The translations under genes were made by a program, and so were the position numbers. 64,000 bases of DNA from an uncultured Acetobacterium sp. (lineage in GTDB: Bacteria > Bacillota > Clostridia > Eubacteriales > Eubacteriaceae): the NCBI RefSeq assembly GCF_963664135.1, contig NZ_OY760905.1, positions 4,020,677 through 4,084,676 on the forward strand, given 5' to 3'. Positions 1 to 64,000 of the stretch are shown piece by piece; position 1 is the first letter of the stretch; each line of letters opens with the position of its first letter. The notes beneath the pieces are model-generated. The model searched no databases. It worked only from the letters and a program-made list of their open reading frames with translations, and had not been told where the DNA came from.

Positions 1-39
1 TTTATTGATGAGATAACTAAAGAAACAAAACTGGAATAG
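1..39 (+). CDS. 3' end of an upstream gene (partial)
   Basis: The first 12 codons in frame 1 are open and end in TAG at 37-39 (tail FIDEITKETKLE). The tail is charged and hydrophilic. Too little is present to assign a family. The next sequence is AT-rich and non-coding, which fits the end of a gene, but chance cannot be excluded. Confidence 0.3.
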   Translation, partial: FIDEITKETKLE

Positions 40-72
40 CTGGTGCAATTTAAGAATTTCGCTTATTTATTA

Positions 73-110
73 TGGTATAATACTCAAGTAAAAACATATA
101 AATACGATAA
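73..110 (+). promoter_or_regulatory. Candidate promoter(s) of the yjfB-like gene
   Basis: Two overlapping readings are possible. TATAAT at 76-81 preceded by TGG makes an extended -10 without a good -35. TCAA (84-87), 15 bases, then TACGATAA (103-110) resembles the flagellar sigma-28/sigma-D consensus TAAA-N15-GCCGATAA. The second is attractive because the gene belongs to a family known as a sigma-D target in Bacillus subtilis. Either gives a 5' leader of about 90-125 nt. Confidence 0.4.
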
Positions 111-211
111 AAGATACAGATACGTTTGCATTTTATAAAACGGATATCAGGATTAAAATTCAATGGTGTAAATTCGCACATGAATAACACCAAAAGAAAG
201 GTGGAATGAAC

Positions 212-418
212 ATGGATATTGCAGCACTATCGATGGGAATGAATCAAATGCAGGTTGCCCAACAGGCCAGCTTGTCGGTTATGAAAATGGCCATGGAAAC
301 CGGGACACAACAAATGACAGATATGGTGGCAATGGTAGAAACCAGTACTCCAACAGCGTCTGCGGCAGGTCCTTCACCAGACCCAAACATTGGACAGTTA
401 TTAGATATCTCCGTTTGA
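212..418 (+). CDS. YjfB-like putative motility protein
   Basis: A 68-residue protein starting MDIAALSMGMNQMQVAQQ, the conserved opening of the small YjfB family (putative motility proteins; yjfB of B. subtilis is sigma-D controlled). The N-terminal half should be an amphipathic helix rich in Met, Gln and Ala; the C-terminal half is Thr/Pro/Ala-rich with no membrane segment or signal peptide. I chose ATG 212 rather than the in-frame ATG 206 because the ribosome site AAAGGTGG (197-204) lies 7 bases before 212 but only 1 before 206. The gene stands alone with its own terminator. The molecular role is unknown. Family call fairly sure, function not. Confidence 0.72.
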   Translation: MDIAALSMGMNQMQVAQQASLSVMKMAMETGTQQMTDMVAMVETSTPTASAAGPSPDPNIGQLLDISV

Positions 419-420
419 AA

Positions 421-457
421 AAGAATCCAGTCGATTAGTGTCGGCTGGATTCTTTTT
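421..457 (+). terminator. Intrinsic terminator after the yjfB-like gene
   Basis: AGAATCCAG and CTGGATTCT form a 9-bp stem around a loop of about 12 bases, followed by a run of T. It begins three bases after the stop codon. Confidence 0.85.
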
Positions 458-598
458 TGAAATGGTAATTGACGCATCGCAGATAAGATAAAAACCGTTG
501 GATCGAACCGAGTCTTAATTATTCAGAGAAAATTGATTTAGACTTTAAAAAAAGGGTAAAAAGTTAAAATAATGTATAGAAAGTTGGAGGGAATAAAA

Positions 599-766
599 AT
601 GTGTTGTAATAAAAATGAAGACAGCCAATGCTGCGTAATGGCTCATAAGGACAAAATTGTTGCTTGTGCGTTAGTAACACTCACGATTGCATTTACAGTA
701 ACTGGTTTTATCATTGGGCATCGGTTTATGGGAAAAGGGTGCTGTAAAAAATCAGAGCAAGAATAA
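599..766 (+). CDS. Small Cys-rich single-pass membrane protein
   Basis: A 55-residue protein, family not recognised. It starts MCCNKNEDSQCC, carries one hydrophobic segment at about residues 21-39 (VACALVTLTIAFTVTGFII) and ends in a short tail with another CC pair (GKGCCKKSEQE). The six cysteines come as three CC pairs, two before and one after the membrane helix, which suggests metal or thiol chemistry at the membrane, but that is inference. ATG 599 is preferred over ATG 572 because GGAGG (586-590) is 8 bases upstream of it. A very strong terminator follows. Confidence 0.65.
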   Translation: MCCNKNEDSQCCVMAHKDKIVACALVTLTIAFTVTGFIIGHRFMGKGCCKKSEQE

Positions 767-781
767 TTATCATTGAGGATT

Positions 782-823
782 AAAAAAGAACCACTGCAAC
801 CATGGTTGCAGTGGTTCTTTTTT
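782..823. terminator. Perfect bidirectional terminator
   Basis: A 19-base arm (782-800) pairs perfectly with 805-823 around the loop CATG. A-tracts lead in and T-tracts follow on both strands, so it can serve the small Cys-rich gene (plus) and the parvulin gene (minus), which converge here. Confidence 0.93.
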
Positions 824-841
824 AATCGTGTAGTCATTATA

Positions 842-928
842 TTGGTGATTGCGAAATTCAAAAGGAATGAACAAAAATTGTTTAGTGCAAACCAATAGCG
901 AAACGCACGGTACTCTCGCAATTACCAA
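842..928. mobile_element. MITE-like element, copy A (87 bp)
   Basis: A non-coding element whose ends are imperfect inverted repeats: TTGGTGATTGCGAAA at the left matches the reverse complement of the right end, TTGGTAATTGCGAGA. Flanks are an imperfect direct repeat, TAGTCATTATA (831-841) and TAGTGGTTATA (929-939). The ends and some internal words (GCGAAAC, GAACAA, GCACGG) recur in the copies at 4902 and 10187, so this looks like a shortened member of one family. It lies between the shared terminator and the stop of the parvulin gene. Confidence 0.7.
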
Positions 929-934
929 TAGTGG

Positions 935-1693
935 TTATAGTGAGGTTGTTTCCATTTTTACGGGATATTTTTGTTTCAGGTCTTCAACTTTGCCGATAAA
1001 GGCTTTGTTTTGTTTTTCCCGTAATAAAAAAGTACGGGCGTTTTCTTTAACAGCATCAAAAGGAATGGTTTGGGCAATCTTGCGGTCAGTCAGTTTGATA
1101 ATGTGGAAACCAAACTGGGTTTGAACTGGCATTTCGGTCATTTCATCCACTTCCAGAGCAAAGGCAGCCGTTTCAAATTCAGGAACCATTTGTCCTTTTG
1201 AAAAATAACTCAGATCTCCGCCTTTTTCATTAGAAGGACAGATGGAGTATTCTTTTGCCGCCGCTTCAAAAGCTTTGCCATTTTTAATTTCATCAATAAT
1301 TGTAGTGGCCTGCTCTTCTGTTGGAAGAAGAATATGGCTAGCACGGATGCTGTCCGGGGCAATGAACTGTCCGGGGTTTTCATCATAGAATTTCTGCACT
1401 TCTTCGTCCGGTACAGTAATATCCATCATAAAGGTTGCAATCATATGAGTTTTCAGCAGTTTTTCTTCGGCATCGATGAGCATTTTTTGAAATTCTTCAC
1501 TTTCATCGATCTTTGCTGCTTTACCTTCTAAATAAAAAAGTTCCTGAGCAATGAGTTCCTCAAGTAATTGACGACGGCCTTCTTTTGATTTGAATTGGTT
1601 CGCCTGTTCCTGAGGTAATTGTTTTATTAAGGCATCTAAGTCCGCAGTGTAAATTGTTTTACCAGCCACGGTAGCCAAAGGGGTTTTTTCCAT
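935..1693 (-). CDS. Parvulin-type peptidyl-prolyl cis-trans isomerase (PpiC/SurA-like)
   Basis: 252 residues. Residues 1-110 form a SurA-like helical chaperone region; residues about 115-210 form the parvulin domain, with the conserved IRASHILL, GGDLSYFSKGQMVPEF and FGFHIIKL blocks. It catalyses proline cis-trans isomerisation and probably assists folding. There is no signal peptide or lipobox, so unlike PrsA it should be cytoplasmic. I chose the start MEKTPLA (1693) over the ATG seven codons upstream because AAAGGAG lies just before it. It is monocistronic, with a TTGACA-17-TATGAT promoter upstream. Its transcript would run through MITE copy A to the bidirectional terminator. Confidence 0.88.
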   Translation of the reverse strand: MEKTPLATVAGKTIYTADLDALIKQLPQEQANQFKSKEGRRQLLEELIAQELFYLEGKAAKIDESEEFQKMLIDAEEKLLKTHMIATFMMDITVPDEEVQKFYDENPGQFIAPDSIRASHILLPTEEQATTIIDEIKNGKAFEAAAKEYSICPSNEKGGDLSYFSKGQMVPEFETAAFALEVDEMTEMPVQTQFGFHIIKLTDRKIAQTIPFDAVKENARTFLLREKQNKAFIGKVEDLKQKYPVKMETTSL

Positions 1694-1733
1694 AATTGTC
1701 TCCTTTAGTTCCAAATTAATTTATTATCCTAGA

Positions 1734-1762
1734 ATCATAGCCTTTCATAGGATTTTTGTCAA
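1734..1762 (-). promoter_or_regulatory. Sigma-A promoter of the parvulin gene
   Basis: Minus-strand TTGACA (1762-1757), 17 bases, then TATGAT (1739-1734). Box quality and spacing are close to consensus and the position suits the gene starting at 1693. Confidence 0.78.
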
Positions 1763-1812
1763 TATCCAGAACAATAAAGGTACGGTAGGCATTCGCCAAC
1801 AATTAGTATTAT

Positions 1813-1845
1813 CTGGTTTTAATTGCTGAAAACCAGCAATTAAAA
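1813..1845. other. Two overlapping, mutually exclusive hairpins
   Basis: CTGGTTTT (1813-1820) pairs with AAAACCAG (1829-1836). TTTTAATTGCTG (1817-1828) pairs with CAGCAATTAAAA (1834-1845). The stems share bases, so only one can form at a time, the geometry of a switch. No obvious transcript covers it: it lies between the divergent parvulin and marR promoters. It may instead be a protein-binding site. Confidence 0.5.
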
Positions 1846-1919
1846 GCTTTGAGATTTATCGATAGGGTGATAGAAAAATTAAGTAATGCTTAACGATTCT
1901 AAATAAGTTTGACCTGATA

Positions 1920-1948
1920 TTGACAAGTATCGGGTTGGGGAGTATACT
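1920..1948 (+). promoter_or_regulatory. Sigma-A promoter of marR-lon
   Basis: TTGACA (1920-1925), 17 bases, TATACT (1943-1948): a near-consensus promoter. Transcription should start near 1955, just in front of the palindrome at 1959-1977. Confidence 0.85.
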
Positions 1949-1958
1949 GTTAACAAGT

Positions 1959-1977
1959 AGTTAGGTAATGACTAACT
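1959..1977. promoter_or_regulatory. Probable MarR operator
   Basis: AGTTAG (1959-1964) and CTAACT (1972-1977) form an inverted repeat with a 7-base centre. It sits immediately downstream of the expected transcription start of marR. MarR dimers bind such palindromes and commonly repress their own promoters, so autoregulation is a reasonable inference. Confidence 0.6.
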
Positions 1978-1999
1978 AATAAAAAAGTTGGGTGATAAT

Positions 2000-2419
2000 A
2001 TGGCATGTAAGAAGAATGAATTATATGAGGCTTATCATAAACTGCTGAAGCTGAATGCAGCGCTTCATGAAAATGAAACCTGTCAGTGTCAGGCCGAAGA
2101 TGTAACCTCAAAACAGAAATATTATCTGAAAGTCATCGATCAGAATTATCGGGTAACCTTCAGCCAGTTAGCTCAGGAAACCCAGAATTCAAAACCGACG
2201 ATTACCGAATTGATTAGTAAATTTATTTCCATGGGCTGTGTATACCGGGAACGTTCACCCGAGGACGGCAGGGTGTATTTTATCTATCTTACACCAAAGG
2301 GTCAATCAATTGCCAGATCCGAAGAAAGAACCCAAATACAAGTGATTGAACGCATCAAAAACAGTCTGACTGATGAAGAGCTGGATCAATTGATCACCTT
2401 ACTAAACAAAATCCTTTAA
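2000..2419 (+). CDS. MarR-family transcriptional regulator, Cys-rich
   Basis: 139 residues. The winged helix-turn-helix spans about residues 45-101 (VTFSQLAQETQNSKPTITEL, then wing RERSPEDGRVYFIYLTPKG), with dimerisation helices at both ends. Cysteines at 3, 28, 30 (a CQC motif) and 80 raise the possibility of thiol or metal sensing; the real ligand is unknown. ATG 2000 is preferred to TTG 1988 because GGTGAT (1991-1996) is placed as a Shine-Dalgarno for it. The lon gene starts 40 bases after its stop with no terminator between, so the two are probably co-transcribed and MarR may control this Lon copy. Confidence 0.85.
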   Translation: MACKKNELYEAYHKLLKLNAALHENETCQCQAEDVTSKQKYYLKVIDQNYRVTFSQLAQETQNSKPTITELISKFISMGCVYRERSPEDGRVYFIYLTPKGQSIARSEERTQIQVIERIKNSLTDEELDQLITLLNKIL

Positions 2420-2459
2420 TAAAAATAAACTTATGGTTAGAGGATGAGGAGGAAGAAAA

Positions 2460-4847
2460 ATGAACACATTAGAAATCAAAAACGCACCATTAATCCCGAT
2501 TACAGAAACAGTAATCTATCCGGGGATTTCCAATCGTATTTTTGTGAATGAGGATATTGGCAACAATATCAAAGAACTGATCATCAAGAATAACACCCTG
2601 GCCATTGGTTTATCAACGAAAGACTACAAAGGATTGGTCCAATTAACTGCTGATTCGTTTTATCGTATCGGTGTGTTGATGAAATTTGATAATATACAAA
2701 AGTCAGACAATGGCTTTATCATTGATATTACCACCATCAATCGTGTTAAAGTATTGGATTTTACCTTTGAAGAAAAACAGATCACCGCATCTTACACCAT
2801 TCAGGAAGATATCACCGATGTTAATGAAGATGAAGAACAAGAGATGATTGTTTATATTAAAGGATTAATGAAAGATTTAAGCCACAATTTTAAAGGAGCA
2901 GAATATTTTGTCAGTATCCTTGATGGATTACCTTCTTTAGAAGAAATCATGGGCTATACTGTTCCGATGATGGGTATTCCATTAAAGAGTAAACAAGCAT
3001 TACTGGAAATTGATTCCGTCAAAGAACGAACTCTCAGCTTTATTGATTATATTATCAGAGAAAAAGACTCGGTTCATCTGCAATTGGAAATCAGTAAAAA
3101 ATATTCGCAACGAAAAGATAAAACCTATCGCGAAGCGATGCTTCGGGAACAATTGAAAAATATAAAAGCCGAACTGGGCGAATTGGACGAAGAACTTGAA
3201 GAAGAAGCCGATTATCGAAAAAGAGTTCTGGAAACCGATATGCCTGCGGATATTAAAAAAATAGCATTAAAAGAAGTACGTAAATTTGAAAACTCACCGC
3301 CAAACGGAGGCGAAAGCAATGTCATCATGAATTATCTTGATCTGCTTTTGGAACTACCATGGACTAGTGAGAAAAAAGAAATTGACATTGAACACGCCAG
3401 ACAGGTACTGGAGTCTCATCACTTTGGTATTGATGATGTAAAAAAACGAATCATTGAACACCTGGCCGTCATGAAATTAAAAGAAGATAAACAAGGCTCA
3501 ATTCTATTGCTTGTGGGACCTCCGGGAACCGGTAAAACCAGCTTGGGTAAGAGCATTGCCGAAGCCTTAGATCGTAAATATGTCCGTGCCAGCTTGGGTG
3601 GAGTTCGCGATGAAGCCGAAATTCGGGGACATCGTAAGACTTATCTGGGCGCAATGCCAGGACGGATCATTAAAGGAATTGCCAACGCTGAAGCGAAAAA
3701 TCCGGTTTTCATCCTCGATGAAATTGACAAGATGGGGATGTCCCACCAGGGCGACCCCGGTTCAGCATTGCTGGAAGTTTTAGATCCTGAACAAAATTGT
3801 ACCTTCTCGGATCACTATTTAGAAATACCCTACGATTTATCCGAGGTATTCTTTATTGCCACCGCCAATGACCTTAGTACAATCCCGGCACCACTCTTAG
3901 ATCGTGCCGAAATTATTCAGCTGTCAAGTTATACCAACGGTGAAAAGAAACGGATTGCCATTGATCACCTGTTACCAAGTGTTTTAAAAGATCATGGTTT
4001 AACCAATGAGATGCTTCAAATCGAAGAAACTGCGGTTGAAGCGATCGTTGAAAACTACACCGCCGAAGCTGGGGTACGTGGTTTGACCAAGCAACTGGCA
4101 AAAATTGCCCGAGTTGTTTCGGAAAAAATCGTCTCGAAAAAAGTTGAACTCCCATTTGTGGTAACAACACAAAACATCAGTGAAGTATTGGGAAACAAAA
4201 CCAGACGTCACGAAAAAGCGGGTGAAAATAACAAACCAGGCGTCGTAACCGGAATGGCATGGACAGCAGTCGGCGGAGAGATTCTCTTCACCGAAGCCAG
4301 TCTGATGCCAGGAAGCGGCAAGCTGACCCTAACCGGTCAATTGGGCGATGTTATGAAAGAAAGTGCCACCATTGCCATGAGCCTGATCCGATCACGGTTA
4401 GGTGATTTGGCCAACGGCTTTGATTATTTCAAAAATGACACCCATATCCATGTGCCATCTGGTTCAACACCAAAAGATGGGCCATCTGCCGGGGTTACAT
4501 TAACAACCGCTTTGGCATCATTGATCTTGGGCAAACCAGTAGATTCAAAACTTTCCATGACCGGCGAAATTACCTTAAGCGGTCAGGTGCTACCAGTTGG
4601 CGGCATTAAGGAAAAGGTTATCGCAGCACAGCGCAGTGGCATTACCACAATATTATTGCCAAAAGATAATGAAAAAGATGTCAGCGATATTCCGGAAGAA
4701 GTCAGAAATGCCTTAACCATCATTCATGTTTCGACCATTGAGGAAGTCTTAAAAGAAGCATTGGGCATCGAGTTACCAGAAGTTAAACCGATTCTCAACC
4801 GACCCAAAGGCGATTCCAATGTACAATTGAGCATGGATAGTGAATAA
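2460..4847 (+). CDS. lon: ATP-dependent protease Lon (first copy)
   Basis: 795 residues, a full-length LonA. Domains: N-terminal substrate-binding LAN domain (about 10-200), coiled-coil linker, AAA+ module with Walker [10 protein letters not shown] and Walker B FILDEIDK, then the protease domain with the Ser-Lys dyad S676 (in PKDGPSAG) and K719 (in GGIKEK). It degrades misfolded and regulatory cytosolic proteins using ATP. AGGAGG precedes ATG 2460. It follows a MarR regulator and ends in a strong terminator, unlike the second lon at 30309 which sits in the usual clp-lon-engB block. This copy is thus probably the conditional, regulated one. Both have all catalytic residues. Confidence 0.95.
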
Positions 4848-4863
4848 TTTACAGTAAACAAGC

Positions 4864-4895
4864 GGGAGCTGTCTTAGGACAGCTCCTGTTTTTTT
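4864..4895 (+). terminator. Intrinsic terminator of the first lon
   Basis: GGAGCTGTC and GACAGCTCC form a perfect 9-bp stem with a TTAG loop and a T-run. The MITE copy B is inserted right at the end of this T-run. Confidence 0.93.
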
Positions 4896-4901
4896 AAAGC
4901 T

Positions 4902-5162
4902 TAGGCATTTGCGAAATTAAAAACATTGAACAATAGTTGCTTTGGGTACAATTTCCACAACAAGAAGAAATCGCGATGCGAATTTCTTCTTGTTCGCGGG
5001 CCGTCGCCAACTGTAAGCAAGCTTGTGATTGGCTCATTGCCTTCGCGAAAACAATTTCGTAACGTGTAGGCGAACAGCACGAGAAAATGTTGTTCGCCCT
5101 AGTGTAGAAATTGTTCCGTGCGAAACTGGGCTCAAAGCTCACGGCACTTTCGCAATTACCTA
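4902..5162. mobile_element. MITE-like element, copy B (261 bp)
   Basis: Left end TAGGCATTTGCGAAAT matches the reverse complement of the right end, TAGGTAATTGCGAAAG (13 of 16). It is flanked by the direct repeat TTTTAAAGC (4892-4900 and 5163-5171), a likely 9-bp target duplication. Inside are a hairpin GGCGAACA/TGTTCGCC near 5072-5100 and a segment absent from copy C that has its own perfect 10-bp hairpin (AAGAAGAAAT/ATTTCTTCTT, about 4961-4990). No credible coding frame. It occupies most of the lon-mutL gap. Confidence 0.82.
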
Positions 5163-5205
5163 TTTTAAAGCGCAATAGATTAACGCTTTTTTCCGACAGG
5201 TTTTA

Positions 5206-5234
5206 TCGACGGTCCGTTTTTCTTGTGATATAAT
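5206..5234 (+). promoter_or_regulatory. Promoter of mutL (extended -10)
   Basis: TGATATAAT gives an extended -10 (TATAAT at 5229-5234) with TCGACG at 5206-5211 as a weak -35, 17 bases apart. The start point should be at about 5241-5242, the A of the mutL ATG. Confidence 0.65.
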
Positions 5235-5241
5235 ATTTCTC

Positions 5242-7476
5242 ATGAAAATCAAAATGTTAAATAATGAAACAATTAATAAAATAGCCGCCGGTGAGGTTAT
5301 TATCCGACCTGTCTCAGTGGTCAAAGAATTGGTAGAAAACGCCATTGATGCTGGTGCCGATCAGATTGCGGTGATCATTGAGGCGGGCGGCAAAAACCGG
5401 ATTAGTGTCCGGGACAATGGCTGCGGTATCGCCTATAATGAAATTCCGTTGGCTTTTAAGCGCCATGCTACCAGTAAGCTCTCAGCTATCGAGGATCTGG
5501 AATCGATTGACTCGCTGGGGTTTCGGGGGGAGGCCTTATCCAGCGTTTCCGCCGTGGCCAAGGTACAAATCACCACCCGGTATGTGGATGAAGAGGTCGG
5601 TAGTCAAACCATTTTTGAAGGCGGCAAGCTGATCAATCAACGGGTGTGCGCCTATAACCGGGGTACCGAAATTACCGTTAGAGAGCTCTTTTACAACACG
5701 CCGGCGCGCCGCAAACACCTGGAGAAGGAAAAGAAAGAAGAAACCATTGTCCGTGATCTGGTGGAAAAAATTGCGGTTTCCCATCCGGGAATTCGTTTTC
5801 AGGTAAGCAGCAACGGCCGGAAAGTTCTGGATACTCCCGGCACCGGAAAGGTGCTGGATGTGGTGAAAGGACTTTATGGTGTTGAGGTTGCTGACAATCT
5901 GATCGCCCTTGACTACGAAAACAAACCGATGAAGTTGGCCGGCTTTGTCGGAAATCTAAAGACCATGCGAAGTCACCGTGAAGATCAGGTGTTTTTTATC
6001 AATGGCCGTTACATTAAAAATAGCCGGCTGGCCCAGGCGTTAGACGAAGCCTACGAAGGTTACAGTATGAAGCACCAGCATCCGTTGGGGATTATTTTTA
6101 TCGAACTGCCCGGCCGGATGCTGGATATCAATATCCATCCAGCTAAAACGGAAATAAAAATTCTCAATGAAAGTCTGGTTTGTCTGCTCTTTAAGCAGGG
6201 GATTCGGGAAACACTTCGGAACGCCAATCTGATTGTTGATGTGGGAACTCAAGATGATCAGAATCAAAAAACTTCCTGCTCACAAACTGAGGAAATAAAC
6301 AGTTCAGCGAATCACCAAAAAGAAAAATATAAAATTGAAAGCAACGGTAAAGACATTAGTAAAACGGAAGAGATTCAAAACCAGACGACCCTTGAGTCTG
6401 TTTTATGGACAAAGCCCAGAAAGTCTACTATTGGTGGAACAGATCTGGAAAAATCTGCTGAGCTAGTTAAACCGTCTGGAAAAGCAGATCAAATCACGGA
6501 CTTGATGGCAAAAGAGGATCAGGATCAATTGTCACTGAAGGAAAAGACAAGGATACATATTACACAGAATAGCAGGATGACGGAAAAATTGGAAAATCAG
6601 CGTGATGCATCTGTATCTAAAACGCCAGAAATATCTGAGGAGTCAGAAGTTAAGCCACGTGAACCAGCATTAAGAAATCAGGACGATCCACTGAAGCAAT
6701 TGTCTTTGACAATTGACCCATTACCAGTCTCTGGTGAACAAAATCGGGTTGCCGAAATGCCAGTCGTATTTGCTGGATTGGAATTAGCCCAAGACAAAAC
6801 ACCGCTACAAAGCATTAATCAAGAAAATATCAAACAAGTGTCAAACCAGCCAGTTGCAAAACCGGGTGTTAACGATTTGGCAAAAATGAAAATTGTCGGT
6901 CAATTATTTAATGTCTATATTCTGCTAGAAGGCGAAAAGGAAATTTATCTGCTGGATCAGCATGCTGCTCATGAAGCGTTTATCACCCAGGAGCTTTTGG
7001 GGATTTTTAAACGAGGCGATCGGCTCCCCAGTCAGGGTCTAATGACGCCGATACCCATAAAAATTCGTCCCAAAGATTTGGATCAGGTGGAAATGGCGCT
7101 AACTGATTATCAAAAACTGGGTTATGATTGTGATGTTTTTGGTGAAAATACCTTATTGGTGCGCAGTGTGCCAGTACTTTTAGGAGAGCCTCAAAGCGTT
7201 GAGTTACTAAAAACCATGATTGATGAAAATCTTTTTGAAAGAGATGACAATAACTTGTCAAAGACTGCTTTTTCGGAAGATGCCAAAAACAGGATCATTA
7301 CCATGGCCTGCAAAGCAGCTATTAAGGGGGGGCAACAGCTCACTCACAGTGAAATCAGTAAACTGCTGGAAAACCTGATGGCATTAGATAATCCCTATAC
7401 CTGCCCCCATGGCCGACCGATTATTATGAGATTAAAGGAATATGAATTAATGAAATTATTCAAACGGGTAGTATAA
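5242..7476 (+). CDS. mutL: DNA mismatch repair protein MutL
   Basis: 744 residues. The N-terminal GHKL ATPase carries E29 (VVKELVENAIDAG), the DNG loop near 58 and GFRGEAL at 93-99. A long, polar, low-complexity linker runs from about 335 to 545. The C-terminal dimerisation/endonuclease domain has DQHAAHE from residue 572, ACKAAIKGG and CPHGRP. It couples mismatch recognition by MutS to nicking and repair. The final Glu of the usual DQHAxxExxxxE motif is displaced by one position (Q583, E584). No Shine-Dalgarno precedes ATG 5242 and the promoter lies directly upstream, so the mRNA is probably leaderless. miaA follows after one base; mutS is not in the window. Confidence 0.95.
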   Translation: MKIKMLNNETINKIAAGEVIIRPVSVVKELVENAIDAGADQIAVIIEAGGKNRISVRDNGCGIAYNEIPLAFKRHATSKLSAIEDLESIDSLGFRGEALSSVSAVAKVQITTRYVDEEVGSQTIFEGGKLINQRVCAYNRGTEITVRELFYNTPARRKHLEKEKKEETIVRDLVEKIAVSHPGIRFQVSSNGRKVLDTPGTGKVLDVVKGLYGVEVADNLIALDYENKPMKLAGFVGNLKTMRSHREDQVFFINGRYIKNSRLAQALDEAYEGYSMKHQHPLGIIFIELPGRMLDINIHPAKTEIKILNESLVCLLFKQGIRETLRNANLIVDVGTQDDQNQKTSCSQTEEINSSANHQKEKYKIESNGKDISKTEEIQNQTTLESVLWTKPRKSTIGGTDLEKSAELVKPSGKADQITDLMAKEDQDQLSLKEKTRIHITQNSRMTEKLENQRDASVSKTPEISEESEVKPREPALRNQDDPLKQLSLTIDPLPVSGEQNRVAEMPVVFAGLELAQDKTPLQSINQENIKQVSNQPVAKPGVNDLAKMKIVGQLFNVYILLEGEKEIYLLDQHAAHEAFITQELLGIFKRGDRLPSQGLMTPIPIKIRPKDLDQVEMALTDYQKLGYDCDVFGENTLLVRSVPVLLGEPQSVELLKTMIDENLFERDDNNLSKTAFSEDAKNRIITMACKAAIKGGQQLTHSEISKLLENLMALDNPYTCPHGRPIIMRLKEYELMKLFKRVV

Positions 7477-7477
7477 G

Positions 7478-8431
7478 ATGAAAGTGAACAAACCCAAAGT
7501 TTTAGTCCTAGTCGGACCTACCGCCAGCGGAAAAACCGCCTTGGGGGTGGCGCTGGCTAAAAAGCTTGACGGCGAAATTATCTCAGCCGATTCGATGCAA
7601 ATTTATAAGTATATGAACATCGGAACGGCCAAGGTCACCCCTGAAGAAATGCAGGGGATTCCCCATCATCTGGTGGACTGTGTGCTACCGAATGAAGAAT
7701 TCAGCGTGGCAAGTTTTAAAGCAGCGGCTCTTAATGCCATTGAAACAATTCTTGTCAAAGGAAAACTGCCGATTGTATTAGGGGGGACAGGACTCTATAT
7801 TAATAGTCTTACGCTGCCCTGGGATTTTCAAAAAAAAGACAATGACGAAGAAATCCGCTGGCGGCTCACTGCCGAAGCCGAAATCCTTGGCCGGGACGCT
7901 CTTTATGAACGGCTGAAATCGGTGGATCCGGCCACGGCTGAAATTGTCCATCCAAATAATCTGAATCGGGTTATTCGGGCTCTGGAAATTTATGAGCTCA
8001 CCGGGAAGCCAAAATCCTATTTTGATGAGCAGACAAAAAAACAGGACGTCCCCTACGATTATGTGATACTTGGTTTAGACTGGGAACGTGAGATTCTTTA
8101 TGATCGCATCAATCACCGGGTTGATCTAATGATTGGGGATGGTCTCATTGATGAAGCGAAAATGCTGATTGACCGGGGCTATGATTGGAACCTGACCGCG
8201 CTGAAAGCGATTGGTTATAAGGAACTAAAGCCTTACCTGGAAGGCCAGTCTTCCCTGGAGGATGCGATCACCATTTTAAGACGAGATTCCCGGCATTATG
8301 CCAAGCGGCAGATGACCTGGTTCCGAAAAGATGAACGGATCCATTGGATAAAAATGAGTGAGAACAAGAATCTGGAAACTCAGGTGCATAACTGCCTTGA
8401 TTTGGTACAGCCACTACTTGAATTAAATTAA
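7478..8431 (+). CDS. miaA: tRNA dimethylallyltransferase MiaA
   Basis: 317 residues. It adds a dimethylallyl group to the N6 of A37 in tRNAs reading UNN codons. Visible motifs: P-loop VGPTASGKT near the N-terminus, DSMQIYKYMNIGTAK, GGTGLYI, and the C-terminal RRDSRHYAKRQMTWFRKD typical of the family. Length is normal. The ATG lies one base after the mutL stop, so translation is probably coupled; mutL-miaA is a widespread gene pair. Confidence 0.96.
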   Translation: MKVNKPKVLVLVGPTASGKTALGVALAKKLDGEIISADSMQIYKYMNIGTAKVTPEEMQGIPHHLVDCVLPNEEFSVASFKAAALNAIETILVKGKLPIVLGGTGLYINSLTLPWDFQKKDNDEEIRWRLTAEAEILGRDALYERLKSVDPATAEIVHPNNLNRVIRALEIYELTGKPKSYFDEQTKKQDVPYDYVILGLDWEREILYDRINHRVDLMIGDGLIDEAKMLIDRGYDWNLTALKAIGYKELKPYLEGQSSLEDAITILRRDSRHYAKRQMTWFRKDERIHWIKMSENKNLETQVHNCLDLVQPLLELN

Positions 8432-8459
8432 ATTGAAACATAGGAAAGCGAGAAATTGT

Positions 8460-9770
8460 TTGAACACTAAAAAAGACATTAAAACCTATCTTGAAAAAGA
8501 ATTTGCAATTTCAACAGAAATTATTGATTTTGTAAAACAAATTGAAAATGAAGTTTCACCCCAACTAAAAAAACTGGATGACATGTCCGAGCTTCACCAA
8601 TATCGGGTGATTAAGGCCATGCAAAGGGCTGGTTTGGGGGACCGCCATTTTACCGTTTCCACCGGCTATGGTTATGACGATGTCGGTCGGGAAGTGGTGG
8701 AAACCATTTATGCCGATGTATTTGGTGCCGAAGACGCCCTGGTGCGCCCCCACATTTCATCAGGAACCCATGCCATTTCATTGGCACTCTATGGGGTGCT
8801 GCGACCAGGGGATCACCTGTTAGCCATTACTGGTTCCCCCTATGATACCATCCGTACCGTTATTGGCTTGGAAGATGCCGGTGTGGGACAGGGCACCATA
8901 AAAGAATTCGGCGTGAGCTATGACCAGATTGAACTCCTCTCGGATGGCGGCTTTGACGAAGTGGCGATTCTCGCTGCCATTGCCCCCAACACAAAAATGA
9001 TTTATCTCCAGCGTTCCACCGGATATAGCTGGCGGGCGGCCTTAACCATGGAGACTATGGCCGCGATGATTAAAAAAATTCGGGAAGTCAAACCGGATGT
9101 AGTGGTGTTTGTGGACAATTGCTATGGGGAATTTATGGATCGTCAGGAGCCGGTTTCCATCGGCGCCGATCTCATCGCGGGTTCTCTGATTAAAAATCCC
9201 GGCGGTGGTTTAGCACCCACAGGTGGTTATGTGGCTGGTCGCAGGGATCTGGTTCACCTGGCCGCTTGCCGTTTGGCAGCACCAGGCGTTGCCCGAGAAA
9301 CCGGTGCCACGCTGGGGATCAACCGAACTTTGCTTCAAGGTTTGTTTCTAGCCCCAACAGTGGTGGCTCAAGCCATTAAATCGGCGGTGCTCCTGGCCGC
9401 CTGCTATAAAAAACTGGGCTTTGCTGTTTGCCCGGAAGTCACGGACTACCGTAGTGATATTATCCAGAGCGTCTGCCTTAACACGGCTGAAGGGGTTAAA
9501 ACCTTTTGTCAGGCCATTCAGGAGGCTGCCCCGGTGGACAGTCAGGCCATTCCGGAACCATGGGATATGCCTGGTTATTCGGACCCGATCATCATGGCAG
9601 CGGGAGCTTTTATCCAGGGATCGTCCATCGAATTGTCCGCAGATGCCCCGATGCGGGAACCATATTATGTTTATTTTCAGGGAGGATTAACCCATTTCCA
9701 TGGAAAACTGGGAATTTTATTAAGTTTACAGCGATTATTAGAAAAAAAAATGATTAAAATAAATTTATAA
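8460..9770 (+). CDS. Methionine gamma-lyase family (YnbB-like) PLP enzyme
   Basis: About 436 residues. It belongs to the PLP-dependent family named 'methionine gamma-lyase family' or 'aluminium resistance protein' (B. subtilis YnbB), usually found beside miaA, as here. Landmarks: RPHISSGTHAISLALYG, FVDNCYGEF (likely PLP Asp region) and DLIAGSLIKNPGGG (likely Schiff-base Lys). The physiological substrate is not established. No ATG is available: TTG 8433 and TTG 8460 are in frame. I prefer 8460, giving MNTKKDIKTYLEKEF, because AGGAAAG (8442-8448) lies upstream of it. It follows miaA directly and is probably in the same operon. Confidence 0.85.
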   Translation: MNTKKDIKTYLEKEFAISTEIIDFVKQIENEVSPQLKKLDDMSELHQYRVIKAMQRAGLGDRHFTVSTGYGYDDVGREVVETIYADVFGAEDALVRPHISSGTHAISLALYGVLRPGDHLLAITGSPYDTIRTVIGLEDAGVGQGTIKEFGVSYDQIELLSDGGFDEVAILAAIAPNTKMIYLQRSTGYSWRAALTMETMAAMIKKIREVKPDVVVFVDNCYGEFMDRQEPVSIGADLIAGSLIKNPGGGLAPTGGYVAGRRDLVHLAACRLAAPGVARETGATLGINRTLLQGLFLAPTVVAQAIKSAVLLAACYKKLGFAVCPEVTDYRSDIIQSVCLNTAEGVKTFCQAIQEAAPVDSQAIPEPWDMPGYSDPIIMAAGAFIQGSSIELSADAPMREPYYVYFQGGLTHFHGKLGILLSLQRLLEKKMIKINL

Positions 9771-9794
9771 GGGAAAATATCAAAGGAGGCTGTT

Positions 9795-10181
9795 ATGATC
9801 ACAAAAGAAAAAATTGAACGCATTAATGAATTGGCGCGCAAAAAAAAGATTGAAACATTGTCAGAAGACGAATTGGATGAACAAATGACCTTACGTGCAG
9901 AATATTTGGCAGCAATAAGAAAGAATTGTCGCGAACAATTGGATTCGATTATTATTGTGGATGAACCGCAATGTGATAATAAAGGAGGAAATAAAATGAA
10001 AAACGATGAAAAAAACGGGAGTTATGGTGAAGCCGAAGCTTTAGGGAACAAAGAAAAAGGTGAAGCAGGTGGAGCAGATTCAATTTATAGCAATGCTGAA
10101 GAATTAGGGAAAAAAAATGCCACCGATCCACATGAATTTATGGCTGGTGAAGAAGACGAAAAAGCAAGAGACAAAGAATAA
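9795..10181 (+). CDS. DUF896 (YnzC-like) protein with an acidic tail
   Basis: 128 residues in one frame. Residues 1-57 are a two-helix DUF896 domain (MITKEKIERINELARKKK to IIIVDEP), like B. subtilis YnzC, whose operon is SOS-induced; its function is uncertain. Residues 68-128 are a hydrophilic, Glu/Lys/Gly-rich, probably disordered tail absent from typical family members. Inside the gene AAAGGAGG (9981-9988) stands 7 bases before an in-frame ATG at 9996, so a 61-residue acidic protein could also be made alone. This may be a fusion of two small genes. The main start at 9795 has its own AAAGGAGG. Confidence 0.75.
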   Translation: MITKEKIERINELARKKKIETLSEDELDEQMTLRAEYLAAIRKNCREQLDSIIIVDEPQCDNKGGNKMKNDEKNGSYGEAEALGNKEKGEAGGADSIYSNAEELGKKNATDPHEFMAGEEDEKARDKE

Positions 10182-10186
10182 GTTTG

Positions 10187-10357
10187 TAGGCAATTGCAAA
10201 ATTAGAAAACAACGAACAACGGTTGCTTTGGTGCAGTTTCCACAAACACTTTCATAACGTGTATGCGAACAGCACAAGAAGATGTTGTTCGCCCTAGTGT
10301 AGAAATTGTTTTGTGCGAAACTGGGCACAAAGCTTATGGCACTTTTGCAATTACCTA
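10187..10357. mobile_element. MITE-like element, copy C (171 bp)
   Basis: Left end TAGGCAATTGCAAAAT matches the reverse complement of the right end, TAGGTAATTGCAAAAG (14 of 16). It is framed exactly by a perfect 10-bp direct repeat AATAAGTTTG (10177-10186 and 10358-10367), the best target-site duplication in the family. Its interior follows copy B closely but lacks about 90 bp of B's middle. The hairpin GCGAACA/TGTTCGC is kept. No coding frame. It separates the DUF896 gene from the aminopeptidase gene. Confidence 0.88.
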
Positions 10358-10389
10358 AATAAGTTTGAATAGGGAGATTTCAATTAACT

Positions 10390-11823
10390 ATGATTATTGA
10401 CGAAAAAGAAAAAAGCATCGGGGTACAGTTGCAAGAAAAATTAACCCAAAAATGGGATATTGCATGGAAAGATCTAAATAACGAAGATAACCAGAAAATT
10501 CAAGAAATCAGCAGTGATTACCTGACCTTTCTTACAAGTGGCAAAACAGAACGTCAATGTGTAGAAATCAGCGTAAAAATGGCAGAGGAAAAAGGATTTA
10601 AACCTCTTCATACCTATATTGAAGCCGGAAAAATTGTTCCTGGTGATAAAATTTATATGGTACATAAACAAAAAACAGTGGTTTTCTTTGTTGCCGGATC
10701 TGATCCCATTGAGAATGGAATGGCCATTGTGGGCGCTCATATTGATGCGCCCCGTTTGGATTTAAAACCGTCACCGCTTTATGAAAGTGATGATATGGCT
10801 TTTTTTAAGACCCACTATTATGGCGGCATTAAAAAATATCATTGGGTAACCATTCCCCTGGCATTACATGGCACCGTGGTGAGAAAAGATGGATCGACTA
10901 TTAATATTTCCATCGGTGAAGCACCGGAAGATCCGGTTTTTTGTATTACCGATTTATTACCCCACCTTTCTCAAGAGCAAAATACAAAAAAAATGACCGA
11001 AGGCATTACCGGTGAGGGGCTTAATATCATCGTCGGTAGTCAGCCTTATCCAGAAAAAGATTTAAAAGATGGTGTTAAACTCAATGTACTAAACCATCTT
11101 TATACTAAATATGGCATGCTGGAAGAAGATTTTGCAACGGCTGAACTGGAAGTGGTACCAGCTGGTGCCGCCCGTAACGTTGGATTCGATGAAAGTTTGA
11201 TTGGTGGATATGGTCAGGATGACCGCATCTGTTCTTATACAGCACTTAGAGCAATTCTTGATCGTGAGAATCCTAAGCGGACCCTCTGTGTTATTTTGGC
11301 TGACAAAGAAGAAATCGGCAGTGTCGGTAATACTGGCATGCAGTCCCGATTCTTTGAAAATGCGTTAGCTGAGGTAATTGACCTGATGGCTGTTGAAAAA
11401 CCGGAAATGGCTATGCGCCGTTGTTTCATGAACTCCGAAATGCTTTCAGCCGATGTTACTGCTGGAGTGGATCCCAATTTCACTGGAACCCATGACAAAG
11501 GAAACGCCCCATATATCGGAAAAGGGATTGTCCTATCAAAATACGGTGGATCTCGGGGTAAATCCGGCTCCAATGATGCCCATGCTGAATTTATGGGAAA
11601 AATGAGACAGACTCTCGAAGGTGCCGGCGTCATCTGGCAAATGGGTGAGCTTGGTCGAGTGGACCTTGGCGGCGGTGGTACCATTGCCCATATTCTTGCT
11701 GAATACGGGATGGATGTATTGGATTGCGGCCCAGCCCTGCTGAGCATGCATTCTCCATTTGAATTAGCATCGAAGGTTGATTTGTATATGTGTTATAAAG
11801 GATATAAAGCCTTTTTAGTTTAA
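10390..11823 (+). CDS. M18-family aminopeptidase
   Basis: 477 residues, normal for bacterial M18 zinc aminopeptidases (aspartyl/leucyl aminopeptidase type). Metal and catalytic residues are visible in GAHIDAPRLDLKP (His, Asp), ADKEEIGS (Glu-Glu), MLSADVTAGVDP (Asp) and LSMHSPFELA (C-terminal His). It removes N-terminal residues from peptides in the cytoplasm; no signal peptide. AGGGAG lies 12 bases before ATG 10390. It is apparently monocistronic. Exact substrate preference cannot be read from sequence. Confidence 0.92.
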   Translation: MIIDEKEKSIGVQLQEKLTQKWDIAWKDLNNEDNQKIQEISSDYLTFLTSGKTERQCVEISVKMAEEKGFKPLHTYIEAGKIVPGDKIYMVHKQKTVVFFVAGSDPIENGMAIVGAHIDAPRLDLKPSPLYESDDMAFFKTHYYGGIKKYHWVTIPLALHGTVVRKDGSTINISIGEAPEDPVFCITDLLPHLSQEQNTKKMTEGITGEGLNIIVGSQPYPEKDLKDGVKLNVLNHLYTKYGMLEEDFATAELEVVPAGAARNVGFDESLIGGYGQDDRICSYTALRAILDRENPKRTLCVILADKEEIGSVGNTGMQSRFFENALAEVIDLMAVEKPEMAMRRCFMNSEMLSADVTAGVDPNFTGTHDKGNAPYIGKGIVLSKYGGSRGKSGSNDAHAEFMGKMRQTLEGAGVIWQMGELGRVDLGGGGTIAHILAEYGMDVLDCGPALLSMHSPFELASKVDLYMCYKGYKAFLV

Positions 11824-11872
11824 GATGATAATTGAGAAACAATAGGATACCTGAATTTTTCGACAAAAATAC

Positions 11873-11902
11873 TTGATATCGTCCAGTCATATCAGGTATA
11901 AT
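11873..11902 (+). promoter_or_regulatory. Promoter upstream of the rnf leader
   Basis: TTGATA (11873-11878), 18 bases, TATAAT (11897-11902). Predicted transcription start near 11909, some 360 bases before rnfC. Confidence 0.72.
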
Positions 11903-11908
11903 ATTGAT

Positions 11909-12004
11909 CAAATATGTACTTACGGTTGGACAGACGCCAGTCTGTTTTCAAGAAAACTTCGTTTCCTGGGTGGGATGCTCTTTAGAGAGTTTCCCACTTT
12001 TTTT
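11909..12004 (+). ncRNA. Candidate small RNA or attenuated rnf leader
   Basis: About 96 nt lie between a good promoter and a terminator. Within it are CAGAC/GTCTG (11931-11944) and GTTTTC/GAAAAC (11944-11957), which share a base, and then the terminator stem. There is no credible reading frame. Either it is a free small RNA or, since rnfC is the next gene on the strand, a leader that ends most transcripts early. I could not match it to a riboswitch consensus I know. Confidence 0.5.
11970..12004 (+). terminator. Terminator inside the rnf leader region
   Basis: GTGGGA and TCCCAC close a stem that also contains CTCT/AGAG, followed by seven T. It lies about 60 bases after the predicted start and well before rnfC. 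Confidence 0.75.
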
Positions 12005-12016
12005 CGTGGAGGCAAC

Positions 12017-12089
12017 GAGCGAAGTTGGGGGCTCGCTCACATTTGGCGATTGCCTGCGAACGGCGTCAAAACACGGGAGCGAGTTTTGA
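12017..12089. other. GC-rich structured stretch before rnfC
   Basis: A compact set of inverted repeats: GAGCGA/TCGCTC (12017-12038), GGC-GATT-GCC (12045-12054), TCAAAAC/GTTTTGA (12066-12089) and an outer CTCGCTC/GAGCGAG (12032-12083). It is more GC-rich than its surroundings. It could be a structured 5' leader of rnf or a dispersed palindromic repeat; one copy alone cannot decide. The rest of the gap to rnfC (12090-12272) is AT-rich and I see no clear second promoter in it. Confidence 0.45.
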
Positions 12090-12272
12090 TTCGTTATTGT
12101 TATAAATACAGTGCTAAGAGTAAGCGGTTCATCAGACCTGGTAAGGATCATTTATTTAGAGAAAAAAACCAGAAACATGAAAATAATATAAAGATGCTAT
12201 TTTATATTATTATGTGGTACATATAGATCAAGAACATGTTTTGTAAAAATGATTGAGGAGCGTTAACTTAAA

Positions 12273-13604
12273 ATGAATGTAAAATATGGAACTTTTAGGG
12301 GCGGGATTCACCCACCTGATGGAAAGGAAAGTACAGTCGGAGTACCCTTGGCTTATGGTATCGCACCAAAAATGGTGACAATCCCAATGGCAATGCATAT
12401 TGGCGCACCATGCACGCCCGTTGTAAAAAAAGGCGATCTCGTTTTTCTGGGTCAAAAGATAGGTGAACCAAATGGTTTTGTATCGGTACCCATTCATGCA
12501 AGTGTATCAGGGAAAGTTGTGGCGGTAGAAGAAAGACCCCATCCATCGGGAGATATGATCCTGTCGGTTGTCGTTGAATCAGATGGTCTGGATACCATTG
12601 ATCCCAGTATTAAACCCTATGGTTTATTGGAAGAAATGGATGCCGAGGCCATCAAAAAAATGGTTCTGGATGCTGGCATTGTTGGCTTAGGTGGGGCGAC
12701 CTTTCCAACCCATGTGAAATTGGAAGTTCCCCCTGCTAAAAAGGTTGACTGTATCATATTAAATGGGGCAGAATGCGAACCTTATTTAACAGCGGATCAT
12801 CATCTGATGTTGCTGCACGCTGACAGGATTGTAGTAGGATTAAAAATAGCAATGAAAGCAGTCAGTGTTGAAAAAGGATTCATAGGAATTGAGGATAATA
12901 AAACCGATGCCATTGAAGCCTTGACAAAAGCGATCGGCAGTGATCCCAGACTTGAAGTTTACTCGCTTCGCACAAAATATCCTCAGGGTGCAGAGAAACA
13001 GTTAATTACAGCTATTACCGGTCGGCAAGTACCCTCAGGTGGCCTCCCCACTGATACCGGGGTGATTGTGATGAATGTTGGCACAGCTGCTCAGATCGCT
13101 GAATCCATGATAACCGGAATGCCTTTATACAAACGGTATCTTACCTGTACCGGGGATGCAATAAAAAATCCGCAGACGATGGAAATCCGAATCGGGGTTA
13201 CCTTACAATCCGTTATTGATCAATGTGACGGCTTTGTTTCTGAAGTAGGAAAAATCATTCTGGGCGGACCGATGATGGGGATCACCCAGTTTAGTACCGA
13301 CGTTCCGGTGATAAAAGCAACTTCAGGTATTTTATGTCTGACAAAAGCGTCAGCTGAGATAGCGCCGCCATCAAATTGTATTCGTTGCGGAAAATGCATG
13401 AGAGTCTGTCCGATTCATTTACAGCCTTTTAATATTGCTGCCTATTCTCAAAAAAATAAATGGGATAAATGCGAAGCAAACAATGCTATGGATTGTATTG
13501 AATGTGGGAGTTGTTCATACATCTGCCCGGCAAAACGGACCCTGGTTTCGTCAATTCGGGTGGCTAAACGCGAAATTGTCGCTCATCGAAGAAAAGGAAA
13601 TTAG
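12273..13604 (+). CDS. rnfC: Rnf complex subunit RnfC (NADH-binding)
   Basis: 443 residues. RnfC is the peripheral subunit that exchanges electrons with NAD(H) in the ferredoxin:NAD+ oxidoreductase. The N-terminal barrel-sandwich region is followed by the Rossmann/FMN part with VGLGGATFPTHVKL and NGAECEPYLTADH, then two ferredoxin motifs, CIRCGKCMRVCP and CIECGSCSYICP, for two [4Fe-4S] clusters. It is first in the operon, as in Acetobacterium woodii, and has GAGGAG upstream. In that organism Rnf drives Na+ export during acetogenesis; the ion used here cannot be read directly. Confidence 0.96.
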   Translation: MNVKYGTFRGGIHPPDGKESTVGVPLAYGIAPKMVTIPMAMHIGAPCTPVVKKGDLVFLGQKIGEPNGFVSVPIHASVSGKVVAVEERPHPSGDMILSVVVESDGLDTIDPSIKPYGLLEEMDAEAIKKMVLDAGIVGLGGATFPTHVKLEVPPAKKVDCIILNGAECEPYLTADHHLMLLHADRIVVGLKIAMKAVSVEKGFIGIEDNKTDAIEALTKAIGSDPRLEVYSLRTKYPQGAEKQLITAITGRQVPSGGLPTDTGVIVMNVGTAAQIAESMITGMPLYKRYLTCTGDAIKNPQTMEIRIGVTLQSVIDQCDGFVSEVGKIILGGPMMGITQFSTDVPVIKATSGILCLTKASAEIAPPSNCIRCGKCMRVCPIHLQPFNIAAYSQKNKWDKCEANNAMDCIECGSCSYICPAKRTLVSSIRVAKREIVAHRRKGN

Positions 13605-13615
13605 GAGGAACATTG

Positions 13616-14572
13616 ATGAATGAATTAAATCTTACCATGTCCTCATCCCCTCATATTCGGGCAAACCATTCCACTGCCAGCATTATGCAAAATGTTTTGA
13701 TTGCTTTATTGCCAGCATTGGCCGTGGCAGGATACGTTTTCGGAACCTGGGCATTAGCGCTAGTCGCAATCTGTGTAATCGCTTCGGTAGCTACTGAAGC
13801 GATCATTCAAAAATTATTGAAAAAACCAATCACTGTCAATGACTGGAGTGCTGTGGTAACCGGAGTGCTGTTAGCATTTAATTTGCCGATTAATGCACCC
13901 TGGTGGCTGGCTGTGGTGGGGTCTGTTTTTGCGATTGCCATTGTCAAACAGTGTTTTGGTGGTTTGGGACAGAATTTTATGAACCCCGCGCTGGCGGCAA
14001 GAGCGTTCTTATTGGCATCCTGGCCGGGACATATGACCAGTACGGCTTATATTCCTACCTTTGATACCGTTACATCGGCAACCCCGCTGGCCCTGTTAAA
14101 GTCCGGTGACTTTGCCAGTATGCCATCAACATTGGATTTATTTACCGGCTTAAACGGTGTCTACGGTTGTATTGGCGAAATTTCGGCGCTGGCTTTACTG
14201 TTGGGTGGGCTTTATCTTATTTTTAGAGGTATTATCAGTTGGCGAATTCCAATCATTTACTTATTAACCATTGGAATTTTTGCTCTGATGGTTGGCCAGG
14301 ACCCAATTGTCCATATTGTTTCAGGTGGGGTTATGTTGGGTGCCTTTTTTATGGCAACCGATTATGCATCATCTCCAGTAACATCAAAAGGTCAGATTAT
14401 CTATGCGGTGGGGTGTGGTCTAATCACCATGATCATTCGTCTATATGGAGGATATCCAGAAGGGTGCTCCTATTCAATTCTGCTGATGAACGTTGCCACA
14501 CCTTTAATTGAACGCTTCACCAAAGAAAAAATTTATGGTGTCGCTAAAAAGACAAAGGAGGCCAAGGCATAA
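13616..14572 (+). CDS. rnfD: Rnf complex subunit RnfD
   Basis: 318 residues, an integral membrane protein with many transmembrane helices (for example at about 27-55, 85-110 and 200-235). It carries the flavin-attachment motif VTSATPLALLK, whose Thr holds FMN by a phosphoester bond in homologues. NqrB/RnfD family. It passes electrons across the membrane between RnfG and RnfC/RnfB. ATG 13616 has AGGAGG 7 bases upstream; the TTG three bases earlier is less likely. Its stop overlaps the rnfG start (TAATG). Confidence 0.96.
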   Translation: MNELNLTMSSSPHIRANHSTASIMQNVLIALLPALAVAGYVFGTWALALVAICVIASVATEAIIQKLLKKPITVNDWSAVVTGVLLAFNLPINAPWWLAVVGSVFAIAIVKQCFGGLGQNFMNPALAARAFLLASWPGHMTSTAYIPTFDTVTSATPLALLKSGDFASMPSTLDLFTGLNGVYGCIGEISALALLLGGLYLIFRGIISWRIPIIYLLTIGIFALMVGQDPIVHIVSGGVMLGAFFMATDYASSPVTSKGQIIYAVGCGLITMIIRLYGGYPEGCSYSILLMNVATPLIERFTKEKIYGVAKKTKEAKA

Positions 14573-15201
14573 TGGAAAAATTAGAAAACAAAGCTAAAAT
14601 TGACTGGAAAAATGTCTTTAAGCTGGGCTTTATTTTGTTTGCAATTTCGGCAGTCGCCGCTTGTGCTTTGGCGTTGACAAATTATGTGACAGCCGGTACC
14701 ATCGCCGAATTGAATTTAGAAACAAATAGAATCGCCCGCCAGCAAGTCCTACCGGAAGCTACTGATTTTGAAGCCGTTCCAGTTGAACGGCTAGCAGAAA
14801 TGGCTAGCGAAATTGGTCTTAAAAATCCGGAAGAATTAAGAGAAGCCTATATCGGCAAAAATGACAGTGACATTGTCGGATATACGGTCAAAACAGGGCC
14901 GACCAGCGGTTATAGCGGAGAGATCCAAGTATTAACCGGAATTTCAAAAGATGGCAAAGTGACTGGGATTACGATTATCAAACATAATGAAACGCCTGGC
15001 TTAGGTGCTTTAGCAACGCAACCGAAATTTAAAGATCAGTATAAAGGTTTATCTGCGCTAGAGAAAATTACTGTTGTAAAAACGACCCCGGAAGCTGGTA
15101 GTAATGCGATCCAGGCAATTACCGGCGCAACAATTACATCGAAAGCTGTTACAGATGGGGTAAACCTGTCAAATGAAGTTTACCAGAATTTGTTGAATTA
15201 G
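14572..15201 (+). CDS. rnfG: Rnf complex subunit RnfG (covalent FMN)
   Basis: 209 residues. One N-terminal membrane helix (about 15-38, FKLGFILFAISAVAACALAL) anchors an extracytoplasmic FMN-binding domain. The motif ITGATITSKAV near the C-terminus matches the SGAT-x-T site where FMN is joined to Thr by a flavin transferase (ApbE); no apbE gene is present in the window. It starts on the last base of the rnfD stop, so translation is coupled. Confidence 0.95.
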   Translation: MEKLENKAKIDWKNVFKLGFILFAISAVAACALALTNYVTAGTIAELNLETNRIARQQVLPEATDFEAVPVERLAEMASEIGLKNPEELREAYIGKNDSDIVGYTVKTGPTSGYSGEIQVLTGISKDGKVTGITIIKHNETPGLGALATQPKFKDQYKGLSALEKITVVKTTPEAGSNAIQAITGATITSKAVTDGVNLSNEVYQNLLN

Positions 15202-15216
15202 GAGGGAAAAGTAAAG

Positions 15217-15810
15217 ATGAATTTTGTAAAGAATCTTACTCGGGGAATCGTCCGAGAAAACCCTACCTTTGTACTTGTATTGGGGATGTGCCCGACATTG
15301 GCGGTGACGACATCAGCGATAAATGGTTTAGGCATGGGTTTGGCCACCTGTCTGGTACTGATTGGTTCCAATGTGGCAATTTCGTTAATGCGAAATGTTA
15401 TTCCGGATAATATTAGAATCCCGGCTTTTGTTGTGATTATTGCTTCTTTTGTTACCATCATCGGGATGATGATGAAGGCTTATGTACCAGCGCTGGATGC
15501 GGCTTTGGGGATATATATTCCGTTAATTGTTGTAAATTGCATCATTTTGGCTCGGGCTGAAGCATTCGCTTTTGTCAATGGAGTGGCGGATTCTTTTGCC
15601 GACGGACTTGGTATGGGGATTGGCTTTACCCTGGCACTCACTTTGCTTGGTTCAATCAGAGAAATTCTGGGAGCAGGCAGTATTTTTGGATTTCCAATCT
15701 TTGGCACCGCTTACGAACCAGTATTGTTAATGATCCTTCCGCCTGGAGCTTTTTTAACCCTCGGTCTAATTATTGGTTTTATTAACTGGCAATCCAGGAA
15801 GAAAGCATAG
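15217..15810 (+). CDS. rnfE: Rnf complex subunit RnfE
   Basis: 197 residues, six predicted membrane helices, RnfE/NqrD family. With RnfA it forms the inverted-topology membrane pair that holds an iron-sulphur centre in the membrane; the conserved Cys positions are seen in VLGMCPTLAVTTS and VVNCIILARAEAF. AGGAGGG precedes the start. Confidence 0.96.
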   Translation: MNFVKNLTRGIVRENPTFVLVLGMCPTLAVTTSAINGLGMGLATCLVLIGSNVAISLMRNVIPDNIRIPAFVVIIASFVTIIGMMMKAYVPALDAALGIYIPLIVVNCIILARAEAFAFVNGVADSFADGLGMGIGFTLALTLLGSIREILGAGSIFGFPIFGTAYEPVLLMILPPGAFLTLGLIIGFINWQSRKKA

Positions 15811-15822
15811 GGGGAGAAAGAG

Positions 15823-16401
15823 ATGACATTAATTTTCATTATGATTAGTGCAATTTTTATAAACAACTTCGTGCTATCACGTTTTTTAGGTATCTGTCCA
15901 TTTTTAGGGGTCTCCAAACAGGTTGAAACGGCTGTTGGTATGGGAGTGGCGGTAACCTTTGTAATGGCGATAGCTTCCGCAATTACCTTTGTAGTCCAGT
16001 ACTCGATTCTTAATCCATTAAATCTGGGATATTTGCAGACCATTGCTTTTATTCTCGTCATCGCGGCGTTAGTTCAATTAGTGGAAATGGTTATCAAAAA
16101 ATCAAGCCCTTCTTTGTATCAGGCGCTGGGTGTTTATCTGCCGCTTATCACAACGAATTGTGCAGTATTGGGGGTTGCGCTGATAAACATTCAGAATAAG
16201 TATAATTTCATAGAGACCATTTTTAATGGTATCGGCGCGGCACTGGGATTTACCTTGGCGATTGTTCTTTTTGCCGGGATACGAGAGCGCCTTGAAACAT
16301 CAGGTACGCCATTATCACTTGAAGGTTTCCCAATTGCATTACTGACTGCCGGTTTAATGGCGATTGCTTTTCTGGGATTTTCCGGAATGAAATTAGGGTA
16401 G
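15823..16401 (+). CDS. rnfA: Rnf complex subunit RnfA
   Basis: 192 residues, six membrane helices, RnfA/NqrE family and paralogous to RnfE. Conserved Cys motifs FLGICPFLGVSKQ and TTNCAVLGVALIN correspond to those of RnfE, as expected for the shared membrane iron-sulphur site. It sits between rnfE and rnfB with short gaps. Confidence 0.96.
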   Translation: MTLIFIMISAIFINNFVLSRFLGICPFLGVSKQVETAVGMGVAVTFVMAIASAITFVVQYSILNPLNLGYLQTIAFILVIAALVQLVEMVIKKSSPSLYQALGVYLPLITTNCAVLGVALINIQNKYNFIETIFNGIGAALGFTLAIVLFAGIRERLETSGTPLSLEGFPIALLTAGLMAIAFLGFSGMKLG

Positions 16402-16412
16402 GGGATAAGGAA

Positions 16413-17396
16413 ATGTTGAATGCGATATTAGTTCCGGTTGTTATCCTCGGTGCATTTGGTTTGTTGTTTGGAATTGGCCTGGCAATTGCCGCCAAAGTCT
16501 TTGCAGTAGATGTTGACCACCGCTTTCCGATGGTCAGAGCGGCGCTTCCAGGTGCAAATTGCGGTGCCTGTGGCTATCCCGGTTGTGATGCCTTAGCCTT
16601 GGCAATTTTAAATGGTGAGGCACGTGCTGATGCTTGTCCGGTTGGTGGAACAAAATCGGCAACGGCTATCGCCGAAATAATGGGTGTAAAAGTTGGTAGT
16701 ACAGTAAAAAAAATAGCTACTGTTATTTGCCAGGGTAATTTTGAAAGAGCTCCAGATCGGGCAAAATACTATGGCGAAAAGGATTGTCGTGAGGCAATGA
16801 TTGCTTCGGGAGGATCAAAGGGATGTCGCTTTGGGTGTATAGGGTATGGAACTTGTAAAACAGCATGTCAATTTGATGCTATTGTTATGGGAGATGATGG
16901 TTTGCCCAAGGTTGATCCAGATAAATGTACATCTTGTGGCAAATGTGTGGAGGCTTGTCCGAAGTCGATTATGAAGTTAGTACCGATAACCCAGGATGTC
17001 ATTGTAAAATGTCATAATCTTGATCTCGGTAAAACTGCAAAACGTGTTTGTACAACTGCGTGTATTGCTTGTGGGGCCTGTGTGAGGGCTTGTCAATTTG
17101 ACGCAGTTGCAGTTGAAAACAATTGTGCAAAAATTGATTACAACAAGTGTGTTCAATGCTATGAGTGTGTTGATAAATGCCCCATGCATTGTATTTCCGG
17201 TGACGTGGAAACTGGTAAAAAGAAAGCATCCATCATTGCGTCAAACTGTGTCGGGTGTGGGGAATGCGCAAAAAACTGTCCCGTTCATGCGATCACCGGG
17301 GAACTTAAAAAACCACCATATGTTATTGATCCGAATAGATGTATCGGGTGCGGCAATTGCCTTGATATGTGCAGAAAAAAAGCTATTGAAATATGA
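16413..17396 (+). CDS. rnfB: Rnf complex subunit RnfB (polyferredoxin)
   Basis: 327 residues, the long clostridial form (proteobacterial RsxB is about 190). An N-terminal membrane helix (about 4-25) is followed by the CGACGYPGC cluster domain (about 47-75). The C-terminal half has a string of ferredoxin motifs: CTSCGKCVEACP, CIACGACVRACQ, CVQCYECVDKCP, CVGCGECAKNCP and CIGCGNCLDMCR, preceded by an unusual GCRFGCIGYGTCKTAC group. It is the entry point for electrons from reduced ferredoxin. Last gene of the operon, followed by a terminator. Confidence 0.97.
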   Translation: MLNAILVPVVILGAFGLLFGIGLAIAAKVFAVDVDHRFPMVRAALPGANCGACGYPGCDALALAILNGEARADACPVGGTKSATAIAEIMGVKVGSTVKKIATVICQGNFERAPDRAKYYGEKDCREAMIASGGSKGCRFGCIGYGTCKTACQFDAIVMGDDGLPKVDPDKCTSCGKCVEACPKSIMKLVPITQDVIVKCHNLDLGKTAKRVCTTACIACGACVRACQFDAVAVENNCAKIDYNKCVQCYECVDKCPMHCISGDVETGKKKASIIASNCVGCGECAKNCPVHAITGELKKPPYVIDPNRCIGCGNCLDMCRKKAIEI

Positions 17397-17432
17397 CCAC
17401 AAAAAGTAAGATAATAAAACAGCCAATTTATT

Positions 17433-17466
17433 AAAGACTCCCTATTGAAAAATGAGGAGTCTTTTT
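17433..17466 (+). terminator. Terminator of the rnf operon
   Basis: AAAGACTCC and GGAGTCTTT form a 9-bp stem with a 14-base loop and a T-run. Confidence 0.88.
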
Positions 17467-17589
17467 CCTTAAGAATTTATGACAATTAAACCACTTAGTC
17501 AAAATTTTAATGAGAATTTTAGGAAACATGTATAAAATGATTCGAGATTCTGTTAAAATAGTAATATTGTTGATCCGAGGAGGCTTACT

Positions 17590-17772
17590 GTGAGCGAAAA
17601 GTCTGTTTACCATGCGTCAATAAAAGAACTGCCTGAAGACGAACGGCCTCAGGAAAAGCTAATTCGTTATGGGGCAGGAAGTTTAAGCAACGCAGAGCTC
17701 CGTGCTATTATTATTCGCACCGGAACTCGGGACGCCAAATTTTGTAAAAGTCGTTTGTTGGGGATCCGATAA
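17590..17772 (+). pseudogene. radC: Truncated radC remnant
   Basis: Starts at GTG 17590 with GAGGAGG upstream. The first 47 codons or so read as a normal RadC N-terminus ([18 protein letters not shown], then [15 protein letters not shown]). After that the match is lost and the frame stops at codon 61. The whole MPN/JAB metalloprotease-like domain, about 170 residues in intact RadC, is missing, and no continuation is seen in any frame before the next gene. This is a deletion remnant. Its promoter and ribosome site are intact, so a short peptide could still be made. Confidence 0.85.
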
Positions 17773-17777
17773 ATTTG

Positions 17778-17807
17778 CTGACGTATCTATTTTATTTAGG
17801 TTATAAT
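17778..17807 (+). promoter_or_regulatory. Candidate promoter of the RluA-family gene
   Basis: CTGACG (17778-17783), 18 bases, TATAAT (17802-17807). It follows the radC remnant directly and gives a leader of about 70 nt. Confidence 0.5.
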
Positions 17808-17881
17808 ATAAGGAATCTTGATTTTTAATAATTATTGATCAAAAGATAGCAAAAAATTCATTTAAAAAACCGGGAGGTAGA

Positions 17882-18793
17882 ATTATCAGTCTCGTTTATA
17901 CATATCATATTTCGGAAAATCACGAAAAATTAGTCAGAGAAGAGTTGGTCAATCGTTACAGTTACTCCAGCCGATTGATCAGAGAAATTAAGCGGATTGG
18001 AAAAATCAGCTTAAACCAAAAGGAATGTTTTCTGGGACAGGCGATTAAGTCGGGGGATGTTATTGAAATTAGAATGCCCCAGGAAGATATCGATGGGGAG
18101 CCAGTTCTGGGTAAAATTAATGTTGTCTACGAGGATGATGAATTATTAGTGATTAATAAACCGCCATTTTGTGTGACACATCCGACCAAAAGTCATCAAT
18201 TGGACACCCTGGCAAATTACATCAGTTATTATTGGAAAAATAATGGGGTTTCCGCAAAAATACGTTTTATCAATCGGCTGGATCGGGATACAACCGGAAT
18301 TGTCGCCATCGCCAAAAATAAATATGTGCACCATTTCGTTCAAAAAGAAATGAATTTGGGTCAGGTCCGGAAGGTTTACCATGCTTTTGTTCACGGCAGG
18401 CTTCCCAATAAGGAAGGAATCATTGATGCCCCGATCGGACAACCCTATGAGGACTGTATTCATCGGGTGGTGATGGATGAGGGGAAACCTTCAGTTACGC
18501 ACTATAAGGTGCTGGAAGAATATCAAAACGCATCATTAGTGGAATTGGTTCTGGAAACCGGACGAACCCACCAAATACGGGTGCATTTAAAACATCTGGG
18601 AAATCCAATTATCGGTGATCCTTTATATAATGAGGCCAATTCAGATAAATTAGATTGCTATGAAATGGCACATCAGGCACTTCACGCCAGAAGTCTTGAG
18701 TTATCACTTCCCAGTAAAAAACAATTGAATTTTAGGGCAGAATATGGAAAAGAACTAACAGACCTAAAAAAGCGTCTAATAGATAATAAATAG
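17882..18793 (+). CDS. RluA-family pseudouridine synthase, non-standard start
   Basis: About 303 residues from ATT 17882. An S4-like N-terminal region (SYSSRLIREIKRIGKISLNQ) precedes the catalytic domain with RLDRDTTGIVAIAKN (catalytic Asp), GRTHQIRVHLKHLGNPIIGD and the C-terminal LHARSLEL. It isomerises uridines in rRNA or tRNA; the target site cannot be read. The first standard start codon, TTG 17945, has no ribosome site and would cut off conserved-looking sequence (LVYTYHISENHEKLVREE). The only Shine-Dalgarno, GGGAGG (17872-17877), lies 4 bases before ATT 17882 and 7 before ATC 17885. Initiation at one of these is likely, unless there is a sequencing error. Confidence 0.85.
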   Translation: MISLVYTYHISENHEKLVREELVNRYSYSSRLIREIKRIGKISLNQKECFLGQAIKSGDVIEIRMPQEDIDGEPVLGKINVVYEDDELLVINKPPFCVTHPTKSHQLDTLANYISYYWKNNGVSAKIRFINRLDRDTTGIVAIAKNKYVHHFVQKEMNLGQVRKVYHAFVHGRLPNKEGIIDAPIGQPYEDCIHRVVMDEGKPSVTHYKVLEEYQNASLVELVLETGRTHQIRVHLKHLGNPIIGDPLYNEANSDKLDCYEMAHQALHARSLELSLPSKKQLNFRAEYGKELTDLKKRLIDNK

Positions 18794-18806
18794 AAAAGGT
18801 GATAAA

Positions 18807-21011
18807 ATGAGTGAAAAGCAAACAAAAGGAATAAAAAGACGTAAAAAGAAAAAACATATCGGAGTAAAGGTGCTTATCGTTCTCTTAGTTCTGGGGATTC
18901 TGGGGGTTGGGGTGATGTACTCTATTTACGCTGCCAACCGTATGGATATATCAGATTATCAGTACATGGCTAAGGATAAAACAGAAATTTATTCAGCCGA
19001 TAATGTAGTCATTGCTCAGTTATATACCAAGAACAGAACCAATGTTACCATCGATCAGATCCCAAAACAATTACAGCAAGCTCTGGTTTCGGTGGAAGAT
19101 TCCCGGTTTTATGAGCATTTCGGAATTGACATCTTTGGGATTGGCCGGGCTTTCTTTTCGAATATTGCCAACAATGGCATCGGTGAAGGAGCCAGTACGA
19201 TTACTCAACAGCTTGCCAGAGTGTTGTTCCTACCGGATATTGCAACTGAACAAACTTTCCAACAGTCAATGGTCAGAAAATTAAAGGAAATATCAATCGC
19301 ACTACAGTTGGAAGAAAAATATACCAAGGATCAGATCCTAGAGATGTATTTTAATGAATACTATTTTGGTTCGGGAGCCTATGGGATTGAAGAAGCAGCA
19401 CAGACTTATTTTAATAAACCAGTATCTCAGGTTAATCTGGCAGAAGCCGCCATGCTGGCAGGTTTGCCTCAGGCACCAAGTGCTTATGCCCCTAACACAA
19501 ATTTTGAAGCTGCAAAAAAACGCCAGCTGGAAGTTTTAACCCGAATGGTTAAAGAAAAATATATTACCCAGGAAGAGGCTGATGCTGCCTATGCAACAGA
19601 GCTGGTGATCAGAGATCCGGCCACCATCAATAATGACGATCAGATTGTCGATAATTATGAGGCCTTTGTATCCCAGGCCTTAGATGAATATGCAACCTTA
19701 AAAGCCTCAGCGGTCATGCAGGAGCGTGGAATTACTCAAGAACAGGCTATTGACTATATCAAGGAAAATATCGCCAATGGGGGATACCGAATTTATACTA
19801 CAATCGATTCAAACATGCAAGCGGATGCCATCAATAGTTTGTACACCGGGTTGGATGATTATGGTATGACTGAGGAAACCGGTGCAGTCGTAACGGTCGA
19901 TCTGGATGGCAGTGTTAAAGCCTATTATGGTGGGAACACCCAAATTGATATGGCCAATACAGCCAGACAACCGGGTTCGAATATTAAACCGTTATATTAT
20001 TCCGGTGCCATGGAAAATGGCCTGATTACGCCATCAACGATCATTTCAGATACCTATACTGATTTTGGGGGATATGCTCCTAAAAACTATGATTTCGCTT
20101 ACCATGGAAATGTTACAGTCAGATCTGCACTTGTAAATTCGTATAATATTCCATCTGTTAAGGTTTTTGACAAATTTGGAGTTGATGAATCAATTGCGTT
20201 TATGCAGAAAATGGGAATAACAACCTTTGAAGATGATGATTATAATCTGGCAACTGCATTGGGTGGGATGACCTATGGGATCAAACCGCTCGAAATGGCA
20301 GCGGCATTTAATATTTTCAATAATGCCGGTGTTTACAATAAACCTCATTTTATTACAAAAATGGAACAAATTAATGGTGATGTTATCTATGCAAGAGATG
20401 CATCCAATTCAGTAACCCGTAAAGTCATGAAAGATACTACTGCAACGAACATGATGAGTATATTAACAGATGAAGTAAGTTATGGTACTGGGAGTGGCGC
20501 TGCTCAAATCTATTCAACCGCTGGTAAAACAGGGACGACAAATGACAACAAGGATTTATGGTTTACCGGGATTACCGGTAATTTGACCACCTCAGTTTGG
20601 TTGGGAAGCCCTGAGAATTATATTATCGGAGGTGGAAGTTATATGGCGGCCGGAATTTACGGAAGCTACCTGAGTCAAGTCATTGATCAGGGATTATTAA
20701 CAACTCCTGAAATTGAACGGACTTCTAATGAAGGTGATAGTGAGGGTGCTTCTTCGATTGATTCCGGATCTTCAACAACAAATAAAGAAGATACAACTAC
20801 AACTACCACTACGGATACAACCACTACGACGCCAACGTCCCCAACCACGACGACACCGACAACGACGACCCCAACGACGCCAACAACCCCGACGACCCCA
20901 ACGACGCCAACTGAACCGACGACGCCAACGACGCCAACCGAGCCGACGACGCCAACTGAACCGACGACGCCAACCGAGCCGACGACCCCAACAACCCCAA
21001 CGACAACTTAA
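18807..21011 (+). CDS. Class A penicillin-binding protein (PBP1A type)
   Basis: 734 residues. A basic cytoplasmic tail, one membrane helix (about 16-38), a GT51 glycosyltransferase domain (EDSRFYEHFGID, GASTITQQLAR, EMYFNEYYFGSGAYGIEEAA) and a transpeptidase domain with the three active-site motifs SNIK, SYN and KTGT. It polymerises and crosslinks peptidoglycan outside the membrane. From about residue 660 the protein becomes a Thr/Pro/Glu low-complexity tail of about 75 residues (TTTTPTTPTTPTEP-like), encoded by degenerate repeats. Such tails occur in other Firmicute PBPs and may reach through the wall. The gene begins 13 bases after the RluA-family gene. Confidence 0.94.
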   Translation: MSEKQTKGIKRRKKKKHIGVKVLIVLLVLGILGVGVMYSIYAANRMDISDYQYMAKDKTEIYSADNVVIAQLYTKNRTNVTIDQIPKQLQQALVSVEDSRFYEHFGIDIFGIGRAFFSNIANNGIGEGASTITQQLARVLFLPDIATEQTFQQSMVRKLKEISIALQLEEKYTKDQILEMYFNEYYFGSGAYGIEEAAQTYFNKPVSQVNLAEAAMLAGLPQAPSAYAPNTNFEAAKKRQLEVLTRMVKEKYITQEEADAAYATELVIRDPATINNDDQIVDNYEAFVSQALDEYATLKASAVMQERGITQEQAIDYIKENIANGGYRIYTTIDSNMQADAINSLYTGLDDYGMTEETGAVVTVDLDGSVKAYYGGNTQIDMANTARQPGSNIKPLYYSGAMENGLITPSTIISDTYTDFGGYAPKNYDFAYHGNVTVRSALVNSYNIPSVKVFDKFGVDESIAFMQKMGITTFEDDDYNLATALGGMTYGIKPLEMAAAFNIFNNAGVYNKPHFITKMEQINGDVIYARDASNSVTRKVMKDTTATNMMSILTDEVSYGTGSGAAQIYSTAGKTGTTNDNKDLWFTGITGNLTTSVWLGSPENYIIGGGSYMAAGIYGSYLSQVIDQGLLTTPEIERTSNEGDSEGASSIDSGSSTTNKEDTTTTTTTDTTTTTPTSPTTTTPTTTTPTTPTTPTTPTTPTEPTTPTTPTEPTTPTEPTTPTEPTTPTTPTTT
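20800..21008 (+). repeat. Thr/Pro-coding low-complexity repeats in the PBP gene
   Basis: Short ACGACGCCAAC-like units with occasional GAACCG (Glu-Pro) inserts repeat in frame to the stop codon. The six-base period makes other frames open, producing spurious Arg/Gln-rich and Trp/Arg-rich frames. Likely prone to length change by slippage. Confidence 0.8.
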
Positions 21012-21024
21012 ATGGAGGATTTCA

Positions 21025-21375
21025 ATGATTATAAAAAATGAAACTAAACGACTGGAAATAAAACAAAACATGCGCGGCGGTAATGGGGATATTGAAATTA
21101 GCCATATTGCTGAAAGCCAAATTCTGGGAGAAAACTGCAGGATGTTTTCTCAAATCACGGTGAAGCCTGGAGACTCCATCGGCGAACATCAGCATGTAGG
21201 TGAACAGGAAATATTCTATTTTGTTCAGGGCAACGGCATCGTCATTGATGACGGCATCACATTCGATATTGGACCCGGAGATGTGATGGTCACTCCAGAT
21301 CAGAGCAGCCACAGTGTTATCAATACTGGTGAGTCTGACTTAGTGTTTATGGCGTTGATCCTCAAACAGGCATAA
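21025..21375 (+). CDS. Cupin-domain protein
   Basis: 116 residues, a single small cupin barrel. Motif 1 is visible as GEHQHVGEQEIFYFVQG (metal-binding His-x-His and Glu) and motif 2 as PGDVMVTPDQSSHSVIN (second His). Such proteins may bind a metal and act as small isomerases, dioxygenases or sensors; no substrate can be assigned. TGGAGG precedes ATG 21025. A longer open frame extends upstream through the PBP repeats but is an artefact. Its stop overlaps the nth start (TAATG), so the two are coupled. Confidence 0.85.
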   Translation: MIIKNETKRLEIKQNMRGGNGDIEISHIAESQILGENCRMFSQITVKPGDSIGEHQHVGEQEIFYFVQGNGIVIDDGITFDIGPGDVMVTPDQSSHSVINTGESDLVFMALILKQA

Positions 21376-22016
21376 TGACAAAAAAAAATATTGAACAAAT
21401 CTTAGCCACACTGAAAAGTCTTTACGGGCAGGAAAAGTGTGGCTTAGATTTTAATACGCCCTTTGAACTGCTGATTGCAACCATCTTATCAGCGCAATGT
21501 ACTGATATTCGGGTCAATATCGTCACCAGTGATTTGTTTCAAAATTACAATACTCCAGAATCCATTTTGAGTCTGGGCGAAGCAGGTCTGCTCGCGAAAA
21601 TCAAAACTTGCGGACTTGCCAATACCAAAGCTAAAAATATCATTCTGACCTGTCATCGACTTTTATCCGAATATAACGGCATGGTACCAGATCAGATGGA
21701 AGAACTGATTACCCTTCCGGGAGTTGGCCGCAAAACCGCCAATGTCGTATTAAGTAATGCCTATGATGTTCCAGCAATTGCGGTAGATACCCATGTTTTC
21801 AGGGTTTCCAATCGGATTGGTCTGGCTGATGGTAAAACAGTTCTGGAAGTTGAAAAACAATTAATGAAGAATATTCCCAAAGACCAATGGTCTCAGGCAC
21901 ACCATTGGTTGATCTGGCATGGTCGAAAATGCTGTACCGCCCGAAACCCCAATTGCGGTGAATGTCTGTTGCGCAGTCTCTGCGTTTTTGGCAGGCAAAA
22001 TTTCAAAGAAGCGTAG
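21375..22016 (+). CDS. nth: Endonuclease III
   Basis: 213 residues, normal length. DNA glycosylase/AP lyase that removes oxidised pyrimidines in base excision repair. The helix-hairpin-helix LPGVGRKTANVVLSNAYD includes the catalytic Lys, and VDTHVFRVSNRIGL the catalytic Asp. The C-terminal C-x6-C-x2-C-x5-C loop (CCTARNPNCGECLLRSLC) binds a [4Fe-4S] cluster. Overlaps the cupin gene by one base. Confidence 0.96.
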   Translation: MTKKNIEQILATLKSLYGQEKCGLDFNTPFELLIATILSAQCTDIRVNIVTSDLFQNYNTPESILSLGEAGLLAKIKTCGLANTKAKNIILTCHRLLSEYNGMVPDQMEELITLPGVGRKTANVVLSNAYDVPAIAVDTHVFRVSNRIGLADGKTVLEVEKQLMKNIPKDQWSQAHHWLIWHGRKCCTARNPNCGECLLRSLCVFGRQNFKEA

Positions 22017-22034
22017 CATAAAAGCATTTATTTC

Positions 22035-22063
22035 TTGTATTTTTCTTAGGAATGGTTTATGAT
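22035..22063 (+). promoter_or_regulatory. Promoter of the branched-chain amino acid transporter
   Basis: TTGTAT (22035-22040), 17 bases, TATGAT (22058-22063), about 40 bases before the substrate-binding protein gene. Confidence 0.62.
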
Positions 22064-22106
22064 AATCACTAGAAATAATCATTGAAAAGAAAAAGGAGGA
22101 AAAGAA

Positions 22107-23249
22107 ATGAAGAAAAAAGTCGTAAGTGTTTTATCTGTTGTTATGCTGATCGCTTCCGTTTTTGCTTTCGCAGGATGTTCATCATCAGCTAAGTCTGATG
22201 TGATCAAACTTGGTTTTATTGGACCAATGACTGGTGATGCAGCTATCTATGGAAGTTCAGCTGATGCAGGTGCAAAATTAGCTGTCAAAGAAATTAATGC
22301 CGCAGGTGGTATTGATGGCAAAAACATAGAATTGATTGGGTATGATTCTAAAGCAGATCAAACTGAAGCAATCAATGCCTATAATCGTTTAAGAGATCAG
22401 GATGGTGTTGTTGCAGTGATTGGTGGAACCCTTAGTGGTGAAACTTTAGCAATGAAAGACATTATGGTTAAAGACAATATGCCAGTCTTATCACCAACAG
22501 CAACAGCCGTTGAAGTAACCCAAGATGCACCAAATATTTTCAGAGCATGCTTCCTTGATGATTACCAAGGCCAGGCAGCTGCAAATTTTGCTGCAACAAC
22601 TTTAGGTGCCAAAACAGCAGCTTTATTAATTGGAACTGGTAATCCATATTCTGAAGGTGTATCAGCAGCGTTTAAAACTGCGTTTACAGCCAAAGGTGGA
22701 ACAATTGCCGGTAGCGAATCCTATGGTACTTCTGATAAAGATTTCAGCGCTCAATTAACAAAAATTAAAGAAATGAACCCAGACGTAGTCTTTGTACCAG
22801 ATTATGTCCAAACAGTTGGTCCGATTCTTCAAAAAGCAAAAGAAATGGGAATTACCGCGAAATTTATTGGAGCAGATGGTTGGGATGGCGTTCAGGTAGA
22901 ATATGCTGATGCTGCTCAAGGAAATTATTTTACAAACCACTATGCAGCCGATTCACCGTCACCAACAGTTCAAAACTTTATTAAAGCATATCAGACAGAA
23001 TACAATAAAGTGCCAAATTCATTTGCGGCTTTAGGTTATGATGCTGTTTATGCGATGGTTGATGCGATTAAAGCAGCTGGTTCAACCGATTCAGCAGACA
23101 TCATCAAAGCTTTGAACAATACCAACTATGCCGGTGTTACTGGTAACCTTAAATTTGATGAACAAGGTAATCCAAAAGACAAAGAAGTAACAATTATCAA
23201 GATTGATGGCGGTCAGTTAAAATATGATTCCACCGTTGTTAACAATTAG
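22107..23249 (+). CDS. livK: Branched-chain amino acid ABC transporter, binding lipoprotein
   Basis: 380 residues. Signal peptide with lipobox FAGC, lipid-modified Cys at residue 24, then a periplasmic-binding-protein type I (Leu/Ile/Val-binding) fold: KLGFIGPMTGDAAIYG, AVIGGTLSGETLA, FIGADGWDG, FAALGYDAVYAMVDAIK. It captures the amino acid outside the membrane and hands it to LivHM. Exact ligand within the family is unknown. AAAGGAGG upstream. A stem-loop separates it from livH, fitting the higher expression usually needed for the binding protein. Confidence 0.94.
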   Translation: MKKKVVSVLSVVMLIASVFAFAGCSSSAKSDVIKLGFIGPMTGDAAIYGSSADAGAKLAVKEINAAGGIDGKNIELIGYDSKADQTEAINAYNRLRDQDGVVAVIGGTLSGETLAMKDIMVKDNMPVLSPTATAVEVTQDAPNIFRACFLDDYQGQAAANFAATTLGAKTAALLIGTGNPYSEGVSAAFKTAFTAKGGTIAGSESYGTSDKDFSAQLTKIKEMNPDVVFVPDYVQTVGPILQKAKEMGITAKFIGADGWDGVQVEYADAAQGNYFTNHYAADSPSPTVQNFIKAYQTEYNKVPNSFAALGYDAVYAMVDAIKAAGSTDSADIIKALNNTNYAGVTGNLKFDEQGNPKDKEVTIIKIDGGQLKYDSTVVNN

Positions 23250-23286
23250 TTTTTAGAAAAATTACAATATTATAAAAAAACACAAG

Positions 23287-23318
23287 GGATATAGGAGAGG
23301 GAAATCTCTTCTATATCC
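23287..23318 (+). other. Intercistronic stem-loop between livK and livH
   Basis: GGATATAG (23287-23294) pairs with CTATATCC (23311-23318), with AGAG/CTCT inside, followed by an AT-rich stretch without a clean T-run. It probably acts as a partial terminator or as a barrier to 3' RNA decay, raising the amount of livK message over the permease genes. Confidence 0.65.
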
Positions 23319-23363
23319 ATTTTATGTTTTTCAATAGATTATTCTATAAAAGGAGGATACATC

Positions 23364-24242
23364 GTGAATTTATTTCTGCAACAGCTGATCAACGGGCTCA
23401 ATGTAGGGAGTATCTATGCGCTCATCGCAATCGGTTATACCATGGTTTATGGCATTATAAAACTTATCAATTTTGCCCATGGTGAAATCATGATGTTTGG
23501 CGCATATTTTGCATTCATAGCGGCGACCAGTTTTCATTTACCGGTTTGGGCGGTACTTTTATCATCAATGGTAATTATGGCCATTATTGGTGTGACCATC
23601 GAGTTTATTGCGTATCGACCACTTAGAAATGCACCCCGATTGTCAGCTCTGATCACTGCCATTGGTGTAAGTTTGTTTTTACAAAACCTGGCACTGCTTA
23701 TTTTCAAACCGGATCCTAAGGTTATGCCGAAGATTTTTCCAGAAACGATTTATAAACTTGGTGAAATCGAAATCAGTTCAACCACATTGATTACCATTGG
23801 TCTATCTATATTTTTTATGGTTTTATTGGATCTTTATATCCGTAAAACAAAACAGGGTCGTGCCATGCGTGCCGTATCAGAAGACAAGGATGCTGCGATT
23901 CTGATGGGGATTAATGTTAATCGAACGATTTCTTTAACCTTCGCTGTGGGTTCTGCTTTAGGCGCATTGGGTGGAGTGCTTTACAGTGTGGCCTACATTC
24001 AGGTTTATCCAACGATGGGGGTTATGCCTGGGCTTAAAGCATTTATTGCTGCAGTTTTAGGTGGGATTGGGATCATTCCAGGTGCCATGTTGGGTGGATT
24101 TATTATTGGGATGGTCGAAACAATGACAAAGGCATATCTTTCCACAACTTGGGCAGATGCGATTGTTTTTGGTATTTTGATCGTAGTTCTGCTTTTCAAA
24201 CCAACCGGTATTCTGGGCAAAAATACGAGAGAGAAGGTATAG
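23364..24242 (+). CDS. livH: Branched-chain amino acid ABC transporter permease LivH
   Basis: 292 residues, about eight membrane helices. The LivH signature is visible in NGLNVGSIYALIAIGYTMVY and INFAHGEIMMFGAY, and the EAA-like loop for the ATPases in GRAMRAVSEDKDAAILMGIN. One half of the membrane channel. Strong AAAGGAGG upstream of the GTG start. livM follows after three bases. Confidence 0.95.
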   Translation: MNLFLQQLINGLNVGSIYALIAIGYTMVYGIIKLINFAHGEIMMFGAYFAFIAATSFHLPVWAVLLSSMVIMAIIGVTIEFIAYRPLRNAPRLSALITAIGVSLFLQNLALLIFKPDPKVMPKIFPETIYKLGEIEISSTTLITIGLSIFFMVLLDLYIRKTKQGRAMRAVSEDKDAAILMGINVNRTISLTFAVGSALGALGGVLYSVAYIQVYPTMGVMPGLKAFIAAVLGGIGIIPGAMLGGFIIGMVETMTKAYLSTTWADAIVFGILIVVLLFKPTGILGKNTREKV

Positions 24243-24245
24243 ACA

Positions 24246-25253
24246 ATGGATCACAACAAGAAAAAATCATACTTAATCAATGCAATTGCGATCGTCGCTC
24301 TCTACCTCGTCTTTTTTGTTTTAATCCAGACTAAAACCATGAATAATTATTTTGTGGGAATTGCGATTATGACCTGCATTATGATTATCATGGCCATGAG
24401 TTTGAATATTGTTGCCGGATTTTTAGGCGAGATGGCATTAGGGCATGCCGGTTTTATGGCGATTGGCGCCTATTCTTCAGCCAGTTTTTCAATTGCTTTG
24501 GTAGATAGTGGCTTGCCGCTGCCACATTTGGTAATTCTTATTCTAGCTATGATTGTGGGTGGCATCGTCGCCGGGATTTTTGGTTTCCTGATTGGAACAC
24601 CGACACTTCGGCTGCGCGGCGACTATCTGGGAATTGTAACCATTGGATTTTCAGAAATAATTCGGATCTTCTTTATTAATTTTGGACCCACTGGTGGTGC
24701 GGCCGGTTTGAAAGGGATTACCCGACTGGTTAATTTTCACAATGTCTATTGGATCACAATTCTGGTGGCGGTGTTGATTTTCACATTAGGCCGCTCAAAA
24801 CAAGGGCGAGCGATTATTTCCATTAGAGAAGATGAGATTGCTTCAGAGGCAGCTGGGATTCCCACCACGCGTTATAAGGTGCTGGCATTCTCACTGGCAG
24901 CTTTCTTTGCCGGTATTGGGGGAGCCCTTTATGCTCACTATCAATCGTTTTTGGAGCCAAGTAAATTTGGTTTTATGTTCTCAATTGAGATGTTTGTGAT
25001 CGTCGTTCTTGGTGGCTTGGGAAGTTTAACCGGCTCGATTATATCAGCGATTGTGCTAACCATCTTACCGGAAATGCTGCGCGGTTTTTCCGAATATCGT
25101 CTATTAGTCTATTCACTGGTGCTGATTATCATGATGATTTTCCGTCCGCAAGGTATCTTCGGACGATCAGAATTCTCATTAACGGCCTTTATAGAATCCC
25201 TTATCCAACGAAAAAATGTAAAGAATTCCATTGGAGGAGGTGAAGCTTCATGA
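24246..25253 (+). CDS. livM: Branched-chain amino acid ABC transporter permease LivM
   Basis: 335 residues, polytopic, second half of the channel. Motifs: NIVAGFLGEMALGHAGFMAI, RLRGDYLGIVTIGFSEI and the coupling loop GRAIISIREDEIASEAAGIP. Its stop overlaps the livG ATG by four bases (ATGA). Confidence 0.95.
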   Translation: MDHNKKKSYLINAIAIVALYLVFFVLIQTKTMNNYFVGIAIMTCIMIIMAMSLNIVAGFLGEMALGHAGFMAIGAYSSASFSIALVDSGLPLPHLVILILAMIVGGIVAGIFGFLIGTPTLRLRGDYLGIVTIGFSEIIRIFFINFGPTGGAAGLKGITRLVNFHNVYWITILVAVLIFTLGRSKQGRAIISIREDEIASEAAGIPTTRYKVLAFSLAAFFAGIGGALYAHYQSFLEPSKFGFMFSIEMFVIVVLGGLGSLTGSIISAIVLTILPEMLRGFSEYRLLVYSLVLIIMMIFRPQGIFGRSEFSLTAFIESLIQRKNVKNSIGGGEAS

Positions 25254-26008
25254 GTGTATTATCAGCAAAAAATATTACGATGCAATTTGGCGGACTAACA
25301 GCCGTTGATCAATTTAATCTCGAATTGGATTCCAATGAGTTGGTTGGTTTAATTGGGCCAAACGGGGCTGGAAAAACAACCATTTTTAATATGCTAACCG
25401 GGGTATATGTTCCAACAATGGGCGAGATTGTTCTCAATGATCAGAGTATTATCAAGAAAACTCCCCACGACATTGTAAAACTGGGAGCAAGTCGAACTTT
25501 TCAGAATATTCGTCTGTTTAAAGACTTAACCGCCATTGAAAATGTAAAAATTGCCTATCATAATTTCATTGAGTATAATATGATTCAGGGAATGTTCCGA
25601 ACCAAAAAATTCTGGGAAGGTGAGAAAAAAGCTCAGATCGAATGCATGAAATTGCTGGAGATTTTTGACATGGGCGAGTATGCCGATACCTTGGCTAAAA
25701 ACTTGCCCTATGGTCAGCAACGAAAGCTGGAAATTGCCAGAGCTTTGGCATCGGATCCCAAAGTATTGATGCTCGACGAGCCAGCTGCGGGAATGAATCC
25801 AAACGAAACGGCTGAACTTATGGAAACGATCCATTTTATCCGTAATAAATTCGACATTACTGTTTTACTTATTGAACATGATATGAAACTGGTTATGGGA
25901 ATTTGTGAACGAATTATTGTTGTGGATTATGGAAAAACAATTGCAGAAGGCACTCCGGATGAGATAAAGAACAACCCTGATGTTATTCGTGCTTATTTAG
26001 GAGATTAG
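25250..26008 (+). CDS. livG: Branched-chain amino acid ABC transporter ATPase LivG
   Basis: 252 residues. Walker A GPNGAGKTT, Q-loop FQNIRLF, signature NLPYGQQRKLEIARAL (YGQQR in place of SGGQ, usual for LivG), Walker B VLMLDEPAAGMNP and switch His in LIEHDM. Forms the ATPase pair with LivF. Confidence 0.95.
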   Translation: MSVLSAKNITMQFGGLTAVDQFNLELDSNELVGLIGPNGAGKTTIFNMLTGVYVPTMGEIVLNDQSIIKKTPHDIVKLGASRTFQNIRLFKDLTAIENVKIAYHNFIEYNMIQGMFRTKKFWEGEKKAQIECMKLLEIFDMGEYADTLAKNLPYGQQRKLEIARALASDPKVLMLDEPAAGMNPNETAELMETIHFIRNKFDITVLLIEHDMKLVMGICERIIVVDYGKTIAEGTPDEIKNNPDVIRAYLGD

Positions 26009-26017
26009 GAGGCCGCG

Positions 26018-26722
26018 ATGCTAAAAGTAAAAGATTTAAATGTACATTATGGAAAAATTCATGCCATTAAGGGAATTAGTTTTGAAGTGAATGAGGGTGA
26101 AATTGTTACTCTGATCGGAGCCAACGGCGCCGGCAAGACAACCATTCTTCAAACGATTTCCGGACTCTTAAAGCCAAGTGAAGGGATGATTACCTTTGAT
26201 GGTGAAAACCTGAGTAAGGTGCCAGCTCATCAAATACCAGTTCTAGGAATTGCCCACGTTCCTGAAGGACGGCGGATTTTTGCAGATATGACGGTTTATG
26301 AAAATCTGCAAATGGGCGCATATATTAGAAAAGATAAAGAACAGATTCAGGAAGACATGGAAAAAATATTTTTGAATTTCCCGCGTCTTAAAGAGCGCAT
26401 CAAGCAAATTGCCGGAACGCTCAGTGGTGGTGAACAGCAAATGCTGGCGATGGGACGGGCACTGATGACCCGACCAAAACTGATTTTGCTGGATGAACCA
26501 TCAATGGGGCTGGCACCGCTATTGGTTGATGAAATCTTTAATATGATTCAGACGGTTAATGATGCTGGAACTACGGTATTGCTCGTGGAACAGAATGCGA
26601 ATAAAGCTCTGCATATTGCAAACCGTGCCTATGTTTTGGAAACTGGATACATAAAACTTTCTGGAAATGCTAGAGAACTGCTGGCAAACCCGGAAGTGCA
26701 GCAAGCATATTTAGGTGGCTGA
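26018..26722 (+). CDS. livF: Branched-chain amino acid ABC transporter ATPase LivF
   Basis: 234 residues. Walker A GANGAGKTT, signature TLSGGEQQMLAMGRALM, Walker B LILLDEPSMGLAP, switch region LLVEQNANKAL (Gln where many ABC ATPases have His, as is normal for LivF). Last gene of the operon, followed directly by a terminator. Confidence 0.95.
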   Translation: MLKVKDLNVHYGKIHAIKGISFEVNEGEIVTLIGANGAGKTTILQTISGLLKPSEGMITFDGENLSKVPAHQIPVLGIAHVPEGRRIFADMTVYENLQMGAYIRKDKEQIQEDMEKIFLNFPRLKERIKQIAGTLSGGEQQMLAMGRALMTRPKLILLDEPSMGLAPLLVDEIFNMIQTVNDAGTTVLLVEQNANKALHIANRAYVLETGYIKLSGNARELLANPEVQQAYLGG

Positions 26723-26725
26723 TTG

Positions 26726-26755
26726 AAAAAACTGTCTCAATTGAGGCAGTTTTTT
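26726..26755 (+). terminator. Terminator of the liv operon
   Basis: AAACTGTCTC and GAGGCAGTTT pair (one mismatch) around AATT, followed by a T-run, starting four bases after the livF stop. Confidence 0.88.
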
Positions 26756-26831
26756 AATGGGAAAGCATCAACTTTGCAAAAAATGACCCCATATACCCAT
26801 AAATAATTCTTAAACACCTTAATTTTGGTTC

Positions 26832-26860
26832 TTGATATGAAAATATACCTATGATATACT
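26832..26860 (+). promoter_or_regulatory. Promoter of tig-clpP-clpX
   Basis: TTGATA (26832-26837), 17 bases, TATACT (26855-26860) preceded by TGA, an extended -10. No CIRCE or CtsR-like site is evident nearby. Confidence 0.78.
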
Positions 26861-26910
26861 GTTAAAATTGAATGTGAATATAATTTATAGTGAAAGATAC
26901 GGAGGATAAC

Positions 26911-28209
26911 ATGAGTGCTACAGTAGAAAGTATTGAAAAAAATATTGCAACCTTAAAAATTGAAATTAGTCCGGAGGATTACTCAAAGGCTGTCAAAAAG
27001 TCCTATGATAAAAATAAAAAACGTTTTTCGGTTCCTGGATTTAGAAAAGGAAAGGTTCCCAAAACCGTTGTTGAATCTTATTATGGAAAAAATGTGTTTA
27101 TGGAAGATGCCATCGACTTTGCATTTGCACCAGCTTACACAAGTGCTTTGGAAGAAACCGAAATTAAACCGGTAACTCGACCTGATCTTGAAAACATTGA
27201 AAAGATTAGTGAAGAGGAAGGTGCAACTTTTATTGTTAAAGTTGGCGTTAAACCAGAGATTAAATTAGGTGACTACAAAGGGGCTGAAGTTGACTCATTG
27301 GATGCTATTATTTCTGAGGAAGAAATTGCTGAAGATTTAGCCAAAATGCAAGACCAAAACGCCCGATTGATTACCTTAGAAACTGGTGATGTAAAAGACG
27401 GTCATACAGCGACCATTGATTATGAAGGATTTTTGGATGATGAACCTTTCGTTGGCGGAAAAGATACTGATTATGATTTAGTGATCGGTAGCGGTACCTT
27501 TATTCCCGGTTTTGAAGAACAATTAATTGGTGCCAAAATCGGCGAAGAAACAAGCGTTAATGTGAGCTTCCCGGAAGAATACCACGCTGAAAACCTGAAA
27601 GGAAAAGACGTTGTCTTCAAAGTCACAGTTAAAAGTATTAAAGAAAAAGAATTGCCAGAACTTGATGATGATTTTGCCAAAGATACCAGTGAGTTTGATA
27701 CATTAGCTGAATTAAAAGCAGATATTGAAAATCGATTAAAAGATGCCAAAACTGCAGAGTTGAGAAAAGCAGCAGAAATTGCGGCTGTAAATTTTGCGGT
27801 GAATAATGCTGAAATTGATGTGCCTTATCTTATGATCGAAGAAGAAGTTGACAACAATTTACAAAACTTTGAAACTCAGATGCAACAACAGGGAATTTCT
27901 CTTGATGACTACTTTAAATTTACCAATGTAAATCGGGATGAATTCAGAGAAAATTTAAAAGAAGATGCAGAAAGAAACATTAAAACCGAATTAGTTCTTT
28001 CTAAAATCGGTGAAGTTGAAGCATTAGAAGCAACCGAAGCAGAAATGGATGAAGAAATCAAAGTATTTGCAGATGCCTATGGTCATGACTTTGACGACTA
28101 TAAAAAAGGACTTCAGGAAAGAATGTTAGACTATATCAAAGCAAATATTATCAGAAGAAAGACAGTAGAAATGCTGGTAGATGTGGCAACTACTAAAATT
28201 TCAGAGTAA
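26911..28209 (+). CDS. tig: Trigger factor
   Basis: 432 residues. Ribosome-binding domain with the signature FRKGKVPKTVVE (FRxGxxP) near residues 45-56, a central FKBP-type peptidyl-prolyl isomerase domain (about 160-245, TIDYEGFLDDEPFVGG) and a C-terminal helical chaperone body. It meets nascent chains at the ribosome exit. ATG 26911 with GGAGG upstream is preferred to an in-frame start seven codons earlier. It heads the tig-clpP-clpX block common in Firmicutes. Confidence 0.96.
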   Translation: MSATVESIEKNIATLKIEISPEDYSKAVKKSYDKNKKRFSVPGFRKGKVPKTVVESYYGKNVFMEDAIDFAFAPAYTSALEETEIKPVTRPDLENIEKISEEEGATFIVKVGVKPEIKLGDYKGAEVDSLDAIISEEEIAEDLAKMQDQNARLITLETGDVKDGHTATIDYEGFLDDEPFVGGKDTDYDLVIGSGTFIPGFEEQLIGAKIGEETSVNVSFPEEYHAENLKGKDVVFKVTVKSIKEKELPELDDDFAKDTSEFDTLAELKADIENRLKDAKTAELRKAAEIAAVNFAVNNAEIDVPYLMIEEEVDNNLQNFETQMQQQGISLDDYFKFTNVNRDEFRENLKEDAERNIKTELVLSKIGEVEALEATEAEMDEEIKVFADAYGHDFDDYKKGLQERMLDYIKANIIRRKTVEMLVDVATTKISE

Positions 28210-28236
28210 TAAAAAAGAAAGCAGGAAAGTGTATTC

Positions 28237-28854
28237 ATGCTAACAAGTAAAACAACACAATCGTTGATTACAAATAATTTGGTACCCATGGTAGTTGAGC
28301 AAACTGGCCGTGGTGAGCGATCTTATGATCTGTTTTCAAGATTATTAAAAGAACGAATCATATTTTTAAACGGAGAAATTAACGAAAATCTTTCATCCTT
28401 AATTGTCGGTCAATTGATTTTTCTAGAAGCTGATAATGCAGAGAAAGATATTCAGATTTATATTAATAGTCCGGGTGGATCGGTGACAGCAGGACTTGCG
28501 ATCTACGACACCATGAATTATATTCGCTGTGATGTATCCACCATTTGTGTGGGACTGGCAGCATCAATGGGTGCGTTTTTGTTAGCTGCTGGCAAAAAAG
28601 GAAAGCGATTTTCTCTGCCAAACAGCGAAATCATGATTCATCAACCACTGGGCGGAGCCCAGGGACAAAGTACAGATGTGGAGATTTATGCAAAACGTCT
28701 GATCAAAACACGAGAAAAACTAAATTTAATCCTGAGCGAGCAAACAGGTCAACCCCTGGAAACTATTGCTAAGGATACTGATCGCGATAATTTTATGGAT
28801 CCTGACGAAGCGAAGGCCTACGGATTGATTGATGAGATCATTGTGTCGAGATAG
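28237..28854 (+). CDS. clpP: ATP-dependent Clp protease proteolytic subunit
   Basis: 205 residues. Catalytic triad: Ser in [14 protein letters not shown], His in IMIHQPLGG, Asp in the [11 protein letters not shown] region. It forms the double-ring chamber fed by ClpX. The N-terminus is about 15 residues longer than the usual start just before [17 protein letters not shown]; a propeptide of this kind is often removed. clpX begins 11 bases later. Confidence 0.96.
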
Positions 28855-28865
28855 GAGGCTTAAAA

Positions 28866-30137
28866 ATGGCAAGAAATGAAGATAGCATCGAGAATGCTCG
28901 TTGTTCCTTTTGTGGTAAAAGCCAATCTCAGGTGAAACGAATGGTTGCAGGACCAGGGGTCTATATTTGCAATGAATGCATCGAACTCTGTGAAGAAATC
29001 ATGGATGTAGACAGCATGCCTGATGATATCGTCTTTGACGATGTCCCAAAACCAAAGGAGATCAAGCAAAAACTAAGTGAATATGTTATTGCTCAGAACC
29101 GGGCAAAACGTGCGTTAGCAGTGGCTGTTTACAATCATTACAAACGAATCACATCGATGGATGAAACTGATGCTGAAGTGGAACTGCAAAAAAGCAATAT
29201 TCTTTTGATAGGACCAACTGGATCGGGAAAAACCTTACTGGCGCAGACTTTAGCCCGGGTTTTAAATGTTCCTTTTGCGATTGCCGATGCGACTTCATTA
29301 ACTGAAGCCGGCTATGTTGGCGAGGATGTCGAAAACATTCTGTTAAAACTGTTGCAGGCAGCCAATTTTGATGTCGCTAAAGCTGAAAAAGGAATTATCT
29401 ACATTGATGAGATCGATAAAATAGCCCGAAAAGGGGACAATCCTTCAATTACCCGTGATGTCAGTGGGGAAGGTGTGCAACAGGCGCTTTTAAAAATTCT
29501 GGAAGGCACTGTTGCTAACGTACCACCTCAGGGCGGCCGTAAACATCCCCATCAGGATTTTATTCAGATCAACACCAATAATATTTTATTTATTTGCGGT
29601 GGAGCTTTTGATGGGATGGACAAAGTCATTGAACAACGGACTGAAAAAAGCTCAATGGGATTTGGCGCAGATATCCGCAGTACCAAGGAAAAAATTGAAG
29701 ATGACAATCTCAGTTCTGTTCAACCCCAGGATTTGTTGAAATACGGCCTGATTCCTGAATTTATTGGACGAATTCCAGTGATTGCTTCGCTTGAACATCT
29801 GGACGAGGAGGCCCTCATTCAAATTTTGACTGAGCCAAGAAATGCTCTTGTAAAACAATATATTAAAATGTTTAGAATTGAGGGTGTAGAGCTGGAATTC
29901 CACCAAGATGCCTTAGTAGCCATTGCAAAAAAAGCACTGGATACCAAAACCGGCGCCAGAGGTCTCCGTGGGATCATTGAGAATATTATGCTTGATATTA
30001 TGTTTGAAGTGCCCTCGAATGAAAACATTGAAAAGGTAATCATTACCAAAGAAGTTGTTGAGAAACAAGTTGAACCGATTATGATTTTAGGGCAGAAAAA
30101 TGATTGCAAAGATGAAAAAAATGATGTAGTATCATAA
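28866..30137 (+). CDS. clpX: Clp protease ATP-binding subunit ClpX
   Basis: 423 residues. N-terminal C4 zinc domain ([11 protein letters not shown] and [11 protein letters not shown]), AAA+ domain with Walker A GPTGSGKT, Walker [12 protein letters not shown] and sensor motifs, plus the loop that grips ClpP. It unfolds substrates and threads them into ClpP. GGAGG upstream. A long-stemmed terminator separates it from lon. Confidence 0.97.
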
Positions 30138-30150
30138 CTTTTACTTTATG

Positions 30151-30220
30151 GCCGTTCAAAAGTCAAACTACTCTTTGGTATCTGATACCGTGTATTTGAA
30201 ATTTTTGTGCGGCTTTTTTT
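30151..30220 (+). terminator. Structured terminator between clpX and lon
   Basis: GCCG-TTCAAA (30151-30160) pairs with TTTGAA (30195-30200) and CGGC (30210-30213), enclosing a perfect GGTATC/GATACC hairpin (30177-30189), and a run of seven T follows. The composite shape is unusual for a plain terminator and may be partly regulatory. Confidence 0.55.
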
Positions 30221-30308
30221 AAAAAATTGGGTATATACAAAAAAGCAATTAAATTATATCTAAAAAGCATATTACTATTCATAAAAAAGAGGTAAGGAGT
30301 TGATTAAG

Positions 30309-32693
30309 TTGAGTATCGAAAAAAAAGAAATTCCAGAAGAAAACACCGACCATATAGGACTGACTGAACCGGAATTATTTGTTCAGGAAAAAGAAACCTT
30401 ACCACTAATACCACTTCGTGGGATGAGTGTGTTTCCAGGCATGGTGGTTCATTTTGATGTTGGCCGGGAAAAATCTGTAAAAGCTTTGGAAGCAGCCATG
30501 GAAAGAGATCAGATGGCGTTTTTGGTTACCCAAAAAGAAGTGATTAAGGAAGACATCACTCCGGATGATTTCTATAATATTGGTTGTAAGGTCAAGGTCA
30601 AACAGCTATTAAAAATGCCGGATAATCTTGTCCGGGTTTTAGTAGAAGTACAGGAAAGACGTGAAATTGCTGAATTTGAAAGTCTGGTTCCATACTTTTT
30701 AGTAGCAACTAAACCGGTACGATCTGTCTATTATGATACCAAAGAAAATCGTACATTAATACGAATGATTCGCGAATCATTTGCTAATTACATGAATGTG
30801 ACCCGAAAAGTTGCCACAGATCTGATTCTGGCAATGGATTCTTTGGAAGACCCTGATCAGCTGATTGACATCATTGGTGCCAACTTGTTCCTTGATTTGG
30901 AAGATAGTCAGCGCTTAATTCAGGAAACCGATGTGAATAAACGTCTGGTGCTCACCTACGAAATCTTAGTCGAAGAAGTAGAAATGATTAAAATCGAACA
31001 CAATATCGACGAGAAAGTCCGTAGTGAGATGTACAAGCATCAGCGCGAATATTATCTACGAGAACAGATAAAAGTTATTCAGAATGAATTGGGCGAAGGT
31101 GATGTTCAAAATGAACTGGACGTCTACCGGGAACGGCTAGCCGCCCTGGATGTGCCCGATGAAGTTCGGGACAAGGTATCAGGGGAGCTCAATCGATTGG
31201 TAAAAGTCCCGCAGGGCTCTTCGGAAGCTGGCCTGATTCAGACTTATGTAGAATGGATACTGGATCTTCCCTGGAATACCTTGACCAAAGAAACCATCGA
31301 TGTTTCAGTAGCCAGAAAAATATTAGATGAAGATCATTATGCATTAAAGAAGGTCAAGGAACGTATTCTCGAGTACATTTCGGTTTTGCAACTTTCAAAA
31401 AGTTTGAAATCGCCCATAATTTGTCTAGTAGGCCCTCCGGGAGTTGGTAAAACTTCCATCGCAAAATCCATCGCTCGGGCTCTCAATCGTAAATATGTAC
31501 GAATGTCTTTAGGCGGAATGCGTGATGAAGCCGAGATCCGAGGACATCGCCGCACCTATATCGGCGCGATCCCGGGACGGATTATTTACAACATCAAAAA
31601 ATGCGGAACTAGAAATCCATTATTTCTGCTGGATGAAATTGATAAATTAGGTCAGGACTTTAATGGCGACCCGGCCTCAGCTCTGCTGGAAGTTTTAGAT
31701 CCTGAACAGAATAATACCTTTACGGATCACTATTTAGAACTGCCATTTGATTTATCTCAGGTATTGTTTTTAACCACTGCTAACTCGTTGTCGACAATTC
31801 CAAGACCGTTGCTGGACCGGATGGAAATTATTGATGTTAACGGCTATGTTGAAAGTGAAAAAGTTGAAATTGCTCAACGTTACCTCATTCCCAAGCAATT
31901 GGAAATTCACGGACTGAAAAAATCAACTTGTAAGTTCAGTGAAGCGGTGATAAAGAATACCATCGAGTATTATACCAGAGAGTCTGGCGTGCGAGAACTG
32001 GAACGAAAAATTGCCCAGATCTGTCGCGTGGCGGCCAAAGAAATTGTCGAAAAAAAGAAAAAAAGCATCAGTATCACACAAAAAAACCTTGAAAAATTTT
32101 TAGGAAAGCATTGCTATTCATTTGATACTGTCGGTAATAAAAAAGAAGTGGGTCTGGTAAATGGTCTGGCCTGGACACCCGTTGGGGGTGATACCCTGCA
32201 AATTGAAGTGATTGTTGTCGATGGCACCGGAAAAATTGAAATCACCGGTCAATTGGGTGATGTTATGAAAGAGTCGATCAAAGCTGGAATCAGTTATATT
32301 CGTTCTCAGGCAAGCGTTTTGGGAATCGAATCTGATTTCTACACGAAGAAGGATATTCATTTACATGTGCCGGAAGGGGCAGTACCTAAAGATGGTCCTT
32401 CAGCGGGGATTACCGTCACAACGGCACTTATTTCATCGCTTACTAATGTACCCGTACCACAAAACTTGGCCATGACCGGGGAAATAACCTTAAGTGGTCG
32501 AGTTTTGCCAATTGGCGGACTTCGTGAAAAACTAACGGCTGCTCATCGCGCCGGTATTAAAGAAATTATTTTACCAAAAGAAAATGAAAAAGACCTGGAA
32601 GATGTTCCAAGTGTTGTATTGGAGGCTTTACATATTCAGTCTGTTTCAAAAATGAGCGAAGTCACAGAGATCGTCTTTAAACAACTACAATAG
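30309..32693 (+). CDS. lon: ATP-dependent protease Lon (second copy)
   Basis: 794 residues from TTG 30309, full-length LonA. LAN domain, coiled coil, AAA+ module (Walker [10 protein letters not shown], Walker [12 protein letters not shown]) and protease domain with S698 in KDGPSAG and K741 in GGLREK. It sits between clpX and engB, the usual place for the housekeeping lon of Firmicutes. TTG 30300 is also in frame, but AAGGAG (30294-30299) abuts it while standing 9 bases before TTG 30309. It is clearly divergent from the MarR-linked copy, so this is an old paralogy and not a recent duplication. Confidence 0.95.
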
Positions 32694-32731
32694 AGTCAGT
32701 GACCAAACTCTCAGGAAATGGAGATAGTTAA

Positions 32732-33316
32732 ATGAAAGTAACAAAAGCGGAGATTGTTATCAGTGCGGTGGCGGAAGCTCAGTATCCTGATGACAATCTG
32801 CCTGAAATAGTCTTGCTGGGGCGTTCAAATGTTGGGAAATCAACTTTTGTCAATACCTTGATTGAACGTCGAAGTCTGGCACGAACCAGTTCCCAACCGG
32901 GAAAAACTCAAACGATGAATTTTTATCGGATCAATGACCTGTTTCATTTTGTCGATATGCCCGGCTATGGATATGCTAAGGCATCTAAAACAGAGCGTGA
33001 AAAATGGGGAAAGATGATTGAGAAGTATCTCAGAAATCGAGAAAATGCGGTGATGATTTTTCAACTGATTGACTCACGGCATGAACCTTCTGAAGATGAT
33101 CTGTTGATGTATGAATGGTTGGTACACTATGGTTTGAATCCAATGATTATTGGCACTAAGGCTGATAAAATTTCGAAAACGAATCAAAAAAAGTCAATTA
33201 GTCATATTGCCAGAGCCTTAAATCTAAGAAGTGATCGGGAAGTGATTCTGTTTTCGGCTGAAACAAAGCTGGGAAAAGAAGAAGTGTGGGAACACATCGA
33301 GAGAGTATTAAAATAA
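32732..33316 (+). CDS. engB: Ribosome biogenesis GTP-binding protein EngB/YsxC
   Basis: 194 residues. Small GTPase for large-subunit maturation. G1 GRSNVGKST, G2 region SSQPGKTQTMNFY, G3 DMPGYGYAKAS, G4 TKADKIS. Typical lon-engB pairing. A terminator follows the stop. Confidence 0.96.
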   Translation: MKVTKAEIVISAVAEAQYPDDNLPEIVLLGRSNVGKSTFVNTLIERRSLARTSSQPGKTQTMNFYRINDLFHFVDMPGYGYAKASKTEREKWGKMIEKYLRNRENAVMIFQLIDSRHEPSEDDLLMYEWLVHYGLNPMIIGTKADKISKTNQKKSISHIARALNLRSDREVILFSAETKLGKEEVWEHIERVLK

Positions 33317-33320
33317 TTAA

Positions 33321-33352
33321 AAAGCAAGCTTCCTTTTAAAGGAAGCTTTTTG
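33321..33352 (+). terminator. Terminator after engB
   Basis: AAGCTTCC and GGAAGCTT form an 8-bp stem with a TTTTAAA loop and a short T-run. Confidence 0.85.
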
Positions 33353-33381
33353 CTGTTTCACGGCATTAAGAAAGGGGAAAA

Positions 33382-34326
33382 ATGACTGAAGAAAAAATTC
33401 GGAAGTTGGCCAAACAGATTGGAATAGACTTGATTGGCTTTTTTTCAACTGAACCCCTGACAGAGTGTCTGCCATATTTAATCAGGCGCGATGAAGCCGG
33501 CTTTTCAACCGGTTTCGAAGGCGGGCCACCGCAGGAACGGATTGATTATCAAAAGCAGTTTCCCTCTGTAAAAGCCGGAATTGTTATCGGGATTAGTAAT
33601 TATCAGCAATTAGAAATACCTGATGATAAAAAAATAAGAACCAAGCTGGCATCAGTTTCCTGGGGAAAAGATTATCATCAAGTTGTGAAGTTTCGGATGA
33701 ATCAATTAATGAATACGATCAACTCTGAACAAGAAAAAAATCAAAAGCCGTTAATAAATTACAAGCTTTTTGTTGATAATAGCCCTTTGGTCGATCGAGG
33801 ATCAGCTTACCGAGCTGGTTTGGGATTTTTCGGAAAAAACAACTGTCTCATTAATGATAAACTCGGTTCAAATTTCTTTATTGGCCAAATTCTTTTGGAC
33901 TACGAAATTTTATTTGCGCCGTCAGCTCCCATTGAGAATGGCTGCAAAGAATGCCGACGCTGCCTTGATGCCTGTCCCAATGGCGCTTTAGGAGAAGGTT
34001 TTAGTTTGAACCCATCTAAATGTATTTCCTATCTTACCCAAAAGAAAGTGCTGTTACCGGAAGAAGCGTCACGGATTACCACCTATCTTTACGGATGTGA
34101 TATCTGTCAGCAGGTGTGTCCCTATAATCAGAATTTACCGGAAACAAGTGAAGAGTCTTTTTGGATCGACGCCGAAACTGCCAATCCGCCGATTGATGAG
34201 ATTTTGATACTGACGAATAAATCATTTAAAATTGAGTTTGGAAAAACCGCTAGTGGTTGGCGGGGGAAAAATGTTCTGATACGAAATGCGCAGTTAATCA
34301 AAAAAAATAAATTAAAGAATGATTAA
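33382..34326 (+). CDS. queG: Epoxyqueuosine reductase
   Basis: 314 residues. Cobalamin- and iron-sulphur-dependent enzyme for the last step of queuosine synthesis in tRNA. N-terminal Cbl-binding region with DNSPLVDRGSAYRAGLGFFG, then two ferredoxin motifs, CKECRRCLDACPNGAL and CDICQQVCPYN. The C-terminal HEAT-repeat part of longer homologues is absent, as in many clostridial forms. Apparently transcribed alone or with readthrough from engB. Confidence 0.93.
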   Translation: MTEEKIRKLAKQIGIDLIGFFSTEPLTECLPYLIRRDEAGFSTGFEGGPPQERIDYQKQFPSVKAGIVIGISNYQQLEIPDDKKIRTKLASVSWGKDYHQVVKFRMNQLMNTINSEQEKNQKPLINYKLFVDNSPLVDRGSAYRAGLGFFGKNNCLINDKLGSNFFIGQILLDYEILFAPSAPIENGCKECRRCLDACPNGALGEGFSLNPSKCISYLTQKKVLLPEEASRITTYLYGCDICQQVCPYNQNLPETSEESFWIDAETANPPIDEILILTNKSFKIEFGKTASGWRGKNVLIRNAQLIKKNKLKND

Positions 34327-34399
34327 TTAACAAATAGATGTTATAATAACCAAGTTAGAGAACTTTTAATATTTAACTAAATTAAACATGGAGGCATAA

Positions 34400-35875
34400 A
34401 TGGTACGAGATCGTTTTGCACCGAGTCCAACGGGAAATGTTCATGTTGGAAGCTTACGGACAGCACTATATAATTATTTATATGCAAAAAAAATGGGTGG
34501 CAAATTTTTGTTACGCCTTGAAGATACGGATCAGACACGGCTTGAAGCAGGAGCGGTGGAAAATTTGCTTGATGCACTTAATCTGACTGGTGTGATTCCA
34601 GATGAAGGTTTGCAAAAAATAAATGGTACAGTAACACAAGCAGGCGCGCATGGCCCTTATATCCAATCGGAGCGGCTGAATATTTATAAAAAATATATTG
34701 ATATTCTGCTGGAAAAGGGACAGGCTTATTACTGTTTTTGTTCAAAAGAGCGATTGGAAGAAGTTCGAAATGCTCAAAAAGAAAAGGGTGAAACACCTCG
34801 CTATGATGGTAAATGCCGGGAACTGGCAAAAACAGAAATTGATGCAAATCTTGAAGCAGGTTTACCCTATACGATCCGATTGAAATTGCCAGAAAACCAT
34901 AGTATCCGTTTTGACGATATGGTTAGAGGCGTAATCGAAATGAATACCAATGACCTCGATGATCAGGTATTACTAAAGGCAGACGGCTTTCCCACCTACC
35001 ATATGGCCGTGGTGGTTGACGATCACTTGATGGAAATTACTCATGTTATCCGGGGTGAGGAATGGTTGCCTTCGACTCCAAAACATGTCTATTTATATGA
35101 GTGTTTTGGTTGGGATCCACCGCATTTTGTGCATTTGCCAAATATTCTAAATGATGATCGGAAAAAACTGAGTAAACGTCAAGGTGACGTGTCGGTGGGA
35201 GATTTTCTGGCTAAAGGATACCTACCGGAAGCGCTGGTAAACTTCTTAGCCCTTTTGGGCTGGAGCCCTGAGACAGAGCAGGAGATATTCTCGATGGAAG
35301 AATTGGTGGAAGCATTTGATCTTTCCAGAGTTAATAAATCAGGTGCCATTTTTGATCGGGCCAAGTTAAATTGGATGAACGCTCATTATATCAAAGAATT
35401 ACCGATTGACAGACTTGTCAATCATTTAACCCCATTTTTAGTGCAAGCAGGACTGTTGGGATCAGATGAAGTACAATGCAAACAAGATTGGTTAATTAAA
35501 ATAGCAGAACTCTTACGAGACCGAATTGAATATTTTGCCCAGGCACCACAGGAGTTGGAAGTTATTCTAAACAGCGATATTGTTATTACAGATCCGGAGG
35601 CTCTGGCATTATTGCAGGAAGAATCATCCAAGCGGCTGTTTGAGGCGATCGTCACAAAAATCGAAGCATCAGATACTCTTGATGCGGACAGAGGAAAAGC
35701 GATCTTAAAAGAAATTCAAAAAGAAGAAAAAATTAAAGGAAAACTGCTTTACATGCCTAGTCGAATCATGATTACCGGGGAAATGCATGGTCCCGATCTA
35801 ACATTAATCATGGATGTTCTGGGAAAAGATGCGGTCTTGACTCGGATCAAATCAGCAGCATCTTTTATGAAATAA
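34400..35875 (+). CDS. gltX: Glutamyl-tRNA synthetase
   Basis: 491 residues, class I aminoacyl-tRNA synthetase. HIGH-like motif SPTGNVHVGSLRTALYNY at the N-terminus and KMSKS-like KKLSKRQGDV near residue 255. Charges tRNA-Glu (and, in organisms with GatCAB, often tRNA-Gln). ATG 34400 has GGAGG upstream. A TATAAT at 34342-34347 may be its -10, without a convincing -35. Confidence 0.96.
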   Translation: MVRDRFAPSPTGNVHVGSLRTALYNYLYAKKMGGKFLLRLEDTDQTRLEAGAVENLLDALNLTGVIPDEGLQKINGTVTQAGAHGPYIQSERLNIYKKYIDILLEKGQAYYCFCSKERLEEVRNAQKEKGETPRYDGKCRELAKTEIDANLEAGLPYTIRLKLPENHSIRFDDMVRGVIEMNTNDLDDQVLLKADGFPTYHMAVVVDDHLMEITHVIRGEEWLPSTPKHVYLYECFGWDPPHFVHLPNILNDDRKKLSKRQGDVSVGDFLAKGYLPEALVNFLALLGWSPETEQEIFSMEELVEAFDLSRVNKSGAIFDRAKLNWMNAHYIKELPIDRLVNHLTPFLVQAGLLGSDEVQCKQDWLIKIAELLRDRIEYFAQAPQELEVILNSDIVITDPEALALLQEESSKRLFEAIVTKIEASDTLDADRGKAILKEIQKEEKIKGKLLYMPSRIMITGEMHGPDLTLIMDVLGKDAVLTRIKSAASFMK

Positions 35876-35903
35876 ATATTAAATGGACAAAGGAGGAAAG
35901 TAA

Positions 35904-37166
35904 ATGAACGAACGAAAAATTGACAAAAAAAGCGTCGCTGAGTTTATCCTTGTAATTGCACTTATTATTGCTACTGGTTATGTTTTGTTCTTTGGCGTGA
36001 CAATTGGAGTTTACGACATCGGAAATATCAGCAAGAATATTAATTATGGTTTGGATTTAACAGGTGGGGTTAACGTGGTGCTTGAAGCAGAAAGCACTGA
36101 CGGTGATGCGGTTACTTCTGAAAAAATAGATTCTGCTATTTTAACCATCCGCCAACGGATTGACTCCATTGGTGTTTCAGAACCGACAATCATCAAACAA
36201 GGTGATAATCGGATCCGTGTTTCCATTCCATCGGTAACAGATCAGAATGAAGCATTAGATCTGATTGGTAAAACGGCTCAGCTAGAGTTTTTAGCGCCCG
36301 ATGGATCAGTAATCTTAACTGGGAAAGACGTCACGGATTCTAAGGGTGTTATGCAGAAAGATAACTCGGGAATTGAAAGTGCTGTGGTTACCTTAAAATT
36401 CAATGAAGAAGGCACGAAGCTTTTTGCTGATGCAACCCAAAAATATATTGGTCAGGTTATTCAGATTAAACTGGATGATGAAGTGATCTCATCACCAACA
36501 GTAAATGTTGCCATTACGAATGGCGAAGCCGTCATTGAAGGAATGGCAGATATCACTGAAGCCGGTAATCTGGCCTCATTGATTCGTGGTGGAGCACTTC
36601 CGGTAAAACTGACACCGGTTGAAATTCGAACCATTGGACCTACTTTGGGACAAGATTCATTAAATGATAGTATTTATGCTGGTATTATTGGGATAGGTCT
36701 GGTACTTATCTTTATGCTGGTTATGTATCGGGGCTTGGGCTTCTTGGCAGATCTGGCACTGATTATTTTTATTATGATTGTTTTAACGGTTATGTCGGTG
36801 ATGAATGTCACGCTGACCCTGCCGGGGATTGCCGGGCTCATTCTAACAGTCGGGGTGGCAGTTGATGCCAATGTTATTATTTTCTCCCGAATAAGAGAAG
36901 AAGCCAGGTTGGGGAAATCCCTGATGACTGCCATTGATAATGGTTTTTCAAAAGCTTTTGGGACTATTTTAGATTCAAACGTAACGACACTGATTGCCGG
37001 ATTTGTACTTTTCTTTATGGGAACAGGAAGCGTTCAAGGTTTTGCGGTTACGTTGATTTTAGGGATCGTCGTAAGTATGTTTACAGCGATTGTTATAACA
37101 AAAAAACTTGTGAAATTATTAGTAAAAACAGGCTTATTTAACAGTAATGCCTTTTACGGAATATAG
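35904..37166 (+). CDS. secD: Protein translocase subunit SecD
   Basis: 420 residues. One N-terminal membrane helix, a large extracytoplasmic P1 region (with NYGLDLTGGVNVVLEAE) and five C-terminal membrane helices of the RND-type permease fold (AGLILTVGVAVDANVIIFSR). With SecF it uses the ion gradient to finish protein export. AAAGGAGG upstream. Confidence 0.95.
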   Translation: MNERKIDKKSVAEFILVIALIIATGYVLFFGVTIGVYDIGNISKNINYGLDLTGGVNVVLEAESTDGDAVTSEKIDSAILTIRQRIDSIGVSEPTIIKQGDNRIRVSIPSVTDQNEALDLIGKTAQLEFLAPDGSVILTGKDVTDSKGVMQKDNSGIESAVVTLKFNEEGTKLFADATQKYIGQVIQIKLDDEVISSPTVNVAITNGEAVIEGMADITEAGNLASLIRGGALPVKLTPVEIRTIGPTLGQDSLNDSIYAGIIGIGLVLIFMLVMYRGLGFLADLALIIFIMIVLTVMSVMNVTLTLPGIAGLILTVGVAVDANVIIFSRIREEARLGKSLMTAIDNGFSKAFGTILDSNVTTLIAGFVLFFMGTGSVQGFAVTLILGIVVSMFTAIVITKKLVKLLVKTGLFNSNAFYGI

Positions 37167-37179
37167 GGAGGTGGAAAAA

Positions 37180-38070
37180 ATGAAAAGAATACCAGTTGCA
37201 GAAAAATGTAAAATTTGGTTTGCCATCTCTTTGGTACTAATTACGATCAGTTTAGGCTCTCTGATGATCCAGGGGTTGAATTTTGGGATTGATTTTGTCG
37301 GTGGAACCATTGTCACCATGGAACTCAATACAACCTTTGAAAATGCTGATGCCCGAGCCATTGTTGATAAATTTGACACAGAAGCCGATATTACATATGC
37401 CGGCGATGCTAAAACGCAAATTATTATTACCACAAAAGAAAGTTTGACAAAAGAAGAAAGTCAGGAATTGTTTGCAGGTTTTAAAGAAAAGTATAACTTA
37501 CAGGATACTAACTTATTATCTGTGGATTCGGTAAACGCTTCTATTGGAGCGGAAATGGCGACTAAATCGATTCTGGCAGTAACCGTTGCAGTGGTCTTAA
37601 TGTTGATTTATATTTGGTTTCGGTTTGAATTTTTATTTGGGCTCACCGCTATTTTTGCTTTGATCCACGATTTAATTGTGGTATTGGGGGTCTATTCAGT
37701 TTTCCAGATTCAGGTAAACTCACCATTTATTGCGGCCATTTTGACAATTCTAGGGTACTCAATCATGGATACTGTGGTTGTATTTGACCGTATTCGTGAG
37801 AATCGGCCCAAATTTGGAAGATATGCTTACGCAGATTTAGTAGATACCAGTGTTACCCAAACCATTGGACGAAGTATTAACACATCAATGACAACATTTA
37901 TTGCCATAACAGCCCTCTATATCTTTGGCGTTCCCGCAATTCAGGATTTTGCATTACCGTTAATGGTTGGAATCATTTGTGGAACATACTCTTCAATTTT
38001 TAATGCCAGTGCTTTATGGTATGTCATTAAGGAATATCGACACAAAAAACAAGTCAGTGCGAATGCATAA
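37180..38070 (+). CDS. secF: Protein translocase subunit SecF
   Basis: 296 residues, six membrane helices. Conserved LNFGIDFVGGTIV near the N-terminus and ILGYSIMDTVVVFDRIREN in the permease part. ATG 37180 with GGGAGGTGG upstream is preferred to an in-frame ATG at 37147 that would overlap secD. A terminator follows. Confidence 0.95.
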   Translation: MKRIPVAEKCKIWFAISLVLITISLGSLMIQGLNFGIDFVGGTIVTMELNTTFENADARAIVDKFDTEADITYAGDAKTQIIITTKESLTKEESQELFAGFKEKYNLQDTNLLSVDSVNASIGAEMATKSILAVTVAVVLMLIYIWFRFEFLFGLTAIFALIHDLIVVLGVYSVFQIQVNSPFIAAILTILGYSIMDTVVVFDRIRENRPKFGRYAYADLVDTSVTQTIGRSINTSMTTFIAITALYIFGVPAIQDFALPLMVGIICGTYSSIFNASALWYVIKEYRHKKQVSANA

Positions 38071-38099
38071 AAATAGTCAAAAATTATTTGATTTTACCG

Positions 38100-38131
38100 A
38101 GCGTCAGAGGGATAAACTCTGACGCTTTTTA
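38100..38131 (+). terminator. Terminator of secDF
   Basis: AGCGTCAGAG and CTCTGACGCT form a perfect 10-bp stem, loop GGATAAA, then a T-run. Confidence 0.93.
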
Positions 38132-38197
38132 AATAAAGACTCATAAGAAAGCATGGTTAGATTTTATTAAAATGAATAGCACAATAGAGGTATAAAC

Positions 38198-40306
38198 ATG
38201 ACAATAAAAACAAACTGGATACGACGGCAGCAGCGTTCACCCATAAAACCGAATCATAACGAAGCAGTTTTTAAGAATGAATTGAAAGAGAAATTAGGAT
38301 TGAGTCCATTTTTAATTGAGATTCTGATTAATCGCGATTGCTCGTCAATTGAGGAAACCAAACGGTTTCTTAATCCGACCACGTCCGACCTGCATGATCC
38401 CTTTTTATTTAAAGATATGGAAAAGGTCGTCAATCGGATTCTTCAAGCTAAAGAACATAATGAGATGATATGTCTCTATGGAGATTATGATGCTGACGGA
38501 ACCATTGGGACTTCAATCTTATTTAAGTACATGAAAACCCATGGATTCAATATTTCTTACTTTATTCCCAATCGGTTGATAACAGGTTATGGACTTCATC
38601 AAACCCCGCTTGAAGATATTATCGATTCTGGGGTTTCATTACTGATTACGATTGACAATGGCATTTCGGCAAATGAACAGGTCGAGTTTTGCAATGCCCA
38701 CAGCTTGGACGTTATTATTACGGATCATCATGAATGTCATGGAACGCTTCCCAATGCATTGGGAATCATCAATCCCAAGCTGCCAGATACAGCCTATCCA
38801 TTTAAAGAACTATGTGGAGCAGGGGTGGCGTTTAAACTGCTACAGGCTTTATGTTTGGCAACAGAAACTGCGATTGATTATCAGGAGTTTATTGAATGTG
38901 TGGCATTGGCAACAGTAGCAGATCTGGTTCCGCTTCAGGATGAAAACCGATGTTTTGTTTCATTGGGACTAAATTATTTAAATCAATGCCCTAAAAATCC
39001 GGGAATCCGTGCGTTAATCGAAGTGAGTGAATTATCAGAGCTGAAAGCATGGCATTTTGGTTTTGTATTAGGTCCCAAAATAAATGCTGCCGGTCGCTTG
39101 GGAGAAGCAAATAAGATTGTCGAATTGCTGACAAATGAGGATCAGGAAAAAATCACAAATCTGGCAAAATTTTTAAGTGAAGAAAATCGGAAACGTCAGG
39201 AATTAGAAGCTCAGATTCTGGAAAGTGCCTTAGAAAAAGTTCAATCCCAAAATCTTGATGAAGAGGATGTTCTTATTGTTGTTGGAGAAAATTGGCACTC
39301 CGGGGTTATCGGAATCGTGGCAAGCCGCATTCAGGATAAATATTTTAAACCGGTGATTATTATCAGTATTGAAAACGGTGTGGGTAAAGCTTCATGCAGA
39401 AGTGTGGAGGGGTTTAACATTTTTGAGGCGCTACAATCTGCCAGTGATTTATTTCTTAGTTTTGGAGGACATGAACAAGCAGCTGGATTCAGCATTAATG
39501 AAGAGAACATTGAAATAATGTCAGAGAAAATTATCAACTATGGCAAAATGGTGGAACTCCAGCGGCATCTGGTGAAAAAAATCTATTATGATACCGAAAT
39601 CTCCGAAGATGAAATTTACTGGAATTTGTATGAAGAACTGCTTCAAATTGAACCTTGCGGGCTTGGAAATCCGGGGGTCCAATTTGTCATAAACGAGCCG
39701 AAAATCATCTCAATGGGAACGATGGGAAAGGAAAACAACCATTTGCGGGTTGCATTAAAAAATGATTTGCGTGGCGTTGGATTTAACTTAGGATTTTTTT
39801 ATTTAAGTCGGCCAGATCTGATGGCTTCAAATTATGCGGGTATTCAACTCTTAGCTCGATTGGATATGAATGAATTTCGCGGAAAAAAAAGCTTGCAGCT
39901 GTTGATCAAAGATATTAAACAAAATCCCATTTGGCAAATTGATTCAGCGATGAGACTGGTCAGAACGATTGTAAAAGAAGATAATCCCAAAGAAGTGATT
40001 AGTACAGCAAAAAACGATGTTTGTTTTAAAGATTTGCAGGTAGAATTGAAAATAATCAGAACAATCTATCAGTTGCTTAAAAAGTCTGCTGAATCCGGTT
40101 TGCCACTGCAAAACACTACCGAAATTAGCCAATGGCCTTCACCTTATCACTTATTGATGTCCTGTGAAATACTCAGAGAAGCAGGATTACTTGCTTACCG
40201 AATAAATGATGGGATGATTTTTTCTAAAATAATAGCTACCACGGAAAAAAAGGATATTCAAAACACGAAACTAATGATAAAATTAGAAAAAATGATTAAT
40301 GATTGA
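38198..40306 (+). CDS. recJ: Single-stranded-DNA-specific exonuclease RecJ
   Basis: 702 residues. DHH-family phosphoesterase core with YGDYDADGTIG and TDHHECHGTLP, then the DHHA1 domain containing SFGGHEQAAGFSI, and an OB-like and a C-terminal extension. 5'-3' exonuclease acting in recombination and repair. It precedes apt and relA, the usual order in clostridia. Confidence 0.94.
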   Translation: MTIKTNWIRRQQRSPIKPNHNEAVFKNELKEKLGLSPFLIEILINRDCSSIEETKRFLNPTTSDLHDPFLFKDMEKVVNRILQAKEHNEMICLYGDYDADGTIGTSILFKYMKTHGFNISYFIPNRLITGYGLHQTPLEDIIDSGVSLLITIDNGISANEQVEFCNAHSLDVIITDHHECHGTLPNALGIINPKLPDTAYPFKELCGAGVAFKLLQALCLATETAIDYQEFIECVALATVADLVPLQDENRCFVSLGLNYLNQCPKNPGIRALIEVSELSELKAWHFGFVLGPKINAAGRLGEANKIVELLTNEDQEKITNLAKFLSEENRKRQELEAQILESALEKVQSQNLDEEDVLIVVGENWHSGVIGIVASRIQDKYFKPVIIISIENGVGKASCRSVEGFNIFEALQSASDLFLSFGGHEQAAGFSINEENIEIMSEKIINYGKMVELQRHLVKKIYYDTEISEDEIYWNLYEELLQIEPCGLGNPGVQFVINEPKIISMGTMGKENNHLRVALKNDLRGVGFNLGFFYLSRPDLMASNYAGIQLLARLDMNEFRGKKSLQLLIKDIKQNPIWQIDSAMRLVRTIVKEDNPKEVISTAKNDVCFKDLQVELKIIRTIYQLLKKSAESGLPLQNTTEISQWPSPYHLLMSCEILREAGLLAYRINDGMIFSKIIATTEKKDIQNTKLMIKLEKMIND

Positions 40307-40321
40307 TAAGGGAGATTTAAA

Positions 40322-40840
40322 ATGGATCTAAAAGAGAATATTGGTATTTATGAAGATTTTCCAAAAGAAGGCATTAGCTTTAAAGACATTAACAGCCTGA
40401 TTTTAAACCCCAAGGCCTTTCAATATGTTATTAACGAAATGACAAAGGTTGCAAAAGCACTTGATGCCAACATAGTGGTTATACCAGAAGCGAGGGGCTA
40501 CATCTTTGGTACGCCACTGGCTTATTTAATTGGAGCAGGTCTGGTGCCGATTCGAAAACCGGGTAAACTACCGGGTGAAATCACTTCAGAAGCTTATGAT
40601 CTGGAATATGGATCAAATATTGTGGAGATCCAAAGAAATGCCATCAAGCCCGGCGATCGGGTTATTATCGTGGATGATTTATTAGCCACCGGCGGAACCC
40701 TAAAAGCAGCTACTAAACTGATTGAAAATCTGGGTGGTGAGGTATCGGGGATTATTACTCTCATCGAACTGACTGAATTAGGTGGTCGTGATTTACTCAA
40801 AAACTATTTTGTTCACTCAATTGTGACCTACCCCTACTAA
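40322..40840 (+). CDS. apt: Adenine phosphoribosyltransferase
   Basis: 172 residues. Makes AMP from adenine and PRPP. PRPP-binding motif VIIVDDLLATGGTLKAA, N-terminal family signature IYEDFPKEGISFKDI, and hood region RKPGKLPGE. GGGAG upstream. Lies 15 bases after recJ and 36 before relA. Confidence 0.96.
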   Translation: MDLKENIGIYEDFPKEGISFKDINSLILNPKAFQYVINEMTKVAKALDANIVVIPEARGYIFGTPLAYLIGAGLVPIRKPGKLPGEITSEAYDLEYGSNIVEIQRNAIKPGDRVIIVDDLLATGGTLKAATKLIENLGGEVSGIITLIELTELGGRDLLKNYFVHSIVTYPY

Positions 40841-40876
40841 ACACCCCTACTCATTAATTAAAAAGGCAGAAACGAT

Positions 40877-43048
40877 ATGGATAATGACGCAGTAAGAGGA
40901 AAAATTGACAATGTAATAAACCTGGTAAAAGCAAATAACCCAGAAGCTGAGACAGAAATGATCTATAAGGCTTATGACTTGGCTCGGGAAGCTCATAAGG
41001 ATCAGAAACGTCTTTCTGGAGAGGACTATGTAATTCATCCGGTTTCTGTCGCATACATTTTAGCTGAAATGCAAATGGATACAGAAACAATTGTTGCTGC
41101 CATTTTACATGATGTAATAGAAGATACGATCTATTCCTATGATTATATTAAGCAAGAGTTTAACGAGAACATTGCCGATCTGGTGGAAGGTGTCACAAAA
41201 ATCGGTCGGATTGGCTTTCAATCCAAAGAAGAAAGCCAGGCAGAGAATCTGCGAAAAATGATTTTGGCGATGTCAAAAGATATTCGGGTTATTCTGATTA
41301 AGCTGGTTGACAGACTCCATAATATGCGTACCCTGGAATATATGCGCGAAGCAAAACAGGTTGAAAAAGCTAAAGAGACCCTGGATATTTACGCACCCCT
41401 GGCCAATCGACTGGGGATTTCCACGATTAAGTGGGAATTGGAAGATTTAGCTTTAAAATATCTGGATCCAGAAGGCTATTATGATTTAGTACAGAAGATA
41501 AAAATTAAAAAAAGTGCACGGGAAGCTTATATTGCAGATGTAATTGATGTACTGTCCAGAGAAATTGAAAAAGTCGGAACCCATGCGGAGATTTACGGTC
41601 GATCCAAACATTTTTACAGCATCTACCGAAAAATGCAAAGTCAAAATAGAAGTTTTGATGAAATTTATGATTTGATCGCTGTTCGGGTAATCGTTGATTC
41701 ATTAAAGGATTGTTATGGCGTTCTAGGGGTCGTACATTCCCAATGGACACCGATTCCGGGACGGTTTAAAGATTATATTGCCATGCCCAAGCCCAATCTC
41801 TATCAATCGATTCATACGACCGTTATGGGTCCCAAAGGGGAGCCTTTTGAAATTCAAATACGAACCAGAGAAATGCATGAAACGGCAGAGTACGGGATCG
41901 CGGCGCACTGGAAGTATAAAGAAGGCCGAATGGATGCCAAGGACAACAAGTACGAAGTCCAGATGTCCTGGCTCCGACAAATGTTGGAACTCCAGCGAGA
42001 CTCTGAAGATGCTGGCGAACTGGTCGAAACAATCAAGGTTGATCTGCTAAATGAAGAGGTGTATGTGTTTTCTCCAAAAGGGGCCGTGGTTCCATTGCCG
42101 GCCGGCTCATGCCCTTTAGATTTTGCCTATCGGATTCATAGCGATATTGGTAACAATTGTGTGGGCGCCAGAGTTAATAATAAAATAGTCCCACTTAACA
42201 GTCCTTTAAAAAGCGGGGACATTGTCGAGGTCATGACCTCCAAAAATTCCAATGGACCCAGTCGTGATTGGTTGAGTTTTGTTAAAAGTCCCCATGCCCG
42301 GAACAAGATTAAACAGTATTTCAAAAAAGAAGAAAAAGATGAAAATATTCAAAAAGGAAGAAGCATCCTGGAGCGTGAAATCAAACGCGAGGGTCTGCAA
42401 CATTCCAACCTTCTGAATTTAAATAATCTGGAATTATTAGCAGAAAAATGCAGTTATAAGACCCTTAACGATTTTTATGCGGCGATTGGTTATAATGGCA
42501 TTAAAATTGGAACAGTTTTCCAGAAAATGAGACTGCTTTTTCCCAAGGAGTTTCCTGAAGAAGTAGAAGAAATTGTTCTCAAAAAACCGTCCAAAGAATC
42601 GAAAAAAACCAGCAGTACCGTAATTGTGGCCGGTCAAAACGAGATTGATGTGCATTTTGCCAAATGCTGTAACCCGGTTCCGGGAGATAAAATAGTCGGA
42701 TATATAACCAAAGGCCGAGGAATCTCAGTTCATCGTGCCGATTGCTCCAACGTTTTAAATCTGACTGATCCCAATCGGATCGTCGAAGTCGAATGGAACA
42801 AATACAGTACCGGATCCTTTACCGCAGAAATTCACATCAAAGCCAGAGAAGCACCAGGAACCATCATTCAGATTTCGAAGACATTTTTGGATATGGGTAT
42901 TCCAGTTACGGCACTCAATGCAAAAACTGAAAAAAATGAATATGATTTCTTCTCGGCGACCCTTGAAGTTAAAAGTCGGCGCGAGTTAAATTTGCTCATT
43001 AAAAATTTAAACAAAATCAAAGAAATCATCCAGATTTACCGAGTATAA
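40877..43048 (+). CDS. relA: Bifunctional (p)ppGpp synthetase/hydrolase
   Basis: 723 residues. HD hydrolase domain (HDVIEDT and the downstream LVDRLHNMRTLEYM), synthetase domain (YGRSKHFYSIYRKM, YQSIHTTVMGPKG), TGS domain (VYVFSPKGAVVPLPAGSCPLDFAYRIHSDIG begins with this motif), a zinc-finger/conserved-Cys region (FAKCCNPVPGD) and a C-terminal ACT domain. Controls the stringent response. The ribosome site is weak (AAAGGCAG). dtd starts ten bases later. Confidence 0.95.
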   Translation: MDNDAVRGKIDNVINLVKANNPEAETEMIYKAYDLAREAHKDQKRLSGEDYVIHPVSVAYILAEMQMDTETIVAAILHDVIEDTIYSYDYIKQEFNENIADLVEGVTKIGRIGFQSKEESQAENLRKMILAMSKDIRVILIKLVDRLHNMRTLEYMREAKQVEKAKETLDIYAPLANRLGISTIKWELEDLALKYLDPEGYYDLVQKIKIKKSAREAYIADVIDVLSREIEKVGTHAEIYGRSKHFYSIYRKMQSQNRSFDEIYDLIAVRVIVDSLKDCYGVLGVVHSQWTPIPGRFKDYIAMPKPNLYQSIHTTVMGPKGEPFEIQIRTREMHETAEYGIAAHWKYKEGRMDAKDNKYEVQMSWLRQMLELQRDSEDAGELVETIKVDLLNEEVYVFSPKGAVVPLPAGSCPLDFAYRIHSDIGNNCVGARVNNKIVPLNSPLKSGDIVEVMTSKNSNGPSRDWLSFVKSPHARNKIKQYFKKEEKDENIQKGRSILEREIKREGLQHSNLLNLNNLELLAEKCSYKTLNDFYAAIGYNGIKIGTVFQKMRLLFPKEFPEEVEEIVLKKPSKESKKTSSTVIVAGQNEIDVHFAKCCNPVPGDKIVGYITKGRGISVHRADCSNVLNLTDPNRIVEVEWNKYSTGSFTAEIHIKAREAPGTIIQISKTFLDMGIPVTALNAKTEKNEYDFFSATLEVKSRRELNLLIKNLNKIKEIIQIYRV

Positions 43049-43057
43049 GGAGAAGCA

Positions 43058-43510
43058 ATGCGGGCAGTTATTCAACGGGTATCCTCATCAGAGGTGCGAA
43101 TCAACAACGAATCAGTTGGTAAAATTGGCTATGGGCTTAACGTTCTTGTGGGTATCAAAGATGATGATACAGAAGCAGACATGGATTATATCATTAACAA
43201 ACTGATTAATCTGAGAATATTTGAAGATGACGACGGAAAAATGAATCGATCAATTTTGGATGTTGAAGGAGAACTGCTCCTCGTTTCTCAATTCACCCTC
43301 TATGGCGATTGTCGAAAAGGGAGACGACCTGGTTTTACCCGAAGTGGTCCAGTGGCCGAAGCTGAAAAGAAATACGAAGTTTTTATCGAAAAATTAAAGG
43401 CTCAGCCCATAAAAAAAATTGAAACTGGTGTTTTTCAATCCGAAATGGAAGTATTAATTATTAATGATGGACCAGTAACCTTATTATTAGATAGTGAAAA
43501 AATTTTTTAA
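43058..43510 (+). CDS. dtd: D-aminoacyl-tRNA deacylase
   Basis: 150 residues. Removes D-amino acids (and Gly from tRNA-Ala) from mischarged tRNA. Family motifs RAVIQRVSSSEVRINN at the N-terminus, SQFTLYGDCRKGRRPGF in the middle and NDGPVTLLLDS near the end (the cross-subunit Gly-cisPro motif is GP here). Standard neighbour of relA. Confidence 0.96.
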   Translation: MRAVIQRVSSSEVRINNESVGKIGYGLNVLVGIKDDDTEADMDYIINKLINLRIFEDDDGKMNRSILDVEGELLLVSQFTLYGDCRKGRRPGFTRSGPVAEAEKKYEVFIEKLKAQPIKKIETGVFQSEMEVLIINDGPVTLLLDSEKIF

Positions 43511-43529
43511 AAACATTTAGGGAGCGTAT

Positions 43530-44159
43530 ATGGAAGTAATAAAAAAATCCCTGGGACAAATGGGAACTAACTGTTATGTGATTTGGGATGAAAAATCTCT
43601 GGCAGCAGCAGTGATTGATCCTGGATTTGAGGATCAACGGATTATCAATATTATTAAAGAAAACAAATTAAATGTAAAATATATTCTGCTGACCCATGGT
43701 CATTTTGATCATCTCGGCGGAGTTGCTCAAATAAAACAATTAACTGGTGCCAAGGTACTGATTCACGAAAACGATGCGGATTGTCTAGGTGATTCCAGAC
43801 GTAATCTTTCGGTATTGGCCGGAATGTCGATGGAATTAGAGCCGGCTGATGGGTTTTTAAAAGAAGATGAACCGATTATGTTGGGAGATATCAGTATTCG
43901 CGTTATCCACACTCCTGGTCATTCAAAAGGAGGAGTCTGTCTTTTGGCAGAGGATGTGCTCTTCTCAGGAGATACTCTGTTTAATACCTCAATTGGACGA
44001 ACCGATTTTGCCGATGGCGATTTAAATGAGCTGTTGAATGCGATAATGTCAAAATTATTTATTTTAGATGATTCCACAAAAGTTTTACCCGGGCATGGGG
44101 ATAATACCACCATTGGGTATGAAAAAATGAATAATCCGTTCTTAAAGGGGCGTTTCTAG
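43530..44159 (+). CDS. Metallo-beta-lactamase-fold hydrolase (glyoxalase II-like)
   Basis: 209 residues. THGHFDHLGG supplies the HxHxDH metal site; further ligands are in HTPGHSKGG (His), LFSGDTLF (Asp) and LPGHGDNTT (His). It lacks the C-terminal substrate domain of true glyoxalase II, so the thioester substrate is unknown. Conserved position between dtd and hemZ. Its stop is ten bases before the hemZ start. Confidence 0.9.
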   Translation: MEVIKKSLGQMGTNCYVIWDEKSLAAAVIDPGFEDQRIINIIKENKLNVKYILLTHGHFDHLGGVAQIKQLTGAKVLIHENDADCLGDSRRNLSVLAGMSMELEPADGFLKEDEPIMLGDISIRVIHTPGHSKGGVCLLAEDVLFSGDTLFNTSIGRTDFADGDLNELLNAIMSKLFILDDSTKVLPGHGDNTTIGYEKMNNPFLKGRF

Positions 44160-44169
44160 GAGCAAGCCA

Positions 44170-45639
44170 ATGAGAATACTTCGTTTTAATTTACAGCGCC
44201 CTGAGTTGGAATATTATTTTCATGAATTATACCAGGCTTTCGATCCGGGGGTTAAAAATATCCTCGACGGAGAAGCGGATGGGGTTTTGTCACAAAAGAA
44301 TGAAGGTGATAATGTTGTTCTGAGTTTAGACTGGAATGATGGAAAAAAGTTCGTTCGTTCATATCAATTCAATACAATAAATGATCCTCTTGATAATAGT
44401 ATTTACAAGGGGTTTCTTTATGATTTTTTATGTGAATATTTTGAGAAAAAACTTGAGTGGGGCACTTTAACCGGAATTAAACCAGTTAAAATGGTACAGA
44501 AATATTTAAAGCAAGGTTGGGATCTTTTAAAAATCAGAGATCGATTTAGAACGTATTATCGAGTAAGCGATGACCGCACGGACTTATTGATAAATATTGC
44601 AAAAAAACAAGCGGGTTTTATTTTGGATGAGTTTAATGATCTAAATCAGCGTCGCATCAGTGTCTATGTGGGTATTCCACTTTGCCCGTCAAAATGCAAT
44701 TATTGCTCTTTTGTTTCGACCATTGTCGATAAAAATGGTGATAATCTGCAAACATACTTCGAGCATCTCCTAGTTGAAGTTCGCCGGACCGGCGAGCTTT
44801 TCGAGACCCTGAATTTGGGTATTGATACCTTATATATCGGTGGTGGCACGCCGACGGTATTAAGTGCCAATCAGCTCGATGGTTTGATGTCAGCACTGGA
44901 GAAATCTTTTGACCTGTCCAGCATCAGGGAATATACATTAGAAGCCGGACGCCCTGAGACTATTAACCGTGAAAAACTTGAAGTAGCCAAAGCTCATGGT
45001 GTGGATCGTATTTGTCTAAATCCCCAATCCATGAATCACGAGACCTTGATAAGCGTGGGGAGACCTTGGGAAGAGGGACTGATAAAAAAACAAGTAGCCA
45101 TGATCAAATCAATTGGATTTAAAACATTGAATATGGATCTCATCGTGGGGTTGGGAAATGAAACGCCTGCTGACTTTTTTAGATCTCTTGAAGCGGTCAT
45201 TGCCTTGGCCCCCCAAAATATCACCATTCACAACTTATCAATTAAGAAGGGTTCCAGAATAAAAGACCAAAATGGGATCGTGGTGAAAGAAGGAAATGGG
45301 GAAGACTTTTATCAGGCGGTGAAATATCGTATGAGTAGTGAAGGTTTTGATCCTTATTATCTGTATCGATTGAAATATACCAGAGATAATAGTGAGAACA
45401 TCGGCTATTCAAAACCAGGGAATGAAGGAATTTATAATATTTTAATGATGGCCGAGTGTCAGACAACCATCGGGATCGGGGCTGGGGCGACGGGTAATCT
45501 TTATGATCTAGAAACAGATAATATCCAGAAAATCTTTACTGTGAAAGATGTCAAAACTTATAATGAACGGTTTGAAGATATCATAGAAAGAAAAATACAG
45601 GCATTGGACTTTTTTTATATAAAAAAAAATTGTCGTTAA
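44170..45639 (+). CDS. hemZ: Oxygen-independent coproporphyrinogen dehydrogenase-like (HemZ)
   Basis: 489 residues. Radical SAM enzyme with the cluster motif CPSKCNYC preceded by VYVGIPL and followed by the HemN-like LYIGGGTPTVLSANQL. The N-terminal 160 residues are the HemZ-specific extension. HemZ is thought to act in anaerobic haem synthesis, though many HemN-like proteins do other jobs. In many Firmicutes hisS and aspS come next; here a terminator and an opposite-strand operon follow. Confidence 0.9.
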   Translation: MRILRFNLQRPELEYYFHELYQAFDPGVKNILDGEADGVLSQKNEGDNVVLSLDWNDGKKFVRSYQFNTINDPLDNSIYKGFLYDFLCEYFEKKLEWGTLTGIKPVKMVQKYLKQGWDLLKIRDRFRTYYRVSDDRTDLLINIAKKQAGFILDEFNDLNQRRISVYVGIPLCPSKCNYCSFVSTIVDKNGDNLQTYFEHLLVEVRRTGELFETLNLGIDTLYIGGGTPTVLSANQLDGLMSALEKSFDLSSIREYTLEAGRPETINREKLEVAKAHGVDRICLNPQSMNHETLISVGRPWEEGLIKKQVAMIKSIGFKTLNMDLIVGLGNETPADFFRSLEAVIALAPQNITIHNLSIKKGSRIKDQNGIVVKEGNGEDFYQAVKYRMSSEGFDPYYLYRLKYTRDNSENIGYSKPGNEGIYNILMMAECQTTIGIGAGATGNLYDLETDNIQKIFTVKDVKTYNERFEDIIERKIQALDFFYIKKNCR

Positions 45640-45643
45640 TAAG

Positions 45644-45685
45644 AAAACCAAAAAGTGGGCAGTATCAGCCACTTTTTGGTTTTTT
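45644..45685. terminator. Bidirectional terminator between hemZ and pilT
   Basis: AAAACCAAAAAGTGG (45644-45658) pairs perfectly with CCACTTTTTGGTTTT (45669-45683). A-tracts and T-tracts allow function on both strands for the converging hemZ and pilus-like operons. Confidence 0.92.
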
Positions 45686-45698
45686 CCATTAGCGCTAA

Positions 45699-46757
45699 CT
45701 ATTTCAATTTTTTTGCTAACATCTCAGGATTAGTAGCATAATGCAACGCCGTTTTTTCAGTTATCGAGCCTAGCTTAAACAGCTTAAGAAGACTGGAATC
45801 CATAGAAATTGTGTTTTCTCCTGAAGATGAATAAACCATACCATCAATCTGGTGCACCTTCCCATCACGGATCATATTTCGTATAGCAGGTGTTACTGTC
45901 ATTATTTCAAAAACAGGTATCTGTTTACCTTCAATATTTGGAACAAGCTGTTGAGACACTACGGCATCCAGCACCATAGAAAGCTGCATGGCAATTTGAT
46001 TTTGTTGATTGGGGGGAAATACATCAATAACACGATCAATAGTGTTTGCAGCACCGATGGTATGAAGCGTTGAAATAATTAAATGTCCCGTTTCTGCAGC
46101 AGTCATGGCTACATTGATTGTTTCATAATCGCGCATTTCACCCAATAAAATAACATCTGGACTCTGCCGCAAAGAGGCTCTTAAGGCCGTAACATAATTT
46201 TGGGTGTCAGTACAAATTTCCCGTTGACTGACAATGCTTTTTTTGTGCATATGGAGATGTTCTAATGGATCTTCCAGGGTAATGATATGGCTCCGACGTT
46301 CGGAGTTAATATGGTCAATCATACAGGCAAGTGTTGTTGATTTACCGCTTCCAGCAGGGCCTGTAACCAAGATCATACCTTTATTGAAATTTGTTAAATT
46401 AATAACGGCATCAGGGATCCCCAAGTCTTCGGGTTTGGGTAGAAAAAAGGCAATCACTCGAACTACCGCAGCATAGGAACCACGTTGTTTATAGGTGCTG
46501 ACTCGAAAGCGGGAAATACCTTTAATCGAAAAAGAAAAATCATCGTCTCCTTTATTAGAAAATTCAGAAAATTCACGTTGATTGGCTAGTTCATAAATTC
46601 CACGTACGAGTTCTTCCGTTTGAGGAGGAAAAAGTTTGTCTTGATCTTTTTCTTGAATGACACCATTTATTTTATAGGAAAGTGGAAGACCAGCAACAAT
46701 AAATATATCGGTTGCACAAAGGTCAGTAGCTTCTTTTAATATTGTTATAACATCCAT
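45699..46757 (-). CDS. pilT: Type IV pilus twitching ATPase PilT
   Basis: 352 residues. Hexameric secretion ATPase: Walker A GPAGSGKSTT, Asp box LEDPLEHLH, Walker B DVILLGEMRD, His box ETGHLIISTLHT, and the C-terminal AIRNMIRDGKVHQI that marks PilT rather than PilB. It normally depolymerises pili. The start MDVITIL (46757) is chosen because GGAG, part of the upstream in-frame ATGGAG, is its Shine-Dalgarno. Last gene of the minus-strand operon; no PilB-type ATPase is in the window. Confidence 0.93.
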   Translation of the reverse strand: MDVITILKEATDLCATDIFIVAGLPLSYKINGVIQEKDQDKLFPPQTEELVRGIYELANQREFSEFSNKGDDDFSFSIKGISRFRVSTYKQRGSYAAVVRVIAFFLPKPEDLGIPDAVINLTNFNKGMILVTGPAGSGKSTTLACMIDHINSERRSHIITLEDPLEHLHMHKKSIVSQREICTDTQNYVTALRASLRQSPDVILLGEMRDYETINVAMTAAETGHLIISTLHTIGAANTIDRVIDVFPPNQQNQIAMQLSMVLDAVVSQQLVPNIEGKQIPVFEIMTVTPAIRNMIRDGKVHQIDGMVYSSSGENTISMDSSLLKLFKLGSITEKTALHYATNPEMLAKKLK

Positions 46758-46859
46758 CTTTATCTCCATGTTCTATAATTAGGGCAAATATAATGAACTC
46801 AATGCTTTGCTTTTTGATACACACATATGCAGAAATTAACAAAGTTTGTTAATATATTC

Positions 46860-47348
46860 TCAGTTGATCTGCATTAAATTAAGTGAATTATCAGGCTGCC
46901 AAGAGGCGGTATTAGATTCCTGCCAGCTGGTTAGTTTATAAAAACGATTATTCTCAGAATTAGGGTAGATAACATTAAGAGCAACAGTAAGAACCAGATT
47001 TGATGAAATCACCTGGGTATAGGAAATGCTTCTGTTTGCGGGATTATAATTAAATTCATCCCCAGGTTGCTTTAATTGCTCTTGACACTTATTGAAATAA
47101 TCTAATTCTGAGGAGCTGTTGTGGTAAATAAATAGTAGGCGATTATCAATAGTATTTAAAGTGCTTTCTGCTTGGTTGGAAGCTAGATAATAGTTCTTGG
47201 TTCGATCATCCAAAGTTTGACTTAACTTGTAATCTGCATGTGCACTGACCACAGAAAGAGTAGCAAAAGTAACAAGACAAAGAACAATAAATATTACTAA
47301 TAAAGAAGAAGTACCGATATTCAAAATATTCTGACCTTTTTTATTCAT
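46860..47348 (-). CDS. Membrane-anchored pilus-operon protein of unknown function
   Basis: 162 residues. A short polar N-terminus, one membrane helix (about 15-37, SLLVIFIVLCLVTFATLSVV), then a helical stretch (DDRTKNYYLASNQAESTLNT) and a beta-rich C-terminus. It has no prepilin cleavage site. Shape and position suggest a minor, pilin-associated component, but I do not recognise a family. AGGAG lies at the end of the preceding gene, 12 bases away. Confidence 0.7.
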   Translation of the reverse strand: MNKKGQNILNIGTSSLLVIFIVLCLVTFATLSVVSAHADYKLSQTLDDRTKNYYLASNQAESTLNTIDNRLLFIYHNSSSELDYFNKCQEQLKQPGDEFNYNPANRSISYTQVISSNLVLTVALNVIYPNSENNRFYKLTSWQESNTASWQPDNSLNLMQIN

Positions 47349-47360
47349 AACTGAAAACTC

Positions 47361-47816
47361 CTAATTAATTTTGTTTTGAATATGTTTTGTGACGTCAAGT
47401 TTATAGATTTCAACTTCATCTGAATTATATAAAAGTGATTTCTTGTCAATCTGAACAGTTGCCATAAGCATTTGATCCTTTTGTTCCCAGTCAATTTGCA
47501 TTAAATAATAAGCATCACTTAACGAACAAACCTCCCAATTTTTATTAAATCCGAGCTGTATAGATTGACCATTCAGACTAGCTTCTGAAAATGCCGCGCT
47601 GAGCGCAGTTTCAGGATGGATCGGATCACTTTTAATTATTTCAGCAGCTCCTTCAGCTTTAGTAATAGCGATGTTTAATTCTCTGGTTGAAGTGCTCAAT
47701 ACATGAGCTTTTGCATAAAGTTGTACACAAACCGCACTTGAAATGGCAAAAAAGAAGATTACAATGATCAATTCAAGAAGAAAAAGACTATATTTTGATG
47801 ATTGTTGTTTTAACAT
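47361..47816 (-). CDS. Prepilin-like protein with atypical cleavage site
   Basis: 151 residues from ATG 47816 (AAAGGG upstream); a TTG at 47843 overlapping the previous stop is the alternative. Leader MLKQQSSKYS is followed by LFLLELIIVIFFFAIS, a type IV pilin N-terminal helix with Glu at +5. The residue before the cleavage point would be Ser instead of the usual Gly or Ala. The rest is a small globular domain. Probably a minor pilin or pseudopilin. Confidence 0.75.
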   Translation of the reverse strand: MLKQQSSKYSLFLLELIIVIFFFAISSAVCVQLYAKAHVLSTSTRELNIAITKAEGAAEIIKSDPIHPETALSAAFSEASLNGQSIQLGFNKNWEVCSLSDAYYLMQIDWEQKDQMLMATVQIDKKSLLYNSDEVEIYKLDVTKHIQNKIN

Positions 47817-47839
47817 AGTACACGCCCTTTCAGATAAGG

Positions 47840-48325
47840 TCAATTTGTGCTTTGTAAGTTTATAAAAGTGTCAAGTATCGTACCTTCATTACTAGTGGTT
47901 TCAAGCTTTATTAAATTTTCACCAACTTTCGAGATAGTAAAGTTTTTAACCTCCATAATCGATTCACCCTCACCAGGGGAGAAAAGCTGGTCTTTTTTAA
48001 TAAATAATTCTTTTAATTCGCCCTCATAAGCGTAAATATATGTACAATACGGAACGTTATCATAAATTTTCTCTATAATAATTGCAGACTGTCCTTGTAT
48101 GTCACCAACAGAAATATTTCCGGTACCATCATTTTGACGAACTTTTTCCAATACATAAGTCATGGATGTTCTGCTTGTGTAGTTTTCGTTCATATTTGTA
48201 ACCGTTGATTTATAAACATTCACGCCGATAAGGACAACGACCAAAGCAGATGCGGCAAAAACACAAAAAAGTGATAAGATGAAGAAATAGTCAATCACAT
48301 GTGTTTTTGGTTTATTAAAATTCAT
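47840..48325 (-). CDS. DUF4860-like membrane protein
   Basis: 161 residues. One N-terminal membrane helix (about 12-37, YFFILSLFCVFAASALVVVL) and an extracellular beta-rich domain. It resembles the DUF4860 proteins found in clostridial pilus-like operons; function unknown. Its start overlaps the stop of the preceding gene (ATGA), showing tight coupling. Confidence 0.68.
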   Translation of the reverse strand: MNFNKPKTHVIDYFFILSLFCVFAASALVVVLIGVNVYKSTVTNMNENYTSRTSMTYVLEKVRQNDGTGNISVGDIQGQSAIIIEKIYDNVPYCTYIYAYEGELKELFIKKDQLFSPGEGESIMEVKNFTISKVGENLIKLETTSNEGTILDTFINLQSTN

Positions 48326-48660
48326 GATTGATCCTCCAAATAAACGACTGTAACTTCTGGCATAATATTAGAAGCAAATGGCTTGTAATCTACCAAAAAC
48401 TTTGTTTTATCATAAGTGATGCCATAATGCTCGATTATATAATCCAAATTTTCTGGGTATGTGCCTTCAGTTGAATAACAATGCACAATGGCATGGTTAA
48501 TTGCAGTTTCAAGGCTTTGCATTTCTTCAGTTGTTGATGTTTGGGAAAGAGAAGAAATACCATAATTAAAAATGATGAATAGACTTGCAAAAATAACAAG
48601 TGGAAGGAATAATCCCTGTAATGATGAAAGTGATATTCTTTGTTTATGGAATCGGTTCAT
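48322..48660 (-). CDS. Pseudopilin-like small membrane protein
   Basis: 112 residues. N-terminal helix LFLPLVIFASLFIIFNYGIS continuing into an amphipathic helix (TEEMQSLETAINHAIVHC) and a segment YSTEGTYPENLDYIIEHYG, reminiscent of type II secretion pseudopilins. The Gly of LQG could be a cleavage residue, but Glu at +5 is missing. AAGGGAG before the ATG. Confidence 0.68.
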   Translation of the reverse strand: MNRFHKQRISLSSLQGLFLPLVIFASLFIIFNYGISSLSQTSTTEEMQSLETAINHAIVHCYSTEGTYPENLDYIIEHYGITYDKTKFLVDYKPFASNIMPEVTVVYLEDQS

Positions 48661-48680
48661 TTTATTTCTCCCTTGTTATT

Positions 48681-49733
48681 TTATCCTATCGTTGACATGA
48701 TTCCTAAGAGTGGCAGCATGACTGAAAGTAAAATCATACCGACAATGATCGATAAAATAGCAACTAAGGTTGGTTCTAAAATCGATAATAAATGACCAAT
48801 TGAAGTATCGACATCATCATTATATTGGTTTGCTATTTTTTGCATTGCCTCATCCATAACTCCAGATTTATAACCAATTGACAGCATTCGAGAATATACA
48901 CCGGAAAAAATATGTGCGTCATTTAAAGCATCAGAAAAACTTTCGCCTTCTGAAATAAATTTTTGACAACTCGCTATTTTTTTAAGAAGCTCGGGATGAT
49001 CGGCCAATTGAGAAACCAGTTCAATACTTTGGTCCGTGTCTAAGCCGCTACTTAAAGTCATTGCCAGACCATTTGTAAATCGGCCTAATGCTATTTTTTC
49101 ATACAAATTTTTGGTTAAAAAGAACTTAGCGCCGAAATGTTTTAATTTCTCTCTACCTCTATTGGATTTATTAAAATATAAGCCTAAAATTAGAAGTAAA
49201 GCAATCATAATTACAAATACAGCCGAATAACGGCTTAGTGTATTACCGAAATCTAAAACACCTCTGGAAAAGCCTGTCATTTCACTGCCTAACTGAATAA
49301 AAACCTGATTGAAAATCGGCATTACTTTTACGATTAATACTGAAATAACTAAAATCATCATTCCAATCATAATCAAGGGATACATGATGGCATTCTTTAC
49401 TCCCAAAGAAATATTTTCTTCTCGTTGGTAATAAAGAGCAAGAGAATCCATTACTTCGTCTAATTTTCCAGATGTTTCACCAAGATTTATCATGTCCAAC
49501 ACATATTTGGGAAATACCTGGGTGGAAGCCAAGGCTGAATATAAACTACCAGTTAAATCAAGCTGGGTGTAGATTTCATCGAGGATGTTTTTCCCTTCAC
49601 CTTCACTGGCATCTTCAAGCATAATTGAAATGCCTTCTATGGAAGAAATACCTGCTTTGAGAATCATCCCCATTTGTTCGCAAAAAGTATAAATTTCGTT
49701 ATTTGTCAGTGGTTTGCGTTGATAAGTGGTCAA
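48681..49733 (-). CDS. pilC: Type II secretion/type IV pilus inner-membrane protein PilC
   Basis: 350 residues from TTG 49733 (AAGGAGG, 8-base spacing), which avoids overlap with the upstream gene; an ATG at 49811 would add 26 non-family residues. It holds two tandem T2SSF domains: residues about 12-105 and 215-310, each with the GETSGKLDEVM / GYKSGVMDEAM signature, and three membrane segments. It is the platform that couples the ATPase to pilin assembly. Compared with usual PilC (about 400 residues) the N-terminal cytoplasmic extension is short. Confidence 0.9.
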   Translation of the reverse strand: MTTYQRKPLTNNEIYTFCEQMGMILKAGISSIEGISIMLEDASEGEGKNILDEIYTQLDLTGSLYSALASTQVFPKYVLDMINLGETSGKLDEVMDSLALYYQREENISLGVKNAIMYPLIMIGMMILVISVLIVKVMPIFNQVFIQLGSEMTGFSRGVLDFGNTLSRYSAVFVIMIALLLILGLYFNKSNRGREKLKHFGAKFFLTKNLYEKIALGRFTNGLAMTLSSGLDTDQSIELVSQLADHPELLKKIASCQKFISEGESFSDALNDAHIFSGVYSRMLSIGYKSGVMDEAMQKIANQYNDDVDTSIGHLLSILEPTLVAILSIIVGMILLSVMLPLLGIMSTIG

Positions 49734-49770
49734 TATTAAATCCTCCTTTTGGATAGAACTAGTTACGATG

Positions 49771-50700
49771 CTAATAAATATATTTTGTTTGGTATTTATT
49801 GCCATCTCCAATAAAATCTTTTAATGCACTTTCAGAGTTACTAGAAGCAAAGGTCGGATCCATAAGTTTCCATTGCGTTCCGTCAAATTCTATAATGCCA
49901 TTCACCCAACCTAAATCATCCAAATGGACACTGACCCAGGCATGGTAGGCAGTTCCAGCATAACCAACTTCAAGACGTGTGGGAATATCTTGAGAGCGAA
50001 GCATAGTCGCCATAACTGCGGCATAATCAAAACAAATGCCAGTTCTGCTCGCCAATATTTCATCAACGACTGGTAGATAACCACTTTTAACTGAAGTAGC
50101 TTTAGTATTGTCGTATTTGATATTTTTAATCACATAATTATAGACATTTGTTACGACCTCTAAATCAGTTTTTGAACCAGCAGCCAGTTCACTAGCTTTG
50201 GCAACTGTTTTAGAATTTGAATTAAAATTTACATATTGATTGGGGTAAAGATATGGACCATACTCATTTAAGATACTTACGTCAATGGATTGAGAAAAGG
50301 CTGTGGCATATTGATCGCCACTTACGTTTTCAAAAATAACAATTTGGTAATTACCATTTCCTCCAGTTAACGGGAACGTCTCATACCCACTGCCATGTAA
50401 ATTATATGTATAAAGAATACCAGTTGGATCAGTGATTTGCAATTTCACATTTGGATTTGAACCCTCATAATTAATCAGCACGTAGCCTTGATCTATATGA
50501 GAAGCATCGATTACTACGTCACCTGAACCATAAGTGGCAAGGCCATCTGCTGTTGGTTCTCTGACAACTGGAGAATTTTCTCGAGTCCCTGACGAATTAA
50601 CGGTAGATACAGTATTGCTAGAGTTAGTGCATGAAGTCAATAATAATGCAAGCAATAGAATGCTTGCTATATAAATTTTGTACAAATGCATTTTGTACAT
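49771..50700 (-). CDS. Transglutaminase-like lipoprotein
   Basis: 309 residues. Signal peptide ending in lipobox LTSC (Cys 24), a beta-rich domain (about 50-165), then a transglutaminase/protease-like domain with the triad Cys in RTGICFDYAAVMA, His in TAYHAWVSV and Asp in WKLMDPTF. Bacterial members are usually cysteine proteases or crosslinking enzymes at the cell surface. Placed between the sigma/partner pair and pilC, it may process or crosslink surface proteins, which is inference. AAAGGACGG precedes the ATG. Confidence 0.85.
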   Translation of the reverse strand: MYKMHLYKIYIASILLLALLLTSCTNSSNTVSTVNSSGTRENSPVVREPTADGLATYGSGDVVIDASHIDQGYVLINYEGSNPNVKLQITDPTGILYTYNLHGSGYETFPLTGGNGNYQIVIFENVSGDQYATAFSQSIDVSILNEYGPYLYPNQYVNFNSNSKTVAKASELAAGSKTDLEVVTNVYNYVIKNIKYDNTKATSVKSGYLPVVDEILASRTGICFDYAAVMATMLRSQDIPTRLEVGYAGTAYHAWVSVHLDDLGWVNGIIEFDGTQWKLMDPTFASSNSESALKDFIGDGNKYQTKYIY

Positions 50701-50743
50701 AAATTAATCCGTCCTTTCATAAAGGGTATCATTGTTTAAAAAA

Positions 50744-51220
50744 CTATTTCAAATTGCTGATTGTTGACGTTTTTAGGCTTTGCTGATAATTAAAACCAGT
50801 GACAATAACTTCCAATTCACCATTATCAGTTATTTCCACTAAATATAAAGAATCAGATACTTTCTTGATGGGTAAAGGCTTATTATTCATGGTTACATCA
50901 ATAGAAACCGGCTTCATGATCTTTGAGACTTCAATGTTCATAGTGATCATATTTTGATTGATCAATTGGGTATTTAAACTAAATTGAGGCCGGATAAATG
51001 AAAGTGGACAAATTATCAAAAAAACAAGACCAATAATACAAAGAGATATGATTGCGCGATGAAAACGCATAATGTTTTTATGTTCGACCATCAGCATAGT
51101 GAGAGGCGTTTTGTTGGGTTCTTTGTTACATGCATTAAAAACATTTTCCAAGGTTTTCTCAGCTTGATCTATGGGTATATCAGGCAATTGTTCGTTTGAT
51201 TTTCTAGTATTGAAGCTCAT
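50744..51220 (-). CDS. Single-pass membrane protein, putative anti-sigma partner
   Basis: 158 residues from ATG 51220 (GAGGAGGAG upstream). A cytoplasmic N-terminus of about 70 residues, one membrane helix (about 73-93, IISLCIIGLVFLIICPLSFI) and an extracytoplasmic beta-rich tail of about 65 residues. The gene overlaps the end of the sigma factor gene by 17 bases. Size, topology and overlap match anti-sigma factors, but I see no zinc-binding HxxxCxxC motif, so the assignment rests on context. Confidence 0.65.
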   Translation of the reverse strand: MSFNTRKSNEQLPDIPIDQAEKTLENVFNACNKEPNKTPLTMLMVEHKNIMRFHRAIISLCIIGLVFLIICPLSFIRPQFSLNTQLINQNMITMNIEVSKIMKPVSIDVTMNNKPLPIKKVSDSLYLVEITDNGELEVIVTGFNYQQSLKTSTISNLK

Positions 51221-51791
51221 TAGTCTCCTCCTCAAGCTGAATATTATATAGATGTTTCCTGCCTTTAGATAAATATCGTTTCACCGAGCTTAAACTACAT
51301 CCCATATATCTGGCGATTTCCTCCTGCTTCATATTTGAAACAAATTTTAAAAGTAAAGCATCCCGCTCCATTGTCGGTAATTTTTTTATTGCATTTTGAA
51401 TTTTCATCTGTTTTGATGTCATCATTATCTTAGCTTCAGGATTATTGTCAATGTGTTCGTCACACACATATGCTAGTTCTTCATTGCTCGCGCCTTCTTT
51501 GGCTTCAATCGTTTGTTTACTATGATTCATATCATAACAAACACGAAAAGATATTTGCTTCAACCACGAAATAAAAACCTGTGGTTCCTTTAAAGTATGG
51601 ATATTTTTCAACACAAGTATATAAATTTCCTGAAGGGCATCTTGCGCAAGATCTTTATCTTTTAAATAATTGCATGCATAAATGTATTGACTTTTATATG
51701 TGAGCGAATATAGTTCTGCAAAAGCATCACTATCATTGAACTGTGCCTTTTTTACTAACAATGCGATATAGTTAAAATCATATTCTGCCAT
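51204..51791 (-). CDS. ECF-type RNA polymerase sigma factor
   Basis: 195 residues. Region 2 at about 15-80 (DAFAELYSLTY, then LAQDALQEIYILVLKNI) and region 4 at about 130-185 (AIKKLPTMERDALLLKF, then EEIARYMGCSLSSVKRYLSK, a clear helix-turn-helix). Regions 1 and 3 are absent, as in extracytoplasmic-function sigmas. GAGGGG precedes the ATG. It leads the pilus-like operon and may drive it and the divergent surface-protein gene, which is inference. Confidence 0.9.
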   Translation of the reverse strand: MAEYDFNYIALLVKKAQFNDSDAFAELYSLTYKSQYIYACNYLKDKDLAQDALQEIYILVLKNIHTLKEPQVFISWLKQISFRVCYDMNHSKQTIEAKEGASNEELAYVCDEHIDNNPEAKIMMTSKQMKIQNAIKKLPTMERDALLLKFVSNMKQEEIARYMGCSLSSVKRYLSKGRKHLYNIQLEEETNELQY

Positions 51792-51841
51792 AGAATCCCC
51801 TCTCTATTTATACTCGAAAATTTTAAATAAACTGATTAATG

Positions 51842-52540
51842 CTACTGACAATCCTTATTATTTTGCATTTTTTGTATAGATGAGGAAATAATCTGTGAGA
51901 TAGTACCATAATGTTCTTCACAATTTAGAACATAACCATAACGATAATTGATCCCTTGATAGTTTAAAAGTGTATTATGTCCATATACTTGTATATTTAA
52001 TTCTTTTAGTAAGGCGTTGATTTTTTCAAGATTGCATTCTCTTATGACAACAATAAACTCATTACCACTGTTTCTTCCGAAAATCCCAAAATTATCACTG
52101 ACTTCATTAAGCATTTCTGCAAAATCCCGTATGATTTCATCTCCCTGCTGATACCCTTTGGTCTCATTAATTGATGGTAAATTGATGAGAGAAAATGAAA
52201 TGCATCCAATTTCAGGAAGTTCATCTGATGTTGCAAAATCTTTCAATAATAAATCGAAGCTAAAACGATTCGATTTGCCAGTTAATTGATCTAAATAGGC
52301 TATTTTATTTACATCAAAATAATCAAGGCTCATTTTTTGAAACAATGAAAGATCCAAAAGAATACAAATAAAATTAATAATAAAAACGATTAATATGCAA
52401 ATAAATAGAAAAGTCAGATAAACATTTTGAACTTTAGGTAGATTAAGATGACTGATATATAGAGCAAGACTAAAACATAATATTGCAAAAAATAGCATCG
52501 TGATGCTTTGGAAAAGTTTATAAGGTCTAAATTGTTTCAT
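51842..52540 (-). CDS. Membrane protein with degenerate GGDEF domain
   Basis: 232 residues. Two N-terminal membrane helices (about 12-30 and 40-64) precede a GGDEF domain entered by YLDQLTGKSNRF. The active-site loop reads SGNEF (158-162) instead of GGDEF, and the first metal-binding Asp region reads FSLINLPSINE. Diguanylate cyclase activity is therefore unlikely; it may bind GTP or cyclic-di-GMP as a sensor, or be a structural relic. AAAGGAT before the ATG. First gene of the minus-strand run, 50 bases before the sigma factor gene. Confidence 0.82.
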   Translation of the reverse strand: MKQFRPYKLFQSITMLFFAILCFSLALYISHLNLPKVQNVYLTFLFICILIVFIINFICILLDLSLFQKMSLDYFDVNKIAYLDQLTGKSNRFSFDLLLKDFATSDELPEIGCISFSLINLPSINETKGYQQGDEIIRDFAEMLNEVSDNFGIFGRNSGNEFIVVIRECNLEKINALLKELNIQVYGHNTLLNYQGINYRYGYVLNCEEHYGTISQIISSSIQKMQNNKDCQ

Positions 52541-52589
52541 AATAGTTATCCTTTAAAATGCGTATTTAAAAAAATAAGTTACATGATTA

Positions 52590-52617
52590 ATTATAGCTTA
52601 TTTACTAAAAATCTCAA
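52590..52617 (-). promoter_or_regulatory. Promoter of the GGDEF/sigma/pilus-like operon
   Basis: Minus-strand TTGAGA (52617-52612), 16 bases, TATAAT (52595-52590). Gives a leader of about 45 nt. The remaining intergenic sequence up to about 52720 is AT-rich and shows nothing else I can name. Confidence 0.68.
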
Positions 52618-52723
52618 GACATATTAAATTTAAAAATTACGTTAAGTTTCATTTTTGAAATAAATTTAATTTAAAGCTCATTCATTTCATGAAAAGAAAT
52701 TATAAATATATATATAAATTGAC

Positions 52724-52744
52724 CTGTTTTGCTTCACAAAACAG
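52724..52744. promoter_or_regulatory. Inverted repeat in the surface-protein promoter region
   Basis: CTGTTTTG (52724-52731) and CAAAACAG (52737-52744) form a perfect 8-bp inverted repeat with a 5-base centre. It ends six bases before a TATAAT and covers the place of the -35 box, so it is better placed as an operator than as a terminator. Confidence 0.55.
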
Positions 52745-52756
52745 TCTTTATATAAT
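52729..52756 (+). promoter_or_regulatory. Candidate promoter of the giant surface protein
   Basis: TATAAT (52751-52756) with only TTGCTT (52729-52734) as a possible -35, 16 bases apart. The poor -35 inside an inverted repeat suggests an activated, repressed or alternative-sigma promoter. Leader of about 210 nt, containing three micro-ORFs. Confidence 0.5.
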
Positions 52757-52814
52757 AAGGGGAAAAAACTATTGAAATAATAAAAATAAATTAAGTAGAA
52801 GGAGGGATGAAGAA

Positions 52815-52862
52815 ATGATGAGACGAATGCAAAAATGGATTTTAATCGAAAGGAGGGAATAG
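52815..52862 (+). CDS. Leader micro-ORF 1 (15 aa)
   Basis: MMRRMQKWILIERRE, basic with a hydrophobic centre. GGAGGG (52801-52806) is 8 bases before the ATG. The Shine-Dalgarno of micro-ORF 2 lies within its last codons, so translation of the two should be linked. Not a database-scale gene; proposed as a leader peptide. Confidence 0.45.
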   Translation: MMRRMQKWILIERRE

Positions 52863-52864
52863 AC

Positions 52865-52891
52865 ATGCTTAAAATGTTTGAATCAACATAA
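52865..52891 (+). CDS. Leader micro-ORF 2 (8 aa)
   Basis: MLKMFEST with AAAGGAGGG (52849-52857) 7 bases upstream of the ATG, one of the strongest ribosome sites in the window in front of only eight codons. It starts two bases after the stop of micro-ORF 1. Confidence 0.42.
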   Translation: MLKMFEST

Positions 52892-52926
52892 TTTGAGAAG
52901 AAAAATCTAAAGTAGAGAGGTAGTAA

Positions 52927-52980
52927 ATGGTAAGAAAAATGTATTCGAAAAATTATACGGAAGGAGGTATTTATGTTTAA
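52927..52980 (+). CDS. Leader micro-ORF 3 (17 aa)
   Basis: MVRKMYSKNYTEGGIYV with GAGAGGT upstream. It runs through the Shine-Dalgarno of the giant gene and overlaps its first eight bases, so ribosomes finishing it would stop on the next start codon: a translational-coupling arrangement. Confidence 0.45.
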   Translation: MVRKMYSKNYTEGGIYV

Positions 52981-55900
52981 TAAGTTTAGACGGATAATGG
53001 CAATGGTTTTGGTTTTTATGATGTTGTTTCAAATGTCAGGAGTTAATGCAATCGTCGCATACGCGATGGAACCGGATCAAACGTCAGTAGCAGTGGAAAC
53101 GCCAGCAGTGGAAACACCACCAGCAGTGGAAACACCACCAGCAGTGGAAACACCACCAGCAGTGGAAACACCACCAGCAGTGGAAACACCACCAGTAGTG
53201 GAAACACCACCAGTAGTGGAAACACCACCAGCGGTGGAAACACCACCAGCAGTGGTAACACCACCAGTGGCAACACCAGTAATAGCTGATCCGGCAGCCG
53301 AAAAAGCAGCAGCAGATCAAGCAGCAGAAAAAGCAGCGGCAGATCAGGCGGCGGCTGAAAAAGCAGCAGCCGAAAAAGCAGCTGAAATTAAAAAGTTCAA
53401 TGTAAGATTCAATGTCGGATCGCCAGAAAATGGAACAATTGCCGTTGATTTAGCAACAGTAAATCCAGTCAGCTTCACAAAAGAGATTGAGGAAGGTAAA
53501 TCTTTTGCCTTTCGTATTACACCACAAGATGGATACAAAATTTCGAGTGTGAAAGTAGACGGAATCGACGTGGCATCACCAGCAATAAATGCTTATCAAA
53601 TTGATAATATTGCTAAAGAAACCATAATCGACATCGTTATTGACAAAATTCCAGAGTTGAATAATCCAGTTGACAGCGTGACTAAACCTACTGATCCAGT
53701 TGATTCGGGAAATGGGACAGGAACAGTTACACCAGTAACCCCACCGCCATTTCAGATTGAACTGCCAATTGTTGAACCGGAACCTGGCACTTCACCAACG
53801 AAGCCAGAATTGCCTTCAACACCTGTAGATGAGCCTATTGATGTCGTACCAGCAACCAGTGTTGCCGTAGTAGCTGGAGCTAATTCAATATTAGCTGGAA
53901 GTACAACAATTGTTACGGCAACGGTTTTATCTTCAGAACTAATGGATAATTCAGTTACATGGACATCAAGTAATGAAAGTGTGGCTTCGGTATCTGCTGA
54001 TGGAACTGTCACTGGGATTTCTCCAGGGAACACGACAATCACGGCTACAACCAAGAATGGTGTAACAGGTAGTGTAACAGTTATCGTTGCAGCATCAGAA
54101 GATAATAAACCGGTAATAAACCCCGTAGCACCTATTGCGGTAAATGGAGGCAGCTACGAAATTGCGATTGGAGAGGATCCAATTACGATTATCGGACAGA
54201 CCGGAACAGAACATGCCTGGATTGCTGACAATGATAACATCACTGTGTTGACGGATGGCAATATCGCTAATGTCACTGGAACAAAAATAGGAACAGTCAC
54301 TTTAACACATACCTACCAATCAGAAACAAAAGCGACTGTAGAACCTCAAAATCCAGTAAGTGATAGTACGAATGTCAGCCCAACGACAGAAGCAACCAGT
54401 GTGACCGATACAACCCAGACCGACATAATCGAATCTGGAAATAATGTCAGTTACATTGAAACCATAACAGTGGAAGTCAAAGCAGCAAAACCAGAAGTAT
54501 CATTTAAAACCACAGTTAATGGCGTACTTATTACCCTGTTTGCACCAGAAGGAACACTTCCTGAAGGTTCACAGCTTAATGCAGTGGCTATCAACAGCGC
54601 AAGTGTGGAAGGTGCCATTGAAAATGCTGTAAGTGATGATAAAGAAGTCACTGACCTGAAAGCATTTGATATCACCATTCTGGATAAAGATGGAAATGCC
54701 ATTCAACCAACAGGTAACGTTCGGATCACGTTTGCGTCACTTTCTTTGGAAGGCGACCAAATGGAAGCATTTCATGTTACGAATGATTGCGCTTCTGCGG
54801 AATCTCTAGGTATAGGTGGATCAACTTTAGTTGATTTTGAAACAAATCACTTCTCCATTTATGTGGTTGCTGGTATAAATAATCAGGGAAGCGGAAATGG
54901 AAAAACAAGTGATACACCATTTATAATCTATGCTGGACAGTCCATTGATCTACAGAGTGATCTTTTGGGTTCAAATGATAGCACTTGGTCGTTAGCAAAT
55001 GCTGATGATGCTAGTTATATATCAATTCAAAAGACAGACTTTGTAACAGCAAAAGTAACCGGAAATGTTGTAAAACCAGGTGATGGAATCGTCGAAATTA
55101 ATTATAAGGCGAATCCACTGGCAATTGCAGAGAAGTTTTATGTTAAAGTACTTCCAGCACCAGCAGGAAGCACTGATAAAATCATCACTTTCAATGTAGT
55201 ACAGAAAGACACAGCCCAATTGACAGTTAATGGGTCACTTCTAACAGATCTACAGACAGTATTAAAAGACACCAATGAGCTTACGTTTACTGTGACACCA
55301 AGCGAACGTTACTCAGTTACCAGTGTGTTAGTTGGAGGGACAGAACTTACATTATCACCAACGAATATATATACTGTATCTGGTATTACTAGTGACACAA
55401 TTATTACTGTAAAAACAGAAGGTCCTGAAATTCACACAGTTACAATTAACTATTTTTATGCTGAAAGTGCTAACAGTGATTTAAGTGGTACCACTGTTAC
55501 ACAACCATATGTTGCGACACTAAAAGAAGGAGATTCTTATTCAGTAAACTCACCAAATGTGGCGGGTTATACTCCAACCATTAGTGTTGTGAATGGCAGT
55601 ATAGGAACAGAAGATATTACTCAAGAGGTTATCTATCAACCAACAATTGTTCACTATAAGGTTAAACATCTATTTGAAACGTTAAATGGAGGATATACAG
55701 AAAACCCAGCTTTTGAGCAAAACCTAGATGGAAAAACAGGAGATAACACAACAGCTGAACCCATTGATGTTACTAAAAGAGTTGGTTTTATACCTCAAAA
55801 ATTTAGTCAAACTACTATAGCGGCAAATGGAACAACGGTTATCAATATTTACTATAATCGTGAAATTCATAACATTAATTTTCATACAAACGGTGGAAGT

Positions 55901-58900
55901 TATGTAGATACCATTGAAGCCAAATATGGACAATCCGTACAAATTAATGGCACTACCACTCAAATAGGCTATAAATTTGCTGGATGGTTTGCTGATGAAG
56001 CTTTAACAATTCCGATTTCCAACATAGTTATAGAAACTAATGATGTTAATGTCTACGCAAAGTGGACTCCATTAGAGGTTAAATATACTGTTGTTTATTG
56101 GAAAGAAAAAGCTGATGATAGCGGTGGTTATGATTATGATTCTACAGTACAAAAAAATGCAGCAGCCGGATCCACAATTACTGCGATTGCATCAGATAAA
56201 TCTTTTGATAATTTCGTTTTCAAAAAAGCAGATTCCATAACATTGGCAGGTGACGGCACAAGTATTATTAATGTTTACTATGACCGAAAGCTTGTGAAAA
56301 TAACTTTTCAAGTTTATGATTTTCAAGCGAATGTATGGAAAACAGTACAAACTATTCAGCGAAAATACGAACAGCCAGTAATGGATCAATGGCCTTCGGG
56401 TAATTATGCAAGTTACAATTGGCATGTTTCTAAAAACGGAAACTATCCAAGCGGTGCTTGGATAGTATCATTGGAAAAAATGCCTAGCAGTGATCAGACA
56501 TATTATGGAGAATCCGGAGGCAATAATAACTATGAAATCTATTATTGCTTAGAAAACCTCGATCAAAGTTCGACCTCTTTCGATAAAGATTATGGTGGAA
56601 CTAAATATAAGTATAATGGAAATCCGTTTAAGTTCTCTTATTCAAGTGGTGGAGTTGTTATCACAGATGAAGATAAATATCCAATAACGGGTTATACATA
56701 TAAAACTTATACTGATTTTAGTAGTGGTGGCGGTAAAGCGTATCTATATTATACAAGGAATTCATATATTATGGATTTCAATAGTACAGGTGGGAGTAAC
56801 ACTCCAACTACCATTACTGCGAAATATGAAGGGGTGGTAAAAGCTCCAACGACAGTACCAGAAAAAACAGGTTTTACCTTTGATGGATGGTATGACAATC
56901 AGAAGTGTGTTGGGACAGTTTATTCATTTGGTTCAATGCCAGCTCATAATGTATATCTCTATGCAAAATGGAAACCGATACAATACAGAATAACCTTTGA
57001 TGAAAATTATCAAAATGGGAACATTAACTCTGCTTCGGTTGATAACCAAACTACTATTGCGGCAGAACTGGTTCCAGTTCCTGAAAGGGAAGGTTATTTT
57101 TTCGGTGGCTGGTATTCATCAGCTGACTGTTCTGGCAGTCGATTTGATTTCAGTAGACCAATAACGGGAGCGGTTAATCTTTATGCAAAATGGAACGCAA
57201 CCCAGACAAGTTATACGGTTAAGTATTTAAAACCTGATGGAACAAAACTATTTGAACCTAAACTGGTCAGTAGCCAAACTGTCGGGGCAACAGTTACTGA
57301 AATTGCAAAACCTGATACAACAAATCAATTTGTACCAAATGAAACAAGCCAAAGTTGTGTATTAAATGCAAGTGGTAATGAGATAATATTTACATACAAA
57401 TCATTTGAACCGCTTTCATATCAAGTTCGATATGTTACTTTGGACGACAAGGGTACTGCGATTAATCTTTGTGAACCAATATTGGTGACTAATTCAAACC
57501 AAGTTACAGTTACTGAAAAGTATATGGTTTTTGAAGGTTATACTCCAGATGTTTATCAACAAACAAAAACCCTTGAGTATGAGGTAGGTGGAAATGTTGT
57601 AAATAATGTTATTACATTTACCTATACAAAAAATAAAAATGCAGTCTATCATGTGAAGCATTATATTCAGCTTGAAGATATGTCTTATGGGTTAGCAGAG
57701 GATATTCCTTGCGAAGCTACATTGGGTCAATTTGTAAATGCTGGTACTCCGAAAACATATGATGGGCGAACACTAAATTCAAATTTAGGGAAGCTTAGTG
57801 GCACAGTTGTTGCAAATGGGGGACTAGTACTAGAACTATATTATGATTGGAACTATTACAAAGTCAGCTATAATGCAAATAATGAAACAGGGAGTGCCTC
57901 AGAGCAAGCACATATTCGTTATAACTCAAATATTACACTTGCGAGTAACGGATTTGCTGCACCGACTAATACATATTTTAGTGGGTGGAATACAAAATCT
58001 GACGGAACTGGGACAAAGTACCCAGAAAGTGCAACAATATATGGTGTGAAGAATAATGTTACACTATTTGCAAGCTGGGAGCAAAAGAAAGATATTACTA
58101 TAACAGGAGGTACCAAAACTGTTCCGTATAATGGGAATATTCAAACAATTACCGATTATACAAGTTCTGGACTGCCACAAGGTTACAAAGTTGAAGCAAA
58201 CATTAGTGCAAGTGGTACTAATGTAGGTGAATATCTAACTCAATTTAATTCTATTGTAATCAAAGACAGTTTTGGTAATATTGTTACAAACAGATTTAAC
58301 ATTAATAAGATTCAAGGGAAAATCAGCATCACCAAAGCGCCAGCGACGATTGTGATCGATAGCAAGACGAAAGTCTTCGGCACGACAGATCCCGCATTAA
58401 CGGCAGTGGTGGGAGGAATTGTCAACGGCGACAGTCTGGCATACACATTAGACCGGGCTGACGGCGAAACCGTAGGAACCTATGCGATTACAGCAGCAGT
58501 GAAAGCGGAAGAAAACCCGAATTACAGCATTACCGTTACAGAAAACAGCTTAAGCATCACCCCGGCAACGGGCAATGTAGCAACAGCACCAGCGGTAACA
58601 GCCGTTTATGACGGAAAAGGCCATGTACTGACCCCGGGCGCCAGCATTGAAGGATCAACTCCGATGTACAGCGTAAACGGCGGAACAACATGGACTGAAA
58701 CAGCACCAAGCTATACCGATGTGGGAGTATACCCTGTATTAGTGAAGGTAACCAATCCGAACTATGCAGACAGCCCGGCGGTAGAAAGCTCAATCAGCAT
58801 CACCAAAGCGCCAGCGACGATTGTGATCGATAGCAAGACGAAAGTCTTCGGCACGACAGATCCCGCATTAACGGCAGTGGTGGGAGGAACCGTCAACGGC

Positions 58901-61900
58901 GACAGTCTGGCATACACATTAGACCGGGCTGACGGCGAAACCGTAGGAACCTATGCGATTACAGCAGCAGTGAAAGCGGAAGAAAACCCGAATTACAGCA
59001 TTACCGTTACAGAAAACAGCTTAAGCATCACCCCGGCAACGGGCAATGTAGCAACAGCACCAGCGGTAACAGCCGTTTATGACGGAAAAGGCCATGTACT
59101 GACCCCGGGCGCCAGCATTGAAGGATCAACTCCGATGTACAGCGTAAACGGCGGAACAACATGGACTGAAACAGCACCAAGCTATACCGATGTGGGAGTA
59201 TACCCTGTATTAGTGAAGGTAACCAATCCGAACTATGCAGACAGCCCGGCGGTAGAAAGCTCAATCAGCATCACCAAAGCGCCAGCGACGATTGTGATCG
59301 ATAGCAAGACGAAAGTCTTCGGCACGACAGATCCCGCATTAACGGCAGTGGTGGGAGGAACCGTCAACGGCGACAGTCTGGCATACACATTAGACCGGGC
59401 TGACGGCGAAACCGTAGGAACCTATGCGATTACAGCAGCAGTGAAAGCGGAAGAAAACCCGAATTACAGCATTACCGTTACAGAAAACAGCTTAAGCATC
59501 ACCCCGGCAACGGGCAATGTAGCAACAGCACCAGCGGTAACAGCCGTTTATGACGGAAAAGGCCATGTACTGACCCCGGGCGCCAGCATTGAAGGATCAA
59601 CTCCGATGTACAGCGTAAACGGCGGAACAACATGGACTGAAACAGCACCAAGCTATACCGATGTGGGAGTATACCCTGTATTAGTGAAGGTAACCAATCC
59701 GAACTATGCAGACAGCCCGGCGGTAGAAAGCTCAATCAGCATCACCAAAGCGCCAGCGACGATTGTGATCGATAGCAAGACGAAAGTCTTCGGCACGACA
59801 GATCCCGCATTAACGGCAGTGGTGGGAGGAACCGTCAACGGCGACAGTCTGGCATACACATTAGACCGGGCTGACGGCGAAACCGTAGGAACCTATGCGA
59901 TTACAGCAGCAGTGAAAGCGGAAGAAAACCCGAATTACAGCATTACCGTTACAGAAAACAGCTTAAGCATCACCCCGGCAACGGGCAATGTAGCAACAGC
60001 ACCAGCGGTAACAGCCGTTTATGACGGAAAAGGCCATGTACTGACCCCGGGCGCCAGCATTGAAGGATCAACTCCGATGTACAGCGTAAACGGCGGAACA
60101 ACATGGACTGAAACAGCACCAAGCTATACCGATGTGGGAGTATATCCTGTATTAGTGAAGGTAACCAATCCGAACTATGCAGACAGCCCGGCGGTAGAAA
60201 GCTCAATCAGCATCACCAAAGCGCCAGCGACGATTGTGATCGATAGCAAGACGAAAGTCTTCGGCACGACAGATCCCGCATTAACGGCAGTGGTGGGAGG
60301 AATTGTCAACGGCGACAGTCTGGCATACACATTAGACCGGGCTGACGGCGAAACCGTAGGAACCTATGCGATTACAGCAGCAGTGAAAGCGGAAGAAAAC
60401 CCGAATTACAGCATTACCGTTACAGAAAACAGCTTAAGCATCACCCCGGCAACGGGCAATGTAGCAACAGCACCAGCGGTAACAGCCGTTTATGACGGAA
60501 AAGGCCATGTACTGACCCCGGGCGCCAGCATTGAAGGATCAACTCCGATGTACAGCGTAAACGGCGGAACAACATGGACTGAAACAGCACCAAGCTATAC
60601 CGATGTGGGAGTATATCCTGTATTAGTGAAGGTAACCAATCCGAACTATGCAGACAGCCCGGCGGTAGAAAGCTCAATCAGCATCACCAAAGCGCCAGCG
60701 ACGATTGTGATCGATAGCAAGACGAAAGTCTTCGGCACGACAGATCCCGCATTAACGGCAGTGGTGGGAGGAATTGTCAACGGCGACAGCCTGGCATACA
60801 CATTAGACCGGGCTGACGGCGAAACCGTAGGAACCTATGCGATTACAGCAGCAGTGAAAGCGGAAGAAAACCCGAATTACAGCATTACCGTTACAGAAAA
60901 CAGCTTAAGCATCACCCCGGCAACGGGCAATGTAGCAACAGCACCAGCGGTAACAGCCGTTTATGACGGAAAAGGCCATGTACTGACCCCGGGCGCCAGC
61001 ATTGAAGGATCAACTCCGATGTACAGCGTAAACGGCGGAACAACATGGACTGAAACAGCACCAAGCTATACCGATGTGGGAGTATACCCTGTATTAGTGA
61101 AGGTAACCAATCCGAACTATGCAGACAGCCCGGCGGTAGAAAGCTCAATCAGCATCACCAAAGCGCCAGCGACGATTGTGATCGATAGCAAGACGAAAGT
61201 CTTCGGCACGACAGATCCCGCATTAACGGCAGTGGTGGGAGGAACCGTCAACGGCGACAGTCTGGCATACACATTAGACCGGGCTGACGGCGAAACCGTA
61301 GGAACCTATGCGATTACAGCAGCAGTGAAAGCGGAAGAAAACCCGAATTACAGCATTACCGTTACAGAAAACAGCTTAAGCATCACCCCGGCAACGGGCA
61401 ATGTAGCAACAGCACCAGCGGTAACAGCCGTTTATGACGGAAAAGGCCATGTACTGACCCCGGGCGCCAGCATTGAAGGATCAACTCCGATGTACAGCGT
61501 AAACGGCGGAACAACATGGACTGAAACAGCACCAAGCTATACCGATGTGGGAGTATATCCTGTATTAGTGAAGGTAACCAATCCGAACTATGCAGACAGC
61601 CCGGCGGTAGAAAGCTCAATCAGCATCACCAAAGCGCCAGCGACGATTGTGATCGATAGCAAGACGAAAGTCTTCGGCACGACAGATCCCGCATTAACGG
61701 CAGTGGTGGGAGGAACCGTCAACGGCGACAGTCTGGCATACACATTAGACCGGGCTGACGGCGAAACCGTAGGAACCTATGCGATTACAGCAGCAGTGAA
61801 AGCGGAAGAAAACCCGAATTACAGCATTACCGTTACAGAAAACAGCTTAAGCATCACCCCGGCAACGGGCAATGTAGCAACAGCACCAGCGGTAACAGCC

Positions 61901-64000
61901 GTTTATGACGGAAAAGGCCATGTACTGACCCCGGGCGCCAGCATTGAAGGATCAACTCCGATGTACAGCGTAAACGGCGGAACAACATGGACTGAAACAG
62001 CACCAAGCTATACCGATGTGGGAGTATATCCTGTATTAGTGAAGGTAACCAATCCGAACTATGCAGACAGCCCGGCGGTAGAAAGCTCAATCAGCATCAC
62101 CAAAGCGCCAGCGACGATTGTGATCGATAGCAAGACGAAAGTCTTCGGCACGACAGATCCCGCATTAACGGCAGTGGTGGGAGGAATTGTCAACGGCGAC
62201 AGTCTGGCATACACATTAGACCGGGCTGACGGCGAAACCGTAGGAACCTATGCGATTACAGCAGCAGTGAAAGCGGAAGAAAACCCGAATTACAGCATTA
62301 CCGTTACAGAAAACAGCTTAAGCATCACCCCGGCAACGGGCAATGTAGCAACAGCACCAGCGGTAACAGCCGTTTATGACGGAAAAGGCCATGTACTGAC
62401 CCCGGGCGCCAGCATTGAAGGATCAACTCCGATGTACAGCGTAAACGGCGGAACAACATGGACTGAAACAGCACCAAGCTATACCGATGTGGGAGTATAT
62501 CCTGTATTAGTGAAGGTAACCAATCCGAACTATGCAGACAGCCCGGCGGTAGAAAGCTCAATCAGCATCACCAAAGCGCCAGCGACGATTGTGATCGATA
62601 GCAAGACGAAAGTCTTCGGCACGACAGATCCCGCATTAACGGCAGTGGTGGGAGGAATTGTCAACGGCGACAGCCTGGCATACACATTAGACCGGGCTGA
62701 CGGCGAAACCGTAGGAACCTATGCGATTACAGCAGCAGTGAAAGCGGAAGAAAACCCGAATTACAGCATTACCGTTACAGAAAACAGCTTAAGCATCACC
62801 CCGGCAACGGGCAATGTAGCAACAGCACCAGCGGTAACAGCCGTTTATGACGGAAAAGGCCATGTACTGACCCCGGGCGCCAGCATTGAAGGATCAACTC
62901 CGATGTACAGCGTAAACGGCGGAACAACATGGACTGAAACAGCACCAAGCTATACCGATGTGGGAGTATATCCTGTATTAGTGAAGGTAACCAATCCGAA
63001 CTATGCAGACAGCCCGGCGGTAGAAAGCTCAATCAGCATCACCAAAGCGCCAGCGACGATTGTGATCGATAGCAAGACGAAAGTCTTCGGCACGACAGAT
63101 CCCGCATTAACGGCAGTGGTGGGAGGAATTGTCAACGGCGACAGTCTGGCATACACATTAGACCGGGCTGACGGCGAAACCGTAGGAACCTATGCGATTA
63201 CAGCAGCAGTGAAAGCGGAAGAAAACCCGAATTACAGCATTACCGTTACAGAAAACAGCTTAAGCATCACCCCGGCAACGGGCAATGTAGCAACAGCACC
63301 AGCGGTAACAGCCGTTTATGACGGAAAAGGCCATGTACTGACCCCGGGCGCCAGCATTGAAGGATCAACTCCGATGTACAGCGTAAACGGCGGAACAACA
63401 TGGACTGAAACAGCACCAAGCTATACCGATGTGGGAGTATATCCTGTATTAGTGAAGGTAACCAATCCGAACTATGCAGACAGCCCGGCGGTAGAAAGCT
63501 CAATCAGCATCACCAAAGCGCCAGCGACGATTGTGATCGATAGCAAGACGAAAGTCTTCGGCACGACAGATCCCGCATTAACGGCAGTGGTGGGAGGAAT
63601 TGTCAACGGCGACAGCCTGGCATACACATTAGACCGGGCTGACGGCGAAACCGTAGGAACCTATGCGATTACAGCAGCAGTGAAAGCGGAAGAAAACCCG
63701 AATTACAGCATTACCGTTACAGAAAACAGCTTAAGCATCACCCCGGCAACGGGCAATGTAGCAACAGCACCAGCGGTAACAGCCGTTTATGACGGAAAAG
63801 GCCATGTACTGACCCCGGGCGCCAGCATTGAAGGATCAACTCCGATGTACAGCGTAAACGGCGGAACAACATGGACTGAAACAGCACCAAGCTATACCGA
63901 TGTGGGAGTATACCCTGTATTAGTGAAGGTAACCAATCCGAACTATGCAGACAGCCCGGCGGTAGAAAGCTCAATCAGCATCACCAAAGCGCCAGCGACG
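52973..64000 (+). CDS. Giant secreted repeat surface protein/adhesin (3' end beyond window)
   Basis: A single frame from ATG 52973 (AAGGAGGT, 5-base spacing) to the window edge, more than 3,670 codons without a stop. Order: signal peptide (residues 1-31, cleavage probably after VAYA); VETPPA repeats (about 39-101); Ala/Glu/Lys helix (about 105-139); a divergent InlB-like domain (about 142-230); a Big2 Ig-like domain (about 297-373); further Ig-like and unassigned beta regions to about 820; MucBP-like segments; InlB B-repeats ending in the FAGWF...VYAKW pattern (about 964-1030, 1264-1411, and near 1620-1700); and from residue 1784 the 157-residue MBG-type repeats. This is a cell-wall or secreted adhesin. 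No anchor (LPXTG, SLH) is visible because the C-terminus is missing. Confidence 0.9.
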   Translation, partial: MFNKFRRIMAMVLVFMMLFQMSGVNAIVAYAMEPDQTSVAVETPAVETPPAVETPPAVETPPAVETPPAVETPPVVETPPVVETPPAVETPPAVVTPPVATPVIADPAAEKAAADQAAEKAAADQAAAEKAAAEKAAEIKKFNVRFNVGSPENGTIAVDLATVNPVSFTKEIEEGKSFAFRITPQDGYKISSVKVDGIDVASPAINAYQIDNIAKETIIDIVIDKIPELNNPVDSVTKPTDPVDSGNGTGTVTPVTPPPFQIELPIVEPEPGTSPTKPELPSTPVDEPIDVVPATSVAVVAGANSILAGSTTIVTATVLSSELMDNSVTWTSSNESVASVSADGTVTGISPGNTTITATTKNGVTGSVTVIVAASEDNKPVINPVAPIAVNGGSYEIAIGEDPITIIGQTGTEHAWIADNDNITVLTDGNIANVTGTKIGTVTLTHTYQSETKATVEPQNPVSDSTNVSPTTEATSVTDTTQTDIIESGNNVSYIETITVEVKAAKPEVSFKTTVNGVLITLFAPEGTLPEGSQLNAVAINSASVEGAIENAVSDDKEVTDLKAFDITILDKDGNAIQPTGNVRITFASLSLEGDQMEAFHVTNDCASAESLGIGGSTLVDFETNHFSIYVVAGINNQGSGNGKTSDTPFIIYAGQSIDLQSDLLGSNDSTWSLANADDASYISIQKTDFVTAKVTGNVVKPGDGIVEINYKANPLAIAEKFYVKVLPAPAGSTDKIITFNVVQKDTAQLTVNGSLLTDLQTVLKDTNELTFTVTPSERYSVTSVLVGGTELTLSPTNIYTVSGITSDTIITVKTEGPEIHTVTINYFYAESANSDLSGTTVTQPYVATLKEGDSYSVNSPNVAGYTPTISVVNGSIGTEDITQEVIYQPTIVHYKVKHLFETLNGGYTENPAFEQNLDGKTGDNTTAEPIDVTKRVGFIPQKFSQTTIAANGTTVINIYYNREIHNINFHTNGGSYVDTIEAKYGQSVQINGTTTQIGYKFAGWFADEALTIPISNIVIETNDVNVYAKWTPLEVKYTVVYWKEKADDSGGYDYDSTVQKNAAAGSTITAIASDKSFDNFVFKKADSITLAGDGTSIINVYYDRKLVKITFQVYDFQANVWKTVQTIQRKYEQPVMDQWPSGNYASYNWHVSKNGNYPSGAWIVSLEKMPSSDQTYYGESGGNNNYEIYYCLENLDQSSTSFDKDYGGTKYKYNGNPFKFSYSSGGVVITDEDKYPITGYTYKTYTDFSSGGGKAYLYYTRNSYIMDFNSTGGSNTPTTITAKYEGVVKAPTTVPEKTGFTFDGWYDNQKCVGTVYSFGSMPAHNVYLYAKWKPIQYRITFDENYQNGNINSASVDNQTTIAAELVPVPEREGYFFGGWYSSADCSGSRFDFSRPITGAVNLYAKWNATQTSYTVKYLKPDGTKLFEPKLVSSQTVGATVTEIAKPDTTNQFVPNETSQSCVLNASGNEIIFTYKSFEPLSYQVRYVTLDDKGTAINLCEPILVTNSNQVTVTEKYMVFEGYTPDVYQQTKTLEYEVGGNVVNNVITFTYTKNKNAVYHVKHYIQLEDMSYGLAEDIPCEATLGQFVNAGTPKTYDGRTLNSNLGKLSGTVVANGGLVLELYYDWNYYKVSYNANNETGSASEQAHIRYNSNITLASNGFAAPTNTYFSGWNTKSDGTGTKYPESATIYGVKNNVTLFASWEQKKDITITGGTKTVPYNGNIQTITDYTSSGLPQGYKVEANISASGTNVGEYLTQFNSIVIKDSFGNIVTNRFNINKIQGKISITKAPATIVIDSKTKVFGTTDPALTAVVGGIVNGDSLAYTLDRADGETVGTYAITAAVKAEENPNYSITVTENSLSITPATGNVATAPAVTAVYDGKGHVLTPGASIEGSTPMYSVNGGTTWTETAPSYTDVGVYPVLVKVTNPNYADSPAVESSISITKAPATIVIDSKTKVFGTTDPALTAVVGGTVNGDSLAYTLDRADGETVGTYAITAAVKAEENPNYSITVTENSLSITPATGNVATAPAVTAVYDGKGHVLTPGASIEGSTPMYSVNGGTTWTETAPSYTDVGVYPVLVKVTNPNYADSPAVESSISITKAPATIVIDSKTKVFGTTDPALTAVVGGTVNGDSLAYTLDRADGETVGTYAITAAVKAEENPNYSITVTENSLSITPATGNVATAPAVTAVYDGKGHVLTPGASIEGSTPMYSVNGGTTWTETAPSYTDVGVYPVLVKVTNPNYADSPAVESSISITKAPATIVIDSKTKVFGTTDPALTAVVGGTVNGDSLAYTLDRADGETVGTYAITAAVKAEENPNYSITVTENSLSITPATGNVATAPAVTAVYDGKGHVLTPGASIEGSTPMYSVNGGTTWTETAPSYTDVGVYPVLVKVTNPNYADSPAVESSISITKAPATIVIDSKTKVFGTTDPALTAVVGGIVNGDSLAYTLDRADGETVGTYAITAAVKAEENPNYSITVTENSLSITPATGNVATAPAVTAVYDGKGHVLTPGASIEGSTPMYSVNGGTTWTETAPSYTDVGVYPVLVKVTNPNYADSPAVESSISITKAPATIVIDSKTKVFGTTDPALTAVVGGIVNGDSLAYTLDRADGETVGTYAITAAVKAEENPNYSITVTENSLSITPATGNVATAPAVTAVYDGKGHVLTPGASIEGSTPMYSVNGGTTWTETAPSYTDVGVYPVLVKVTNPNYADSPAVESSISITKAPATIVIDSKTKVFGTTDPALTAVVGGTVNGDSLAYTLDRADGETVGTYAITAAVKAEENPNYSITVTENSLSITPATGNVATAPAVTAVYDGKGHVLTPGASIEGSTPMYSVNGGTTWTETAPSYTDVGVYPVLVKVTNPNYADSPAVESSISITKAPATIVIDSKTKVFGTTDPALTAVVGGTVNGDSLAYTLDRADGETVGTYAITAAVKAEENPNYSITVTENSLSITPATGNVATAPAVTAVYDGKGHVLTPGASIEGSTPMYSVNGGTTWTETAPSYTDVGVYPVLVKVTNPNYADSPAVESSISITKAPATIVIDSKTKVFGTTDPALTAVVGGIVNGDSLAYTLDRADGETVGTYAITAAVKAEENPNYSITVTENSLSITPATGNVATAPAVTAVYDGKGHVLTPGASIEGSTPMYSVNGGTTWTETAPSYTDVGVYPVLVKVTNPNYADSPAVESSISITKAPATIVIDSKTKVFGTTDPALTAVVGGIVNGDSLAYTLDRADGETVGTYAITAAVKAEENPNYSITVTENSLSITPATGNVATAPAVTAVYDGKGHVLTPGASIEGSTPMYSVNGGTTWTETAPSYTDVGVYPVLVKVTNPNYADSPAVESSISITKAPATIVIDSKTKVFGTTDPALTAVVGGIVNGDSLAYTLDRADGETVGTYAITAAVKAEENPNYSITVTENSLSITPATGNVATAPAVTAVYDGKGHVLTPGASIEGSTPMYSVNGGTTWTETAPSYTDVGVYPVLVKVTNPNYADSPAVESSISITKAPATIVIDSKTKVFGTTDPALTAVVGGIVNGDSLAYTLDRADGETVGTYAITAAVKAEENPNYSITVTENSLSITPATGNVATAPAVTAVYDGKGHVLTPGASIEGSTPMYSVNGGTTWTETAPSYTDVGVYPVLVKVTNPNYADSPAVESSISITKAPAT
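53087..53276 (+). repeat. 18-bp tandem repeat coding for VETPPA
   Basis: About ten units of GCAGTGGAAACACCACCA, nearly identical, directly after the mature N-terminus of the giant protein. The Pro-rich spacer may act as a stalk. Its 18-bp period keeps frame when copies are gained or lost. It also opens meaningless frames on the other strand. Confidence 0.9.
58321..64000 (+). repeat. Tandem array of 471-bp (157-codon) MBG-domain repeats
   Basis: Twelve complete units (first 58321-58791, last 63502-63972) and the start of a thirteenth, still running at the edge. Each unit encodes two MBG-type Ig-like modules: one with KVFGTTDPALTAVVGG and NGDSLAYTLDRADGETVGTY, the other with TAVYDGKGHVLTPGAS and YTDVGVYPVLVKVTNPNY. 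By eye I found only three variable places: ATT or ACC in GGA-xxx-GTC (Ile/Thr), AGT or AGC before CTG (silent) and TAC or TAT in the VYP codons (silent). Confidence 0.95.

Follow-up and report, generated by a model that had tools for sequence, protein, structure and literature searches.

A 64,000-nucleotide stretch of DNA from an uncultured Acetobacterium sp. (the window) carries three short repeated elements, copies A, B and C (Table 1). Are they mobile and, if so, what moved them and why do they lie where they do? An earlier note had read them as non-coding transposable elements (MITEs), and exact string matching placed all three at the coordinates given there. The perfect 10-bp direct repeat reported around copy C is present on both sides, and the imperfect 11-bp repeat proposed for copy A was likewise found, with two mismatches. 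The 9-bp repeat proposed for copy B, TTTTAAAGC, directly abuts the element on the right, but one T separates it from the element on the left, so this duplication is best read as 10 bp with one mismatch. The terminal sequence TTTCGCAATTACC (≤2 mismatches) has ten occurrences across the window, where shuffles predict 2.7, and six of the ten are ends of A, B or C. At the lengths given in Table 1, all three are too short to hold a transposase gene. Copy B contains a strong hairpin (RNA fold z -6.48), and a DNA fold of 10188-10359, at copy C, gives z -4.04.

Table 1. Positions of the elements, their duplications and neighbouring motifs in the window
Feature	Position	Strand	Remarks
MITE copy A	842-928	+	87 bp, ends TTGG...CCAA; coordinates by exact string match
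Copy A left target-site duplication	831-841		TAGTCATTATA; 2 mismatches vs right copy
Copy A right target-site duplication	929-939		TAGTGGTTATA
MITE copy B	4902-5162	+	261 bp; variant, ~90 bp extra inside; exact string match
Copy B left target-site duplication	4892-4901		TTTTAAAGCT
Copy B right target-site duplication	5163-5172		TTTTAAAGCG; 1 mismatch
GGAG, +6 beyond copy B left duplication	4883-4886	-	register by hand count
MITE copy C	10187-10357	+	171 bp, standard full-length form; exact string match
Copy C left target-site duplication	10177-10186		AATAAGTTTG; contains stop codon of ORF 9795-10181
Copy C right target-site duplication	10358-10367		AATAAGTTTG
GGAG, +6 beyond copy C right duplication	10373-10376	+	in Shine-Dalgarno-like AGGGAG before peptidase M18 ORF

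A dispersed family of MITEs

A genome-wide search found many copies: 47 blastn pieces in the element's own genome (G000), or at least 40 places after neighbours were merged by hand. An exact paired-end pattern, which was too strict, gave zero matches in the same genome. Of 21 genomes, 12 had family matches; every one of these belongs to the genus, and they make up 12 of the 13 genus genomes searched. In genome G010 the ends matched 246 times against 2 for a reversed control pattern, and the copy number there is probably above 100. When many copies were compared, the terminal inverted repeats (TAGG...CCTA, also as TAGG...TTGCGAAA) coincided with copy boundaries.

Among the matches listed in G010 we took 99 end pairs (≤4 mismatches in both ends, enough flank), from which a rule removed seven (two unrelated pairs and those starting TTG). 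A 9-13 bp repeat lay flush with both ends of 71 of the 92 elements kept, compared with 23 of 8372 mismatched flank pairs; 21 of the 92 had no recognised duplication. Among 30 own-genome loci, 12 were without a duplication and 8 had poor ends; 27 loci from other species were reduced to 8 by removing 8 with poor ends, 9 without a duplication and 2 duplicates. The 9-10 bp duplications first proposed fall within the range of the MITEs (9-13 bp), but the actual spread is wider, and reaches 10-14 bp in the insertion sequences described below.

Comparison of orthologous gaps showed the element to be absent at the site matching copy B in five relatives. At the sites orthologous to copy C in G010, G022, G009 and G026 the element ends were not found; there is no clean empty site, because the neighbourhood differs in these genomes. 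G005 aligns over the whole 300-1700 stretch at 96% and therefore also carries copy A. No Rfam family was found on the elements (window 1-20000, E ≤ 1), and copy C had no blastn match to plasmids. The dispersed copies, boundary-matching ends, duplications, relatives lacking copy B and the existence of an insertion sequence whose ends match support the conclusion that A, B and C are copies of one MITE family.

A likely parent insertion sequence is found in relatives

An insertion sequence of 1.68-1.83 kb has the ends of the MITEs and encodes a transposase of ~485 aa in a single ORF (DUF772; distant IS1182/IS5 kin). It is full-length in five Acetobacterium genomes and many Lachnospiraceae; the G010 element is broken, and G025 carries 10 copies of 1750 bp each with duplications of 11-13 bp. 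By hand count, 73 of the best 80 relatives listed have both TAGG-type ends (≤3 mismatches). Seven of the 80 loci, with no readable or distinct upstream flank, were left out, and 44 of the 73 readable sites have duplications of 10-14 bp. Transposase matches occurred in 10 of 19 genus genomes, with none in G000 (whole own genome, E ≤ 0.001), G005, G008 or G009. The earlier observation that the window holds no transposase extends, for the matching enzyme, to the entire own genome, and the copies there are probably immobile now because the parent was not found in it.

All 23 transposases scanned contain DUF772 and match the IS1182 model (NCBIfam NF033551), the nearest NCBIfam model, and 8 of the 23 match DDE_Tnp_1 (E ≤ 0.001). 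By these models the transposase is similar to DDE transposase families. Its predicted fold (pLDDT 74.9, moderate) has Tn5 transposase as best PDB match (E 9.2e-4, TM-score 0.34). ISAs1 was considered as the parent, a guess from ends and duplication length, and rejected: PF13808 (DDE_Tnp_1_assoc) was found in 0 of 9 genus genomes, a set that excludes G025, and was not among the Pfam hits of three transposases scanned. IS1182 proper was rejected because its ends differ.

We conclude that the insertion sequence is the likely parent of the MITEs, and the common ends and target rule suggest that its transposase moves them in trans. At their ends, the window copies have 13-16 bp in common with the insertion sequence, and one G010 copy has up to 23 bp with one mismatch. 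MITE interiors matched none of the insertion sequences examined; the idea that an entire MITE derives from the insertion sequence was rejected, as the ends alone match.

Duplications end at a fixed spacing from a Shine-Dalgarno-like motif

MITEs and insertion sequences follow a common rule: the duplication is followed by 4-5 nt and then by a Shine-Dalgarno-like RRRAGG/GGAGG. At the 44 insertion-sequence sites with a duplication, position +8 was A in 41, +9 was G in 42 and +10 was G in 42. At the transposase-upstream end, 33 of 44 sites had RRRAGG at +5, compared with 1 of 44 at the opposite end, and the rule as coded failed at 8 of 44. The distance from the motif to the duplication end was constant while duplication length varied. 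Hand counts placed GGAGG at +6 in 11 of 11 A. wieringae/G025-type sites with a duplication, and GAAAGG at +5 of two other Acetobacterium elements, L133 and L149; three of these Acetobacterium sites are also among the 44.

The MITEs showed the same register. In G010, 65 of 71 copies with a duplication were in register, against a mean of 1.8 and a maximum of 8 in 1000 shuffled runs. When duplications were ignored, the 15-21 nt bin held the GGAG start of 62 of 92 elements, and the next three bins held those of 2, 5 and 2 of the 92. The motif rule had been developed with the insertion-sequence set and the G010 set, the latter taken among the matches listed. It was fixed in writing ahead of a replicate analysis. 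The replicate started from 31 near-full-length copies among the matches listed in G005, G008, G009 and G012; 17 without a recognised duplication and one without ends were dropped, and 10 of 13 MITEs were in register. The other-species MITEs were in register in 8 of 8 cases, two of which (L032, L042) are G010 copies. Exact register was missed by 6 of 71 G010, 3 of 10 own-genome and 3 of 13 replicate copies; by eye, a Shine-Dalgarno-like stretch lay ≤7 nt off in 5/6, 3/3 and 1/3 of these, respectively. Copy A is out of register, with no motif in register at either flank (by hand).

Most of these sites precede a possible start. In G010, 60 of 66 motif sides had a start-like triplet where one would be expected, a count of the triplet alone, and a start plus ORF followed the motif at 24 of 36 insertion-sequence sites with both duplication and motif. 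The peptidase M18 ORF 3' of copy C starts at 10390. The duplications are AT-rich (by eye). The register also holds elsewhere: two of the G025 copies interrupt open frames, and for L028 and copy B the motif is within hairpin stems. Copy B's GGAG lies in the stem of hairpin 4865-4886, 3' of a lon-like gene, with no start codon after it; the hairpin was called on the - strand, and the + strand shows a T-run after it (by eye). Register inside genes and beside hairpins favours recognition of a DNA motif over survival bias. At a separate locus, L303, the motif sits within a terminator-like hairpin; its register is unanchored and was not used, because no duplication is known there.

Subtypes, orientation and tandem arrays

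In G010 the GAAAGG motif accompanied 9 of 13 GTT-type ends and 7 of 49 AAT-type ends (p = 2.4e-4), but an A. wieringae element with a GTT-type end has a GGAGG target. End letters alone therefore do not set the motif, and this link was not used as support. Target subtype showed weak clustering on the tree of the transposases (16 changes, compared with a shuffled mean of 18.6 and a value as low in 7 of 200 shuffles). Insertion sequences are oriented relative to the motif, but MITEs lie either way round, 36 to the right and 30 to the left. Two tandem arrays, a pair on a Butyrivibrio plasmid whose 14- and 11-bp repeats end at the same base and a triple in G025, suggest repeated landing at one motif. 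None of the best 80 insertion-sequence loci listed had a tandem junction; tandem MITE rows with 3 mismatches were excluded.

Discussion

We consider it very likely that A, B and C are non-autonomous MITEs using the ends of a 1.68-1.83 kb DDE-type insertion-sequence family, whose transposase, supplied in trans, reads a DNA target made of an AT-rich stretch, 4-5 nt and AGG/GGAG. Transposition itself, mobilisation in trans and direct reading of DNA are what we infer from the sequence comparisons. In this model the transposase would act on the MITE ends and choose its target in DNA by the AT-rich stretch and the purine-rich core, which is the Shine-Dalgarno sequence. One strand would be joined at a near-fixed place 4-5 nt before the motif, a spacing taken from the comparisons, and the other 9-14 nt further out. 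Such joining would give duplications that vary in length but keep a constant distance between their end and the motif. As insertion does not use up the motif, later copies could enter the same site and would build tandem arrays with one duplication between copies. The landing place would do little harm, leaving the ribosome-binding site intact, and most insertions would fall just outside coding sequence because the motif lies at the 5' boundary of genes.

The location of most sites could also reflect survivorship, with any AT-rich DNA being hit and selection keeping insertions just outside genes, before ribosome-binding sites by chance. The AT-rich duplications and the possible starts after most sites fit this account, but it predicts a spread over the leader, whereas GGAG starts are concentrated in one 7-nt bin. 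The motif distance stays constant despite varying duplication length, and the register is retained in two insertions that interrupt open frames and in two beside hairpins; we regard survivorship as very unlikely. Ribosome-binding sites are also occupied by RNA polymerase, ribosome or RNA-DNA hybrid complexes, so the transposase might be brought indirectly by polymerase, by a ribosome on nascent mRNA or by a hybrid at the Shine-Dalgarno sequence. That most targets resemble true ribosome-binding sites agrees with this, and the register in hairpin stems and inside genes argues against it, yet internal Shine-Dalgarno-like sites can bind ribosomes too; we judge indirect targeting unlikely. As for REP/BIME-like repeats or regulatory hairpins spread in some other way, strong hairpins and largely intergenic sites would be expected, but the flush duplications, the relatives without copy B at its site and the full insertion sequences, which have these ends and follow this target rule, speak otherwise. 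The duplications and parent element already contradict this explanation, leaving it scarcely credible.

The IS1182 family, including IS1272, resembles the insertion sequence in its nearest model, single ORF and similar size, but the two transposases scored reached 60.7 and 61.5 bits against a cut-off of 270 bits for NF033551. IS1182 elements of the same genus that exceed the cut-off and have clear ends (L320, L337, L321, L329, L339) differ in their ends, and inspection by eye showed no common duplication or motif beside them. IS1272 is described as replacing inverted repeats and leaving no duplication (PMC5678879), unlike the 10-14 bp duplications here. Duplication length alone cannot exclude the IS1182 family, since its range is given as 2-60 bp (PMC7335449). 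IS5-type transposases share DUF772 and, in part, DDE_Tnp_1, but the transposase falls far below the cut-offs of the IS5 NCBIfam models, a comparison by transposase models alone.

Safe-haven transposons such as Tn7 and the yeast Ty elements aim where insertion does little harm. The elements described here share this low-harm landing place, but their target is a short motif before many genes rather than one locus or gene class; for Tn7, a review of prokaryotic MITEs names the single site as attTn7 (PMC10969869). Like other bacterial MITEs they are short and non-coding, with inverted ends, duplications, many copies and a likely parent elsewhere, but they stand at a constant distance from a Shine-Dalgarno-like motif, which sets them apart. 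A term search of the main text of that review returned no word starting with 'Shine' and no 'ribosome binding' (PMC10969869). Among the best literature matches, judged by title and start of abstract and with subscription papers mostly outside the scope, no report described Shine-Dalgarno-targeted insertion sequences or an Acetobacterium MITE. The likely parent, its absence from the own genome and the fixed spacing are new here.

More broadly, we think it probable that a DDE transposase family across Clostridia recognises the Shine-Dalgarno sequence in its DNA form, with insertion a set number of nucleotides ahead of it. For insertion sequences and orphan MITEs alike, ribosome-binding sites would then be safe landing places that can be used again and again, and many leaders per genome would be rewritten. 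The landing rule is directly testable by a simple transposition assay. If it is true, a short translation signal would serve as a transposon target in many genera, including gut Lachnospiraceae, which would account for how a single genome came to hold probably more than 100 copies while suffering little damage. It would also be predicted that insertions have remodelled many 5' leaders in these bacteria, and element ends could help locate true translation starts.

MITE copies and evidence for transposition

The earlier note described three MITEs in the window, copies A, B and C, and we found these elements and their flanking repeats exactly where it had placed them; they are the only elements of the window with both ends at ≤2 mismatches each. 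Copy C has the perfect 10-bp flanking repeat reported for it, and copy A has an 11-bp repeat with two mismatches. For copy B, the proposed 9-bp repeat is flush at one end only, and a repeat of 10 bp with one mismatch was found instead.

A blastn search with copy C gave 47 pieces in its own closed genome (G000), corresponding to 40 places when neighbouring pieces were merged by hand. Copy C matches were found in 12 of the 21 genomes searched, all 12 within the genus Acetobacterium. In the MITE-rich relative G010, 246 end matches were obtained at ≤1 mismatch (2 with a reversed control pattern), so the copy number in this genome is probably more than 100. Among the matches listed for G010, we kept 92 elements from 99 end pairs (size: mostly 170-171 bp; smaller forms 134, 60 and 52 bp), and forms of 259-261 bp resembling copy B were found in the own genome and in the relative G001. 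Pairwise identity among the full-length G010 copies (n = 74) has a median of 92%, and their consensus folds into a single long hairpin.

Duplications lying flush with the element ends flank 71 of the 92 kept G010 elements (length 9-13 bp, in most cases 10 or 11), compared with 23 of 8372 mismatched flank pairs. Relatives that lack the element were found for copy B, whose matching site is element-free in G005, G008, G012, G004 and G010; the close relative G005 carries copies A and C without B. From these sequences we infer movement of the elements, action in trans and the positions of the cuts.

Coordinates of window elements, related end sequences, transposase copies and arrays
Feature	Location	Remark
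Copy A	window 842-928	
Copy B	window 4902-5162	
Copy C	window 10187-10357	
Lone right-end-like sequence	window 15975-15989	2 mismatches, partner end absent; perhaps a decayed copy
Lone end-like match	window near 3832	
Na+ riboswitch-like match	window 11924-11979	Rfam RF03071, 40.2 bits, slightly below gathering score 40.5
End pair 52 bp apart, barely more than two ends	G000:C1:327573-327624	
Further 52-bp end pairs, own genome	653113, 184930, 300170, 1922769, 645464, 2004261	
Transposase copy in MITE-rich G010	G010:C1:1106821-1108497	broken or partial
Transposase copy in MITE-rich G010	G010:C1:1286627-1287598	broken or partial
Head-to-tail insertion-sequence array	L128 300-5572	single duplication between copies
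Head-to-tail insertion-sequence array	L319 2892-6437	single duplication between copies

A likely parent insertion sequence

In the MITE ends examined, GAAA is followed by one base and then T. An end pattern barring T at this position, applied across 19 genus genomes, recovered 1750-bp end pairs in G025 and one 1677-bp pair in G010. G025 contains 10 insertion-sequence copies with TAGG...CCTA ends, as in the MITEs, and duplications of 11-13 bp. Only the ends are common to MITEs and insertion sequences, over 13-16 bp for the window copies and, in one G010 MITE, over as many as 23 bp, a single mismatch included. In most of loci L125-L132 and L227-L306, the transposase-upstream end is a near-perfect palindrome (e.g. 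GGCGTTT-GCG-AAACGCC) and the other end is not palindromic.

The 485-aa transposase matches DUF772 and, weakly, DDE_Tnp_1, and the PDB entry nearest to its AlphaFold model (mean pLDDT 74.9) is Tn5 transposase (E 9.2e-4, TM 0.34). It scores about 61 bits against the NCBIfam IS1182 model, whose cut-off is 270. Among over-cut-off elements with clear ends, to which this comparison was confined, IS1182-type elements of the same genus (L320, L337, L321, L329, L339) have ends that differ from those of the likely parent, and by eye no flush duplication or fit to the motif rule described below was seen beside them. The ends of the unrelated L320, L337, L329 and L339 are GGGGGTGTCGCAAAA or AGGGGCTGTCGGG, with no duplication visible.

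A landing rule common to MITEs and insertion sequences

MITEs and insertion sequences follow a common rule, in which the duplication is followed by a short spacer and a Shine-Dalgarno-like motif; MITEs follow it in both orientations. With positions counted past the duplication end, the rule for MITEs was GGAG at +6 or RRRRGG at +5, and 65 of the 71 G010 MITEs with a duplication, among the matches listed, fit it (35 right, 29 left, 1 both), compared with a mean of 1.8 and a maximum of 8 in shuffled flanks. When duplications were ignored, GGAG started 15-21 nt from the element end in 62 of 92 G010 elements (next three bins: 2, 5 and 2) and in 14 of 22 in the own genome (next three bins: 3, 0 and 0; left flanks of just 30 nt). 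Seven of ten own-genome copies with a duplication fit the rule, as did 10 of 13 in a replicate for which it was fixed in writing beforehand (31 further copies from G005, G008, G009 and G012, 13 with a duplication).

At insertion-sequence sites, GGAGG lies in the transposase-upstream flank at all eight G025 sites and at five sites of G012, G021, G003 and G023. It starts at +6 in the 11 of these with a recognised duplication (counted by hand), a register that is constant though the duplication is 11, 12 or 13 bp; in L133 and L149, two Acetobacterium elements less closely related to these, GAAAGG starts at +5 (counted by hand). Scanning 84,980 species genomes yielded 136 relatives. Among the best 80 of these, the upstream flank was readable and distinct in 73, and a 10-14 bp duplication was present in 44, including three Acetobacterium sites already counted (L227, L228, L240). 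Aligned on the duplication end, these 44 sites have A at +8 in 41, G at +9 in 42 and G at +10 in 42. RRRAGG at +5 occurs at 33 of 44 transposase-upstream ends versus 1 of 44 other ends, the exception being L292, where the motif sits at that other end instead; the broader MITE rule fits 36 and fails at 8. The insertion sequence is oriented to the motif, whereas MITEs are not (36 right, 30 left). The rule may have been described before, our literature comparison having covered the matches listed among open papers.

In G010, GAAAGG is the motif on 9 of 13 sides of GTT-ended elements versus 7 of 49 of AAT-ended ones (p 2.4e-4). That the end subtype sets the motif subtype is contradicted by an A. 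wieringae element with a GTT-type end and a GGAGG target, and motif subtype clusters only weakly on the transposase tree. The link was discarded as evidence; the remaining evidence stands.

Motif recognition in DNA versus survival of insertions

Elements could be found beside this motif because the transposase reads it in DNA or because insertions survive there. Most but not all motif sides in G010 (60 of 66) have a start-like triplet at the expected place. Two G025 copies lie inside frames that stay open across the whole 300 nt preceding and 288 nt following the insertion; both have GGAGG in register, and one of these frames matches methyltransferase families. The motif of L028 lies within a terminator-like hairpin, that of L303 in a similar hairpin with no known duplication as anchor, and the GGAG at +6 of copy B in the stem of a hairpin at 4865-4886. 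Among the insertion-sequence sites that have both duplication and motif, 12 of 36 had no start plus ORF by the criteria used, some of the 12 having short ORFs. We favour the reading that the transposase recognises the motif in DNA.

Plasmid pCY360 of Butyrivibrio proteoclasticus carries two insertion-sequence copies head to tail, in the order 14-bp repeat, element, identical 14-bp repeat, element, the repeat's last 11 bp, ATATT and GGAGG. Two landings at one motif, with 14- and 11-bp duplications ending at the same base, would simply explain this pair. In G025, three copies follow one another with 11 bp between them, and G010 has MITE pairs with 8-11 bp spacers (L080, L170, L181); no tandem junction was found at the loci of the best 80 of 136 relatives.

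Distribution of the transposase

Of 19 genus genomes, 10 contain the transposase. It is full length in G012, G021, G003, G023 and G025; the copies of G010, G004, G011, G002 and G026 are fragments or are interrupted by stops or breaks in the frame. No match was found in G024 (genome 81% complete), nor in G005, G008, G009, G001, G022, G006, G007 or the own genome. Since the own genome has no transposase match, its MITEs seem to have outlived their helper.
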